From the NCBI GenBank assembly GCA_012064415.1, contig SSNU01000310.1:1-64000 (forward strand): DNA of 64,000 bases, read 5' to 3'. The DNA is from Gyrodactylus bullatarudis. Taxonomy: Eukaryota; Platyhelminthes; Monogenea; Gyrodactylidea; Gyrodactylidae. The notes beneath the pieces are model-generated. The model was given only the letters and a program-made list of their open reading frames with translations, did no database searches and was not told the origin of the DNA. The stretch's first letter is position 1. Every line of letters starts with the position of its first letter. A program made the position numbers and the translations under genes. Positions 1 to 64,000 of this stretch are shown here, piece by piece.

Positions 1-107
1 AGCTAAGGATTGACCAGGCACTCGCCCACGTGCGATAGGAACATGTGCTGGGGTGATGAGCGTTGTCTCTTGGTCTTCTAGCACGGTCTCTTCATCTGTC
101 TGCTGAG
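1..107 (-). CDS. Partial internal exon of unidentified gene (runs off left edge)
   Basis: Read on the minus strand, a pyrimidine-rich tract ending in AG at 109-108 is followed from 107 to the window edge by one fully open frame, in which two bases precede the first whole codon. The translation is acidic, then basic: it starts QQTDEETVLEDQ and includes ITPAHVPIARGRVPG. Base composition is clearly richer in G and C than the flanks. Both points look coding. The rest of the gene lies left of the window or in exons further right that I could not find. I do not recognise the family. It could be a chance open stretch, but an acceptor plus more than 100 open bases in AT-rich DNA makes an exon the better reading. 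Confidence 0.45.
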
Positions 108-968
108 CTAGAGAATAGAGTCAGATATAGGCTTGGGAAACCAGCTCGAATGTGAGAACTCACTTTTCACTTGTCTTTGAGAGGACTAATTGATTTCTCT
201 TGCATCATTATTCAGAATCGACCTTCTATCTATCCATTGGTTTAACTTGACAGTCTGATATAGTTTTCTCCATTCAACGTTTTTAATTTTAATTACATCC
301 TTTTTTCAACCTCTCAATGCTCACATCAACCAATCAAATTACCCTCTAGGCCTTGGCCAATTATATACGACACGTGTTGGGGGGTTTCTATTTTTTTTCA
401 TCTTTTTTAGCAACGTGTGTTTGTGTGTTTACAAACACTCATTCATTCAATTCAATCATAATCAACCACGATTTTTTTTACATTGTTCCCTAGGGGATAA
501 TAACATTCTCGTCCACTAGAGATAGTACTTGACTGTTTCTTCAAAGGTTGTCTATATTCTACTTTAATCTAACCTCACTGAAATTTGGTCTTGATCATGG
601 ATGATACATGGAATCAAACAATTGTCTTATCGAAAGGAATCAATTTGGGGTTAAAGAGTAGAGAACGTGTTTTTTATTTCTAGGTAAAATTAATTTCTTC
701 TTTCATTTTTTCCTTCTTCGTCATAATTCCTAAAACTTTCATTAGATGTACTTATCGAGTTCTTGGTAAAATTCAAGTTTTTTCTAACACGCATTGATTT
801 TCTCACTTTGGCTCGAATTTTGTTTAGTTTATATTTTTGATTAATTTTATTGATTTTTGCTAATCTATCAAAGAAATATCATGTTTATCAAGATACTTCT
901 GACCTTGATTAGATTAATTCCGAATATAAGCCGTGAACACATAGTCTTGAAAAATGTTCATAAAAAAA
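108..968. other. Non-coding stretch upstream of the first cysteine-rich peptide gene
   Basis: No gene is supported here. The stretch is AT-rich with pyrimidine runs. Its right end holds the likely promoter of the peptide gene starting at 969. Upstream exons of the minus-strand gene at the left edge may lie here, but none could be recognised. Confidence 0.5.
925..930 (+). promoter_or_regulatory. TATA-like box of 12-Cys peptide gene 1
   Basis: TATAAG lies 44 bp before the start codon at 969. The stretch from the box through AAGCC to the following GAA is similar to the stretch before the downstream paralogue, which supports a shared core promoter. Confidence 0.4.
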
Positions 969-1293
969 ATGAAATTTTTGCTTTTCTTCTCTGCATTCAT
1001 CAGTCTCGGATTTTCCTTTCTCTGTGAGTTTTTATCCCTTCAGTATTCTTTTAAATTAGATTGATAATTTTAATATTCTTTTTCATTTTTATGTAGTTGA
1101 TTGTGCTGACATTGGAAAAGAATGTGGTGGCCTAAGTCTAAAATCTTGTTGTGGAAGTTTAAAGTGTTCCAAATTCGACTTGTTTGGCTCAGGACATTGC
1201 CAAACTTGTATTCAAATGGGCCACAAATGCATTACGAATGATCAATGTTGTCCAAAGTCAACCTGTTCTTTCTTCAGATGCGTCAAAATTTAA
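969..1293 (+). CDS. Secreted 12-cysteine (double-knottin-like) peptide 1
   Basis: Two exons, 969-1023 and 1097-1293, joined by a 73-bp GT-AG intron in phase 1, encode 83 residues. The first exon is a hydrophobic signal peptide (MKFLLFFSAFISLG). The mature part has 12 cysteines spaced C-6-C-7-CC-4-C-10-C-2-C-6-C-5-CC-4-C-4-C. Each half resembles an inhibitor-cystine-knot pattern, with a CC pair in the middle, so the protein looks like two knots in tandem. It therefore probably acts outside the cell. Such frameworks occur in antimicrobial peptides, protease or channel modulators and neuropeptides as well as venoms, and the sequence does not say which. A paralogue with the same spacing lies 400 bp downstream. 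Start chosen as the only ATG that gives a signal peptide in frame with the second exon. Confidence 0.8.
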
Positions 1294-1690
1294 ATTGGGC
1301 AATTTCGATTCAATATTTTAGATTTCTGTACTAATTTTGAAATGATAAAATATAATATGATATGAAACAAGTTCTTTCAAGTTTTTTCAATCAAATATAC
1401 AGGGGTTGGAGTAAAATTTAGTTTATTTGTAGATTCAAAAATTTCTTTCGAAAACTCAAGCTAAGAGATTAGTATAGTGCGAGAATCTAAAAAATCTCTA
1501 AATCATTTCTGGTCCAAATTCATTTGCAGTGCTTCATGAATTTAATATCATTCAATCTGAATAAAATGTTGACATGCATGTAATTTTTTTCTTTTCAACA
1601 GCACATGATATCGAATTTGACCTATAAACATTCTTCTGTATAAATAAGCCTAGACATTTTCTCGATTGAAATTGTTATTACTAAGCAAAG
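1294..1690. other. Spacer between the two peptide paralogues
   Basis: About 400 bp of AT-rich DNA with no coding frame. It contains the 3' end of gene 1 and, at its right end, the core promoter of gene 2. Confidence 0.5.
1639..1646 (+). promoter_or_regulatory. TATA box of 12-Cys peptide gene 2
   Basis: TATAAATA followed by AGCC lies 52 bp before the ATG at 1691. Together with the matching ATAAGCC-type block before gene 1 it indicates a TATA-driven promoter kept after the duplication. Confidence 0.5.
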
Positions 1691-1981
1691 ATGAAAGTTT
1701 TCGTTATCTTGATGGCGCTCGTTGGAATTTCTGTCATTAGTAAGTGGATCATTATGTTTAACTTGTATGTCTCTTAAGATGGCGACAGCTGTATTTCTGA
1801 AGGCCAAGTGTGTTCTGGAAACTTATTCAACAGATGCTGTGGCGCCCTTAAATGCTCAAAAGACAATGCCTTTGCCGACGGTATTTGTCAACAATGTGTT
1901 CAAGAGGGTCATTCTTGTTTCATCTCATCCCACTGTTGTCCTGGATTTACTTGCAGCTGGTTCAAATGTATGAAGCTTTAA
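1691..1981 (+). CDS. Secreted 12-cysteine (double-knottin-like) peptide 2
   Basis: Two exons, 1691-1739 and 1779-1981, with a 39-bp phase-1 intron, again give 83 residues. The signal peptide starts MKVFVILMALVGISVI. The cysteine spacing of the mature part is identical to that of the upstream gene (C-6-C-7-CC-4-C-10-C-2-C-6-C-5-CC-4-C-4-C), while most residues between the cysteines differ. The intron sits at the same place and phase, so the pair is a tandem duplication. AATAAA at 1990-1995 is a likely polyadenylation signal just after the stop. The ORF that can be read from 1722 ignores the intron and is not the product. Function is unknown beyond a probable extracellular, disulfide-stabilised peptide. 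Confidence 0.8.
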
Positions 1982-2495
1982 ATTCTGAAAATAAATTGTG
2001 AAAATTTCATTCGAGATTATTTTTATGTAGCTACTCTAAAGTATTTACTAGATTAGAATATTATTTTAATGGTCATTTCCACTGATTAACAATTATAATC
2101 ACCGATTAATTAATTAATTAATAATAATTCGACTTTATCAGTTTTTTTATATTGTTTTCCATGGTACCTCACTCATGAGGGATGAAAATAAAAAATTTTA
2201 ATACTGTATATAACAATAACAACTGTATATAACTATATTGAATAAATCGCATGCAGTCAAAAAAATTTACAAAAAATTTCTGCTGCCAGTACAAGAATTT
2301 TCAGACATTAAAGAGAAGAAATCAATTTGCGTTTATTTATTCAATTGAAGCGTTGAATGTTTTCTTTTGATCAAACAGAAGTTGAAAATGTGACTGACTA
2401 TACAAAACCCTGCGAGAGGCTGTCAAGTCAGTATTATCTTATTATTAGATAAAAATAAACGTACATTTTCATATACGTCCGGATAACTGGAAATA
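1982..2495. other. AT-rich spacer, no gene seen
   Basis: Contains the poly(A) signal of the upstream peptide gene and TTAATTAA-type runs. At 2430-2441 there is a 12-bp sequence (AGTATTATCTTA) that recurs exactly at 3037-3048, on the other side of the large inverted repeat. Confidence 0.5.
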
Positions 2496-3040
2496 TTCAT
2501 CAATTAAAATTTTAACAAAAGAATTATATTTTAAAGAGATATGTACACTTCGACAGGTCTCGTCAGTCTCAATTCCTGGTTCAATATTTAATAAAAATTG
2601 TTATAATGAATTGTCTATGAATGAAATCGTGAAAATTTTCTTGTGTAACTCTAATTGATGAAAAACCAAAAACTTTTCTAGTATTCAGGTAGAAAAGAAA
2701 AATTAAAAATCAATTGGGCCATGGTAGTTCTAAATTATGTGTGTATACATTATGAGGGAAGATCCAAATCTGTGTATTCAAAAGAACTACACACACAATT
2801 TAGAACTACCATGACCCAATTGATTTTTAATTTTTCTTTTCTACCTGAATACTAGAAAAGTTTTTTGGTTTTTCATCAATTAGAGTTACACAAGAAAATT
2901 TTCACGATTTCATTCATAGACAATTCATTATAACAATTTTTATTAAATATTGAACCAGGAATTGAGACTGACGAGACCTGGCGAAATGTACATATCTCTT
3001 TAAAATATAATTCTTTTGTTAAAATTTTAATTGATGAGTA
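2496..3040. repeat. Long near-perfect inverted repeat (fold-back)
   Basis: The left arm, about 2496-2745, is the reverse complement of the right arm, about 2788-3040. They are separated by a loop of some 42 bp. I count about four substitutions and one single-base indel over roughly 245 paired bases, so identity is near 98 percent. The element carries no open frame. A 12-bp direct repeat (AGTATTATCTTA) lies at 2430-2441 and 3037-3048, though the left copy is about 55 bp outside the arm. A fold-back or MITE-type element, or a recent inverted duplication, would explain it. A transcript across it would form a hairpin of about 250 bp. Confidence 0.85.
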
Positions 3041-3305
3041 TTATCTTAGTTTTAGCAAATAAACTCATACCGTAGAGTAGAAATTAGGGTTACAAAAGAG
3101 AACTTTTTCTCAAAATTACACTTTGACAGGGCAACAATAAAAGAAAGCCAATATGAGCTTCTTTCAACATTTCAAGACTATTCATGATTTAATGCTTAAC
3201 CCGCTCGCTCCCATGACCAAAATAATTTTTTTTCTGTAAGCCTACTCATTAGACTCATGTGATCAATGTTTGTTTCGATATTTTTTGTTGGATCACTTCT
3301 TCATA

Positions 3306-3354
3306 GTTTTTTAATGAGGTCGTATATGTCCGATCGGTACTCAAAGGGTTACAA
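3306..3354. repeat. Left member of an inverted repeat pair around the transposase fragment
   Basis: The stretch ending in GTACTCAAAGGGTTACAA is the reverse complement, with some changes further in, of 3797-3845. The outer 18 bases match exactly. CCC/GGG ends beside TTAC resemble piggyBac-type ends, but their orientation points away from the fragment between them. They may belong to two short non-autonomous copies; a TTAACCC at about 3195 would fit the other end of the left copy. Confidence 0.5.
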
Positions 3355-3399
3355 GAAAATCGAGTCTACTTGTAAGCGACAAATTTATTTTTAATTACC

Positions 3400-3717
3400 T
3401 TAGGAATGATAGCTTTTTCTCTTGTAGTCAACACATATCCTTCGATCTTTATCAAAATTAACTTTCATAGGTAGGTTCAAATTAGGATCTGTTTCCAACC
3501 TTCTTTTCCTAGATTCGAATCTGGCATCTTCGATAGATACATTTGACAATTTAAGCTGAAATGCCAGAAGATTCATGGGTTTATGTTGGTCACTGTTTCT
3601 TTTATAGACAAGCCAAGAGTTTATGACTGCTGAATTTAGAATCCATTTGAAATGCTTGAATACCAATTTCGTGATATAGTCAGGTTTATACAAAAAGATC
3701 ACCAACTTCCATTCCAC
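3400..3717 (-). pseudogene. piggyBac-type transposase C-terminal fragment
   Basis: This open stretch of 105 residues on the minus strand has the layout of the end of the piggyBac transposase domain: a tryptophan-basic stretch, then NSAVINSWLVYKR, then a short helix (LLAFQLKLS) followed by a basic region. Known family members have the same hydrophobic motif with Asn-Ser/Ala-Trp and a Leu-Tyr-Lys block here. The catalytic aspartates lie further upstream in the family and are absent, no start codon context is seen, and flanking frames are broken. It is a fossil and not an active element. Confidence 0.55.
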
Positions 3718-3796
3718 TGTTTTGCAGCATGAAAAGAACTTCGAATTAGCAAGGTAATTAAAAATATAAGTGGCTTACAATTAGACTTGATTTTTT

Positions 3797-3845
3797 TGTA
3801 ACCCTTTGAGTACAGGACCGTATCCGACCTCAATTTAAAACCGAA
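3797..3845. repeat. Right member of the inverted repeat pair
   Basis: Starts TTGTAACCCTTTGAGTAC and pairs with 3306-3354. CCGACCTCA further in is also shared with the left copy as its complement. Confidence 0.5.
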
Positions 3846-5358
3846 ATAACTTCTACGGAACAAATAATATTTACGTGTACAGATTAGATTCATGAAGTCG
3901 TGCTATTGATGATTATAATGCAAAAACATCCAAAAGAATTTATGAGTATCTGGGAAGATAGTAACTAAGCTAAAATGTATTGATATCTTTGGATAAAATT
4001 CATAAAAGAGGTGCTGACTAGTAATTCAACTATCATTAGATAGATAATGAGCCTTATAGCATGATTTGTCTATTTCATTATAACTGATTAAAATTAAGTG
4101 AGGTCATTAATTCAGTCTAAAGATTTCAAAATTTTCATTTTGGTTCAATTCATTATGGATAAACTGGCTGAGGTATTTCAAATCGAATTCCATTTCACGG
4201 ATTTAAAAAGGAGCTATCATCATCATCAAATCAAGAGAGATGCCAAAGTTTCTTTTGCCATTAGTATTGGAATTTGTATTTTTAATCTTCTTAGTCTTAT
4301 CAAAATGGTTTATTCATTCTCTGTATCCTTTTTCTAGGCAGCTAAGTAAGTGAGATATTGAAAAATAAACGAACGCAGCAACAACTTTCTTCATGCAACA
4401 GCAAAGGAACACCCCATGGAGTTTGACATCTGTAATAATGATTTCTTTGTGCGTATTATGATTATCGATACTACTACAGTTTAACCAGTATTTCTAATGG
4501 AATAGAAGAAAACTGCATAAGGCATCATTCCCTTCAAAAAATCATATTCCTCCTTATTTCTGTGAGGTTTTTTATTCACTGATTTTGTCTATTTGCTGCT
4601 TTAGTTTTCTTCCCCTACCATACACCATTATTATTATTATCAAGGGGGAAACTCATTTTGACAGGCTATATAAATGTTAAGTCAAGCCTGAATGATGGCT
4701 AGCATCGAGTCTTTTGTGTATATTTTTGGCGAGTTTAACTTGTCATTTCACATTATCTCGTGTTTACATCAACACTGGTTTTTTTCATTCCAATTCATAC
4801 AAATAGGAAGATGAAATGATTAGAAAACAGTGAGATAGAAGGAGTAAAGTTTTATTCACCAATCGTATTTCATAGCCAGAGGATTCCTATTAGTTGAGAG
4901 GAAAACAAACCAATCATATTCCTCAGAGGAAAGAGTGCCTCAAATGTTGACGATATTCCTTGGCTTTCAATGAAGGTTACCATTTATTCGAATAGCAAGA
5001 AATCAATTAACAAATGACCCTTGGTTTGCACATGTTTACCGGATAATCATCATAATCTTGACCAAGTGAGATAGATTGAGAGAGAGAGCATACGAGAAAT
5101 TTATTATTAAATCAAAAAAGAATTCGTGTATTGCCTGTAGAGATAGAGAGAAAACTACAAGAGGAATTACATTTAGCCCTGAGCAACTACACCAACCGAT
5201 AACAGAGGATAATAGGGAAGAGATTCTTTTGTTGAGGACTAACCATTTCTGGTGTAAAATACATATATATATATATATATATATATCTCCCCATAAATTG
5301 ACAATTCAACACACACGAAAAAGACAATTTCCCTCTTGACGAAGACAAATCCAGAATT
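3846..5358. other. Region upstream of the Wnt gene, no gene supported
   Basis: AT-rich DNA with stop codons in all frames at normal density. It contains an (AT)12 run at 5263-5286 shortly before the first Wnt exon. The Wnt promoter and 5' UTR must lie at its right end or in unrecognised upstream exons. Confidence 0.5.
5263..5286. repeat. (AT)12 microsatellite
   Basis: Uninterrupted AT dinucleotide run about 75 bp before the Wnt start codon. Confidence 0.9.
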
Positions 5359-8300
5359 ATGAGAACAGAATCTATGGAATTATTATTACTCTTTTTCCTT
5401 GTACTTTGTGTCAAGCTCTCAAACTCTGTTGGATGGTGAGTATTTCGAAATTCTAGAAGCTTATGCTGTCGAATGTTACTGCTTACAACTGGACCTCACT
5501 GCTCTTAGTAAGAAAGAGACAGGGGGGATCCATTTGGAAGCTGAACTTTTATTCAACGACAATTTCCATTACCAAATAAGACGATTATTAATTTACCTAG
5601 ATAAATAATATAAAATACAATACGATTTTCAAAACCTATTTGGTTCAATTTTATTTTATGAGTATCTCAAGAAGAAGAATCTACGCTAGATAACACTATG
5701 GAAATATAATCAAGATCTCTTTCAACTCATTTAATCAGCTTTTGTTGTTCAAGAGGGATTATTATTTCTAAGGAATGTTTTTTACGAATTTGTTTTTACA
5801 GATGTGTCTTAATTCGTTTTTCTTTCATTTGGAGATTTTTCGATAATTTTCTGTTATTTTTTTCATCTGAATTATATGACGATGTAAAATATGTAGAAAG
5901 GTTTCTAGCACCCGAACTTGATACATGCATTCATTACGCCAGATTGTGTTCTAGTTTTCCTTTTTAACTCAGCATACTTATTATTTTGATACAAAAACAA
6001 TATAGCTGTACAATGTACATACATCTCATTGTGATTTTCATCATTAATTCATGCGATTACGTGATAATCTGGTGATATCTGCAAAAATAGTGAATAAATA
6101 TAGAATCTACCCACAATTTTACATTCTCAAATTCTACGCAATGTATTTTTTGGTGGAAATATATATGAATATTACTCCATGTGTCTTCTAACAACGCAAT
6201 AGATTTTTATCAAATTTTCAAATAAATGCTAGTGGACATTATTTTTCGTTTATGAATAGAGTGCTTTGATGCCACCACCTTATGATTTATCTTGAAATTT
6301 CAGCCTTTAATACACAAGAAATTATTCATGATTAATTGATTAAATATATATATCATAATGTTGAAGGAGTAATATTGTCCTTTGTGTATTCCTGTTCTTT
6401 TTATGTAATAGAACAACGTCATAATTTGATTATAGTTCACAAAATTCATTCAATTTAACTGTTTACAGAATTGACTAGAATTCCCTCTAATAGCGGAGTA
6501 ATATAATATTATATTGAATGAAAAATATATAATTGAATTAGATTTGTAAAATTGTAGAGCCTTCTTGAAGAATTATTACAATGAAAATAAATTCACTGTT
6601 AGTTATTGGAGAATTTACATCCTAAATGGAAGAGAAAAATAGAATTCATTTTGGAGATAAAACTAAATTTCGGCAAGATTCAGTTACTTAATTAGTTCCA
6701 TTCACTTGATAACAGAAAAAGGGAAATCATGATCTACCGCCGAAAGAGAAATGTGGGATTGTGAGAAACGGAATATAAATTGTTGGGGAATTAGGTTTTT
6801 TCACTCAAAAGATTTATCTTTTATTTACCTAATTATGAATATAAACTACCTTCAATTTGTAGTTTTAAGAGATAAACTTAACAGCAACAATAAATTGTTG
6901 ATTATTTTTTATAATGAGGAGAGGTAAATTTTACCCACCCAAGTACTCTCAAAGAAAGAGAGAGAGACTAGAACAAACCTTGTTTATTGCTTCGTATCCA
7001 TACAGATTCAACAGTGTCGAATCAACACTGTTTCTTCTTGTTTCAGTTCACCTTGTGTGTGTCCAGCTGTAATTCGTCCTCTACTCCTAAGTAGCATTTA
7101 TGAGATAACAAAATATATAACAAACTTTTCAGCCATCCATTATTCTATTAAATTAGTAAAAGAACTGATGGCATTTTTATTTTCTTTGAAATAACCCGAG
7201 GGCTAGGTTATAATTAAAATTTCCCTAGAAAATGAAATGATTTATCCATAAAAAGTGGAGAAATCGAGTAAATTGAAAAGTTTCCCATGCGGATTATTTC
7301 AAGGAAGAAGAGGCAGAGAGGGAAAATTGCAAATTTCCTGTATGACAAAGAGCGACATTTGAGTTAATTGAAATTCAGTGAGAAGAGAAATAGTGATTTC
7401 AATGAATTAAAAACACTGAATTAATGCATGAATGATTTTGTAGGAATTCCTTCTTATTCTGTAGTAATAACGTAGTTGCATTTTTATCTTATGAGTATTT
7501 TAAGCAATCTACTTTAAAGTAATTACTCTAAACAAACATTCATTTTAGGTATGATAACCAGCAGAGGGGTTATGCCCAGGGAAAGCAATTTTATCCACGT
7601 AGTCAACCAAAGAAGAACTCTTCTGTCATTTGGACTGCGCAAAACTATGCCCTGTCCCAGCAAGAACAAGTTCAAAATTACCCTATTCAACCTGAAATGG
7701 ACACAACCTACGAACAGCACAAACGCCTCTGCATGTCATTGAATGGCTTTACTAAGAAACAGAGATTTCTCTGTCTCAAATATCCTGGATTAATTTGGGT
7801 TATGGGTGAAGGAGCTGCCCTCGGTCTCAGTGAATGTCTCCATCAATTTCAACATGAAAAATGGAATTGTTCCTCGGCCAGCTTTATAAAAGAGAAAAGT
7901 TCTATCATGAATGGCCCAAATTCAGTTGATATTGACAAGGGTCTATCCAGGTTACTGCAGAAGGGGACTAAAGAAAGAGCCTTCTTATCAGCCACCTGGG
8001 CAGCTGGCTCTGTAGATAAACTGACAAGAGCTTGCTCTCTCGGTACTATACCTGGATGCCAGTGTGACCCTAGACGTGTGAACAACATTGGATCCGATGT
8101 AAATGGGCAATTCTATTGGTCTGGCTGCTCAGATCACATCATGTTTGGTATGAGGCTGACTAGGAAATTTCTAGAGTCAGTAGATTATGAAAATTTGGAT
8201 GAGGAACCCCCGAATCTACCTGATGATGACACAAGGAGAATGAGAAGATTCTCAGAAGCCTCAAATTCAGTTGAAGCGACGCTAAATTCTATACAGAAGA

Positions 8301-11300
8301 AGGCAAAGTCCTTCATGAATATTCATAACACGAAAGTTGGTGTTCTAGTGAGTGTGAAATAAATTTTTTTGTATTCTTTTGATGCATACTTGGAAGTAGT
8401 TATCTGATTGAATTAATAATTCCTTGTGGATGAGATGGATTATGACATTTTAACAAATACCAGGATAGTATTTTACTCTTAAGTGCACAAAAACAAAGAA
8501 TCTTTTTTCACAGGAGGAAAATGCACCATTAATTTCATACTCTTGAGTGAATACGAAAAAGGCTGAAATGGAAACTCTATCCGTTTGAGCTGCTCTGTGA
8601 GAGATTACCACTGGTTTATTCATGTGAAAACTGTTTCTAGCTGTATCATATTTTACATCATTCTAGCCTGATGGTACTTTTCCCTATTAGTATTATGAGT
8701 AGAGGAATTTATTCATTCCGCTGCTGTCCAAATTCTACCGTGATATCCTAGTGGAATTTGAGCTTTCCATTAATTCATTCATTTATAGCAGAATTTTTTC
8801 AGAAAACATCTTTTTTCATCTTCAGACAAATGTGCTCAAAATTAATGAGATATAAATTGCATAAATAATTCTCTTTTTTCTTTCTCTCGACACCTCTCGT
8901 GTGTCAACGGAATATTCCGTCTCTTCTTTTTAATTCTTCTTTACTTATTTTTGACATGCTCCCTCTGTCGTCATAACGATTCTCTTTCTTTTATCCTACC
9001 TTATTTTTCTGTTCTCAAAAATTTTACCCTCCTCAACTCTCCTGGCCAAGAAAAAGAGGGTCATCCTTTTATTCTTGTAACGAAAAAGTTTACATTCATC
9101 AGATGGGGTGGCATTAAAAACAGAAAAAGTAATTGTTTTGAAAGAAATTTAGTTTATTATTTCTAATAAATCCTAAGTGGATAGACAGGATAGGGTTATG
9201 TAATGGGAAACATATGAGAAATTTACCCGCCCTTATTGAAAATTTTTTCCCCTTCAACATATTTCATCCAAGCAACTAAATAATTACTCACAAAATTACC
9301 CTTGTTACAATGCACCCATCTCGGTCTTCCTATTCTTCTTCTTCTTCTTCTTCTTCAAAATTATCCTCCCTTACTTCTTCTGTATAAATTTCACATAGAA
9401 TTTGACATTAAAAGAAGCAATTCATGGATAGGAGACAATTCCCACTTCTAGCCATTCCTGTAGCAATACAGTAGTTATGATACTCCTATGAACAGAGCAA
9501 AAAAAGGGAATATTGTCACGTTGAGGCTACATTATATACAAAGCGTACACGAGAAATTACACGCCACAATGAAGAGGTTATTCAGTTTCATATGTAAAGA
9601 GTATACATAAAGGTTTCTTGGCCTTCTGCTTCCCCTATTGCATCATCGTCATGTATTATTAGTAGGATAATTCATTTAGTCTGATTGCTTCTAAATGCTC
9701 CAGTGAGCAAGTCTTTTTTCTCTCTCTCTTTTTCTCTCTGTGATGAAAAAGTACAGCAGACGTCTCCTCGGTAATCTGTTGTAATGTAACATTGCAGAGA
9801 GGAAAGATAAATCAACCGATGCCTTTCCCATATATTAATTAATACATATACAATGTATATTAAGTTGGGAACATGGAGTACCATAGAGAGTGGGAAGTAC
9901 GCTAGGCTGAATTCTAAAAGGTGTTGAAATTTTAATTAACATTCTCCCCCATCTCACACTTACCATATGTGTTGGCCTTGTAGAATTTGTTTTTTATATC
10001 AGAAATTCTCTCGCGTAAATTATAAACACTTTGCATAAAAAAAGAGAGGAAAGAGATTCTCAAAAGATAAAAAAAGAGGGAAATGTAAAAATTTTTCATG
10101 AAGACTTGAGGAAGAGAGAGAGAGAGAGAAAGCGGGGACAGAGAGAATTAACAAATAAATGCCGCCAAACCTTTTATTAGAATCTAAAAAATTCATGGCC
10201 TTATTATTATTATTCTGTTTCTTCTTCTGTCGCAGATTAATAAAAGATTAAGCAGAGGAGAGAGAATATTCAACTACTTGTCCATACAATGTACAGTAGT
10301 TGTAGTCTGTGATATACAACATACTTTCTATGCTTAAAAATATCTAATGCTTCAGATGTCAGTCAAAATTATGAGTAGAAATAAATTTATGAGTTTTTTT
10401 TGTCAATGGAATTTTGTAGTTTCATTCAATTCGTAAAAACACATTTTACATTTCTGCTACTACTATCATCTATTAGTGTGAGTGAGGAATTTCAGGAAGC
10501 TCAAACGAGAAAAGTATATTTTTAGATACATTTATGATAAATGTTCGCCTAGTTGAAAATGAGGGAATCTATATATTTTTTGATAGTCTTCTGAACTGAT
10601 AGTGAATTGAGAGTAAAAAGTTATTCTACATACGTATATAATATAATATGAGAGAGTACAGTTGAGTAAAATGTTCGTAGTGAGGAGTCTATTTACCATT
10701 TAGACTTTATATTATGAAGGTAGCATTTGTAAAATGAATTATTAATGTTTGATCTATCCTTGCATAGGGAAAAGGTGGAGTACAGGGAATAGAAGTGGAA
10801 TGGACCATGAATAACAATTATGATTCGTAATTGCGCATAAAATAAATTATGAGTTATTCTTGCGTTCTCCTTCAGTTCTTTACATTCCATTTAAATAAAT
10901 GATAACATTCAGATTAAAGTATGTAAGACTTGGAAAATCCATACACCATAAACGAGTTACATGGATTAAGAAAAATCTACTCGTCCCACTGTAGTAGAGG
11001 TTCTTTTGATATTCTCTGACATTCCCTTTCAATTCAATCATTCCTAGTCTTTGAGGGGTGTAACTTCTGATCATGTTCTCTAGCCTCTATTTCCTCCATC
11101 ATGTAATGTATCAGGGGAAATATGACTCTTTCTAACCATTCATCACTGTTGAAATACTTTTTCTTTTGTCAATTTTCCATATTTTCAATGCCAATTTACT
11201 TTTGTATCATGGTATTTTGGTTATAATCAAAAACATTGTGAATAAACACAAGAGAGAGAGAGAGCCAGCTAGCGAGCGAATTTCAAACCGAAATCATATC

Positions 11301-13604
11301 ACAATAGAGAGAAGAAATTATCATGTTTTTTACTCTGATTTATTTACAACATTTGTTACTGTTTCCTGGTTCAAATAATACGTTCTAGTTGTACATTTTT
11401 GTAATAGAGAATCATCTTCTCCTTCTTCTTATTATTATTAAGGTACGCTGTATTTAGTTTCTGTTGTTGTTGTTGTTGGAACAAAAGCCAAATATCCTTG
11501 CCTAGATAAATATTCTTCTTGCTCATCGTGAATAAAACAATCTAATTAGACAAGAGAAGCAGCTCCTTTGATTTATACATTCGAGAGTGGATTAAGAGAG
11601 TTATGTGGTGAGAATATCTGGAATGGGATTGAATCGTACTACTCATAAATTATTATTATTCACTTGTTTATTTATTCTAAATATAAATAAATATGGTACG
11701 CATTGAATAAATGGGTAATAAAACTTGGTTTATCTCTTTTTATTTTCCCTGAATTTCTACAGTGTTGCGCTTCAGCCTATTCTCTTTCTCTCTCGCTTTC
11801 TACTTCTTTGGGATACCGTACAAGGAGGGTTCCCTTCGTTTGATTCTCTAGGTGTGTGATTTTTGTGTTTATTTTCAAATGTAGCAGAGATATAGAAATT
11901 ACAGATAAAAAAGGTTTAGTTTTGATAAATTGGTCAGGAAATTCCACTCTTCTATTCATTCTTTTCGGATTCTTCCTACTCGCCTTTTATCGTTGAATTT
12001 ATCCAGTAATTATATAAGAATATATTCTATTATTATTTCTAACTGGTGTTACAACTTTTTTGTTGTTGTTGTTGTTGAAAATGTAACATTATTCCTACAT
12101 AATTCATTCATTCAGTTTTTTCCAGGGAATTTAATTTTTTTACATGAAAAAGTTGCTACAAACAGCCATGTTATATAGGCATTCTCTCTCACAGATGTAT
12201 CTTAAAAGAATACATTACAATGCAATGTTTTTGGGAGGGAAAATTAAATTTTGTTACAAGGAAATGAACTAAAGTTTCCTCTATTGAAATTAGGCCGTCT
12301 GGCAACATCGTCGCAAGGAATGTCGGTGCAATGGGCCAAGTGGAGCATGTGCCACAAGATTTTGTTATCATAAAATCGGAAGTTTCCGCAACGTTGGCAA
12401 CTACATAAAGAGTGCTTACAAATCAGCTATAAGGGTTTCTTATCGTCCGGAACAAAACCGTCTGGTGCCGAGTGATGCTTTCAACTGGCACTCTAATCAA
12501 ATGGGTCTCATTCAGCAAAACGAGTTGCTCAACAGAAATACCAGGTATTCCCGAGGCATCCGGAGGAAACGAGATGACTCAGGTCTATCAAAAAAAGTTC
12601 TCGTCTACTTGGAAGACTCGCCTAACTACTGTCATCCGGATCCAAACATTGGTAAGTTTAATCTCTCTCCCTCTTGGGATTTTCATATTTTCCTTGAACT
12701 AAACGAGGTCTCTCTCTCTCAATTCAAGGTTATTTTTTTTAATTAAAAGTGCACTATCTCTTCTTACAGCATATTTGAATTGGGATTTTCATTATTTCTA
12801 AGAATAAAATTCACTAATGATGGTACATCTACTATACTAATTCTGTTCTCTCTTCATGGAAACTGCTTCACTTGCTTCATATTAGAAATAAAATTGTATA
12901 TAATTTGTAATGTTTAATAACCATGATAAATACCAACTTTTTGTTGTACAGGACAAATGAAAAAAGCACGATTATTTTTTCATGAACTGGCTCTACAGTG
13001 CCACATCCACAAAAACTGCATCTAGCCACAAATAATAAGCACACACACACACACAAAGACAAGTTGAACCCATAATTAAATTCAGTAGGCAGTTTGAGAA
13101 AGAGAAATAACTTTTATTAAGATATAAGAGAGAGAGAGAGAGCATTCAACTAATTTCCTGACACAGATGATGGAAATATTTTATATGCTTCTTCATAATG
13201 TTTATGCATTCAAAAGTTTGGAAGGAAATACTACTTTTTAACTCTACTACAACTATGCAATTATTATTCCAGGTCATCACGGAGTTGTCATGAGAGAATG
13301 TGATGGTAGAAATTCGAGCGCACCAAACTCTTGTAGCAGTCTCTGTTGTGGATATGGCTTTGAAACTTTGGTTATTGAACAGCCAACAAAGTGCAAATGT
13401 AAATTCATCTGGTAAGTAACTCAGATGATATAGAGTAAATTTGTAATTTGATTTGATAAATTTCCAAGGTGCTGTGAGGTTAAATGTGAAATATGCATTG
13501 AACGCAAGACAATTCATCGATGTAAACTCCCACCGGCGGACCATCGTGGACTTGCTGCACGCAGTAACAAATTTTCAAATCCATTTTTTAACCAGTTATC
13601 ATGA
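5359..13604 (+). CDS. Wnt-family secreted ligand (subfamily unresolved)
   Basis: Five exons (5359-5435, 7549-8347, 12294-12651, 13273-13411, 13469-13604) with compatible phases give 502 residues and a clean stop. Residues 1-25 form a signal peptide rich in Leu/Phe. A Gln/Asn-rich stretch follows to about residue 75. Then comes the Wnt fold: CMSLNGFTKKQRFLC, a helix ending in HEKWNCS, WAAGSVDKLTRACSLG, and FYWSGCSDH. The C-terminal cysteine domain has VYLEDSPNYC, SLCCGYGF and CKFIWCCEVKCEIC. The lipid-attachment loop reads CRCNGPSGAC, where most Wnts have CKCHGVSGSC. Ser308, at the position acylated by Porcupine, is kept. An acidic insert (about 220-260) and about 26 residues after the last cysteine are unusual. 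By eye the C-terminal half looks closest to Wnt10/Wnt6 members, but this is weak. Wnts are secreted and bind Frizzled receptors. Confidence 0.9.
5436..7548. other. Wnt intron 1 (2.1 kb)
   Basis: Begins GTGAGT and ends TTTTAG. AT-rich, with no supported nested gene. The open frame at 5399-5608 runs through the splice donor and is not a gene. Confidence 0.8.
9333..9356. repeat. (TTC)8 microsatellite
   Basis: Pure TTC triplet run inside Wnt intron 2. Confidence 0.9.
10113..10129. repeat. (AG)n microsatellite
   Basis: Uninterrupted AG run in Wnt intron 2, one of many such GA/CT tracts in the window. Confidence 0.85.
13040..13054. repeat. (CA)n microsatellite in Wnt intron 3
   Basis: Short CA run within the 621-bp intron between Wnt exons 3 and 4. 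A (GA)n run follows at about 13127-13142. Confidence 0.8.
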
Positions 13605-13655
13605 GATTTTTCACAGACAAGAATGATAATTTAGTAAAAAATTCAATTTCAAAAC

Positions 13656-13661
13656 AATAAA
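13656..13661 (+). terminator. Poly(A) signal of the Wnt gene
   Basis: AATAAA 52 bp after the stop codon. A second copy lies at about 13840. Confidence 0.5.
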
Positions 13662-16600
13662 TTCTCATGAACATGATAAAGTGCGTGTGTAACATTTCCA
13701 TGAAAAGTTTTATATCAAGTTAAAGTTGGAAGGGAACCTTTGTTAAGTAATAATTCTTCTGTTTAAAGAAAAAAAACCCTGTATTTATAGAAAAAAGTAA
13801 ACGAATACTAAATACTCGTGTAAATGATTCAAATGTATTAATAAATTATTTCTGTTGTCTTTTTGTCTTCTTACTCAAATTTTAAAGAAACACAATTAAG
13901 TAAGTAATTAAACTTTTTTTTGATGCTGAAATATCTTACATCATTTCAAAATTCAATTCCTGAATCTGATCTCAATAGTAGGAGGATTGAGAAATCTCAA
14001 AAGGCATATATATTTTCAAGTTTTTTTTAAATTAAAATTTGTTATCTAATAAAATTTCATTGCTTATTTATTTGCCTCTACTGAGTGAATTTAGTGAATA
14101 ATCACTGGGATTTCTCAAGGACACACAAACAAACATACAGAATACAATTGTTGTTTCATAGCACAAGGGAAAAAAGTAAAAGTATTCTAATTAATGATGA
14201 TCCTGATAATAAACACATTTCTATTCAAATACTATATAATATTTTAATGCCTCTCGTGGTTTGTATACTTTATTTTAAAGTGAAGCACCTATTACTCCCC
14301 TTATTGAAAACTGATTACCTGTTGATCTGTTGGTTGGATGGATCTCCCCTCTCCATTCCACACGCACGCACACTTTCTCTCTCGTAATCATACAAATGCG
14401 CACATATTTGAGATATCAATAATAAGTTTATTTCACCCTTTACTTGAATTTTTTTATTAATAAGAGGAAAAAATAAATTTGTTTTAATTTGTACTACTAA
14501 TAAGTTGTGTGGATATGTATTACACATAAACATATTACAAGAGAATGTGTTATCGCTAGGAGTGGTGAACTTTTCAAAAACAAAATTTATTTTTTCGCCC
14601 AATACAATAATAATAATAATTGCAATTATAATGGAAAAGCCTTGGTTGTACAAAACTTGATGGAGTTTCTCCTCCAGAACGATATCCAGCTGAAATTGTA
14701 ATTAATTATGAAATTTACAAAATGCCCGGAAAAATGGGACTCCTACATATATGAAATGTTGTTGTTACCAATGCTACTAATTAATAATTCCATTCTATTC
14801 GATCAAAAAAGATGGCAAGAAAAGTACACTACCAACATTCCATACATATCCATACAGGGAGAGAGAGAGAGATCTTAAATTAAAAAGGACACGCATACAC
14901 ACCCTAATAGTGTCAAATTACCCCCCTGTGTTATTATTATTGTTCACTGAAAAAGAAGAAAAAAGTCTTGACTTGGAAAACCAAAAAAGAAATTTCAAGG
15001 ACTAGGAAGTAAAATCACAATTTCCGTCTCCCAAACGATTGAAAGTTGGGGGACATCATCAATCTTCTTCTTTACCTTTTCTTTCAAGAATAAGTTTCCT
15101 TTCTCAAAGTCTCCTCTTGTATCCATATATATTAACACAGCAGTATTAGGTAATGTAATTTTACTTTTAGCTACGTGATCTCAATTCTTTATACGCTGGC
15201 AGGAACAAGAATAAAGAAGATTTGCGCCCAAACAAGTTCCCTTTAATGGGAAGAAACACACAGAAGAAGAAAAATCACCTTTTTAAAAGATTTAACGCCT
15301 AAAATGTTTAATTCTGTTTGTACTTTTATTTTCAAGTAAGGCGAAAATAATTAACTCAGGTCAAAATTGAGATCATGAAATTCCTCCTGAGTCCTCTGAA
15401 TGGAGAACACTCGTGAAATCTCTCGGATGGAAACGCATCCAAATGATTAGATTTCAAGAATTCAGTTGAGCATCCTCTCTTTTGAGAGGCTTCTTTGACT
15501 AAAATATCTCTTTAGTTGAACAAGCAAAACGGTTTATCCATAAAATACAGAAATTATGATATCAAAGGAAATAAAATAAGCCCACACATATAAAAGTTAT
15601 ATTATAGATTACTAATTGATTGACTGGCCAAACCTAATTTTATTTTGATCTAAAATAAATGCAAAGGTAGAGAGGGTAATAGCCCAAAACTTTGTCTTCC
15701 TAAATCAATTAAAACTAGCAAGCCTCCAGGCTGTGTGCAGGAGAGATTGTAGGGGCAACCCTGTGAGGAATGTCAAATGCGGCTTATTTTATTCCTTTCT
15801 CTTTGAATTATTATTCTCTGGGAATTTATATTTCCCTCTTCAAAAAAATACCCATCCATCTATATACATTCCCGTACAGGATATATTTATTGCAGGGTTT
15901 ACTATGGAGGGGAAGAGAAGCTACATTTTTTCCTGGTTGGGACAGTGAGATTATCATCTAATCACCATGTCTCTCTTCATTATTTAATTAGGAGTAGATT
16001 CCATGGCTATAGTGGAATGACACGATCCTATCAATCCCAGAAAGGAAAAAACATGTGGGGTTTTTTCTCTTTGTCTCATAACTCATCAAACTAACCTCTT
16101 ATTTCCTCTCTGTTAAAAATTTTTATTCATTTTTTATATACAACTCGAAACTATAACCTTTGTACACTTGGGTAGGCCACGGGAGAGAAGAAACATTTTG
16201 ATGATTTTATGATGCCAAAATTAGAACAAGAAAAAATACAACATCAGAGAGACATTAAAAGATAATTTTTCTCCTTTTAGATGGATGGTACTGATGATGA
16301 TGACAAGCCAATTTTTCTTGTGCTATAGAGGAAATAATCTACATAATTGATTGTCTTGGCCGTACAAAAGAAAACACAGTTTCTACAAGAAGAAGTTGGC
16401 ACACGAGGCAAAAAAACTTTTTTTATTAGTTTTTAATGAAAAATACAATAAACCAAGAGTAACATGTGTTTTTCATTTGCAACACAAAAAAAGAGAAAAG
16501 TTAAGGCAAGGAAGAAGCAGAGTCAAAATTGGATTATCCTCGGAAATAATCAGTCCGGTGATAAATGGCGAGAGAAATTGGGCGATAACGTCAATCTTTT

Positions 16601-18121
16601 TTTCTAAAAATACAGCAGTAGACAATCAAAGTATCTCTCAACTCAGGCCTAGACGGCAACCTGCTGGTGCACTGCATTCCACCAGTAAGAATAAATTACG
16701 CTTATTCAAAATAAGCCTAGATTTTTTGGGATACTAACAGTGAATTGGCACCAAAGAACAGAAAACATACATTGATATTTTCACTTCTCAGATGTGCTAA
16801 AATTAGACAATCTTTGTCAACTGATCGAATTGTATAGGACAAAAGAATAATGACTGCCTCCCATTTGGACTAATAGATGGTAAACTCTTCTTTCTCTATA
16901 GATTTCATTTTGGTCTGGGAATTACATAAGAGGAGAATGATTTATGTGCAATAAAACATGGCTAAACAATAAAAATATATATCTTGGCAACACACACAAT
17001 ACGATCAAAGTGTCTGGCATACTTTTTCAGATATTTGACTTTTTTCTCCAGTGAGAAAATCAATCTTATTTTATTGAAGAATAATAAGTGACAGAAATAT
17101 TCAGACAATCGATCACACAAATCCTAAGTCAACAAAAACAGGAAATAAATGTTTAACTCTCAAACTCTCATGATACAAATGAAAATATTGTTGTAAATAT
17201 TAACAAAATTCTGGTACATATGGGTGAGAATCAATCTGTTGTATTGTTTCTACAAGAATCCTCTATAGAATTTGCCAACTTGAGGGGAAATTTGCTGAAT
17301 TTAAGCAGATAAATCAGATCACTCGACTCCTTACATTTTCTGTCAGAGCCCTCTGAGAGACAGCATCATTAGAGTAAAAATGTATTTATTTCTTTGTTTT
17401 GCTTAGAACCTTTCATCATTGATATGTGTCATTTTCAGTTAAAACACTCTTTCTTCTTCTGAATAGCAATCTTTCATATGTGAAGCAGTTGGATATCATA
17501 CTGAAAAGAATCTTTCTCTTCGAGTGTGTGTATACAAGAGATCAAGATCAAGATGTTTTCTAAGAATCACATTCATAATACAGTACTAAAGTTATCATCC
17601 TTTTTTTCAGAAATTCTTCTTCTCTCACCCCCAATGTTTAAAGGAACAGAGAGATAATAATGCATCCCAGAATTATTAGTTTTTTATAGGCAAGCTATGT
17701 TGATGTTTGTGCATTACCTTGATGCAGTGTTTACAAGAGTTTATCTTATTTTATTTCGCCCTCTTCGGGTAAAACTCTACAGTTGGACATTTTAAATGTC
17801 CTTCTACATTCTATGTCCCTCACTGTATCTTGAGTGTATCTTGATTTGAATAGATAAAAAGTAACTTGAGAGATAAAAAATAGTCAAATCTCAATGAGAG
17901 AACCCAGATCTCATATGAATTTCATAGAAGGATTACACTAATAGGATAATTAAACTCTAGCTTGGTTGTAATATTTAGGGGAACCTTGAAATTAATTCAA
18001 TTGGACCGAATTCTATCAGACAACCTTTTTATTACTTATTAGAAGGAAAAAGTTTATTCTTTTTTCCCTTCTGTGTAAGGAAATTGTCATATCAATCTTA
18101 TTCACCACCAGATTAATAGAA

Positions 18122-18155
18122 AGACAGACAGACAGACAGAAAGATAGACAGACAA
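18122..18155. repeat. (AGAC)n tetranucleotide array, slightly interrupted
   Basis: AGAC units with one AAGAT interruption. Confidence 0.85.
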
Positions 18156-21100
18156 CTAACATTTCAAATACACTTTTTGGTTATTTTCAAATAAATTTAA
18201 AGAAAACAAATAACTTTTCAACATTATCATCTTCCTCATCCTTAAGGAGTTCTTACAAGTTTTATTATCTTTCACATCCACAACTCTCAGTAGAAGTAGA
18301 AGTAGTAGAAGAGAGAAAGCCATATGTGGCGCATAATTCAATTAAAAAGGAATAACAATAATCACATGATACAACTTTTTTTTCAAAATAAAAAAACCCT
18401 AATTCAACTCCTTCACAATTTCACATGAAAACCATGTGTATTACACATACCCACAGTTGCCCAAATAAAAGCATTCTTGGCCTCGGTTTTATATTCTAAA
18501 ATTAATTTAAAAAGTAAATAAACTAATTATCAGAAGTGAAGAGGGGTGAAAGATTGATCGATTCATACACAAATAGATTATTATCCAATCTTATTGTAAA
18601 TTCTTCTCAAAATGCTTAGATTTTTATCGAAAACTTGAATTGAAAAGATGAAAAAGAAAAGATAAAAATCATCCAAACAGAACAGTTGACGTCAACTATT
18701 ATCAGGTGGTTCGTGAGCAATGCTAATTCTTTGATATTTGAATGAAAAACACTGAAAAATGCATATTAACACACTGTACCAGTAACTACTAGTACACAAT
18801 TTTTTCCAGCTGCACTCTGGGGATCTCGTGATTGAGATAAATTTTTTATTTTTTTCCAGTTAAATTTTCGAAACATTTTTCCCTTTAATTTCTTTATTTT
18901 TCTTTCTCGAAAATCCTACTTATCTACTTTCAATGAGAAAAATTCCAATGTTCGCTATTGTGCAATATTGTCTTTTATTTTTATTAGCATTCGCAGTTCA
19001 GACATGAGAGAAACAGCAAGGCTGGTGGAATTCAGTCGACGTGTGTGTATGATTCTTGTGAATGAATGGAGAAATTTCTACTACTAATACTACTAAAACT
19101 AGAGATCTTTGAATTCATTGAATGAAATGTTATAACGATGATAGTAATACTACATTACAATAATAGAGTCTGAAAGGATGAGAAAAAAGAAGAGATTACA
19201 ATTATCCTCTTCTGATGCCTTTGTTATCGAGAGGAAATTTCACATTTGAAACGCAATCATAAATATTTAGATTTGGCTCAATTTTTTTCAAGTTTACCTT
19301 GGACATTGTGTGCATAAATTGGGAGAGATTTGAAGAGTAATCTCCATACAATTTGAATATTTGAGTCTATCACATCTTCTTAGACAGAATGTACTTTATT
19401 GTAGGAATTATTGAGGATTATTACTGTGGATTATTTCATTGAAATATAAAATGATAATCAATGAAAATGAATGAAAATATGACCAATGAGTTGTCGTTGA
19501 ATTTGAGCAGAATGAGACATTTGAGTCCATCAAACTAAAACTGAGGATAGAAATAGGGATTGAATAATGGACTCTCTCTCTCTCTCATTCTAATGGTGGA
19601 GTTCACACCTTGGCCAGTCTCTTTCACCAATTAGCACTCATTCAATGTCAAAACCAACTTTTACTGTGATATGGGATAAGGACAAAACAACTTAACAAGG
19701 ATCAACTCTCAATTATCGGCTGGTTGGATAGAGAGAGAGAGAGAATTAGTCAATTATGTACGTATTTATCCCTCATGGTCAATTAAGCCCACCTAGATGA
19801 CTTAACTTATTCAAATTCTCTGATCTTGAATATCTTTCGAATGAACCAAATACAGTAGTAAAGTTGTTCTCTGAATGTTCAGGGGGCTGTTCCTTATTAG
19901 GTCGATCAGAAACAGGTTTGACTTGTGTCTGAAACTGAGGGATAAACCGCGAGTTTAATCAGAATTAAGCTCTGAGTGACGCTATATTTTGAAAGCATGT
20001 CTTCCTCATAGGTGTGAAAAAAATAAGAAAGATTGACTCTTTGCAACGGATACTAGAAACTCCTCAAATTTTGATATGATAATTATCAAACGATAAAGTT
20101 GTATGAAAGTGTACTGTTTGGTATTACATCCATCTAAGTGAACGGATAGGGTTACCATCCTCATATCAGAATAGAAATAAATCCAGCATCATCGTCTTCT
20201 CAAGCTTCTCAGGAAGAAGAAGAAGAAAAAGTGAACTAGCTAAACTCCAGTACACACAAACACACGTGACTTTTGCATGTTTCCTCTGCGTACGTACTGA
20301 TAACATTGAATCTTTTTGTTTTCTCTCCAGAGACTCTTCTATACTTTGTTTACGGAAGAGAGAGAATATGTTCTTGTGAGCTGGTCTCCTTGAGTGAAAT
20401 TCAAGTTTCCCATGAAACTATAATTCTATCGCGAGGAATTTTATTTTAAAAACTTCCCAAAAAATATAAAAAAATACAGGATATATCCAATTTGTTACGC
20501 AAACTGAGGATGACCTCAACTATCACATTGGAATAATGAGAACGAGGAAGAAGTTTTTGGGATGGCTATCCTCTTCTCATACTCAAACATTTTATTTTAT
20601 CGTCATCATCATGATTGATTGTATTGCATTTATGTGGATCTACGAGAGAGAGAGAGAGAGATGAAACTAGCTAGCAATGCATTTCCCTCAAAAGCGAGAT
20701 TTTTATTTGGCAAGAGAACACTGTAGGATATTAACTAACCCCAGATCAATAGAATAGAGATTTTAGGACTTTATTCTTAATTACAAATGTCCTGATTAGT
20801 AGTATTACAAACAGGTGATCAAATCATTTTCTCTAATTCTGATGCTTTAGTAGTCCTCAACATTAGAGAAATATATCACAAGGATTCTCACTGTATTGAT
20901 TTCAGATCATCTTGGCATGTGAGAGAGAGACCCTTGATGATCAAAAGGAGTGGTTTTCTCACATCATAAACATACACCTAATCTACATGACAAGTGTGCT
21001 TGATCACAGAGTTAACCGATAAGTGTTTATGTGAATTAACCTCATAGATGTCGAAACTCTTGTTTATTGATTCCATTTTTAGCTTAGCATTGTGTGTACA

Positions 21101-24100
21101 GTTTAAATCTCGAGTATCTCTCACAATCTATCTTATCCCAATTCTATCGCAGAGAGAACATTACATTAGGATTATTCTAAATGCATGTTTTGACAAGATT
21201 CATACATTTACGAATGAGTGTATTTGTCACAATTAGAGAGAAAGATCAGAATCATTATGCAAATCTTTATGAATGTACTATAGTAATCAGAGAGATGAAT
21301 GAAATTGAGCTACACTACTACTACTAATCTTATATGACACTCGATATCTCATACGAATTCTAGTTGAGTTGTATTTGATTTTGAATTACACTTTGGAAAA
21401 CACTCTTTCCCCTCTCTAGTAGGAAAGGAGACATCACCTTACTCACCCGGACTCACTAGATGGCAACTAGACTCATTTTAGCACCTTTCTCCAGCCATTC
21501 CCCACTAATGACAAGAGATGAATGAATAAATTGAGAGAGATGGGTGTTTGTGTAAAAGAGAAAGAATAAATAAAACCATACGTTGATGTAGATCCATAGA
21601 GATTGATGATGAAGATGATCCTAAACGACAAAATGTTTTTCTGCTGTCTGATCATGTTCCCTCTCAGATAATTTTAATAGCCATAACACCTCTCTCTGTC
21701 TGATTATGAGGTTGGTGTAATTAATAAGGTATTAAAGTTATGTTTTTCCTGTTTTGGAATATGGAAAGCACCGTGTCTTACATGTCGACTATGGTTGTAG
21801 AGTGACATGATTTTTAAATTGATAAAAACCTAGTTCACTTGGTGAATAGCTCATTAGTATTCTCTATCATAGGGAATCTATGTCAAGAAGATAGGGGAAC
21901 TCGACAAATTAGAGTATTATCATAGAATGACTCATACGCAGCAAGTTTGCATGTCCCTCAGATAAGTGAGCCATGATTAGACGTAAACGTACGTTTCTTT
22001 TTAAAATAATAACTCTGCATCTTTTTATTACGATTTCTCATGTGAGAATTATCCATAGTGTCTGACTGAGGATGTCTGAGAGTAGCATTAGAATCCTTTA
22101 TGAGAATGAGCTATACACGAGACCCACCACAGTTTTCGTATCAATCATTATAAAAAGGCCCAGATGGAACATAAAAAGGATGAAGAGAAATTCAGTCTAG
22201 AGGATTAAATTTATATCCCTTTTATAACTATAGTAGTTAAATAGCTATTTATAAATATAATACATTGCTATAGAAGAAGAAGAAATAATAGAAACTTTCA
22301 ACAATTAAATTACGTTTGAAAGGTACCCTAACTTAATTATACATTCGATCAAAAAGTAAATTCATAGGAAATACATCACTTGCATCCCTTGTATTAATAA
22401 TTATCAGATGAATGGGAAGAATCTCCAGTTTGAAAAGATTTCAAAACTCCCTGAAAAATACATACAATTTTGGTCAAAATAACATTTGAAATACATTGAG
22501 AACTCTTAAGAAGAATCAATGGAAACCCTTGATAAAGTACTGTCAAGTTTTAATTAATTTTATCTCTTCTTCAACAGCACCAGTTCATCTTTTCGTTCTT
22601 CTACTTCTTCTCAATAATAATTCTAAATAAAAGTCAATAGTACTATCTAATAGTGTTCTATCTAAAGTAAAGAACCAATTTCTCAGTCTTTTTCGTATCG
22701 TAGTCATTTTACTGATTGAAGATCATATCTGATGTACATTCTGATGGATAGACCTTTGGTTTATTATTGTTAATTATTTATCATAAATGAAATCAGGATA
22801 AATTAAAGAGGCTCTATCTACCAAGGAGTGTGAAGATGGATCAGAGGGTTGTGATCCGAGATCTGTAAATTTTATCATTCATGTGTCAATCATGGTTCTT
22901 TCATATACACACCCACTGTAAGCCCTGAATAAAATGAGAAAAAAATGCATGTTCACCCAAGAGATTGTGTATTAATTTGATTTGAAATAAGCAAGAAAGG
23001 AATCGTGAAAACAAAAACAGAAATTTTTTCATCTTCAAAAGTACATCAAACTATTCTACAGGTGTATTGAATATATCTATGTAAAGCAAAAAATTCTGGA
23101 TCAAATCTATTTTTTAAATCTAATCAAAACATAAAATACAGGATCAAAGAAATACCCAAGTGATAGATGGATGGATGGATTAAGTGTTTAAACAAATCAT
23201 TACTAATTGAATCATCAGCTATGAAACGGGAAAGGGAAAGCACTCATGGTAGGTAGGAGTTTGAAAAATCTCGTTAATTAGAGTGATAATTTAGATAGAT
23301 ACAGAAATTTTATTAGGAGAGCAATATCGAGGCAATAAACTGAGAGAGAGAGAGAGAAAGTGAGTAAAAGAGTAGTACATGCCAGTTAATTTTCAATGCA
23401 ACTTACACACATGTGTATGAATAATAATAAATTTCATTCAACTTTATCTATTATTACTTCTGCTACTATTTTCATTGAACAAATCCAAAAAGTATGACTC
23501 TATATAGTAAAGTATACGTGAGTCATAATATAGTAATCTCATTTTGCATACAAACAAAAAACCTATTAGCATATTAATGATGGAAAATCTGTGGATTTTC
23601 TTTTTTCACGGAAATAAACGTATCATCACCTCTCTTTTTCTAGGTTTTCTCCTATAAAGATTCTCTCTTTTTATTATTAACCCGATGTGTATTGTGATAA
23701 ACAAGATGAAAAATTTATTAATTCAGCATCGTATCCATGCTGGATTGAACAAGGATTATTTCTCGTATTATCATAAAAATGTAGTTTGATGTTGGACTCT
23801 CTCTCGTTCTTTTTGCATATTGGACAACAGAAGAGGGAGAAGAACAATAGAAAACAAACAATAAAATTATCTAAAATATCTTATCGTTTAAGATCAGGGA
23901 ATAATAATATGACACATAGAAATTCACTAGATGTACCCTGTCATGGTGATAATGACGTTCAGATGTAACAGATAGTTTGGGCATTGTCAAAAAGTCACTC
24001 AACTTATCAGTAGTGCTCATTCTTACTACTACTGATAACTGTACAGTAGCAATGATAATTTTTGGGAGTTGTTTTTTCCCTCCTCAATAATTTTCTTCTT

Positions 24101-24623
24101 GAATTATTCTTCCCTGATTTTCCCTAGAATAACTTTCACTCTCACCTCAACTAATGTTATATTATGACCCTCCTTCACTCTAACAAGACTAATAAGACAA
24201 GAGGGTATATATATTTATCCTTTCATAAAATATTTACATCCCTCTCTGAGAGTCTGAGCAAATATCCCCATTGATAGGAAATATGTTCAGAAAACATAAC
24301 CGGGAATATTTGCTCTCCTTCGAATAACAAAACATACAGGGGATCAATAAGCCATCTTTCACTCTCTCTCTCGTAGTCTTGATTCATTCAAAAGAAGAAT
24401 GTACATTTAAGATGGACATGATTAAGACCAAGAGCTCATTCACCTGAATCTCTCTGCGCAAGAACGTGCAGAGGGGAAATATTATTAATCTTTTTGCTTT
24501 TCTTCCTGATTAAATTGTTCTCCTCGAGAATTCTGCTAGAGTTCAAGAGGTGATGATTGAGTTTAGTCATGTCGTAGCTTAATTATTTTCATTTCTCCTT
24601 AAGAAAATCAAGATATCCTTTTC

Positions 24624-24647
24624 TATTATTATTATTATTATTATTAT
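24624..24647. repeat. (ATT)8 microsatellite
   Basis: Pure ATT triplet run in the gene-poor stretch. Confidence 0.85.
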
Positions 24648-27572
24648 CAATGATAATTACATTTAGGGATAGGGGATCTCTCCTATCTTCCGTATCTTGG
24701 CTCTGAGTGTGTGTTTGTGTGAGAGAAGGGAGGAAAAGGAGATGAAATATTTTAGGGAAATATTCTATGAGTCAGGAATTTTCACCTTCCTTGAATGAGA
24801 TCTTCTGATGATGATTTAATACGTCTTAGGTAAGAAACGGGTCAGTCACAGATACACTCTCTGTGTCATAAATTGAGTTATTTCAAGAGATCATTATCTT
24901 CAAGCTGACCTCATACTAAGGCTATCAAATCATTTTCAAATGGAATACTTTCCAATCAATCAAAACACAGAGATTTATTAAAATTAATACTAATAAGAAT
25001 AATATGACTACCAGGCAAGTCAAGACATGAATTCTCTCTCGTTCTCTGAGAAATCTATTTTCGGCTTAAAGAGAGAGATTTGTTCTTCTCTCTCTCTCCA
25101 ACGACCACTTGACTTGATTGAATGTGTGTTTGTTTTTGAATATAATCTCTCTCTCAAGTTTACATTCAAATAAGAGCTTCTGTTATTTTACAAAAGAAAT
25201 ACATGTATGTATTGTATAAAATGTATACATGGCTGCCCCGTGATTCTCAATTGACATTTCTCAATACAAAAGGTGTAAAATAATTAAGAAATTTATCAAG
25301 TGTTAAAACAACCATGTAGTCTGTCTCTATAGCAGTCCTTCTGCTTTCATGATTTGTTATTAGTGAGCTGCATTCTGATTGGTTTAATCTAGCTTCAATA
25401 TGATTGGTCCATTTATGTGAATCATAAATGTTTAAAATGAATGGAATATTTACTTTTTAAACAGAAAAATAAAATCTTTCAAGCCCATATCTCACTGCTA
25501 TGCATGAGAAAAAATTATTTTCATGGATTTACCTCTAGTCACACTTGCAGACCAACAAGAGAGAATCATTAATTCATTTGGATTAATATTTTATTACAAG
25601 ATTGCAAAATTTGGAATTTACCAATTTAACCAAACATGTGAGTTACATTTCCCAATAATAGTCTAAGAGACATGTCTTGACATTTTAAAAGTTCAACTTT
25701 TCTCTCTCTCTCGCTAGCATTGAACTCTCCTGGTTTTTTACCTTTCGTCTGTCTGACCTTTAATATTCATTTTATTGTTCCTCTTTGATGTTTGTTAACT
25801 TTGTGTGTGTAGGTTAAGGAAAATATTAAAATTAGCCTCCACAATAACTGTATTATGGCCTCAGTCAATCAATCAATCAGCCAGTCAGTCTAACAGCATA
25901 TAAAAGTTAAACTACTTTTACTCTCTAGCCCTTGTGTATGGGAGTCTAGACAATTTTCAAACACTTTTTCTGGGATAACTAAACTCTTTGGGATTTGTAC
26001 TCTTTCCATGAGGATGAGTCAAGGGATAAATATTTCACTTTAATTAAGTTTGTTCAGAAAAAAATATTGTCGGATGAAAGAGAGGAAACAATCAACAACA
26101 CATTTTTCTGTTGTATTATTCTTGTAAAATAAAACTCTCCTTGTACCTTCATGTAAATACTACGAAACAGAGTGAGAGCAAGGGAGAAGAAGAACTAAAT
26201 GAATAAAAGATAAATAGTGAAAATTATAATTAACTTAACCTTGGCAACATGTAGTCGTCATTGTAATGTAGAAAGAAGGAAAAAGAGAAATGTCTTTTAG
26301 GAAGAAGAAGAAAGGCTCGTCAATGGGGAGAAAAATACAAAAGGATATCAAAAATCATTTTCCCTTTTTGGTTAATAATCAGAAAAATAATAATTTCATC
26401 CAGCCATCATTATCATCATCATTTTTTATGTTTGCCTGTAAGAACCCCACCCCACACACTCTTGGGTTGTCGTCAAAATATGTCCAAGACAACTGTTTAT
26501 GGGTTTTCTCTTTGTCTTTTTCCATCTCAACCGCTTTCCATGTTGGTCGACCCCCACCACCCCACTTTCAGATGAAAGTAAAAGTCATACCTTTTTTCAT
26601 GCTCCCTGTGTTACTAGCTTGATAAATGTAAAAAACATGTTGGGAAATAGCACACTGAGAATGGGGGAAGAAAAAGTCCAATGTTTGCTTTAGAGTTTTT
26701 TCTCCTCTTTTGTCAGCCTTCTCACTCACAAGGCCTGACATTGTTTTCTTTTCTCTCGATATCAGTCAGAGAAAAAAGTTTTTTTTTTAATCGGAGAAGA
26801 GAGACCTATGGTTTTTAATTTCATTTTCTCTCTTTCTCTATCGATATAGAGTACAAGACTTTAAATCTTGTACACGATGCGAGACAATTAAATATCCATG
26901 TCTCTATGGCTACATTTGTTATTATTATTTTTTGTTGTTTGAAATAGACTTGTTCTCTCATCAATATTCTTCTTGAAAGCACAGAGTTTAAGTTTAAAAA
27001 ATTCTATCATGGAAATAAAACTACATTACACTCACCTATTAAAAATAGTAGTTAAAGATGAAAAATAATTGCAATTACTACTACTGTATTTGATAAGAAA
27101 AGTTTATTTAGTGTAAAATAAGAATGAATGAATGGAAAAAAGAATAAATGTTATTATTATTTCTTGATTTTTATTTTCTCGTGCCTCTCTCTCTCTCTTA
27201 TAACTCTCTACTGATCTTGGGTGGTGGTTACTGTGGGATTCACGTACACATATACACTATATATGCCCAATGTAGTAGTTAATGTACATGTAAAAGTATA
27301 AATATTCAAAGGATCCATTTCATAATTGACAGATGCAATGTGAATTATCCAACTTGCTTTGTTATAACAAACCTAGCAAACTGATATTACATTTCTAAGC
27401 ATACTGTTTGTACCCAAGGCATTGTGTATACTACTAATATGTGATAAGGAGAGAAACATTTAGACAATCGATTTATTAGCTCGAATTCATTACAAAATTC
27501 ATAGAAAATTTCCCCTTCATTCATCATTATTTGATATTTTTATTATTCTTCCTTAGGAGTCAGTACAACAGG

Positions 27573-30500
27573 ATGACTGTGAGCATTTTCGCCATCTTTC
27601 TCATGTTATTCCATGCCCAGTCAGTCAAGTTCATCAAGGACCCTCAGGATATAGTATCCCAAGACGGTTTCCTAGAGTTTCAATGTGCAACTCAGTCGGA
27701 CCAGCCAGTCAAGATTACCTGGTTCGACCGAAAGACCAATCAAGAGTTCAAACCTTCAATGAATTTTCACATGCGCTCAAACTTGGAAGGGAAAAGCACA
27801 AATTCTGATTTGACAATTGTCCAACCCATGAAAGGGCATATTTACGAGGTCTATTGTCAAGCAACTGATGGCCATGTAACTGAAAAGAGTAAAATTGCTT
27901 ACGGATCAGAGCCATTTATAAACCCACTAGCCGAGGAAGTGGAGGAGAAGACCAAAATTGTGTATACTGGGGAAAGTGTCACTTTGAATTGTCACGTTAC
28001 AGAGGCAAATCCAAGACCTCAAATTGAATGGTTCAAAGACAAGAAATTCTTCATGAAGAGGTCATTTGAATCACCAGACCTGACAATTGATGTAATTGAT
28101 TACTTTCATCAAGGCCAATATCAGTGCATTTTGAAGAATGAGGCAGGCTCTATTGAGAATAAACCCATCAATGTAGTTGTCAAGCAAATAGACCTCCAGG
28201 CCAATGATTATCCTTATGATCTTGAGGTACGGGTCGGAGAGAAAGCCAGACTTAATTGTAACATAAATTACCATCTGAAGAAGTGGCGCAAGCTCAATGG
28301 CCTCATGGATTCGAAAAGGTCTCAAATTAATGATAATCACCTCATTATTAGTAATGTGCAGTCAACAGATAGAGGCGTCTATATTTGTGAAGATCCAACT
28401 CAAAGATATTCTTCGAGAATAAATCTGATAGTTTACAGTGATCCTGAATTTATTATTACCCCGGAAAATCAAAAAATTCTCTCTGGATCCTCAGCTCTCC
28501 TACAATGCCGGGCCAAGGGCTATCCGCAACCCTCAATTTACTGGAGTACTCCAGAGAAAAATTTAATTTTTTCCGATAGTCCAAATCGTGACAAGTACGA
28601 GATACTGCCAGAGGGCCATTTAAAGATTTACAACGTCAATATGAAAGATCAAGGGGAATACGAATGCACTGCAACCTCATCTCAGAATCTTCGTACGACA
28701 AAAGCAATACTGGAAGTATTGCCTGCCTCATTAGAAGACGGCAATATAGATGATTCCCTTCAAAGGAAATCGTCGATTCCACCCGTGATAAAACTTATTC
28801 CATCTAACCTGACGATTTCAGAGGGAAAGACAGCCTACTTCCCATGTGAAGTTGACTATGCTGGAGATAACTTTAGGTATAAAGTTTCTTGGACCAAGAG
28901 AACCCTCAGTGCTGGTGATATAACTGTTGTCATATCGTCTGATCAAAGATTTCATATAATGCCAAACGGGACCTTGTTTATTAAAGATGTTCGATTCGAG
29001 GATACTGGAACCTATGAGTGCTTTGTTGAAATTACTGATAATATGCTCTTAAAATCAAAGTATAGTGCCCTCCTGAGTATATCAGATTCAGAAAATGGTC
29101 CTAGTGGTCCTCCCGATGTGCCAAATGCACCCTCAGGTCTTTCATATCAGCTAGAGAGTCAGAAGGTAATTCTAACATGGAATCAGCCCAAAAATGCACC
29201 ACCCAATGATATAGCCTATCGAGTTGAATATTTCAATGAGAACCAACTCGAATTAGGCTGGCAGTTTGCTGTTGAAAATTGGAAAGTAAACGAGATTGAA
29301 GTCAAGAATTTAGAATCGGATAACTCTTATTATTTCATCATAAGACCCTTTTCAAGGAGTAATAAGGTCTACGGGTGGTCAAGTTACGCCATTGGACCTA
29401 TTAAACCTAATCCTATAGCAATTGATGGCCATGATCTCATTAAAACTATTCAGAGTATTCAACTTAAAGATATTGAATCAAGTAATATTGGACAAAACAA
29501 GCTGAGGATTAAGTGGAGAGTGGATGAAACATTTTTACCTTACATTGGCGGCTTCAATATGAAGTATCGTCAAGTGCCACTTATCAGATGTATTTCAGAC
29601 ATTTATTATTACAAGCAGTCAGGTAGTAAGAATCGACATGCTTCTGAATATTGCAGCATCTATAACCTGAAGAAGGAGTTCAAATCAAACCATAATCAGA
29701 ACAAGGATATCAAGTTTATCGATTTCATTGGAGGAAAACTCTCTAATTTAGACAAACTATCAAGCCATGTGGAATCAATAACACAAAAGGTTGAAGCCTC
29801 GTCGAAGAATCCAAACTTTGAGATAATTCTCAATGAAATGAAGCCTTTTTCCTGTCAAGAATTCGAGATAGAACCTTTTTCCTTGGCCTCATCTTCCTAC
29901 GGAAGTATAAAAGGTAGAGAGAGTCAATCTAATACAATTTTGGTAAGAGAGGTACGCCCATCAAAGCCTCCAACTTCTTTGAATGTTTTCTGGACCAATA
30001 ATACCTCAATTTCCATTGACTGGAGCCACTTGAATAATGAGGATTGGAATGGCCTACCAGTTGCTTATGCTGTATATCTCACGGATAAATTCTCGAGAAA
30101 TGTCAAAGTTATCAAAACAGATCCATCAAAAAACAAAATCATACTCGGTAGTATCAAGGAGAATGGTCCCTTTACAATAAATATAGCAGCTGAGAACTGT
30201 ATTGATTCTAGTATACGCAGCGAAAATGTTGATTTCTTTCGGGTCCCGGAGAGTGAAATGAAGACGAAAAGATGGGGCTTCGAGTCTCCAGCCACGTCTC
30301 AGAATCAGATGCCTAAAGATCCAGTTCTCTCGGATTCATTAATCAGAATTATTATGATAGTTGCTGGGGTTGTTCTCATGTTGGTTACCATACTGTTGTG
30401 TACTTCCTTTTTGTGTTGTTTCCGAAAGAAGTTGGACAAGAAGGATCTTCTGTCCAATCTCTACACAAACCAGCCTAGCTACGATGTCAACATGAAAGTT

Positions 30501-31329
30501 GAAACAAATGGAAACTTTCATTTAGAGCCATTGTTGAATGCTCAATTGCAGCAGTCACAGCATCATCGAACTCCTCTTCCTCCCTCATATACAACAGGAG
30601 CCACGTCCAATTCTAACCCAATAAACTGTAATTCATCTCAACGTCAGGATTTCCTGATGACACAGCAAAACCAAAAAAACTGCTTCGATAACTATCCCAT
30701 CAACAGTAGTGCTAACTTTATTCAGATTCCTCCACAACAACAACAGCCAGCATATTCAACGTACAATCCCATGATCGCGTGTAACCATCATACCCAGGGT
30801 TATCATCAAGTTGTTGAAGACTATGGAGCTCCATATGCCTCAACAGTGGTCGTTCCGGAGCCCATTGACCAATCTCAGATGAGTCAACCTTATCAAAATC
30901 AGTACATTTGCCATTCCTCATCAAGTGCCACGGGTGGAGAGGAAAGTCTAACCAAGGGATATAACAATTCAAAGAAGACCAACTCCACTCGTACTCCCTC
31001 TACAACCAGTTCAAATGGAATTTTATGTGAGTAGTAGTCAGTCAATGCTTGATCCGTTCTCCTTTATGAACAGAATATCCAATGCTATTAATATTAATGA
31101 GGTTGATTAATATTCTAATTCTCTTTCTTTTTATACAGCTCAAAGACAAATGCAGCAGAAGCAATCTCAGAACAATGCTCGTCATATATTTGAGCATATG
31201 ATTCCACCCCCGCCGAGTAGTCCACCTCCACCCTGTCCAGCAAACGGTCATGCTCAGATGAGTTCATCAAATATGCTCGACACTGCCAATTACCAACATC
31301 AAAACTCTAATTATTCTGACCTAATCTAA
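27573..31329 (+). CDS. robo: Roundabout-type axon guidance receptor (5 Ig + 3 FN3 + TM)
   Basis: Coding exons 27573-31026 and 31139-31329 give 1214 residues. The coding ATG lies 16 bp after a splice acceptor (CCTTAG, 27551-27556), so a 5' UTR exon lies upstream, and the longer open frame from 27531 crosses that acceptor. Residues 1-17 are a signal peptide. Five Ig domains have Cys pairs near 38/94, 139/184, 228/272, 311/364 and 424/482. Three fibronectin III domains follow (about 516-610, 623-790 with a long insert, 796-890), then a membrane helix at about 925-950. The tail has PPQQQQPAY, then APYASTVVV, which matches Robo motif CC1 (PYATT), and IPPPPSSPPPPCP in the last exon, which matches CC2, the Ena/VASP-binding motif. 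5 Ig + 3 FN3 plus CC1 then CC2 is the Robo layout; Robo binds Slit at the cell surface. Sequence is diverged, so other Ig-FN3 receptors remain possible. Confidence 0.75.
31027..31138 (+). other. Last intron of the Robo-type gene with early in-frame stop
   Basis: A 112-bp GTGAGT...CAG intron. If it is retained, the frame reads Cys-Glu and stops at once (TAG at 31032-31034), giving a receptor without the final proline-rich segment. Confidence 0.7.
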
Positions 31330-34300
31330 TATATATAGATTGATCCTCGATGCATTTTCCCACATGCCTAAGATACTTTCATTAGCTTTCTACACACTGC
31401 TACACACAACTAACCAATAATATGTAATTTTTTTAATTTTTCTCAAACCTAAGCAATGCATATAACTAATGGCAATCAACTGATTCAGGGGAACACACTT
31501 GCTCTCTTCAGTTATCCTGTGATATTCGAAAAAATTAACATCCTCCCTTGCATTCATTCTCCATGTCGGTGAACAGAATTTTCTCTCTCTTTTCCCTCTG
31601 TAATATCAAGAAATACATTGTACAATATTTATAAAACAATTAGGAAGTTGTATTATTATTCAAATTAAATGATGTAGTAAACGAGAGATGGAGAGATTTG
31701 TATGTGATCAAAACATTGTTCATTCATAATTTTTATAACCTGTAAAAAAGCTATGATATCAATTAATTCTACTACATATGACAATGATTACGATGAATAT
31801 ATATATATTTTTAATTTGAAAATATTACCTGAGAACAATTCTCTATGAGCAAATTATTTGAATAGGGACCGAGAAAAGATCAATATTTCGTAGTAGTCAT
31901 AGCAGTGTTTTCTTTACTAATCAATGATTACTGTAGAATTCTGTTAATCTTAATCTCAGAAGAGCATAAATTTACAATTTTGAGTGTTTTCTATCTGAGC
32001 AAACTAGTGTCTCTTTATAGCATAATACTTGAAGGTATCATTAATATTTTTAATTATGTAAATAGCCAAAATGTAGAGAGAGGAGAAGGAAAAAACTCAT
32101 GCTATGCCTATGGATGCGGAGACCAGCATTTTGTAAATTTTGGACAGGAAAAAACCATTTTATTCATGAGAAGGGAAAAGTCTACCCTACATCCGAAACA
32201 TCCACTTCCCTCATTTTAATGATCAAATATATCCACATAAATAAACATAATGGGAACAATTCTTTCATTTATGAACTGACTTTTCTCTTCTACTACCAAG
32301 TTAAGCCCAAACTTTAGCTACAAGTCTACAATACAATAATATCATACTACAGATAGATTTTGTTCTCTTGGTCAGTTGATTTAGGAACCAAATGTTAATT
32401 AAATATCCATTCATGTATTATTAGTATTATTATGAGTATAGACTCAAATGTTATAAGGAACATGAGTCATGAGGTAAAAAGTTTTTTATGATATCTAACC
32501 ACACTGTGAACATATGTAATATTTTTTAAACTCAGCATTTGTCAAAAAAGAACTGGTCAAGCACTACCACTAGTCAAGGGGTAGAGGTGGGAGTAAAATA
32601 CAAGCCCATTCCATGTAGGTATCAGTCCTCTCTCTTTCTATTTGATGAATCATGGAATTAAAAAATAAAAATATGAAAAAACAGACTACTAAGAAGTGCT
32701 CTCTCTCTCTCTCACTCTGTCACACTGGCCTGGCTTTGAAATGTGACTAATTTGTTGATCAATTGAAAAAAGACATTAAACGATGACTGAGTGAACATTT
32801 CAAATGACATTGACATTACAATTTTGAGATTTAATAAAAATAATAGCAAACCTACTAGAATATCAATCAATGGACGATGATGATGGTTTACCTTTGCAAG
32901 CTGTACAAAAATGTTAATTAAATGTCAATTGCATTTATAGAAACCCAGTACTACTACTACTGTTACTACTTCCAATGTTGAAAAATTAAATTTCTATTCA
33001 TTCAAGAATTTTTATAGTGGCGTGTGTTATTTAACTTGGATAATCAGAAAATATTTCCCTGTCTCGGAATACAATACGATAATAACATTTAGAATCCTTT
33101 AGCTCTATAGAAAGAGAGATGCTGTCTAAAAGCAAAATTATGATTTCAAGAGAGTTTTCTTTCAAAACTATGAATTCTCATGAAATCATGATCGGTCAAC
33201 TCAAGACTGCATCTAGTCCATTAGTCAGTCAGTAAGTTGAATCGGCTTACATTTTCGTTAAAATGTGCCACTCAATTTGGAGATTTATTCGTCCTCACAA
33301 TGTCATGAAAGGGCGGAAGAAATGTAAATTATTATGCAAAAATAGAGCAAAAAAAGGCGGATTCATTAAATACATTTGTATTAGAAGATATGGAATTAAT
33401 CCTAGCTATCAAAGCTTTTGTTGAGATTAAATGAAGAATGAGAGAAAGATTTGCATAACAATTCGTAGAAACTTTTTCAATTACATCAGAATCGCATATT
33501 TTGAAAATCCAATGCATTAAATACTACTCATTTCAACACACAAGTTGCCAGTTGAATGAATTGCCAGTTGTTGGTGGAATGAGTGTTTTTGAAAATTAAC
33601 CACTACCTAATGCAGTTGAGTAAATTCATTCATAGATTTGTTCTTCCATTAGAAAAAAAGGAGTTGAAGAAGAAATGGTGTACTCTCTGTGTAGTTTAAT
33701 TTACCATGTTCTCTCTCTCTCTCTTTCTCTCTTTAAATGAGTTTATTTAAGTAATGTAGTAAGTAAGTACAGTTATTCTTTGTTCTCATTTTGTAGTAAT
33801 TGTAAATTAGATATTCATTTTTTCATATTGGCGTCAGATTACAAATTCCGAGAATAAACAGAGAGGTGTCATACTCTTCTCATATTCTCTTTCTTCTATG
33901 ACGATATAGTATTGCTACTACTACTAATATTATCATTATTATTGCAGAAGGATGAGGACTTGAATTCATTCATTACACAATACTGGCGTAATCAGCAATA
34001 ATAAATCTGTGCATTAGTAGTAGTACATTATGGAACAATAGAGTATGAGCATAAAAAAAGAATGTATTTTTTCGTTTCGTGAAATTATATACTCTCTGTC
34101 TCTCTTTCTCGTTCATCCGATGGAAAGTGTAATCGAATAAAATATGTTCTCCTCTTCTATCGAATCATGCGTAGTAGTAAACACAATGCATAATTCATAG
34201 TACAGAAGTAATACAGAGATGGCCATTTCCTTGGAAAAAATTAGCATCACTCTCTCTCAGTTCTAGAGGCAATTTTATCACCCATCCAGGTGAATCCTCA

Positions 34301-36210
34301 ACCTCCCTTGACTTCTACAACTCTACTAGACATGGAGTCGATATCTTGCCAACAAGAGATAGTCAATTATAGAGAATATCAGAGAAACAGTACACTTATG
34401 TATTTGATTCACGAGAAATGCATTATCAAAACAATTCTCTCTACTTTTTTTCCATATTTGGGGAGTTGGTCTAAAATCAGTCCATTTACTTGGACAATCA
34501 GCGTTCCCTCGTTCTAGGTTGAATTCTGACATTGAAGAGAATTGAAAAAAAAGTTTTCCTATTTATTATCATCATCATCGTCATTGTACATATTTAAATA
34601 ATCATTAGTAGTATTAGTAGTAGTAGAGGTAAAGATTTGTTTTGTTTATGACGGAAATGATTACCTTCAAAATATCCATGCTGCACAGAGAGATACTGTA
34701 TTTCAGAATATGCATATTCTAGGAATAAGGAGAGATGTACAACTTTCTTCCTGCCTATGCCTATACAAGAAAGCAAATGAATGGGCACATAATTTTCATT
34801 TCGAATAATAATAATAGTGATACTTATTAGTAGTAGATGATACAGTAAATACAATAAAAAACATTTATCCAGTGGGACATGCATAATTTATACTTGTGGT
34901 ACAGTACATTTACATTTAAAGGCAAATTGTTGTGTCTTCCTTCCAAATCAAATGGTATCAAATGGTTTGTAGCCTCTATTTTTTTACAACCATAAAATAA
35001 TAATACTTTATCATACACATAATAGTAGTAGAAGTAAGCAGTAGTCAATGAAAATTACTACTATAATTATTGCATTGAAATTATGCCTATTGTACTACTA
35101 CACAAATTGTAAGATGTCATCCATTTCTTTTCTTTCAACCCATTGAAATACTTTTGGATAATAATATATATTATATACAGATACATGTACATCATACATG
35201 TTCCTTGATAATGATTTATATTTTCTACAGATTTATGAATTTTATATAAAACCTCCTTTTTCTTGGCAATAACTTTTATCTGACTAAACTATGATTTTAC
35301 AAATGAAAAGATATTTATAGGAGAGGTAAAAAGGGGTTAAAACTAAACTAACAGAGAGTCAGCCATATCTATCTTGCTGAACAAAAAGATAAATATTTTG
35401 TCTAAGTAGGAATTTCCGAAATCTTCTCAATTATCAGCCAGCAGACGAACTGGAGGGGGCGTATAGAGAGAATAAATAAAATCAGCCTGTACGCGACGTG
35501 TGAATATGGAGGAATATTTTCCGATCTTTGGTTGATAAATAATAATAATAAGTTTAAATGCTTAGGATCATAATTTATTGTTTAATATTATCATAAGATA
35601 AGAAAAACTTATTAGATCAGTCTCTTTTGTTCTTATCTAGCATCGTATTTGATCACATGTCGAAGTTTTTTATCACTATCATTCTTGAAACTTATTCTCA
35701 ACAAATGGTAGAAACTCAGACAATTCTTTAGTCAATTTGAATCCAGTCCTACTAATTGGCTCCATTGAGATCTTCTGGGAACATGAACAAAAATCAAATC
35801 TATTACAATAATATCGATAAAATGAAGGTAAATTCCTATTGTTTTTCGAGGTGATATCATTTCTTCCTCTCTATCAGCTATCTCTTTCTCTCTCACTCCC
35901 TCTTTGCAGATAAAAAAAGTGTGAAATTTATCTATAGTTTCCAATTTCTCGTGATACAACTACAAAATTCCCTCCACTACTACTACTAAATCCATTAAAG
36001 CAATGACCTCCGGTTATTTTATTGGCTTTCTCCCTCTATTAATACACATGGTGAAATAAAATTCGTCATGTACTCCTGCCACTACACTGTGTTCAGCAGA
36101 GAAAAAAGGTTTTTGCAGAAAGAACGCGAGAGAGGTGAACATATTCTTACTTTATTGGAATGAAATCTTAAAAATCTAACCTTAACTATCTCTCTCTCTC
36201 TCTTCTTCAG
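31330..36210. other. Gene-poor stretch downstream of the Robo-type gene
   Basis: Contains the 3' UTR of the receptor gene. Otherwise it is AT-rich with many GA/CT and ATT/AGT runs (for example around 33712-33732 and 34611-34625). No coding exon is supported. Confidence 0.5.
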
Positions 36211-36297
36211 GTTTTGAATTAGAGAAATTTCAAGAAGAACGCAGTAAAAACAAATCTTTCAAGCATAACGAAATAGAGAAATGTTTGCATAACCCAG
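36211..36297 (+). CDS. Candidate internal exon of an unknown gene (low confidence)
   Basis: A strong (CT)n-TTCTTCAG acceptor precedes 87 open bases that end at CCAG|GTATTG. The frame (2 bases + 28 codons + 1 base) reads as charged, helix-like protein, starting FELEKFQEERSKNK. Its ending phase fits the next candidate at 37541. In this DNA, CT runs create many false acceptors, so it may be chance. Confidence 0.25.
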
Positions 36298-37540
36298 GTA
36301 TTGATTTGAGTCAATTAATTAAAGTGTCCTCTCAGTTTGAAGGGTTAAGGATTCAAGGCAGACAAAGAGTGTTGAACATTTTATTGAGGGTGTATGATCT
36401 AAATAGAGTAATAATGATTTTTAATGGTTCCACTGTATAGAACACTGAATAGAGATGATCACAAAGAGACTAGTTCACCATTAGTTCATAGTACAGCAAT
36501 AACAATAACAAACTGATTACAAAATGCCACTGATACCACTTGCTGTATCGTTATTATCACTACAGTGGCAATTGTACAATCAAGTACAGTCTGCCAATCA
36601 ATGTCAAATGTACCAAACAAGAGAGAGAGAGAGACAGTACATTTATTGAACACTTTGTTTACAACTAAACTGTAAAAGTGTAATGTAACTAGCCTTGTCT
36701 TTTACTTTTCACCTTTGAAGATTGAAAATTAAATTGAAAATGCAATCTTCCCTACCACATCCGTTGGACAGGGATTATTATATTAAATCTAATGTTCATT
36801 TCTCCAAGTGAAACTATCAAATGCATATTTCTCACATGATGATATCTTGCAGAGTGTTCCTCCAAACTCTGAAAATGATTTCGCTCAGCATGTCTATTTA
36901 TGAGACATTTATGAAAAGAAATGAAAAATCTCTCAAATATCATAGGAAGAGTTGTAGACATCTCGATAACTTTCTCAGGGAACCTATGAATCACTCAGAT
37001 GGATTTGTGTCTGTCCAATTAAGTTAGTAGTGTAGTAGTATCAGTTTGTTTATACAGAATATATAGTTGGATAAGAGTGGATGAAAAATAATAAGTTCAT
37101 TATAATGCTTATCATATGGTGTTTTTTCTTTCTGAGGAGGCCAGAATTGTATTTCTCTCTCTTCTTCTATTCCATCCAAATATTTATAAATATGACAAAT
37201 ATAGAGGAGGGAATTTTCCTCTTGTAATACAATAAAATTGTAATCATATACAGTTATACTCTCGTTATTCTCTTGGGCAAAATTTACATTTGTTCACTGG
37301 AAAGGTTTCACACGTTATCTCTTCCTGATTGCATCCTTCATTTAGAGGGATGCCTGATTGCTGACTGGCAGGATAATTTGGAATGAGAGAGAATCATAAA
37401 ATTCTTACCAGCTTGTGTTTAAGTAGTTTGCAATTTGGTTTTTTCCTCTCTTTTCCTTTTTTTCCGGCAAGAGTTGTGGAAATGTTTAACCCCTTGTTTG
37501 TTCACAAAGACTCAAAATAATAAATGTTCGTATTCTATAG

Positions 37541-37596
37541 CCAGGGAAGAGGATGAAGATGTGGCAAACACAAAAGATGCTCTAGCATTAAATAAG
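37541..37596 (+). CDS. Candidate exon following 36211-36297 (low confidence)
   Basis: TTCTATAG acceptor, 56 open bases and an AAG|GTACAG donor. In the phase left by the previous candidate it reads REEDEDVANTKDALALNK. A possible terminal exon starts at 37655 after CTCTCTTCAG and stops after 13 codons. No family is recognised. Confidence 0.25.
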
Positions 37597-37696
37597 GTAC
37601 AGTGTGTAAATAAAAAATGGATAAAATATAAACAACTCAATTCCCTCTCTTCAGCCCAGAAATCAAATAATAAAAGTTTTTTCTCTCTTTCACTAA

Positions 37697-40600
37697 ATGT
37701 GACACATTCAAGGAGAAAAGTTTACCCAATCACCTATTTAGGAGTAATGCATTGCACAATGTATTTATGTGTTAAATACATACATATCCTCAAATACACC
37801 ACCAAAATTGAGTCTATTTACCCAGTATTGTTGTTATTCCATTCTTATTGCTAGAGCTTTCTTAAATGTAGCTGTAGCTGTGAACATGCATTCTGATGCA
37901 TTACCTATTAATATTTTTAGAAAAAGTATGTATGCAATTGATCAAATGGTCTTCTTCCACAACCAAGATTCCAGAGTGATCATTTCTCATTAATCCAACT
38001 TTGATCCCAATTCTTTTTCCATACTTGCAGTCCCTCAAATAAAAACAACATGAAAGTATCCTCGAGGTTCTGAGAAAAGAAAATTTTGAACTAAATTATT
38101 CATGTACGAGAGAGGACTATTCTTTTCTTTGAATTCACTTGAATAAGAATGAATTATCAACCAAACTACCTCTTCTAACACGGTCATCATTAAATTTGTC
38201 TAATTTTTAGGACGTCAAGTTAATTCTGCTTAATGGGGAATAATTTTATTATCAATAGTAAGCCTTTAACAGCTTACATGAATGGGGTTATAGAATACCC
38301 GTACAGAAGATAAAAACTATAATAGAAAAGACATCGTTTGACTCTTGAAAAAGTCTCGGATCATAACACAGCCAACTAGTCGTAATTAACTTTGTGTTTA
38401 AAACGTAGTAAAAGGGATGAATGGATTTTCCCCTCTCTCTCTCTCTCTCTCAAGAATGATTCATTAGTTTTATTCATTGTTCAACTCCTTTCTTAATCTG
38501 AGGTACTCGAATCTCTCCTGATTTGTTCTAGTCATTATATCGTTACAGCTAAAGAGTTAACGAACAAGTTTGAGAGAGATGTAGTACTTTCTCGAGTTTA
38601 ATCAAACAAGAGGTACTACACAAGATAGTTGAATAGGCAATCTTCAAAGGAATCATTTTTATCATTGTTACTATCCCATTAAGTTGAAAAGATGACTGAG
38701 ATCAAGGATAAGAGACACCCTCCAGGTATCAAACCATTATCATCTTTTGCTTATTTTCTCCTCATTGAAATGAGAGTTCGTGAGTGAGTCGATTTCATAA
38801 TTATGGATAATCAACTTCTGATCATTAATCTTTATCAAAGATTTCCACGATTTGTTCAAGATTTAGCCAGGATTGTTCCTCATACTCATGCTCAAATTAA
38901 CAACACTATGAGGTTTATTTGAAAGGATATGCGTGTTTCTGAACCCACATGCAATAGTAACAGTTTGAGTATCACAAAAACGGGCTACATATGCTCGTAG
39001 ATAGGACTCTATAGATTAGAATAATGCAATATGCTACATTGATAGATTACTACTGCCCAACGACTTTCGGAGGAATGCTAACAAATGTCTCTCTATTAGG
39101 GACTTTTCATGTTTTATTGTCTGCTTCCATTCAAGAACATTACATCATTAGTACACATAAGAAGTTTCTTTTTTTCTTGTAAAGAAACAGTTTAGTTCAT
39201 GTGTAAAGACTTGCAAGAAATGTATACTCAATTGCTTTGAAGTGAATGATGAATGACTCATGAATAGACTCACTCTCCATCCAACACCCTGAGGCCCTTC
39301 AATCTCTTTCATATTTTCCTTGTTGTGGAATACAAAATCAGGTATGCAAAAGAATAACTGAATCACTTGTATATATTCCACTAGGCTAGAATGATGAATG
39401 AATGTAAAACAGACATGTTTCTAAGAAATACAACTGAGTAGTTAAAGTGTATTCAAATTTTTAAATGAATGAATGAATAAAAATTAATATTCCCGCACCT
39501 TAGTATGCATCCACACGCAAGGCTACTACTACATTCACATTCTCAATGAAACATTAATGAATAAATTACAATTGGGCATAGAGTTGATAAATCGTTGAGT
39601 AACCTCAAGATTCCATCTCTACACTAACTAATAAATGATGAATCAATCTAATTTTTTATTCTAGAACAAATTTTTCCCTTAATTTGATTACAGCTTTCAC
39701 TCCAGTTGTCGTCAATTGGCCAAGAACATGTGCCAAAAAGAGAATGTTGATTTTTTACATTCTCATATATATAGAAAGGAATGAATTCAAGTTTTATTCC
39801 ACTTCATGTAAAATTTGCAGACAGGGAATGATGTTGACTTTGGGGGTTTGCTAGCTATTCACACACAAGTTTAAGCAGAGAGATAAAAATGTATTTGATC
39901 ATTGATTTATTGAAAAAGCAATCTTTGTTCTTTCATTTGTCTTGCAATTGAGTGTAATGTCTACATGGAAGAAGTTGGAATGGAAAATTCACTTTCTGGT
40001 CGTGTGAGAATTCACTTTACCATTTCCATGTGAATTAAAATGTGTTTTTTGATCATCATACTAAATACTTTAAAGGGTTTATTTTGTGCTCCAACATTCA
40101 TAAAATTTCGTCAATATTCAACTTTTTACAGACTGAAATAGGGGGTTCTTTCAATTGTGAATCATTCAACGTCGGAAACCTTTAATTTTTTTAATACGTG
40201 AAAGAGAAAACTTTATTTTACCTATCGAGAAGGAACAAGATTGGCCTAGAAAAGGTCGTGTGAATCAATATTGCTCCTAACATGATTTACGACAACTTGT
40301 CCCTTTTCCAGTGCATCATTGAACATTTAGTATTTGTGAAATTCTAACCATCTTTCCGGAATGCTGCTAGATTAGGGATAAGTTTCACTTGATTTGTTTT
40401 AATCCTGAGGGGTGGGTTTGAGAGGGAAGAGAGAATCTTGAAATGTCGGAAAATTCCTAAAGGTAAATACAAATTATAGAAATAGAGAGTAAGAGCGATA
40501 GGTTCAACAAAACACTTGTTGCAGTTTTTTCATCTTTGATGTGTACAAACTTTGAATTTGATTAGTCACCAGAAATTTCTTCTTCTCCCTTCGTCTATGA

Positions 40601-43600
40601 TGCTGGGAGCATGTATTAGAAGCGTCAATTCATTCGCTCCCTAGTTGGGGTACTTTTGAACACCTTGTTTATACATATTTTGCTTATATATTTTATACCT
40701 AAAGAAAAAGTAGTTTATTATAGAATGGAACACACACTTTCGTTCTCTCTCATTCAAATACACCCTTCTGTCTCTCATTGTTTGCCCAGAGAGAAAGCAT
40801 TGAGAAGGAGAACATTTAGTTTCTCCCTCTCTCGATCCCTTTGATTGACAATTCAAAGGCAATTCACTCTTCTTCCTCGTTTTCTTTGAGAGGGGACACT
40901 TTTAGAAAGTGAACTAACAGTGTAGTTTAAAGAATTCACCCTAACGTTACATCGATCGAGGAGTACTTCTCAACTGCTCCCAGAATAAATCCAGATTTAA
41001 TCTCAAATCTGTTCTTCTCGCATTTCTTAAGTAAATGGCTATAAACGTCACCCCCATAAGAAGGTTCTGCCAACAAAATTCACCCACGATTTGAATTAAT
41101 CTGTTTGCTCTAGTTTTGAGTTAGTCTCATTCAATCAGAACGAGGTATTTAAAACTCTGGATTAATTAGAGAATCTAAATAATGAATTAGTGGTAGTTCC
41201 CTCATAAATGACAATGATCACACACACTCTTTTGTCGGCAAGGTGATGTGGTTGCATTAATCTTAATTTTTTTCATTTGGAAAAGTTCTCATTAGTCAAA
41301 CCTCTCTTTCTCTCTCTTTAAGATTGAAATTTGTGTGTCCACACACACTAACGCACATTGGATGCTTTGATGTTTGCTTGGTCACCTGATTAATTAGTTT
41401 GAATTGGAATAAAATCTCTCTTTCCCTCCCTCTGATTGTAAGATATTTGTAAGCATTAATCAAAGTTTTAAAAAAAGAAGAATAAAAAAACAAAACTCAG
41501 CACTAGAGAATGTATCTTTATCCTTGGAAAACTTTGGTTGGAATTTTTCAATTATCTATACCCCTCTACATACACACAGGACAGAGTATTAAATGAATAT
41601 ATATTCATTTAATCAAGACAGATTTATATTTATTTGGGAATGATTATTTTGACAGATTCTCATCACCAACAAAGTGAACGAAAATACTCTCTCTCTCTGC
41701 TGCTGGAGAAGGAAATACAGAGAGAGAGAGAGATGAAAACTTGAATTCTAAATTGTATTTTCCTCGTGAAAAATTTACTGATTAAAAATTGAGAAAGATA
41801 GATGGGATGGAAGATGTATCGATTCAGAATGAATACTTTATGATGATGATTATGTTGTCACATTTTCCATCTGCTCCATCTTCCCTACCAAGGACAAGTG
41901 TGGTGTACACGGATTGAATAGGATTTAAAGATGTGCTCAGATAATTTTGTACCGATAAAAATTCAGTCATTTCCTAACCAAAATCAAGAATAACCGAGGA
42001 AATCTCCCTCTCTCTCTCTCTCTCCGTGAAGCTGCTTTTTGCAAAAGTGTTGATTCTCTCTCAACCAATTCGGTATCTCAGACTCCCTCTTTAGACACCT
42101 TTTTTTCTTTCAACAAGACTTGAATTTCATTTCTCTATTTTTTCATCAAATATTAATCATTTGAAAGATTCCCTAAATTCCCTCTGATAATATTATGCTA
42201 ATGGTAAGAGTAATTATAGTGATAAATGGTGCTGGTGGTGGATGATGAATTCTTGGTTTCTCAGAATTAAACCCAAGTGCTCTTTGTTGGTTGTTGATCA
42301 AGTACTTCCATCATATCCTCACTATTATTATCATCATACTCTGCATAATATACATTATTAGTATGTTATAAAGGGTTATGTGTGTGTGTTTGGTTTGTTT
42401 AATAGGCCATTGGGCATTCATAAATTATTAATGTCTATCGTTGTCATTTATGCTGGAAATGTTCTTTTAGTAAGAAAAAAGATTATTCCATTTTAGCATT
42501 ATCAGAGAGTAGTTCTAATACTTCTCTCTACAGATGTATTTATTGAATAGAGTGAGTACACTGATTAGTAGTATGGACCTCGCTGATAATAAGAATATGG
42601 TAGAGAGATAAGATATTAGAAAGATGACACAACGATTAATTCATGTTAAGCTACAACTACTCACCGAATATACAATATGTAGATGTACAAAAAGGCACTG
42701 AGTAGGACATTACTGAGTGGCTTACTCGGATGTAAACTAATTGAATTCATTCATCCTTTTTAATCATGTACTAATACATTTTTACCTGTACATCATGTAC
42801 ATTGTACACTGTATGTGTACATTAGTAATAATTATGTAATGATATACATTATTAATGGAATTAGATAATGATGAATAAACTCGAATGATCCTCTTAAATA
42901 TAAACAAACATTTACCAATAGACTAAAAGGGACTGTACTACTTTCGGAACATGATGCAAGCTTAGGAAGTAAAATTTTACTCTCACTTGTTTCTCATTAC
43001 ATCAAAGAAACATTGTCTACTTCTCTCTGTATAATGGGGAAACTTATTTTCCCAATGCAAGAAAGATACCCTGAATGAGTAAACCAATATAATCTATATA
43101 GACTCTTGATTCTAACCTCAATATAATAATTGATAATGTTTCCTCATTATTAATTTACAGCATAGACTCATGAGAGTAGTAGGACTCAGAAGGAAATTCA
43201 TTGTAGATTAATTGTCCGTTGGATGGCAGTCTCATTAACGAGTGTATTAGATGGAGATTAATTTATGATACCCCCTTTGTATTCAGAGTCTATACACCTT
43301 ATGAGTAATTCTCTCCATTTTTACACTTGATTTATTCCCTGAAAAAAACTTGTTTAAAGACGTACGTACTCCAATAGAATCTTTTATAGGCAACAAAATC
43401 CAGGTTCCAAAACAGACTCAGAGACTATTGCTGGGTAAAAAAGATTTTTTGGGAATGAAAACCAGAGTATCCTTTTTTTCTCATTTCTTTTTTTCATGAA
43501 TAACAAGATAAAAATACTCTTGTTGTGTTGCATGAGAATTGAGCAAGAGGATGATGAGTCGAACTTTTACGGAAAACATTACTGTATTATCGTTTGATGA

Positions 43601-44684
43601 GGCAGAAAAACAATGCTTTAACAATAGAGTTTATCTCAAATCTCATTTGGAAAAAATCAACACTGCGCTTCCGATATTTCCATTTGTTACGCTCAGCACA
43701 ATTTCATTGAAGAATAGCAATAGTTTTTGTAGGTATGAGTCACAAGAATAGAATAATCGTAATACTATTGAGAAAAAAATAAAAAGGAATGAAAATTCTA
43801 TGGGTATTTAACGAGACAGGAACAGAAGGATCTTATTGAATTATGTGCAGAAATTAAGGAGAGAATTCATTATTCGCTTCAATAATTACAATCATCAAGA
43901 AAAGTATTTTATAAAAATATACTTGTTGTGGCTACTTCAAATTAGAAACATGATTCGTCGAATTTAAATCGAGTTAAAATTAATTTTGTAGTAGAAATTT
44001 ATGTATTTGAAAGAAAAAAGTTCATTATATCTAATATACAAAATAAATCAATCAAACTAGTTTTTAAAGAGGTCATGATCATCTGGAATGAGTGTAGATA
44101 GCTGGGCGCAGGTTGATTTGAGGTTGCATGAGGGGATATTCTTTAGGAGTTATTTAAATCTGGTTTGGAGAGAGAGGATATTTCTGAGTAGGATTGAGTA
44201 TTTCCTATTGTTCCTTGTATTGAGGTAATTACGTTCATCAGGATCAAGGAAGCAGAGATTCTTCTGAGCCAGATTGGATATAAGCAGGAGAGGTGAAGGC
44301 ATTGTTTGTAACTAATTGGCCCGTAGCAGGGGGGCTCGAACTTTTCAAATTTCTCCTTATCCTTAAATATTTAAATCTTTTTTCAATTTCTGTCAAGATT
44401 AGAATTTGACAACGAAATTCGCTCAATAAGGGTTCTCAGTGTTCTTATTAGTTAATTAACTTGATAGACCTATCATCATTCAGATCAACAGTCAAATCGA
44501 CTGAGTAAATATAGACTATTTCATACAATGATTTGACGGTCGAATTTTGACCGGTCAAGAAAAGGTCAAAAATTTTAAAACAAAATTATTCTAAAAACAC
44601 AAATTTGGTTATTGTTCAAAATACAAAAATTGTCGCTGTTCAATTTAGATCATCATACAAAATTTTTGTACTGGGTCAAAGGTT
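37697..44684. other. Gene-poor stretch before the housekeeping island
   Basis: No exon is supported. Frequent GA/CT runs (for example 38431-38452 and 42008-42024) and AT-rich DNA. The short open frame around 43497-43751 has no recognisable features. The right end is the promoter region of the C1orf50-type gene. Confidence 0.5.
44547..44558. promoter_or_regulatory. Perfect 12-bp palindrome upstream of the C1orf50-type gene
   Basis: TTGACCGGTCAA is a perfect palindrome 126 bp before the start codon. A near copy, TTGACGGTCGAA, lies just before it at 44533-44544, and another GGTCAA lies just after it. It may be a factor-binding site; no factor is assigned. Confidence 0.3.
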
Positions 44685-45164
44685 ATGTCTGAGAAGGATT
44701 TACAACTTATATTGGATAAGAAAAGAGTGACAAAACCATCAGATGCTGAGGATCTTAAAAAGCTAATTGAACAATTTGATGAAGCCGATAATTTTATTAA
44801 AGCTAATTTAAATAACAAATTGCTTCCAATTCTTGAACAAATGAAATTCCTCAAAAGTCAAGCAGTTAAGATTATCGAGCAAGGCAAATTAGACATGGAA
44901 CTTCATCAAACTCCATGTAATATGATCAAGAAGCCTGGCCAAATTTATCATCGTTACTATAAAAATGATAAAGAAGCTTTTTTGTCAATAATATCACCCG
45001 AGGAATGGGGTTCTGGATTGTCGTATCGATATGAATCATCTTATTATCTAGATGCTGACAAGGGTTGGATCGAGTTGAGTGAATTAGAAGCTAAGAAGGC
45101 TGACAAGAGGATGATCCAAACTCTCATATCCTGTGATACGAATCAATTAAAATTAACTTTCTAA
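44685..45164 (+). CDS. C1orf50: C1orf50 / DUF2452 family protein
   Basis: A single-exon gene of 159 residues. The family signature is clear: an N-terminal SDAEDLKKLIEQFDEAD helix and KANLNNKLLPILEQM. These are followed by HQTPCNMIKKPGQIYHRYY, where the human protein has HHVACNIVKKPGNIYYLY, and by SIISPEEWG. Length is slightly below that of the vertebrate homologue. The family is conserved in animals, and no biochemical role is established. The ATG is the first in frame and follows AAGGTT. It ends 97 bp before the stop codon of the opposing SNRNP40 gene. Its only nearby AATAAA (45262-45267) overlaps that gene's last codons. Confidence 0.9.
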   Translation: MSEKDLQLILDKKRVTKPSDAEDLKKLIEQFDEADNFIKANLNNKLLPILEQMKFLKSQAVKIIEQGKLDMELHQTPCNMIKKPGQIYHRYYKNDKEAFLSIISPEEWGSGLSYRYESSYYLDADKGWIELSELEAKKADKRMIQTLISCDTNQLKLTF

Positions 45165-45259
45165 ACTTAAGACATTCATATAATTTTGTAAAGATCAAAA
45201 ACCGATTAATTTTATAAATATTATTTTTTATAAAAATTTTATTTTTACAACTTTACAAA

Positions 45260-46351
45260 TTAATAAATGTTAATCTCGCCAACAAATATTTTTTTATCGC
45301 TGCCAGCAGACATGATAATCGGTTCGAATTGGTGAAAAGCTGTCTCATTAACACAGGCAGCATGTCCTGGTAATTTGTAGAGTAATTTTTGGGATATTCG
45401 ATCCCAAATATATACAAATTTATCTCCGCTTCCACAAGAAATTTTTTTACCATCAGGGGACCATGAACATCTCAGTAGATTCTTTTCAAATGTATGAGTA
45501 TGGCCTTGAAAAACTTGAACACATCTATCACCTTGGACAAACGGCCTAATATCCCAGACCCTAAGAGTTTGGTCCATAGCATTGGAAAGTATAAAATTGC
45601 CATCTGGCGAGAGTGATAAGCCCGTAACTGTATCTGTATGTCCCGATAGACGTAGAGAGACATCTAATCTTCTCAAGTCCCAAGCCTTTATAACATTATC
45701 AATTCCACCGGTGTATACAACTTCAGAAGTATCATTAAACGTACAGGCCAGTACCTGATAGTTGTTGTTGAACGACTGGACTTGTTTTTTATATCTTGTA
45801 TCCCAAAGCTTCACAGTATTATCATCGGAACCGGAGCAAATGATTTGGGGTCCTCTTCTGGCTATAGTAACACAATTGACAATATTCTCATGGCCCTTGA
45901 TTCGTTTAATTCTAGTTCCCGTCTCAATATCCCAAACACCAACAGTTTTATCTGAGGATGTTGTGAACATTAAATCCCCATCAGTTGATGTTTGTAAATC
46001 AAGAATTGCTCCTCCATGGCCTTGAATAACAGCAATGTTGTCACACTCTCCATAGGTACTCCAAATAAAAATTCGACGATCAAAACCAGCACTGGCAATT
46101 AAAGCACCATCTGGATTGATAAATTTAGCACAATAAACTTCTCCTTCGTGCCCAGCTAAAAGCATATTCGGTGCCTGTAATGATGATGTTCTAGGAATAC
46201 TCCCCGCCTCACCAGTTGGAATGATTTGCTGTTTAGGATTTCTGAGGGGAACGATATCGTTGAATTTAGAAGAAGGTTCGCCTATTTTCTGTTTTTTAAC
46301 AGGGACCGGGACCATGGTCATGCTGCGCATGTTGGGTCTGTCAAAATCCAT
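45260..46351 (-). CDS. SNRNP40: U5 snRNP 40-kDa WD40 protein
   Basis: An intronless gene of 363 residues. The start is the ATG at 46351; the frame extends upstream only through a TTG codon. After a basic N-terminus (VPVPVKKQKIG) the signature SSLQAPNMLLAGHEGEVYC leads into seven WD40 repeats. Family hallmarks are SAGFDRRIFIW, TSSDKTVGVWD, CSGSDDNTVKLWD, VLACTFNDTSEVVYTGG, SNAMDQTLRVWDIRPF and FEKNLLRCSWSPDG. These closely match the vertebrate protein along its whole length. The protein is a propeller scaffold in the U5 snRNP and the spliceosome. The gene lies head-to-head with the ERM gene (119 bp between start codons) and tail-to-tail with the C1orf50-type gene. Confidence 0.95.
   Translation of the reverse strand: MDFDRPNMRSMTMVPVPVKKQKIGEPSSKFNDIVPLRNPKQQIIPTGEAGSIPRTSSLQAPNMLLAGHEGEVYCAKFINPDGALIASAGFDRRIFIWSTYGECDNIAVIQGHGGAILDLQTSTDGDLMFTTSSDKTVGVWDIETGTRIKRIKGHENIVNCVTIARRGPQIICSGSDDNTVKLWDTRYKKQVQSFNNNYQVLACTFNDTSEVVYTGGIDNVIKAWDLRRLDVSLRLSGHTDTVTGLSLSPDGNFILSNAMDQTLRVWDIRPFVQGDRCVQVFQGHTHTFEKNLLRCSWSPDGKKISCGSGDKFVYIWDRISQKLLYKLPGHAACVNETAFHQFEPIIMSAGSDKKIFVGEINIY
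45262..45267 (+). terminator. Poly(A) signal of the C1orf50-type gene
   Basis: AATAAA about 100 bp after the stop and overlapping the stop codon of the antisense gene. The reciprocal signal for SNRNP40 (TTTATT on the plus strand) lies at 45238-45243, so the two mRNAs should overlap at their 3' ends. Confidence 0.5.
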
Positions 46352-46470
46352 TATTTGCAAGTTTTAAAATGTAATAGGCTATAAACAAATACTAAAATGG
46401 CATTTTAATCGTTTGTTTATTTTGTTAATAGAATAAAGCAAAATTAAGTGCATTATTTAAAAGTGTAGAA
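46352..46470. promoter_or_regulatory. Bidirectional promoter of SNRNP40 and the ERM gene
   Basis: Only 119 bp separate the divergent start codons, so both core promoters and both 5' UTRs must lie here unless upstream exons overlap SNRNP40. No clear TATA box is visible in either direction. Confidence 0.55.
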
Positions 46471-49400
46471 ATGGTAAGAGTGCTTGATAATTTTTAGTTA
46501 AACGTTGTTGTTAGTACTGTTGATTCAAGACTTGAATTCGCTCTCCACAAAAACTCGTTAGGCAAACAATTGTTCGAGCAGGTTGTTAAAACTCTTGGAA
46601 TAAGAGAGGTTTGGTATTTTGGAATACAGTACACAGACAAAGAGAACAACTTGTGTTGGCTCAAACTTGACAAAAAAGTTACTAGCCATGAGCTTAGTAA
46701 GGAGAAGCCACCTGTATTTTTCTTCCGTGTCAAATTCTACCCAGAAGACGTAGTCGAGGAGTTAATAGAGGACATAACCCGCGAATTCTTCTATCTTCAA
46801 GTTAAAAGTTCTATTCTCAAAGGAGATATTTACTGTCCTGCTGAGACTGCAGTTCTTCTTGCTTCCTACGTTTGTCATGTAAGAATCGGTGTTTATGGTC
46901 CAGGATGCGATGCGTCAGTTCCGACTGCTGACCGTTTGTTGCCTCCTTCAGTCTTGGAAGCCCATGAGCTTTCCAGTGATGAATGGCGTGAGAGAATAAT
47001 AAACTGTTACAAGCAACACAAAGAATTGTCTAAAGAGGATGCAATACTGGAATATCTCAAGATTTGCCAGGATCTAGAAATGTACGGTGTCACTTATTAT
47101 CAAATCAAAAACAAAAAGGGTACTAAATTATGGCTAGGTATTGATGCTATGGGTCTGAATATTTACGAAAATGAGGACAAGTATGTAACAGATTAGTTTA
47201 TCATTTTTCAATTCTAGATTAACTCCTAAAATTGGATTTCCATGGGATGAAGTGAAAAAGGTTTCCTTCAAATCGAAAAAGTTCATCTTACTTCCAACAG
47301 ATAAATCAGCCAAGGTATGTTTTTCCATAAATTTTCATATCCATTTGCATAAAGCTAGTAATCAAATTTGGAATTATTAAATATTTTAATTTATTCTTCA
47401 TTCATTCGACTTTTCAATCATTTTTGTTAACTATATTAATTAATCTACCCTAGTCTGTGATATTGACATTGTTTACATAATCTTTCTATCTATATATTTT
47501 AGGAATGGCATTTCTTAGTGGAACGAGTGCGGTTTAATCGACAGATCCTCTCACTCAGCATTGGCAATCATGAATTGTATATTCGCAGGAGAAAGCCAGA
47601 TTCAATTGAGGTTCAACAAATGAAAACAAAGGCTCAAGAAATTCGCGAGGCTAAAGCCATGGACAAGAAACGTTTGAACGAAGAACGCTCTGCACGAGAG
47701 GAGATGGAGAAAAAAGTCAAAATCATCGAGCAAGAATCAATAAAAAATCGTGAAGAATACGAAGAAGCCATTCGAGTCGCCAATAAATATGAAAAGGAAT
47801 TAGAACTTCTCAAGTCTGAACTTGATAAAGAGCGGGAAGCCAAGATGATGTTAGCCTCAACTGAAGATCAGCTACGTCAAATCAATCAACAATTGGAAAT
47901 GGTGAGATTATCTTGTTTTTTAAACCGAGAATGAACCTTGAATTTTGTATAATGCGTCTCGAACCCGATTTCAATCGATCGATAATTAAACAATGGAGAT
48001 GGCTATTTTAGTGTTTTTCTAGCTTGTATAAATCTAATTCGTCATTCTTAGAGAGAGAAAAAGAGAAACCTTAATTTATGCTAATAAGATTCCATCCATC
48101 TATTTGGTCTCTATGGTTCTCTGTGGTATACACTCTAATAATGGGTAATGTTTTCTTGTTGTATTTCTCCAAAGATATTTTAATCTTTCTGTAGTTCAAT
48201 ATTTTGAAATAATAATGATGATGTTTCCAATTTCAGAGGAGAGTGAGTAATATTCGGTTTGAGTAGTCAATTTCTTGCCTTAAAAACTTTACTATCCAAT
48301 TTGTAGTCATTTTTGGGTTTATAAATTGTTTAATATTCCTAACATGATCCTCTTATAACAATAATAACAATTTATTGATTGTGTGTTCCATAAATCCTCC
48401 AACCTTGATACCTACCCCTGTATACTTGAAGTAGATCATTCTTTATACTCTTTATGATGAAATTTCAAGTATAAAATGTTTAATCTCTTGTCTACTTGGT
48501 TAAAGGCTGTAGCTGCTACGGCTGAGGAAAGAGAACGACTGCGCGCTGAACACAGAACCCTGGAAGAAAGGGTTGCTCAACAAACTGAACAACTTGAATT
48601 CCAGAAAAAGATGAACATTGAGAGAACCCGAGACTTGGACTCTCTCAAAGAAAAGGCAACAATTCCCTTCCTCTTGGTCAGTGATAAAAATAACAATTGC
48701 TCAACAAACGGTCTCGATCAATTTGAGGAAATCAACAACAACAACCTTGAGGGTGAGTTTTTTCAAAACACTCTTCCGTATACTTCACTATTACTGCTAG
48801 TACTGCACCATTTACTACTCTGATTTGATTATTTTCTCATTTCTATTTTAAGAAATTTTCGATTCATTTCAATGATAACATTTATTTCTAATCTGACTAC
48901 AGATAATAATTGATTTATTACTTTCATTAAGAGAGTAGTTTAAACTTTATACTTTTCATTGCTGCTTTGCAGACATTTGAAAAGGATGTTTTTTGTTACT
49001 GCATATTTGTCGAGAACAAAAAAATTATAATCTGATTAATTTATCAATCAAAAATAACAAATTTAGCCATACAAGAAGAGGATTATGGGAAATCACCCAC
49101 TCTATTCTCCAAGACATCCTACTTTTTCAGTAACCCTTCGTGTTCTCCTCGGATATTGAAGCAAAAATTGCATCATAGTCCCATAAGAGAGAGTGTTGTC
49201 TTGCAGCGAGAATCTTTTGTCATCTCACCCACTCTTGAGAGACAAAGATATTCATGCGAAGTACCAAGTAATGTTTTCTCAATTACTTGTTGTGGGAAAC
49301 TCTACGTTATTAATATTTTCTATGGGAAAGCATTTCGTCTATGCACAATCTATCTACATTATAGCAAGCTCTAGATATTACTGCGTGCAAATATGCTATC

Positions 49401-50974
49401 AATAATGTTTATGTTCATGTCTTTTTATAACAATCAAATTAAAATGTAAAAACTTATGGTTTGATAGAGAGATCCAAAAGGATATCAAACTCGGATTCTG
49501 ATACAACCAGTTCAATTAGTGACGTTGATCTCAAGGCTCTAATGAATGTCGCTGAAAGAGATAGCATCATTTATTCTCTAACTCTCTCGTCCACTAAAAA
49601 CTCATATAGACCTGCAAATTCAAAAGGGTTTTTGAATAAAAAATTGAGTGATCTACAGGATAAATTCTATGCCACTAACTCCACAGGTCCTGAGAAATAT
49701 CAAATTGAACCTGCTGTTCGTAAAGATTCACATCATTCTTACACATTAAAAAGTACATTTCATCTTTGGTCATGTTTGTTGTTTGTCTTTCCCGCTGCCT
49801 GAAAATACTACAACAACAACAACAACAACAACTACTACTACTACTACTAATATTGCCTAATCATAAACTAATAATAAACTTGCCTTGACTGAATCCTCAT
49901 TTATTCCCAACTAACTAACAGCCAAGCTTGTTGTTTAACCAGAAATAGATGGAGAGAGAGAGCAATGTTGTTGTAAAAGAATAGTCAAGGAAGGAATGGT
50001 TCATTTCGGAAAATGTTTCTCTCACTAAATTCAATTTTTTGTACGATACAAGAGAATGAGAGAGAAAATACTTTTATTTTTCATTAAAAATAAAATGGAA
50101 TTCATCTATTTCAGTTTTCAGAGTATTCGCTCTCTCTCTCTCTCTTTCATTCTAGCTCACCCGCTCTCGTTTTCTATTTATTTTGTAGTTTGCCAACTTA
50201 ACATTTCTCTCTCTCTCTCTCAACTCACCATTGTACCATTTTTAGTGTATTCTGTTGTAGCACAGCTTTTATTATGAAACATTTTCAAATTCTATAATTA
50301 TTCCGCATCATCATTATCATCAATGTTGTTGCAATTACAAATAACGCATGAATGTTGAAATGAAACCACAAAATTATTCAAAAATGTTCAAAATCTGTGT
50401 CCTAAAGCCCTTCTATGGCATTACTATTTTACTAAAGTGTAACCTTCATTTTCTCTGCCTTTATTCTCATGCTATTTTGCTCTCGTTAATCTCTCATTGC
50501 TAGTTGATTAAAAAAAATCTTGGCTAATTCTGTTCTCATGTTGAGCTAATCAACTTGATAGTTACACACATAGATTTGGTCTTATTTCTTAAATATTCTC
50601 GACTAATTCAATGTTTTTATTCTATTCCAGCTGAACCAGAGGATGATAGTGAGTTTTTTATAAGCCTTTTAATTTGATTAATAGTTCAAAAAAACTATTT
50701 ATCATATTTTCTAGTTAAAGAACTCGAGGTTTTGGAACACATCCAAAGATCCGAAGAGGAAAGGATCACAGAGTATGAGAAAAACAAAGAATTGTCCAAT
50801 CAAATCAAAACCCTCAGAGCTGATCTCCAGAATAAACGAGATGTAAGCAAACTCAAGCCTATTGATCACCGATACGATGAATTGCAAAAGAAGGGTCTCG
50901 ACAAGTTCAAGACCCTTAGACAAATCAGAGAGGGAAATACTAAAAAGAGGGTGGATCAATTCGAGGCAATGTAG
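46471..50974 (+). CDS. Moe: Ezrin-radixin-moesin (ERM) protein
   Basis: Core exons 46471-46473, 46498-47180, 47218-47314, 47503-47901, 48506-48752, 50631-50648 and 50715-50974 give 568 residues, the usual ERM length. The FERM domain covers about 1-300: [70 protein letters not shown] and IEVQQMK. A charged alpha-helical region (about 300-475) follows. The C-terminal domain ends [17 protein letters not shown]...FEAM, so the regulatory Thr (moesin Thr558 equivalent) is Thr549 here. That tail separates it from merlin. ERM proteins link membrane proteins and PIP2 to actin; tail phosphorylation opens them. The first coding exon is the ATG alone, inferred from a perfect donor and the match of the next exon to the family N-terminus. 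Two further in-frame exons are listed separately. Confidence 0.93.
47902..48505. other. ERM intron between helical-domain exons, with a possible 6-nt microexon
   Basis: Begins GTGAGA and ends GGTTAAAG. At 48237-48242 the bases AGGAGA sit between a good acceptor (CCAATTTCAG) and a GTGAGT donor. Inclusion would add Arg-Arg in frame at the exon 4/5 junction. This is a suggestion only. Confidence 0.3.
49067..49267 (+). CDS. Moe: Candidate in-frame cassette exon A of the ERM linker
   Basis: An ATTTAG acceptor, 201 fully open bases and a CCAA|GTAATG donor. Exon 48506-48752 leaves one base, and this exon supplies two, then 66 codons, then one base, so it can be included or skipped without a frame change. 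It reads [16 protein letters not shown] at its start. Ser/Arg/Pro-rich segments follow ([21 protein letters not shown]) with several Ser-Pro sites. ERM proteins have no conserved domain here; the region is their flexible linker. Confidence 0.55.
49468..49752 (+). CDS. Moe: Candidate in-frame cassette exon B of the ERM linker
   Basis: A TTTGATAG acceptor, 285 open bases and an AAAA|GTACAT donor, again 2 bases + 94 codons + 1 base. It encodes a Ser/Asp-rich opening ([18 protein letters not shown]), then a helical part ([14 protein letters not shown]) and a basic end. The phase fits both cassette A or exon 48506-48752 upstream and the 18-nt exon downstream. Polypyrimidine support for the acceptor is weak. 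Confidence 0.5.
49808..49848. repeat. (ACA)n followed by (ACT)n microsatellite
   Basis: About eight ACA units and six ACT units in the ERM intron downstream of cassette B. Confidence 0.85.
50631..50648 (+). CDS. Moe: 18-nt microexon of the ERM gene
   Basis: TATTCCAG|18 bases|GTGAGT. It contributes the acidic stretch EPEDD between the linker and the C-terminal domain and keeps phase 1 on both sides, so it too can be skipped in frame. Flanking signals are strong. Confidence 0.65.
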
Positions 50975-51655
50975 GAAGATGAGATTAGTTGAATCAATCT
51001 GGAATATGCAAGAGTTTAATGGAGTTTTTTTATACTGACATGTAATTTTTCTCACAGTTGTGAACTAATTTCTTGAAAATTTTCAAATTTAAATGTTAAA
51101 AGAAATCCATTTTTAACCTTTGATTAGATCACACAGAATATAAATGTATTTGATCAATAATTTTAGATATCCTTACCAAATTTCAAAATCAAATCAAGAA
51201 AACTAATGTCAAACACATGCAATAAAATAAAATTAGTACTTTTGTTCAATAAACAAGTCTCTCATTTCATGTAGCAATTTATTCTGGTTGATAATTGATT
51301 GTGTCTCTCATACACATAGTCCTACATGTCTTGTTAATGTTAATGTCTTAAATTTTTTTCAACTAAAAACTTAATTTTTTAGATCACTTGAAAAAATATT
51401 GATGCGAATTTCTCTTCTCAAATTACATATGGTTTGCAGGTATTTGGTATTGATTCCATCAATCTCTCATTTTAATAATTTGTCATTCCAGTCTGCAAAC
51501 TTTATAATGTAACAGGTTTTTGAAAAGTCAATAGATTTATTTTTTTTTTCAATTCAACCGTATACTGGTTACAAATCATTCACATGTTCTTTATGTCTAT
51601 ATATAAATATCAAAAAATAAAAAAAATATCCAAATAAGAATCTGTAGTTCAATGT
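50975..51655. other. Shared 3' region of the ERM and ABHD4-like genes
   Basis: Convergent 3' UTRs with no coding content. AATAAA on the plus strand at about 51221-51231 suits the ERM mRNA, and TTTATT at 51537-51542 (AATAAA on the minus strand) suits the hydrolase mRNA. Confidence 0.6.
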
Positions 51656-53077
51656 TTAATTATCGTCAAGTGAAAATTTTGTCTGTTTATCATGATTAAA
51701 GCATTGATTTGTGTCAATTTTGGTGCAAATTTCGCGGATGATTTTGTTGAATTCATTCGCACACTGAGCGAAAGCCTGATGCCCACCGGTTTGAATAATC
51801 TTTAAGGATATTTTTTTATTAAAATCAAATCACCTTCACATCCACATAGGATTCTGATCGGTCTCCTTTAACTTTAAGGCCACTAGAACTGTCTATCCAT
51901 GACCTGCCACCATAAATGAAAGTTATTGGTATATCCTTTTGAATATTCTTCATCCTAGGGGCCATTGGCATTTTTGCAAAAAAATTTCTTTTGCATAAAC
52001 CATAAAAGGCAGCCTCGCCACTTAATGAGTAAAGAAGAGATAAATTGGACTAAATTCTAATTACGTGGGATTGCGCATATTACACTGGTAAATGTATTCA
52101 TACACAACATCAGGTGTCCAATTAGTCACAACAGGATTACTTAAAGATTCTGGACACGTATAAGATCTTTTTAGAGTCTTATTCGTTTGCGAATCCTCTG
52201 AAGTTAAATCACCTTCGTCTGTCTCATCAGGAATGTACCCTGTGTCAATCAGAGCATTGTCTTCCAATTTGTCTGACGAAATTAATCAAGTGAATAATTA
52301 CCCATGTTTGAATCGTCAAGAGCAAAGATGTGAGCAAAATCGGGTCTAAATTTTTTTAAAAAATAGGGACCAGCAAAACCTGAATGTCTTAGAATTCCCA
52401 ATGGAGTCGGAAGCCTTAAGAGTAGCCGGTATATGGGACGAATACTTTCATCGTTGTTTTCAACAAATCCCCATGCATCCACTAGTACTAAATGTTTAAT
52501 TCTCTCCGGCTTATTCAGAGCAAAAACTGCTGCGAGATAACCACCAAAACTATGACCAATAAGTATGACTTTATCAAGTTTCAATGTTTCCAATACAAAA
52601 TTCAAGGAAGACGTGTACAACTTCTCTATCTCTTCAGCTGCTGTTGGGAATTGTTTTCTCGTGCTTAAACCATAGCCCAACAGATCTATTGCATAGACTC
52701 TTCTTTTCGAAGCCATAGACTCTAAAGAGTTAGAAGATATTTTACCGATATTCTTGAACCAAAGGCCTGATCCTGCTCCAAAACCATGTACTAAAAATAT
52801 GGGAGTGTTTTCTTCATAATCTGCATCTGTGAAATTTCTAAAGATATGGGCCCTGATTGAGTATCTTTCATCCTCGTTAATTATGAACATAGATTCACAC
52901 TTTCCACGAACAACTTAACCAATAGTTAGAAGAATATTTACCTTTCAGTAAATTTTTTTCCGCTAGAAAGCATTTTTCTATGCCCGTAGATCCTGAAGAG
53001 AACCATGAAGAACTACCGGTGTTTGTATCAAATTTATCACTTGGATTTTAAATTAAAAATTACCTCTCATCTATCAT
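51656..53077 (-). CDS. ABHD4: ABHD4/ABHD5-type alpha/beta hydrolase
   Basis: Six exons on the minus strand (53077-53064, 53039-52942, 52913-52302, 52272-52065, 52020-51834, 51799-51656) close exactly to 420 residues. Introns are 24, 28, 29, 44 and 34 bp. Markers are SSWFSSGST at the N-terminus (SSWLPTW in vertebrates), HGFGAGSGLW, YAIDLLGYGLS, GHSFGG, KFRPDF, EYIYQCN, NPTSGEAAF and TFIYGGRSWID. The predicted catalytic triad is Ser159, Asp354 and His380. The nucleophile Ser is present, as in ABHD4 (an N-acyl phospholipid lipase), whereas ABHD5/CGI-58 has Asn there. The H-x4-D motif of both vertebrate proteins reads HQAFAQ here, so its Asp is missing. A lineage-specific acidic insert of about 65 residues (EDNALIDTGYIPDETDE onward) sits before EYIYQCN. 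The protein probably acts on phospholipids at membranes or lipid droplets. Confidence 0.9.
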
Positions 53078-53314
53078 TTTTGATGATCTTCCTAATAAAA
53101 AGTATGAGGCAGTAGCAGTTGTAAGGCAATGGAAAATCGAACGATATTTTTTTATCATTAATTTCGTTCCAAATGTAAACTTAAACAAAATACTCTAGAT
53201 AATCTGAATTTTTCGTTTGAAATTAATGAAAATTCAATCAAAGCTATTCTCCTCATCTTCTAGATACTCTTTCACCATTATTTGCCTCTCTACCATGAAT
53301 TTATTCTAAAAATT
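53078..53314. promoter_or_regulatory. Bidirectional promoter of the ABHD4-like and TFIIE-alpha genes
   Basis: A 237-bp AT-rich gap between divergent start codons with no coding content. No TATA box at a convincing distance. Confidence 0.5.
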
Positions 53315-54925
53315 ATGTCAGCAACAAAGCGACCTTCAAGTTCTACTGTGGAAAATTTCCAAGCCCAGAAAAAAATTCACTCTGAAATAAAGAGTACTAG
53401 TGAATTACCGATATGTCTCAAAAGATTGATCGCTGTTGTTATCCGCACATTTTACTCGAGTGAGCATGCACTGGTGATGAATTTACTGATGAGAAACACC
53501 ATCATGAAGGAAGACGATCTGTCTGAAAGAATAAAACTCGACAAAAAACAACTCAGACAATTATTACATACGCTCAGATCCGAACAATTCATTAAATCAA
53601 AAATGCAGCTTGAAACAGATACAGCTGAAGGAAAATCTATAAGAATCACCCATTATTTCATAGATTATAAAGTGAGTTATTACTCAAATTTGTCGTATTT
53701 TGAATTAAAAATAAACCTTATTTCAATTATTTATTCAAGCTATTTGTCAATGTTGTAAAGTATAAATTGGATTTAATTCAGAGAAAACTTGAAACTGAAC
53801 AGAGAGAATCCTCCAGTAGAGCTTCATTCCGTTGCTCTGAGTGCCGATCACCCTATACAGATCTTGAGATTGATCGATTATTTAATATAGAGCTTGGTAA
53901 GTTAACTTGCACCTACTGCCGAGCCGAAGTTGTTGAAGAAGAACAGGCCTCACCGCGTTCGGACGCCTGTGCTCTTGTTGCACGCTTCAACCAGCAAGTC
54001 CGTGCACCCCTCGATAATCTCCTTAGAGAATGTGACGGAATTCATTTATCATCTTCACTTCTCGAACCACAAATTAGACCCTTGGAGCCTTTGCCAGGTA
54101 GTAAAGATTACCAGTCAAATTCTGGTGTTGTATGGGATGAAGAGAAGGAAAAGAAATGGGAACAAAATTCGAATTTACCGTCTAATACCACAATAAAGAT
54201 TGTATTGGACAGTCATACAGGTAATAACATGTCAAATACAAAAGAAAGACCAATTTGGATGGTTGAAAGTACCATACAACAAGATCAAAATAGCCAGACA
54301 TCTAAGGCTAATGATAATCTTACACAGACGTTGGTACCAGGACGTGTACCGAGTGCTTTTTCTGACATGAACGATTCAAGCAATAATGGAAATGGTTCCT
54401 CTTCCAATGGAGCTCACGGAAATCATTCCAATTCCAATGAGATTATGCAAATGCTCATGATTCATGAACGCCGAGGTATCCCAAAACTGAACAATTCATC
54501 AAATGTATGTTTAGTCCTGATATTACTTTTATCTTCTCCATCGTCGAATCATCAATCTATTTTTTTCCAGTCATTTACACATTCCCAAAAAAACAAGCAA
54601 AATAACTCATCAAAAGGGAACGATAAAAAACTAGAAGAGTACGTTTCTTGCTCTTACATTTATATAGCTCGTCATGATTATTCTCAATCTTTTATTTAGA
54701 AATCAATCCAAACCCATTGATAATGATACTGTTATTGATATAACAGACTCTGATAATCATGTCCAGAGTAAAGATATTCCTTCAGATTATCTAGTTCACG
54801 TTTCTGGTCAACAATTTGATTATAGAAAAATACTTCCATGTCACATCAAAAAGATGTCTGATGAGGAACGCCAGAATTACATTACTGTCGGCAGACGTAT
54901 TTACAAGAAATGCATTTTTGAATAA
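53315..54925 (+). CDS. GTF2E1: Transcription initiation factor IIE subunit alpha
   Basis: Four exons (53315-53671, 53740-54504, 54571-54638, 54700-54925) encode 471 residues. The ATG at 53315 (MSATKRPSSS) is the first in frame. The N-terminal winged helix reads LKRLIAVVIRTFYSSEHALVMNLL and KLDKKQLRQLLHTL. It is followed by FVNVVKYKLD and a zinc ribbon with Cys151, 154, 176 and 179. RPIWMVESTIQ and IMQMLMIHERR match conserved blocks of the human protein. The C-terminal acidic helix region (VHVSGQQFDYRKI...MSDEERQNYITVGRRIY) is also present. The Asn/Ser-rich middle is lineage-specific. TFIIE-alpha recruits and regulates TFIIH at RNA polymerase II promoters. Confidence 0.95.
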
Positions 54926-57028
54926 GCCGGGTGTGTATTCACTTGAATCAGATAGAAAAATTCCCAATTTTTAAATTACCACTCGGTTCTCAATTCTAAC
55001 TATGCTCATTATAATTCAAGTTGAAATACAAGGTCCTTCTTCACTAAAGAGTGTTTAGTTGTGCCTTTCAGATGAATCCTTATTATTTCCCTCCCGCCCC
55101 CACAGTCAAGGACAGATACTAGCCAAGAATTGTCCAAAAAGTGTCGGTTAGTCTATGGAAATTTTGTACTTTCTCGGTAACTATTATTAAATTATTATTA
55201 TTATCATTAAATAACTGAGAGTAAAAGTTATGCTGCACTTTTTTGGTGTGAAATAATATGCACATATTACTAATAATAATTTGTAAATAGTCTATAAAAA
55301 ACTGACTCTCCAAAGTATCAGAAAGGAAAAGGATACTTTTGTAAAATGCAAAACGATCCACACTCTGCGTGTGTATTTTTGAAATTTTGTGATTATTTTT
55401 TTATAAAGAATATTTATATTGTATAATACATGATCAAAGGAAAAAGGATACAAATAGTTTTTCACATTATCAATTCTTCTCAATAAATTTATTGCTAGAA
55501 ATTCAGGTCAAAGGTGACCTCAGTCAGAGTTAGTTGCCTTTTCCAGTCAGTCAGAGTTGTAAAGTTGATCTCGGAAACTCTCGACCTACTTATAACACAA
55601 TTTTTAGATGAATTATTCAGTTTAATTCGGTAATAGAATTCTCTCAATTTATTATCCATCCATCTAGGCGAGAAGAAATAAAAATTTAATTCTTTCTAGA
55701 TTTTAATCTTTTCCTAATTACCATGGTGAGAAAAAACCGCATCTCGTGTCAAAAAAATTCATCATGAATGAAGAATGAATGTGGTTAGTTTGAGAGATGG
55801 CACAATTGGTCTCCTTCAAAGGAGTATAATAAAAAATATATAACAAAAATTGAGACAAATTTATGTCCCCTTTTCAGTGTCCACTTACTAATTTTTTTTC
55901 TAGTATGAGAGGTTCAGATTTCACTAGGCAATAGAAAGTGTTACCAAAAAGAGATAAGCAAACATTTTCACATTTATTACCACACACAGAACATTGTCGT
56001 ATATTTTTAAAATGGCGAAATTGTCATTCAAAACACTGGTAGAAATAGGAAATCTCTACATTCAATTCTTGATTATTCACCATGTGTATTCTGAGCTTTT
56101 AGTCCAAATTCGGTTTCTTTTCCTTCCACATGTTGAGTTTATTCTCTATTCTCAGTTTTCTTCCAATGTCTTTTCTCCATTTGGAAAAATAATTCTCATG
56201 ATTCTTTTGTCTGTTGTTGTCTTCAGACTTACCTTTGTATTATCTTCCTATTATTCCATTATTTTGATTTTGAATGACAAAAAAATTCAATTTTCCCAAT
56301 GTATTCATTAGGATAATAATCCCCTACAACTCAGAGGAAAAGTCAAGAGAAGATACATGAAACTCTCATCATCATCACCACCACTACCACCACCACCTCT
56401 TGTATAAACAGAACAATGATTTTCACTTCTCTCTTGACCTTTTTCTTATTCCTCTTGTCTTCCAAATTTTATTCCCTGCTCTTTTCTCACTACAAAAGTA
56501 TATTTTCATGTATTCATCTTGAACATTTTACTATCCACACATACACTCACTCACGCACAGGTGAGACCACTATTAACGACTCCAAAATCTTCTCGGAAAT
56601 GAAGAACAACAAAAAGAAGAATGTGTGATGATAAACTCACTCACCTTTAATACGCAGAATGAGATAGAGAGAGAGGGAGAGATTGGGAACAAAACGAAAC
56701 AAGTCAGATAATAAAAAAGACTTGTGACGTATTTATGATCTTTTCATAGTCCTTGGAAAAAAATTAGGTCCTGACCTTTGCCTGTTTAGGGGTAACTAGT
56801 GATTGTGATTGTGTGTCAGAAGTGAGAGGCATTATTACAGTCGATTTTCTTCCTTTCTCTCCTTTACACACTCTATTAGGCTAATGAACTATTGTACTTG
56901 TATACATATTGTAAACAAGATGTATTATCACAGGAATAAAATACTGAATTTTGATTGGTTGAAAATAAAATTATGCGCCTTTTATATGGAAAACAAGAAT
57001 GTCCATTAGTTTTCCTTACCAGTGAGGA
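54926..57028. other. Spacer between TFIIE-alpha and the small zinc-finger gene
   Basis: No exon is supported. A poly(A) signal AATAAA lies at 55482-55487. The open frame 55994-56311 is hydrophobic and low in complexity with no family likeness. A GAGA tract lies at about 56665-56682. Confidence 0.5.
55505..55520. promoter_or_regulatory. Nuclear-receptor-like half-site cluster
   Basis: AGGTCAAAGGTGACCT contains an AGGTCA/AGGTGA direct repeat spaced by one base (DR1) and an outer AGGTCA...TGACCT palindrome. DR1 is a known binding pattern of RXR/USP and HNF4-type receptors. It may be chance, and which gene it would serve is unknown. Confidence 0.25.
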
Positions 57029-57478
57029 ATGAACAAGTATTTGGACGCAAATCAGAATGAAATAACTCCTGACAAGAATTATGATCCCATTAAAGCCCTC
57101 CAGATAATGTGTGATAAACTTTTGATTGAATCGACAAGCCAGCCGAGAGAGAAACATCAAGTCACACCGAGAAAATCCAAGGACTCCATTAACAGACAAC
57201 ATCAGTTGCCAAAGACTATTTCATTCCCCAAGCGGAGAAATGAAAGCTACAAAAAGGTTTCCATCTTGAGGCTAAAGAAAAAGGACGATTCTCTCAGATT
57301 CATCAACCTATTTCTCCTTATACCTTTGCTATCGAATTTATTCTCATTCAATGCAGATCTGATTGAGACTCAACCAAAGTGTACCCTATGCAGGTATACA
57401 TCGAGAAACGGTTTCGTCGGCCTCTTTTATCATGTGAGAAAATGTCACTTGAAAACAGATGAATTTAAACCCAGATAG
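57029..57478 (+). CDS. Small protein with a C-terminal CCHC-like zinc finger
   Basis: A single open frame of 149 residues starts at an ATG 7 bp after a good splice acceptor (TTTTCCTTACCAG), so a 5' UTR exon is likely upstream. The N-terminal half is polar and basic (KYLDANQNEITPDKNYDP, then a Lys/Arg/Ser-rich part). A hydrophobic stretch of about 20 residues follows (INLFLLIPLLSNLFSF). The end has CTLCRYTSRNGFVGLFYHVRKCH, a C-x2-C-x13-H-x3-C-H arrangement like a single C2H2/C2HC finger. AATAAA lies about 105 bp after the stop. The hydrophobic block directly before the finger is odd and may be an unrecognised intron, although no phase-correct splice pair was found. Family not recognised. Confidence 0.5.
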   Translation: MNKYLDANQNEITPDKNYDPIKALQIMCDKLLIESTSQPREKHQVTPRKSKDSINRQHQLPKTISFPKRRNESYKKVSILRLKKKDDSLRFINLFLLIPLLSNLFSFNADLIETQPKCTLCRYTSRNGFVGLFYHVRKCHLKTDEFKPR

Positions 57479-57585
57479 ATTAGACATCAATTTTTATTTA
57501 CTGTCACTACAAATACATGAGCAGATTTGAAAATTGTATATTTCCCACATTGTATTATTGTCTTATCTGATACTTTTTACAAGTT

Positions 57586-57591
57586 GAAATA
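57586..57591 (+). terminator. Poly(A) signal of the small zinc-finger gene
   Basis: AATAAA about 110 bp after the stop codon at 57478. The SEH1 gene ends on the other strand about 320 bp further on. Confidence 0.45.
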
Positions 57592-57906
57592 AAACTAAAC
57601 AATTTAAAAATGATATTCAAACCATTTGTACTAGAAAACTCCTCACCGAATTAAAGTTATTTACTTAAAAAAATATCCTATATAAGTGGTAAATTTTTAT
57701 TCCAAAAACTTTAGGGACTAAATTCGAATTATTTATTTTTTATTTATCCATGATATAGAGACCAATATTCTCGACTAATTCCATTAATTAAATTGTTCCT
57801 ACAAAACTGATGATAACAGAATTTTTATCAAAAATTTTATTTGATTCATCATAAAAAATAGTCTTGAATTTAAAATACCGATTCGACTTGTTCATGAACT
57901 AACAAA

Positions 57907-60043
57907 TTAGGAAATGCCACGATATGGATATAGATTTCCAGCGATTCTCGGATCTATTGAATCCTGATTGTTTGTGATCCCCTTCGGAGGGATGCATTGT
58001 TGTCCACTGTTGGAAATGACACCGACACATCGCCAGTTGTCAAGGTAATTTGATTGCCACAATCTCACAAATCCATCTTCACCACTACTTGCAAGCAGAG
58101 ATCCTAGAGGGGTAATTTCATATTTATATAAAAGAGGTCAATTTAAAATCTGAATAATTTAGTTATTCCCCCAGAATATAATGCGATTTTTGTGCCCACA
58201 TTTTCAAGACTTTTACAGAATACCAAGAACACGCGATGGACAAGTTATTCTTTTTCATCCAAGCCCCTTATAGATTTATAATGCATACACAGATGCTAGT
58301 CCGTATAAGGAAATAAAATATAATGTTCTCACTCATTCATAATTGATGAACATTTAGATGTTGCAAGCGAGAGAAGAAGAAAAAAGGAAAGGGGGACAGA
58401 GACTAGGGTTGACTAGAATATTTCTTTAATCAATTAAAAAATGCATAAACACTGTACACAAAGTCAGTGATTTCTGCGGAGAAAAGGAAATTTAAAGCGA
58501 ATTTCTAAGAGAAAAATGTCACGCAACCCTTGGTATAAATAATTGAAAAAAATTAAATAAAAGACTACAGTATCATTTATCATGGTACAAATTCATTTAG
58601 TATTACCTGTAATATTCCAGGAGAGTCGCCAAACACGTCCTTTGTGATGATCAAAAGAGGCTAGTTTCTGTATTTGATAATGAATCCTTGGCAGTTGTTT
58701 CATCTGTGACTGATTAGCTGAATCTGAAATTTTTGGTTAATTCAAATTTTTCCCAAAGTAATTTTTCTTAAAAAATCCTTATGTTACTTTTTCAACAAGT
58801 AGAATAAATCTGATTAAAAATGAAACTTGATCGAAAGACCTCAACACTGTTGAGGGACCATTGTACTTATTTTTTCAAGGGAAATACAATGACTAAATGT
58901 TGAAGAGTAATATCAAAAACTAAGACATTAAAAATAATTTTAAATAGATAATATTAATAATTTTATCCTCAACTTCCTTTTCGAGAGTTGACTAGATTAA
59001 AAAATAGATTTAATTGGAATACATCCTATCTTTTCCCAAAACCCCGACCAGACGTTTCGGTACTGAGATAGTGAAGTACCTTCTTAATTTACATAAGGAA
59101 AAATTGTCTCAAAATACAGAAATATTTAAAATTACATATTATTGGGTAAAATATTAAACTGAAAAAAATTACCTTCTTGTGGGGGTTCTTTGCATGTAAT
59201 CCTCAGAATAAGAACCTCATTTTCAGTGGCAACAGCTAAGAGTTGAAAAGACTGTCCTAGATGGGGAGCAAATGAAACATCAAAAACAGCCGTATTGACA
59301 CATCGTACATTTTCTACTATGTTCCATTGTCTCTGATTCTCGACATACTCACAAAGAGCTAATCTTCCTGGTCCATGAGATTGGAATGGGGAATTTTCTG
59401 TAGTATTTTGTAATGCAACCGTGGAATTTTTATCCAGATATTCCGAAGCATTACTTCCGACAGCAATCAATGGAACATCAAGACGAGAATATGACCAGCT
59501 AAGACATGAGCCAATCATTTTGGTTGAGAAATCAAACTGAAGAGTCCATTGGCTTAAATTCATGACATCTTCTGCCTCATATATTCGAAGATAACCATCA
59601 GAAGAAATGGCAGCGAGTTGAAGTCCCATATGACGTGGTGCAAATTGGATATCAACAACTGAAGTCCTAGGGTCAACTAGAGTTGCCCGTTTGATCCAGT
59701 TTGTGTTAGAGGCAGTAGGAGGATCATTTTCGCCCTGATTTTGTTGATGATCAGACATCACTTTTAGGGGGCTTCCAACTTCCTCCCAAATCTCAATTGT
59801 TCTGTCGAAACTACAAGTAGCGATTACTTGGCCAAATTCAGGATGGGCCCAATCAACTCGCCAAACGGGGCCAGAATGGTTCCTCCATCTTGCAGTTGAT
59901 TTCCAGTCTGAATTCTCTTTAAGGTCCCAAATCTTTACCATTTGATCAGAACTACAAGTAGCCATTCTTTTGCCGTAAAAGTCATAAGCAATGTCATGAA
60001 TGAGGTCTGTGTGCTCTGAATTTATCGACTTTTGGACAAACAT
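57907..60043 (-). CDS. SEH1: Nucleoporin SEH1 (WD40)
   Basis: Three exons (60043-59173, 58723-58607, 58103-57907) encode 394 residues. The start MFVQKSINSEHTDLIHDIAYDFYGKR... is the family start. Markers include MATCSSDQMVKIWD, SGPVWRVDWAHPEFGQVIATCSFDRT, WIKRATLVDPRTSVVDIQFAPRHMG, APHLGQSF, GRVWRLSWNITG, SLLASSGEDGFVRLW and DNWRCVG. SEH1 is a six-bladed propeller that pairs with NUP85 in the Y-complex of the nuclear pore and is also part of the GATOR2 complex of TORC1 signalling. The sequence differs from vertebrate SEH1 by a polar insert after WEEVG (about 90-110) and by a shorter tail. Introns of 449 and 503 bp are much longer than those of neighbouring genes. Confidence 0.95.
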
Positions 60044-60208
60044 TAAATTTTTTATAAATATTTTAAAAGTTATGCAGGCTCAAACACTCAAGTTTATTTT
60101 ATGTCGTCAGATCTTTGTTATAAATGAGTTACTTTCTGAAATTTTGGTATTGAATTAAGTGTTTTTGTTAAGATATCTCTATTTTAGCAAATATACTGTT
60201 TCAAAGTG
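60044..60208. promoter_or_regulatory. Bidirectional promoter of SEH1 and ZNG1
   Basis: 165 bp between divergent start codons. AT-rich, no coding content and no clear TATA box. Confidence 0.5.
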
Positions 60209-61343
60209 ATGAGAGTTGAAGAATCAGATACTGACGATGAAATACCAATGTTGGTTGATCCTGAAAAAAAAGTTCCCGTTACGATTGTGACCGGATTTCT
60301 CGGTGCAGGAAAAACAACACTTTTGAATTATATTCTCAAAGAGCAAAAGGAGAAAAAGATTGCAGTTATTCTTAATGATTTTGGACCTGATTCTTCTATG
60401 GAAATGGCTGGTGTATCTATAAAAGACGACTCTGATCACTATTTTGAAGAAATATTAGAACTCAAAAATGGATGTTTATGCTGTTCGATCAAAAATCCGG
60501 GAGTTAAATCTATTGAGTTGTTGATGAAGAAGAAAGGAAAATTTGATTACGTTCTACTTGAGTCTACTGGTCTTGCTGATCCGGGGCCAATAGCCAAAAT
60601 GTTTTGGCTTGACGAAGAGCTATGTTCTGATGTCTATCTAGATGGAATTGTCACTTTAGTTGATGCCAAAAATTTGTTCAAGAATCTTGATACAAATTCT
60701 GAAAATGTTAATGAATGTCAGCGTCAGATAGCTCTGGCTGACGTTATACTCCTGAATAAAATTGATTTGGTCAACGAAAATGAGATACTAAAAATTGAAA
60801 AGGCCCTCCTTGAAATAAATAGCTCTGTGAAAATCTACAAAACAACCAATTCAAATATAAACCTGGATAATATTCTAGATCTCAACCTGTATGATTCAGA
60901 GTAATTTATATCTTTACTATTTCTCGAGTGCAATCGCTTTAGGTCTATTGGAAATTTCAAAGAATCAAGGATCGCATCTGAGAAAGGGAATTTCTACCTA
61001 TACTGTTTGGTTCTCGGATCCCCTGTCCAAGGAAATATTTGAAAAGGAATTATCTCGTTTATTGTGGGATTCTGATAATATTCTCAGAGCCAAAGGATTC
61101 ATTTATTTATTCGATAATAGTCAAGGTCCAATGGGAAAAAAACTTTATTACTTGCAAAGTGTCCAGGATACTTATGATCTCAAAGAGGTTGCTTCTGATA
61201 GTCGTAAGAAAGCCTTAGAAAGCTCAATTCCTAGGATTATATTCATTGGTAAGTACCTTATTCTCCCTAAAGTTTTCATTCTAGGAACTGATTTGACACA
61301 AAACTATCTTGACAAAATATTTCATGAAAATAATATCACATGA
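60209..61343 (+). CDS. ZNG1: COG0523 GTPase, zinc chaperone ZNG1/CBWD type
   Basis: Exons 60209-60900, 60929-61248 and 61285-61343 (introns of 28 and 36 bp) give 356 residues. The ATG at 60209 is preferred over a GTG three bases upstream. The P-loop GFLGAGKTT spans 29-37 and the metal-binding motif GCLCC has Cys89, 91 and 92. [32 protein letters not shown] and LLNKIDLV complete the GTPase domain. The C-terminal CobW domain includes [14 protein letters not shown] and ends [22 protein letters not shown]1 uses GTP to deliver zinc to methionine aminopeptidase 1. The N-terminal CPELVP-type motif by which vertebrate ZNG1 contacts its client is not present; the region reads DEIPMLVDP. The first intron is inferred from phase, as the only acceptor that keeps the conserved frame. 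Confidence 0.93.
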
Positions 61344-62295
61344 AAGCAATATATAATACACATAAATCTCTAATTAATAAAGATAGATTTTCTACTCAAC
61401 TAATCTAGTTTATGTAAAACAAATCAGTATTTATAACTCAGTTATATCGACCCATGTAGGACTCACATGATTTTTGTATTGTACAAAAGTTCTACATTGA
61501 ATAAGTAGCACGATATTTAATTCATGTTCTCTATGCAGATATTTATCTCATGTTACCTTAACCGATTATTTTTTGAATCTCATATTATGTAAAAATAACC
61601 TTGGAATTTTTAATTCAACCAATTTTCTCTTACAGTGTATGCACATTTGCTATTGTAGTTTAAATTAAATCGATTCAAATTTGACTAAATTTTGTCAAGA
61701 TCAAAAAATAATTCAAAACAAATAAACTAGCCAATAAATATGCATACATTTGAACTGGTATTGATAGTTTTGTTTGTTGGTGCATTTTGTTTTCTTACAT
61801 AGTTTCTCTCAAAAATGAGCCAATAAAAATCTTCAGCCAATAGAGTAAACGTTATTCTACATGTAATAGTAATTTGTATAGAATTTTGAATACATCCTAT
61901 TTGATTCAAAACCGGTTCAAGAGGTTTGTTTGTGCCTAAAAAAGGAAAAATACAGGTTGTTATTATACCAGGACAAGCCTTGAATAAAATCCATAAAGTG
62001 AGTTGTCTCATTCATTATCTTTAATCGTCTACTATAAATGGTACTGTATAAAAAATGCTATTACTATAACGTCAATCTTTTTTTTTGCGTTATACAATGT
62101 TAACCTTTTTATTTTACCAAATATTTGATACCTAATATGTACATACATCTACTTCTATGTATTACACTTTATTGGTGCACAAATATAAATTTTTATCATC
62201 GGAAAATAATTCTCGTATAAACGACAGTACGAATATTTCACAAGGTCACAACTATTTTCATCTAACTTTTTACTTCTCTACATTTTAGTCACAAG
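61344..62295. other. Spacer between ZNG1 and annexin
   Basis: Contains a ZNG1 poly(A) signal (AATAAA at about 61376) and AT-rich DNA. A splice acceptor (CATTTTAG) 7 bp before the annexin ATG means that an untranslated annexin exon lies in here. No other coding region is supported. Confidence 0.55.
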
Positions 62296-63731
62296 ATGTC
62301 ATTCGATGAAGTGGGACCGAATGGGGAACTTTTCGATCCATCCCTGAAGCCGTTTGAATCTTTCAATCCAGAGACTGACTCGGAACTTTTAAAGGAGGCA
62401 AAGAATAAAAGTATTCCAATAAAATTCTCTAAGTTCCTCTAAGATTCAAAGTTTGAGAAAGCTCTGATAGATGTTCTTGCTTACAGGTCATGTAAGCAGC
62501 GCTTGGAAATAGCTAATGTTTACAAGGCAAAATTCGGAAAGGTAACTTGAATTTATTCATTAACCTTTATTTTATCAAAGAATTTAATCGACGACATCAA
62601 GAACCATACCAGCAGTGACTTTAGGAATACCCTGAACCTTTTACTTATGAATTCCACCTATATGAAAGCGTACTGCTGCTTCAAGGCCATAGATGGCCTA
62701 GGGACTGACGAGAATTGTCTTATTCAAATACTTTGTTCTGCGACAAACTCTGAAATTAAGGAAATTAAAGAGACTTACGCCGAAGGTACGTTTGGAATAA
62801 ATAAATAACATGTCTCCCTATTTTCTGCTAGTTTATGATAATTAATGTTTTCTTACCATTTCCATAGTTTTACGAGATGCCGGTAAAAATTGTAAGTTAT
62901 TTATTTTTCAATTATTAAATTCTAATAATATATAGAATACAGCTAGATAATTGGAAATAAAATAATCTTCTTTTAGGCACTAATAGAAATTTGGAAAAGG
63001 ACATAATTGAGGATACAGATGGATGGTTTCGAAAACTGCTCGTTGCAGTCCTTCAGGGTCAAAGAAAAGAGCCCACTCTGAGCCAGATAAAAGACATTTC
63101 TGTTTCTGGAATCACTGCTGTTGTCGATCAAGATGCTGCCGAGAAAATGGCCCAAGTTCTCTATGATGCTGGTGAAAAGTAATCTTTCAATAAACTAATT
63201 TCTATAGAATATTTGGAACGGACGAATCAAAGTTTATATCAATTCTTGCTCATGAAAGTGTGTGGCAGGTTGCAGCAATCGACTCGGCTTATTCAAGAGT
63301 GAGTAATTTGATAAATAAATTTGGAAATTTCTCATACGATCTTCATTCTTCTTCCAGATTAGTAAAAGGTCATTACGGGAAGCCATTAAATCTGAAACTT
63401 CAGGTGATTTTCAGAGAGCTCTCCTCGCTGTCCGTATGTGATTTGTTCTCTTGAAACATTTGAAAAAAAATTAAATTTCTCTTTCACAGTCGATTTTAGT
63501 CTGGACAGACCATCTGCTTTTGCAAAGGTGTTGTATAAATCTATGAAAGGACTTGGTACTGATGATGCCACTCTACAAAGAATTGTCGTCTCTCGTTGCG
63601 AAGTCGACATGAATGAAATAAAACGTGCCTATCATAAATTGTATAATAAAACACTTGCTCATGATATCAAAGGGGATACTAGTGGAAGCTACCGAGAACT
63701 CTTACACGCTCTTATTGGAGAGAGGGAATAG
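62296..63731 (+). CDS. Annexin
   Basis: Eight coding exons (62296-62410, 62444-62541, 62581-62785, 62868-62891, 62977-63178, 63208-63298, 63358-63433, 63490-63731) close to 350 residues. The N-terminus is short and acidic (SFDEVGPNGELFDPSLKPF). Four annexin repeats follow. Repeat 1 has KALIDVLAYRSCKQRLEIA; repeat 2 GLGTDENCLIQIL; repeat 3 FGTDESKFISILAHES; repeat 4 MKGLGTDDATLQRIVVSR and DTSGSYRELLHALIG. Type II calcium loops (GLGTD) are intact in repeats 2 and 4, altered in 3 and absent in 1. Annexins bind acidic phospholipids in a calcium-dependent way at membranes. The in-frame stop met when reading straight through 62411-62443 lies inside a 33-bp intron, so the gene is not broken. One exon of 24 nt is the least certain. 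Confidence 0.92.
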
Positions 63732-63891
63732 CCCTTCAAAAATGGATATGAGGGGTTATCAATTTCAAATATTCGAATTACTTCACCGATGCTCCGTATC
63801 GGTGACTTATTTTCTTTCAAAAAACACAAATGATGATAATTGTTTCAATTTTATTGATAATCATAAATTTTTTTCATAAAAAAATTGATTT
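63732..63891. other. Short convergent 3' region of annexin and SKIC8
   Basis: 160 bp, AT-rich, no gene. Confidence 0.6.
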
Positions 63892-63978
63892 TTATTCAGA
63901 GCAATCGTAAAGAACAAATGATCCATCTTCAGACACACTAGCCAGAATATTATTCAAATTGTAGCGAACAGCCCAGAT
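63892..63978 (-). CDS. WDR61: Last exon of SKIC8/WDR61 (WD40 protein), partial
   Basis: On the minus strand an acceptor (TTTTCAG, ending at 63979) is followed by 28 codons and a stop: IWAVRYNLNNILASVSEDG, then SFVLYDCSE. This fits the final WD40 blade of SKIC8, whose vertebrate C-terminus has VWGVKYN...IVSVGDDQEIHIYDC. The rest of the gene lies right of the window. SKIC8 is part of the SKI complex, which feeds mRNA to the cytoplasmic exosome, and of the PAF1 complex in animals. The stop codon TAA is itself part of an AATAAA (minus strand). Assignment from 28 residues is good but not certain; another WD40 protein is possible. Confidence 0.65.
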   Translation of the reverse strand: MWAVRYNLNNILASVSEDGSFVLYDCSE

Positions 63979-64000
63979 CTGAAAATTCAACAGCAGTTAA

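Follow-up and report, generated by a model that had tools for sequence, protein, structure and literature searches.

Microintrons from 24 bp upward in a fish-parasitic gyrodactylid: a further case of the short introns known from flatworms

Short introns in flatworms and other lineages

Very short spliceosomal introns have been described repeatedly in parasitic flatworms, and the publications drawn on here provide the closest comparisons for the gyrodactylid locus considered below. Tapeworm introns show short peaks at about 36 and about 73 bp, a feature that the same source states for Gyrodactylus salaris as well, with introns of the first peak favouring the 3′ end of the gene and those of the second its middle (PMC5036155). 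The present genome resembles these in having two short length peaks, a feature of parasitic flatworms stated there for this genus too, but differs from the tapeworms in its medians of 32 and 61 bp and in a shorter class that lies towards the 5′ end, whereas the tapeworm peak-1 introns lie towards the 3′ end (PMC5036155). In the liver fluke Opisthorchis felineus, peaks occur at 37 and 90 bp together with a large one at 3 kb, and the microintrons are clustered, biased towards the 5′ end, equipped with splice sites nearer to consensus and often deprived of the polypyrimidine tract (PMC6530080). The short peak, the clustering of neighbours and the 5′ bias are shared with the gyrodactylid, while the second peak at 90 bp and the large one at 3 kb set the fluke apart. 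The closer-to-consensus splice sites are not shared, a G at donor position +5 being rarer in the gyrodactylid microintrons, nor is the frequent loss of the polypyrimidine tract, pyrimidines near the acceptor being still common there. That trait of O. felineus is one of a single species and is no requirement for flatworm microintrons.

Outside the flatworms, Dicyema introns are uniformly short, at 26.2 ± 1.9 nt (n = 16) (PMC2222250), and those of D. japonicum average 38 bp (PMC6736024). Dicyema is thus an animal with introns close to 26 nt, which is a point of likeness (PMC2222250, PMC6736024), although kilobase introns coexist with them in the gyrodactylid, in contrast to the uniformly short introns of Dicyema (PMC2222250). 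The 15–16 nt introns of Stentor are likewise AT-rich, mostly GT-AG and biased towards the 5′ end, and have no strong branch-point consensus; Stentor, however, is a ciliate whose introns have a nearly fixed length, whereas those reported here spread from 24 bp upward (PMC9505925).

Against this background, the tiny introns of this fish-parasitic flatworm look genuine and are mostly expected, since flatworm microintrons have already been published (PMC5036155, PMC6530080), and they form a well-supported further case of that known class. The suggestion in a preliminary description of the locus that introns below 30 bp lie near or below the usual lower limit for animals loses its force as a surprise once the host is recognized as a monogenean from a phylum with published microintrons. 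Less expected are two features of the shortest class: its 5′ bias and its rarer +5 G.

The host and the introns of the window

The host was identified as a flatworm from COX1 and mitochondrial gene order. Along its entire length, COX1 shares 89% identity with a Gyrodactylus albolacustris cluster; its identity to Macrogyrodactylus is 85% and to Benedenia 71%. The mitochondrial contig, read on its minus strand, carries the order cox3-cob-nad4L-nad4-atp6-nad2-nad1-nad3-cox1-rrnL-rrnS-cox2-nad6-nad5, in which the names other than those of cox1 and the rRNAs are our presumed assignments, and which we take to be the order of parasitic flatworms; its ends overlap by 127 bp, so that the circle would measure 14,799 bp. 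The assembly comprises 77.3 Mb in 471 contigs, and published gyrodactylid assemblies are given as 67–91 Mb with 31–39% GC in a source that also mentions transcriptomes of G. bullatarudis and G. kobayashii (PMC12677651).

The window, positions 1 to 64,000 of its contig, had been described as holding ten GT-AG introns of 24–37 bp. All ten start with GT and end with AG on the coding strand, with coordinates and lengths as given, and a gene finder (described below) recovers eight of them. The first two fall in a plus-strand gene of the ERM (ezrin/radixin/moesin) family: a 24-bp intron at 46474–46497, directly behind the start ATG, called by the finder and lying ahead of a radixin alignment that begins at residue 2, and a 37-bp intron at 47181–47217, also called, across whose junction the radixin alignment is gapless.

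Four more are found in a minus-strand ABHD4/5-like gene. The 34-bp intron at 51800–51833 is a finder call whose junction is crossed by the ABHD alignment, as is the 29-bp intron at 52273–52301, while the 28-bp intron at 52914–52941, missed by the finder, is placed by a gapless ABHD alignment around LLK|VV. The relatives in this alignment, which cover these three introns, include one from a monogenean (P0121) and one from a schistosome (P0139), both supporting the intron at 52273–52301. The fourth, a 24-bp intron at 53040–53063, was also missed by the finder and lies at the 5′ end of the gene, in a variable N-terminus, where its retention would bring an in-frame TAA. A 44-bp intron at 52021–52064, absent from the preliminary description, was added to this gene by a finder call within the ABHD alignment.

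The remaining four listed introns are all finder calls on the plus strand. In a CobW-type GTPase gene, a 28-bp intron (60901–60928) lies within an alignment to YjiA and a 36-bp intron (61249–61284) within the Pfam domain CobW_C. In an annexin gene, introns of 33 bp (62411–62443) and 29 bp (63179–63207) are both joined gaplessly in the annexin VI alignment, which also supports a further, previously unlisted finder call of 39 bp at 62542–62580.

The four genes, described earlier as adjacent, are neighbours, but strict adjacency is broken by three intervening calls: a gene at 53315–54925, a low-scoring call at 57029–57478 and a minus-strand gene at 57907–60043. The first of these, on the plus strand and presumably encoding TFIIE-alpha, is called with longer introns of 68, 66 and 61 bp (53672–53739, 54505–54570 and 54639–54699). 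The earlier statement that introns of up to 3.9 kb share the window agrees with a predicted plus-strand intron of 3946 bp, called at 8348–12293 in a gene that we take from its motifs to be Wnt-like.

The preliminary description had further held that the reading frames of conserved proteins demand all ten introns. This stands for eight, whose junctions lie inside family-aligned protein, and not for the two 24-bp stretches at 46474–46497 and 53040–53063, which are the least secure because both sit at gene starts with no homology spanning either junction; if retained, each would produce an in-frame stop. Frame, homology and splice sites together support the view, as far as sequence can speak, that the listed stretches are introns and neither coding sequence nor isolated assembly errors, in agreement with the earlier claim that they cannot be coding; for the two 24-bp stretches the support comes from frame and splice sites and is weaker.

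The gene-start position of these two acceptors also invites a different reading, in which the 5′-most of them (46474–46497, and perhaps 53040–53063) would be spliced-leader acceptors, the start codon being supplied by an ATG at the 3′ end of the leader. The reported flatworm leaders carry a terminal ATG with few exceptions, in a study from which Monogenea were excluded (PMC12582326). Behind the ERM acceptor the frame continues with LNVVVST, and an ATG supplied by a leader would therefore yield the same ERM protein. Yet a fitting donor stands exactly 24 bp upstream of each acceptor (ATG|GTAAGA in the ERM gene, and an in-frame ATG exon followed by GTAATT in the ABHD4/5-like gene), and trans-splicing would leave internal junctions, such as that of a 24-bp intron in a Polo-like kinase gene (below), unexplained. 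Spliced-leader acceptors are accordingly considered unlikely, and ordinary introns remain the preferred reading at both gene starts.

Two short length classes and the lower edge of intron size

Introns were called across 244 kb, made up of the 64-kb window and 180 kb outside it (about 0.3% of the genome), with a gene finder that works on the two strands together, combines a three-periodic coding model with splice-site matrices, and holds no preference for any intron length from 15 to 150 bp. It permits GT-AG introns only, which means that the ends of the introns it calls do not count as separate evidence, and it reads through stop-free introns whose length is a multiple of three. The gene models are those of this finder, with homology checks on part of them. 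In total, 62 genes and 230 introns were called: 64 introns of 20–44 bp (shortest 24, median 32), three of 45–49 bp, 83 of 50–80 bp (median 61), 28 of 81–150 bp, 51 longer, and one called at 16 bp. The matrices had been seeded with the ten listed introns and five generic donors, and the finder was therefore rerun, with generic seeds and with the window left out, over the remaining 180 kb, where it called 193 introns, of which one was shorter than 24 bp, 53 measured 24–44 bp, two 45–49 bp, 73 50–80 bp and 22 81–150 bp, with 42 longer. Among introns of 20–100 bp, the Bayesian information criterion (BIC) of a length mixture falls from 159.8 for one component to 100.2 for two and 89.3 for three, the last with means of 32, 62 and 89 bp. 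The intron lengths, for which the preliminary description had proposed a genome-wide histogram, show two short classes in these 244 kb, of 24–44 bp and 50–80 bp, in keeping with the separate short peak below about 75 bp expected of flatworm microintrons.

An intron of at most 41 bp is present in 34 genes, 17 of which were compared with known families. In 14 of these 17, at least one microintron lies within the aligned stretch, giving 23 microintrons altogether. Eight of the 14 were compared with sequences of solved structures or relatives (ERM, CobW in part, MAPKAP kinase, annexin, AHA1, PLK, ABHD and WDR61), seven by alignment and WDR61 by range, and for the other six the basis is a Pfam match spanning the junction. 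In three of the 17 genes the aligned domain does not reach the microintrons: a dynein intermediate chain and two kinases that are presumably CDK12-like and WNK-like, the other family names being those of the matches. Homology-checked introns include those of 28, 27 and 32 bp in a MAPKAP-kinase-3-like gene and one of 25 bp in the AHA1 gene. The 24-bp intron of the Polo-like kinase gene splits the glycine loop as LGR|GGFAKCYE, in gapless alignment to PLK1, and on this ground the supported lower edge in the 244-kb sample, judged from sequence, is 24 bp. Nothing shorter survived checking: below 24 bp, the 230 calls contain no supported intron. The single 16-bp call was rejected in favour of a 58-bp intron ending in TTGTTTAG, with which the frame is restored and the peptide reads DDNKFRVFCH. 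The gene is presumably calcium-channel-like, a family that this peptide appears to us to resemble. A homology-checked animal intron of 24 bp thus stands beside kilobase introns in one genome, which makes the minimum intron size for an animal spliceosome testable.

Microintrons were called in seven of nine stretches, each on its own contig (none was called in stretches L026 and L028), and at least one is present in 34 of the 53 intron-bearing genes. This breadth bears on the possibility that the introns are mimicked by assembly indels or pseudogenes. Gaps that are not multiples of three could, taken alone, be errors; but all ten listed stretches have GT-AG termini, the calls fall into two length classes with few at 45–49 bp, and the checked genes show conserved protein on either side, which leaves assembly artefacts with an almost negligible probability. 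The same breadth is a concern for annotation; as one flatworm paper points out, gene-finding software usually comes with a default minimum for intron length that microintrons do not reach (PMC6530080).

That the stretches might instead be coding insertions, or introns retained and regulated, can be judged from what their retention would do. Among the 64 microintrons, 43 have a length not divisible by three and would shift the frame; of the 21 that remain, 18 would bring an in-frame stop, so that retention would damage most of the products. The three without a demonstrated in-frame stop speak for retention, but the inspected alignments of ERM, annexin, AHA1 and PLK are gapless at their microintron junctions, and coding insertion or retention is considered highly improbable beside removal as introns.

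The GT-AG rule itself was examined with a splice-blind model, that is, one with no knowledge of splice sites, in which 116 dinucleotide pairs were compared by total score. GT-AG scored highest at 4336, the other 115 pairs having a mean of 4198, a standard deviation of 38 and a maximum of 4274. It was assigned 40 introns of 41–80 bp, the highest decoy reaching 36, and 19 of at most 40 bp, a count equalled by one decoy pair; owing to this tie, the test backs GT-AG by its total and by the 41–80 bp count, not for the shortest introns. Under a codon-only model, GT-AG came first in no range, ranking among 256 pairs 77th at 18–40 bp, 157th at 18–27 bp, 21st at 41–80 bp and 50th at 18–60 bp, and this model was judged too weak because common AT-rich pairs came top.

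Position, donor sites and the splicing machinery

Microintrons lie closer to gene starts than introns of the 50–80 bp class. Where a gene has a called start and three or more introns, their mean relative order is 0.315 (n = 56) compared with 0.637 (n = 71) for the longer class (Mann-Whitney P 2e-7, counting introns as independent). They also cluster: 67 of 86 adjacent classified pairs are alike, against a mean fraction of 0.505 when classes are shuffled across genes (as high in 0 of 2000 shuffles) and 0.635 when shuffled within genes (as high in 1 of 2000).

Their donors carry G at position +5 in 30 of 64 cases. Introns of 50–80 bp have it in 70 of 83 (Fisher P 2e-6) and those longer than 150 bp in 36 of 51 (P 0.014 against microintrons), with introns counted as independent in all such tests. 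The rerun outside the window with generic seeds, a sample that overlaps the first, gives 29 of 53 for microintrons and 62 of 73 for the 50–80 bp class (P 3e-4). The difference is weaker in the homology-checked subset, where the counts are 9 of 23 and 10 of 13 (P 0.04), and is reached in 104 of 5000 within-gene shuffles of donors, which makes the effect moderate and in part one between genes. Pyrimidines near the acceptor are still common in microintrons. The +5 G difference did not come up in the passages on short introns of flatworms, Dicyema and Stentor used here for comparison.

Components of the spliceosome were sought across the genome. The U1 snRNA 5′ end reads AAACUUACCUG, with a second copy AAACUUACUUG, so that GT-AG termini, the top of the 116 pairs, are found together with a matching U1. 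Inspection of U2, SF1 and U2AF had been proposed as a check on the microintrons: the U2 snRNA carries the usual GUAGUA branch-recognition sequence and the U2AF65 gene is intact in a single open frame, while SF1 was matched in part only, over its helix-hairpin domain. Branch-point patterns tried within the microintrons stayed within about two standard deviations of shuffled sequences, and a motif search there scored 16.9 and 18.5 against 9–16 for shuffles, none clearly higher. Among introns of 50–80 bp, a TGAAAAT-like motif stood above shuffled sequences (43.5, the shuffles giving 10–21), but was rejected as a branch point because its position is scattered along the intron.

An intact U6 gene was not found by family, pattern and DNA searches of the genome. 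In two U6-like matches the second G of the ACAGAGA box is replaced by A, a change that, like the rarer +5 G of microintron donors, might be expected if a distinct, modified spliceosome removed the microintrons. The first 20 nt of one match overlap an arm of an inverted repeat (arms of 54 and 33 nt), however, and BLAST of it recovers a single other copy, from base 36 onward only. Given this apparent 5′ truncation and the overlap with the repeat arm, the U6-like copies are probably pseudogenes, and the G-to-A change was set aside. With canonical U1 and U2 recognition sequences also present, a modified spliceosome is very unlikely.

It is highly probable, instead, that the stretches belong to the flatworm microintron class, as U2-type introns with GT-AG ends in the genome of a gyrodactylid monogenean. 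Their removal would proceed by the ordinary spliceosome through intron definition, and the spliceosome of this lineage would tolerate a span of no more than 24 nt for donor, branch point and acceptor together. A more tentative proposal, put forward as a possibility of modest weight, is that the genome holds two mechanistically distinct short kinds of U2-type intron: one of 24–44 bp, situated towards gene starts, with GTAATT or GTAAAT donors that have given up the +5 G, and one of 50–80 bp with GTGAGT or GTAAGT donors. In the shortest introns, pairing of U1 at +5 might be relaxed because donor and branch site would be captured together. A U12 snRNA is also present in the genome.

Intron classes in single genes

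Both intron classes, the short class of 24-44 bp and the second class of 50-80 bp, can be found within a single gene elsewhere on C267, the contig that carries the window (C267:117506-123119, plus strand). The short class lies at the front of this gene, with introns of 35, 30, 34, and 37 bp, and is followed by the second class, represented by ten introns of 56-98 bp. Across the 244-kb sample, which comprises the window and 180 kb outside it, a TGAAAAT-like motif is enriched in the 50-80 bp introns relative to shuffled sequence, but where it lies within the intron varies. Within the window, the gene finder called a gene at 6051-13604, which we take from its motifs to be Wnt-like, with introns of 1406, 3946, 621, and 57 bp.

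Spliceosomal snRNAs

Two neighboring U1 genes are present on contig C9 (L038:935-1087 and L038:1501-1652), with ACUUACCUG in the first and ACUUACUUG in the second, which differ at the base pairing with the final base of the exon. The second copy would suit donors directly preceded by A, and such donors are common in the intron calls of G. bullatarudis. A U12 snRNA match on C252 (L042:1501-1658) exceeds the gathering score. Family, pattern, and DNA searches of the genome found no intact U6 gene. They returned matches on C154 (L040:1433-1787) and C426 (L041:1501-1601), both of which look truncated at the 5′ end and carry A in place of the second G of the ACAGAGA box. One of the two is overlapped by inverted repeats (arms of 54 and 33 nt, 96-97% complementary), and therefore looks like a U6 fragment within a foldback element.

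Gene spacing and mitochondrial genome

Genes can be closely spaced, as in a divergently oriented pair whose starts lie ∼120 bp apart (window 46351-46471). The mitochondrial genome corresponds to contig C13 (stretches L010 and L011; 14,926 bp), which has a terminal overlap of 127 bp and a GC content of 25.9%.
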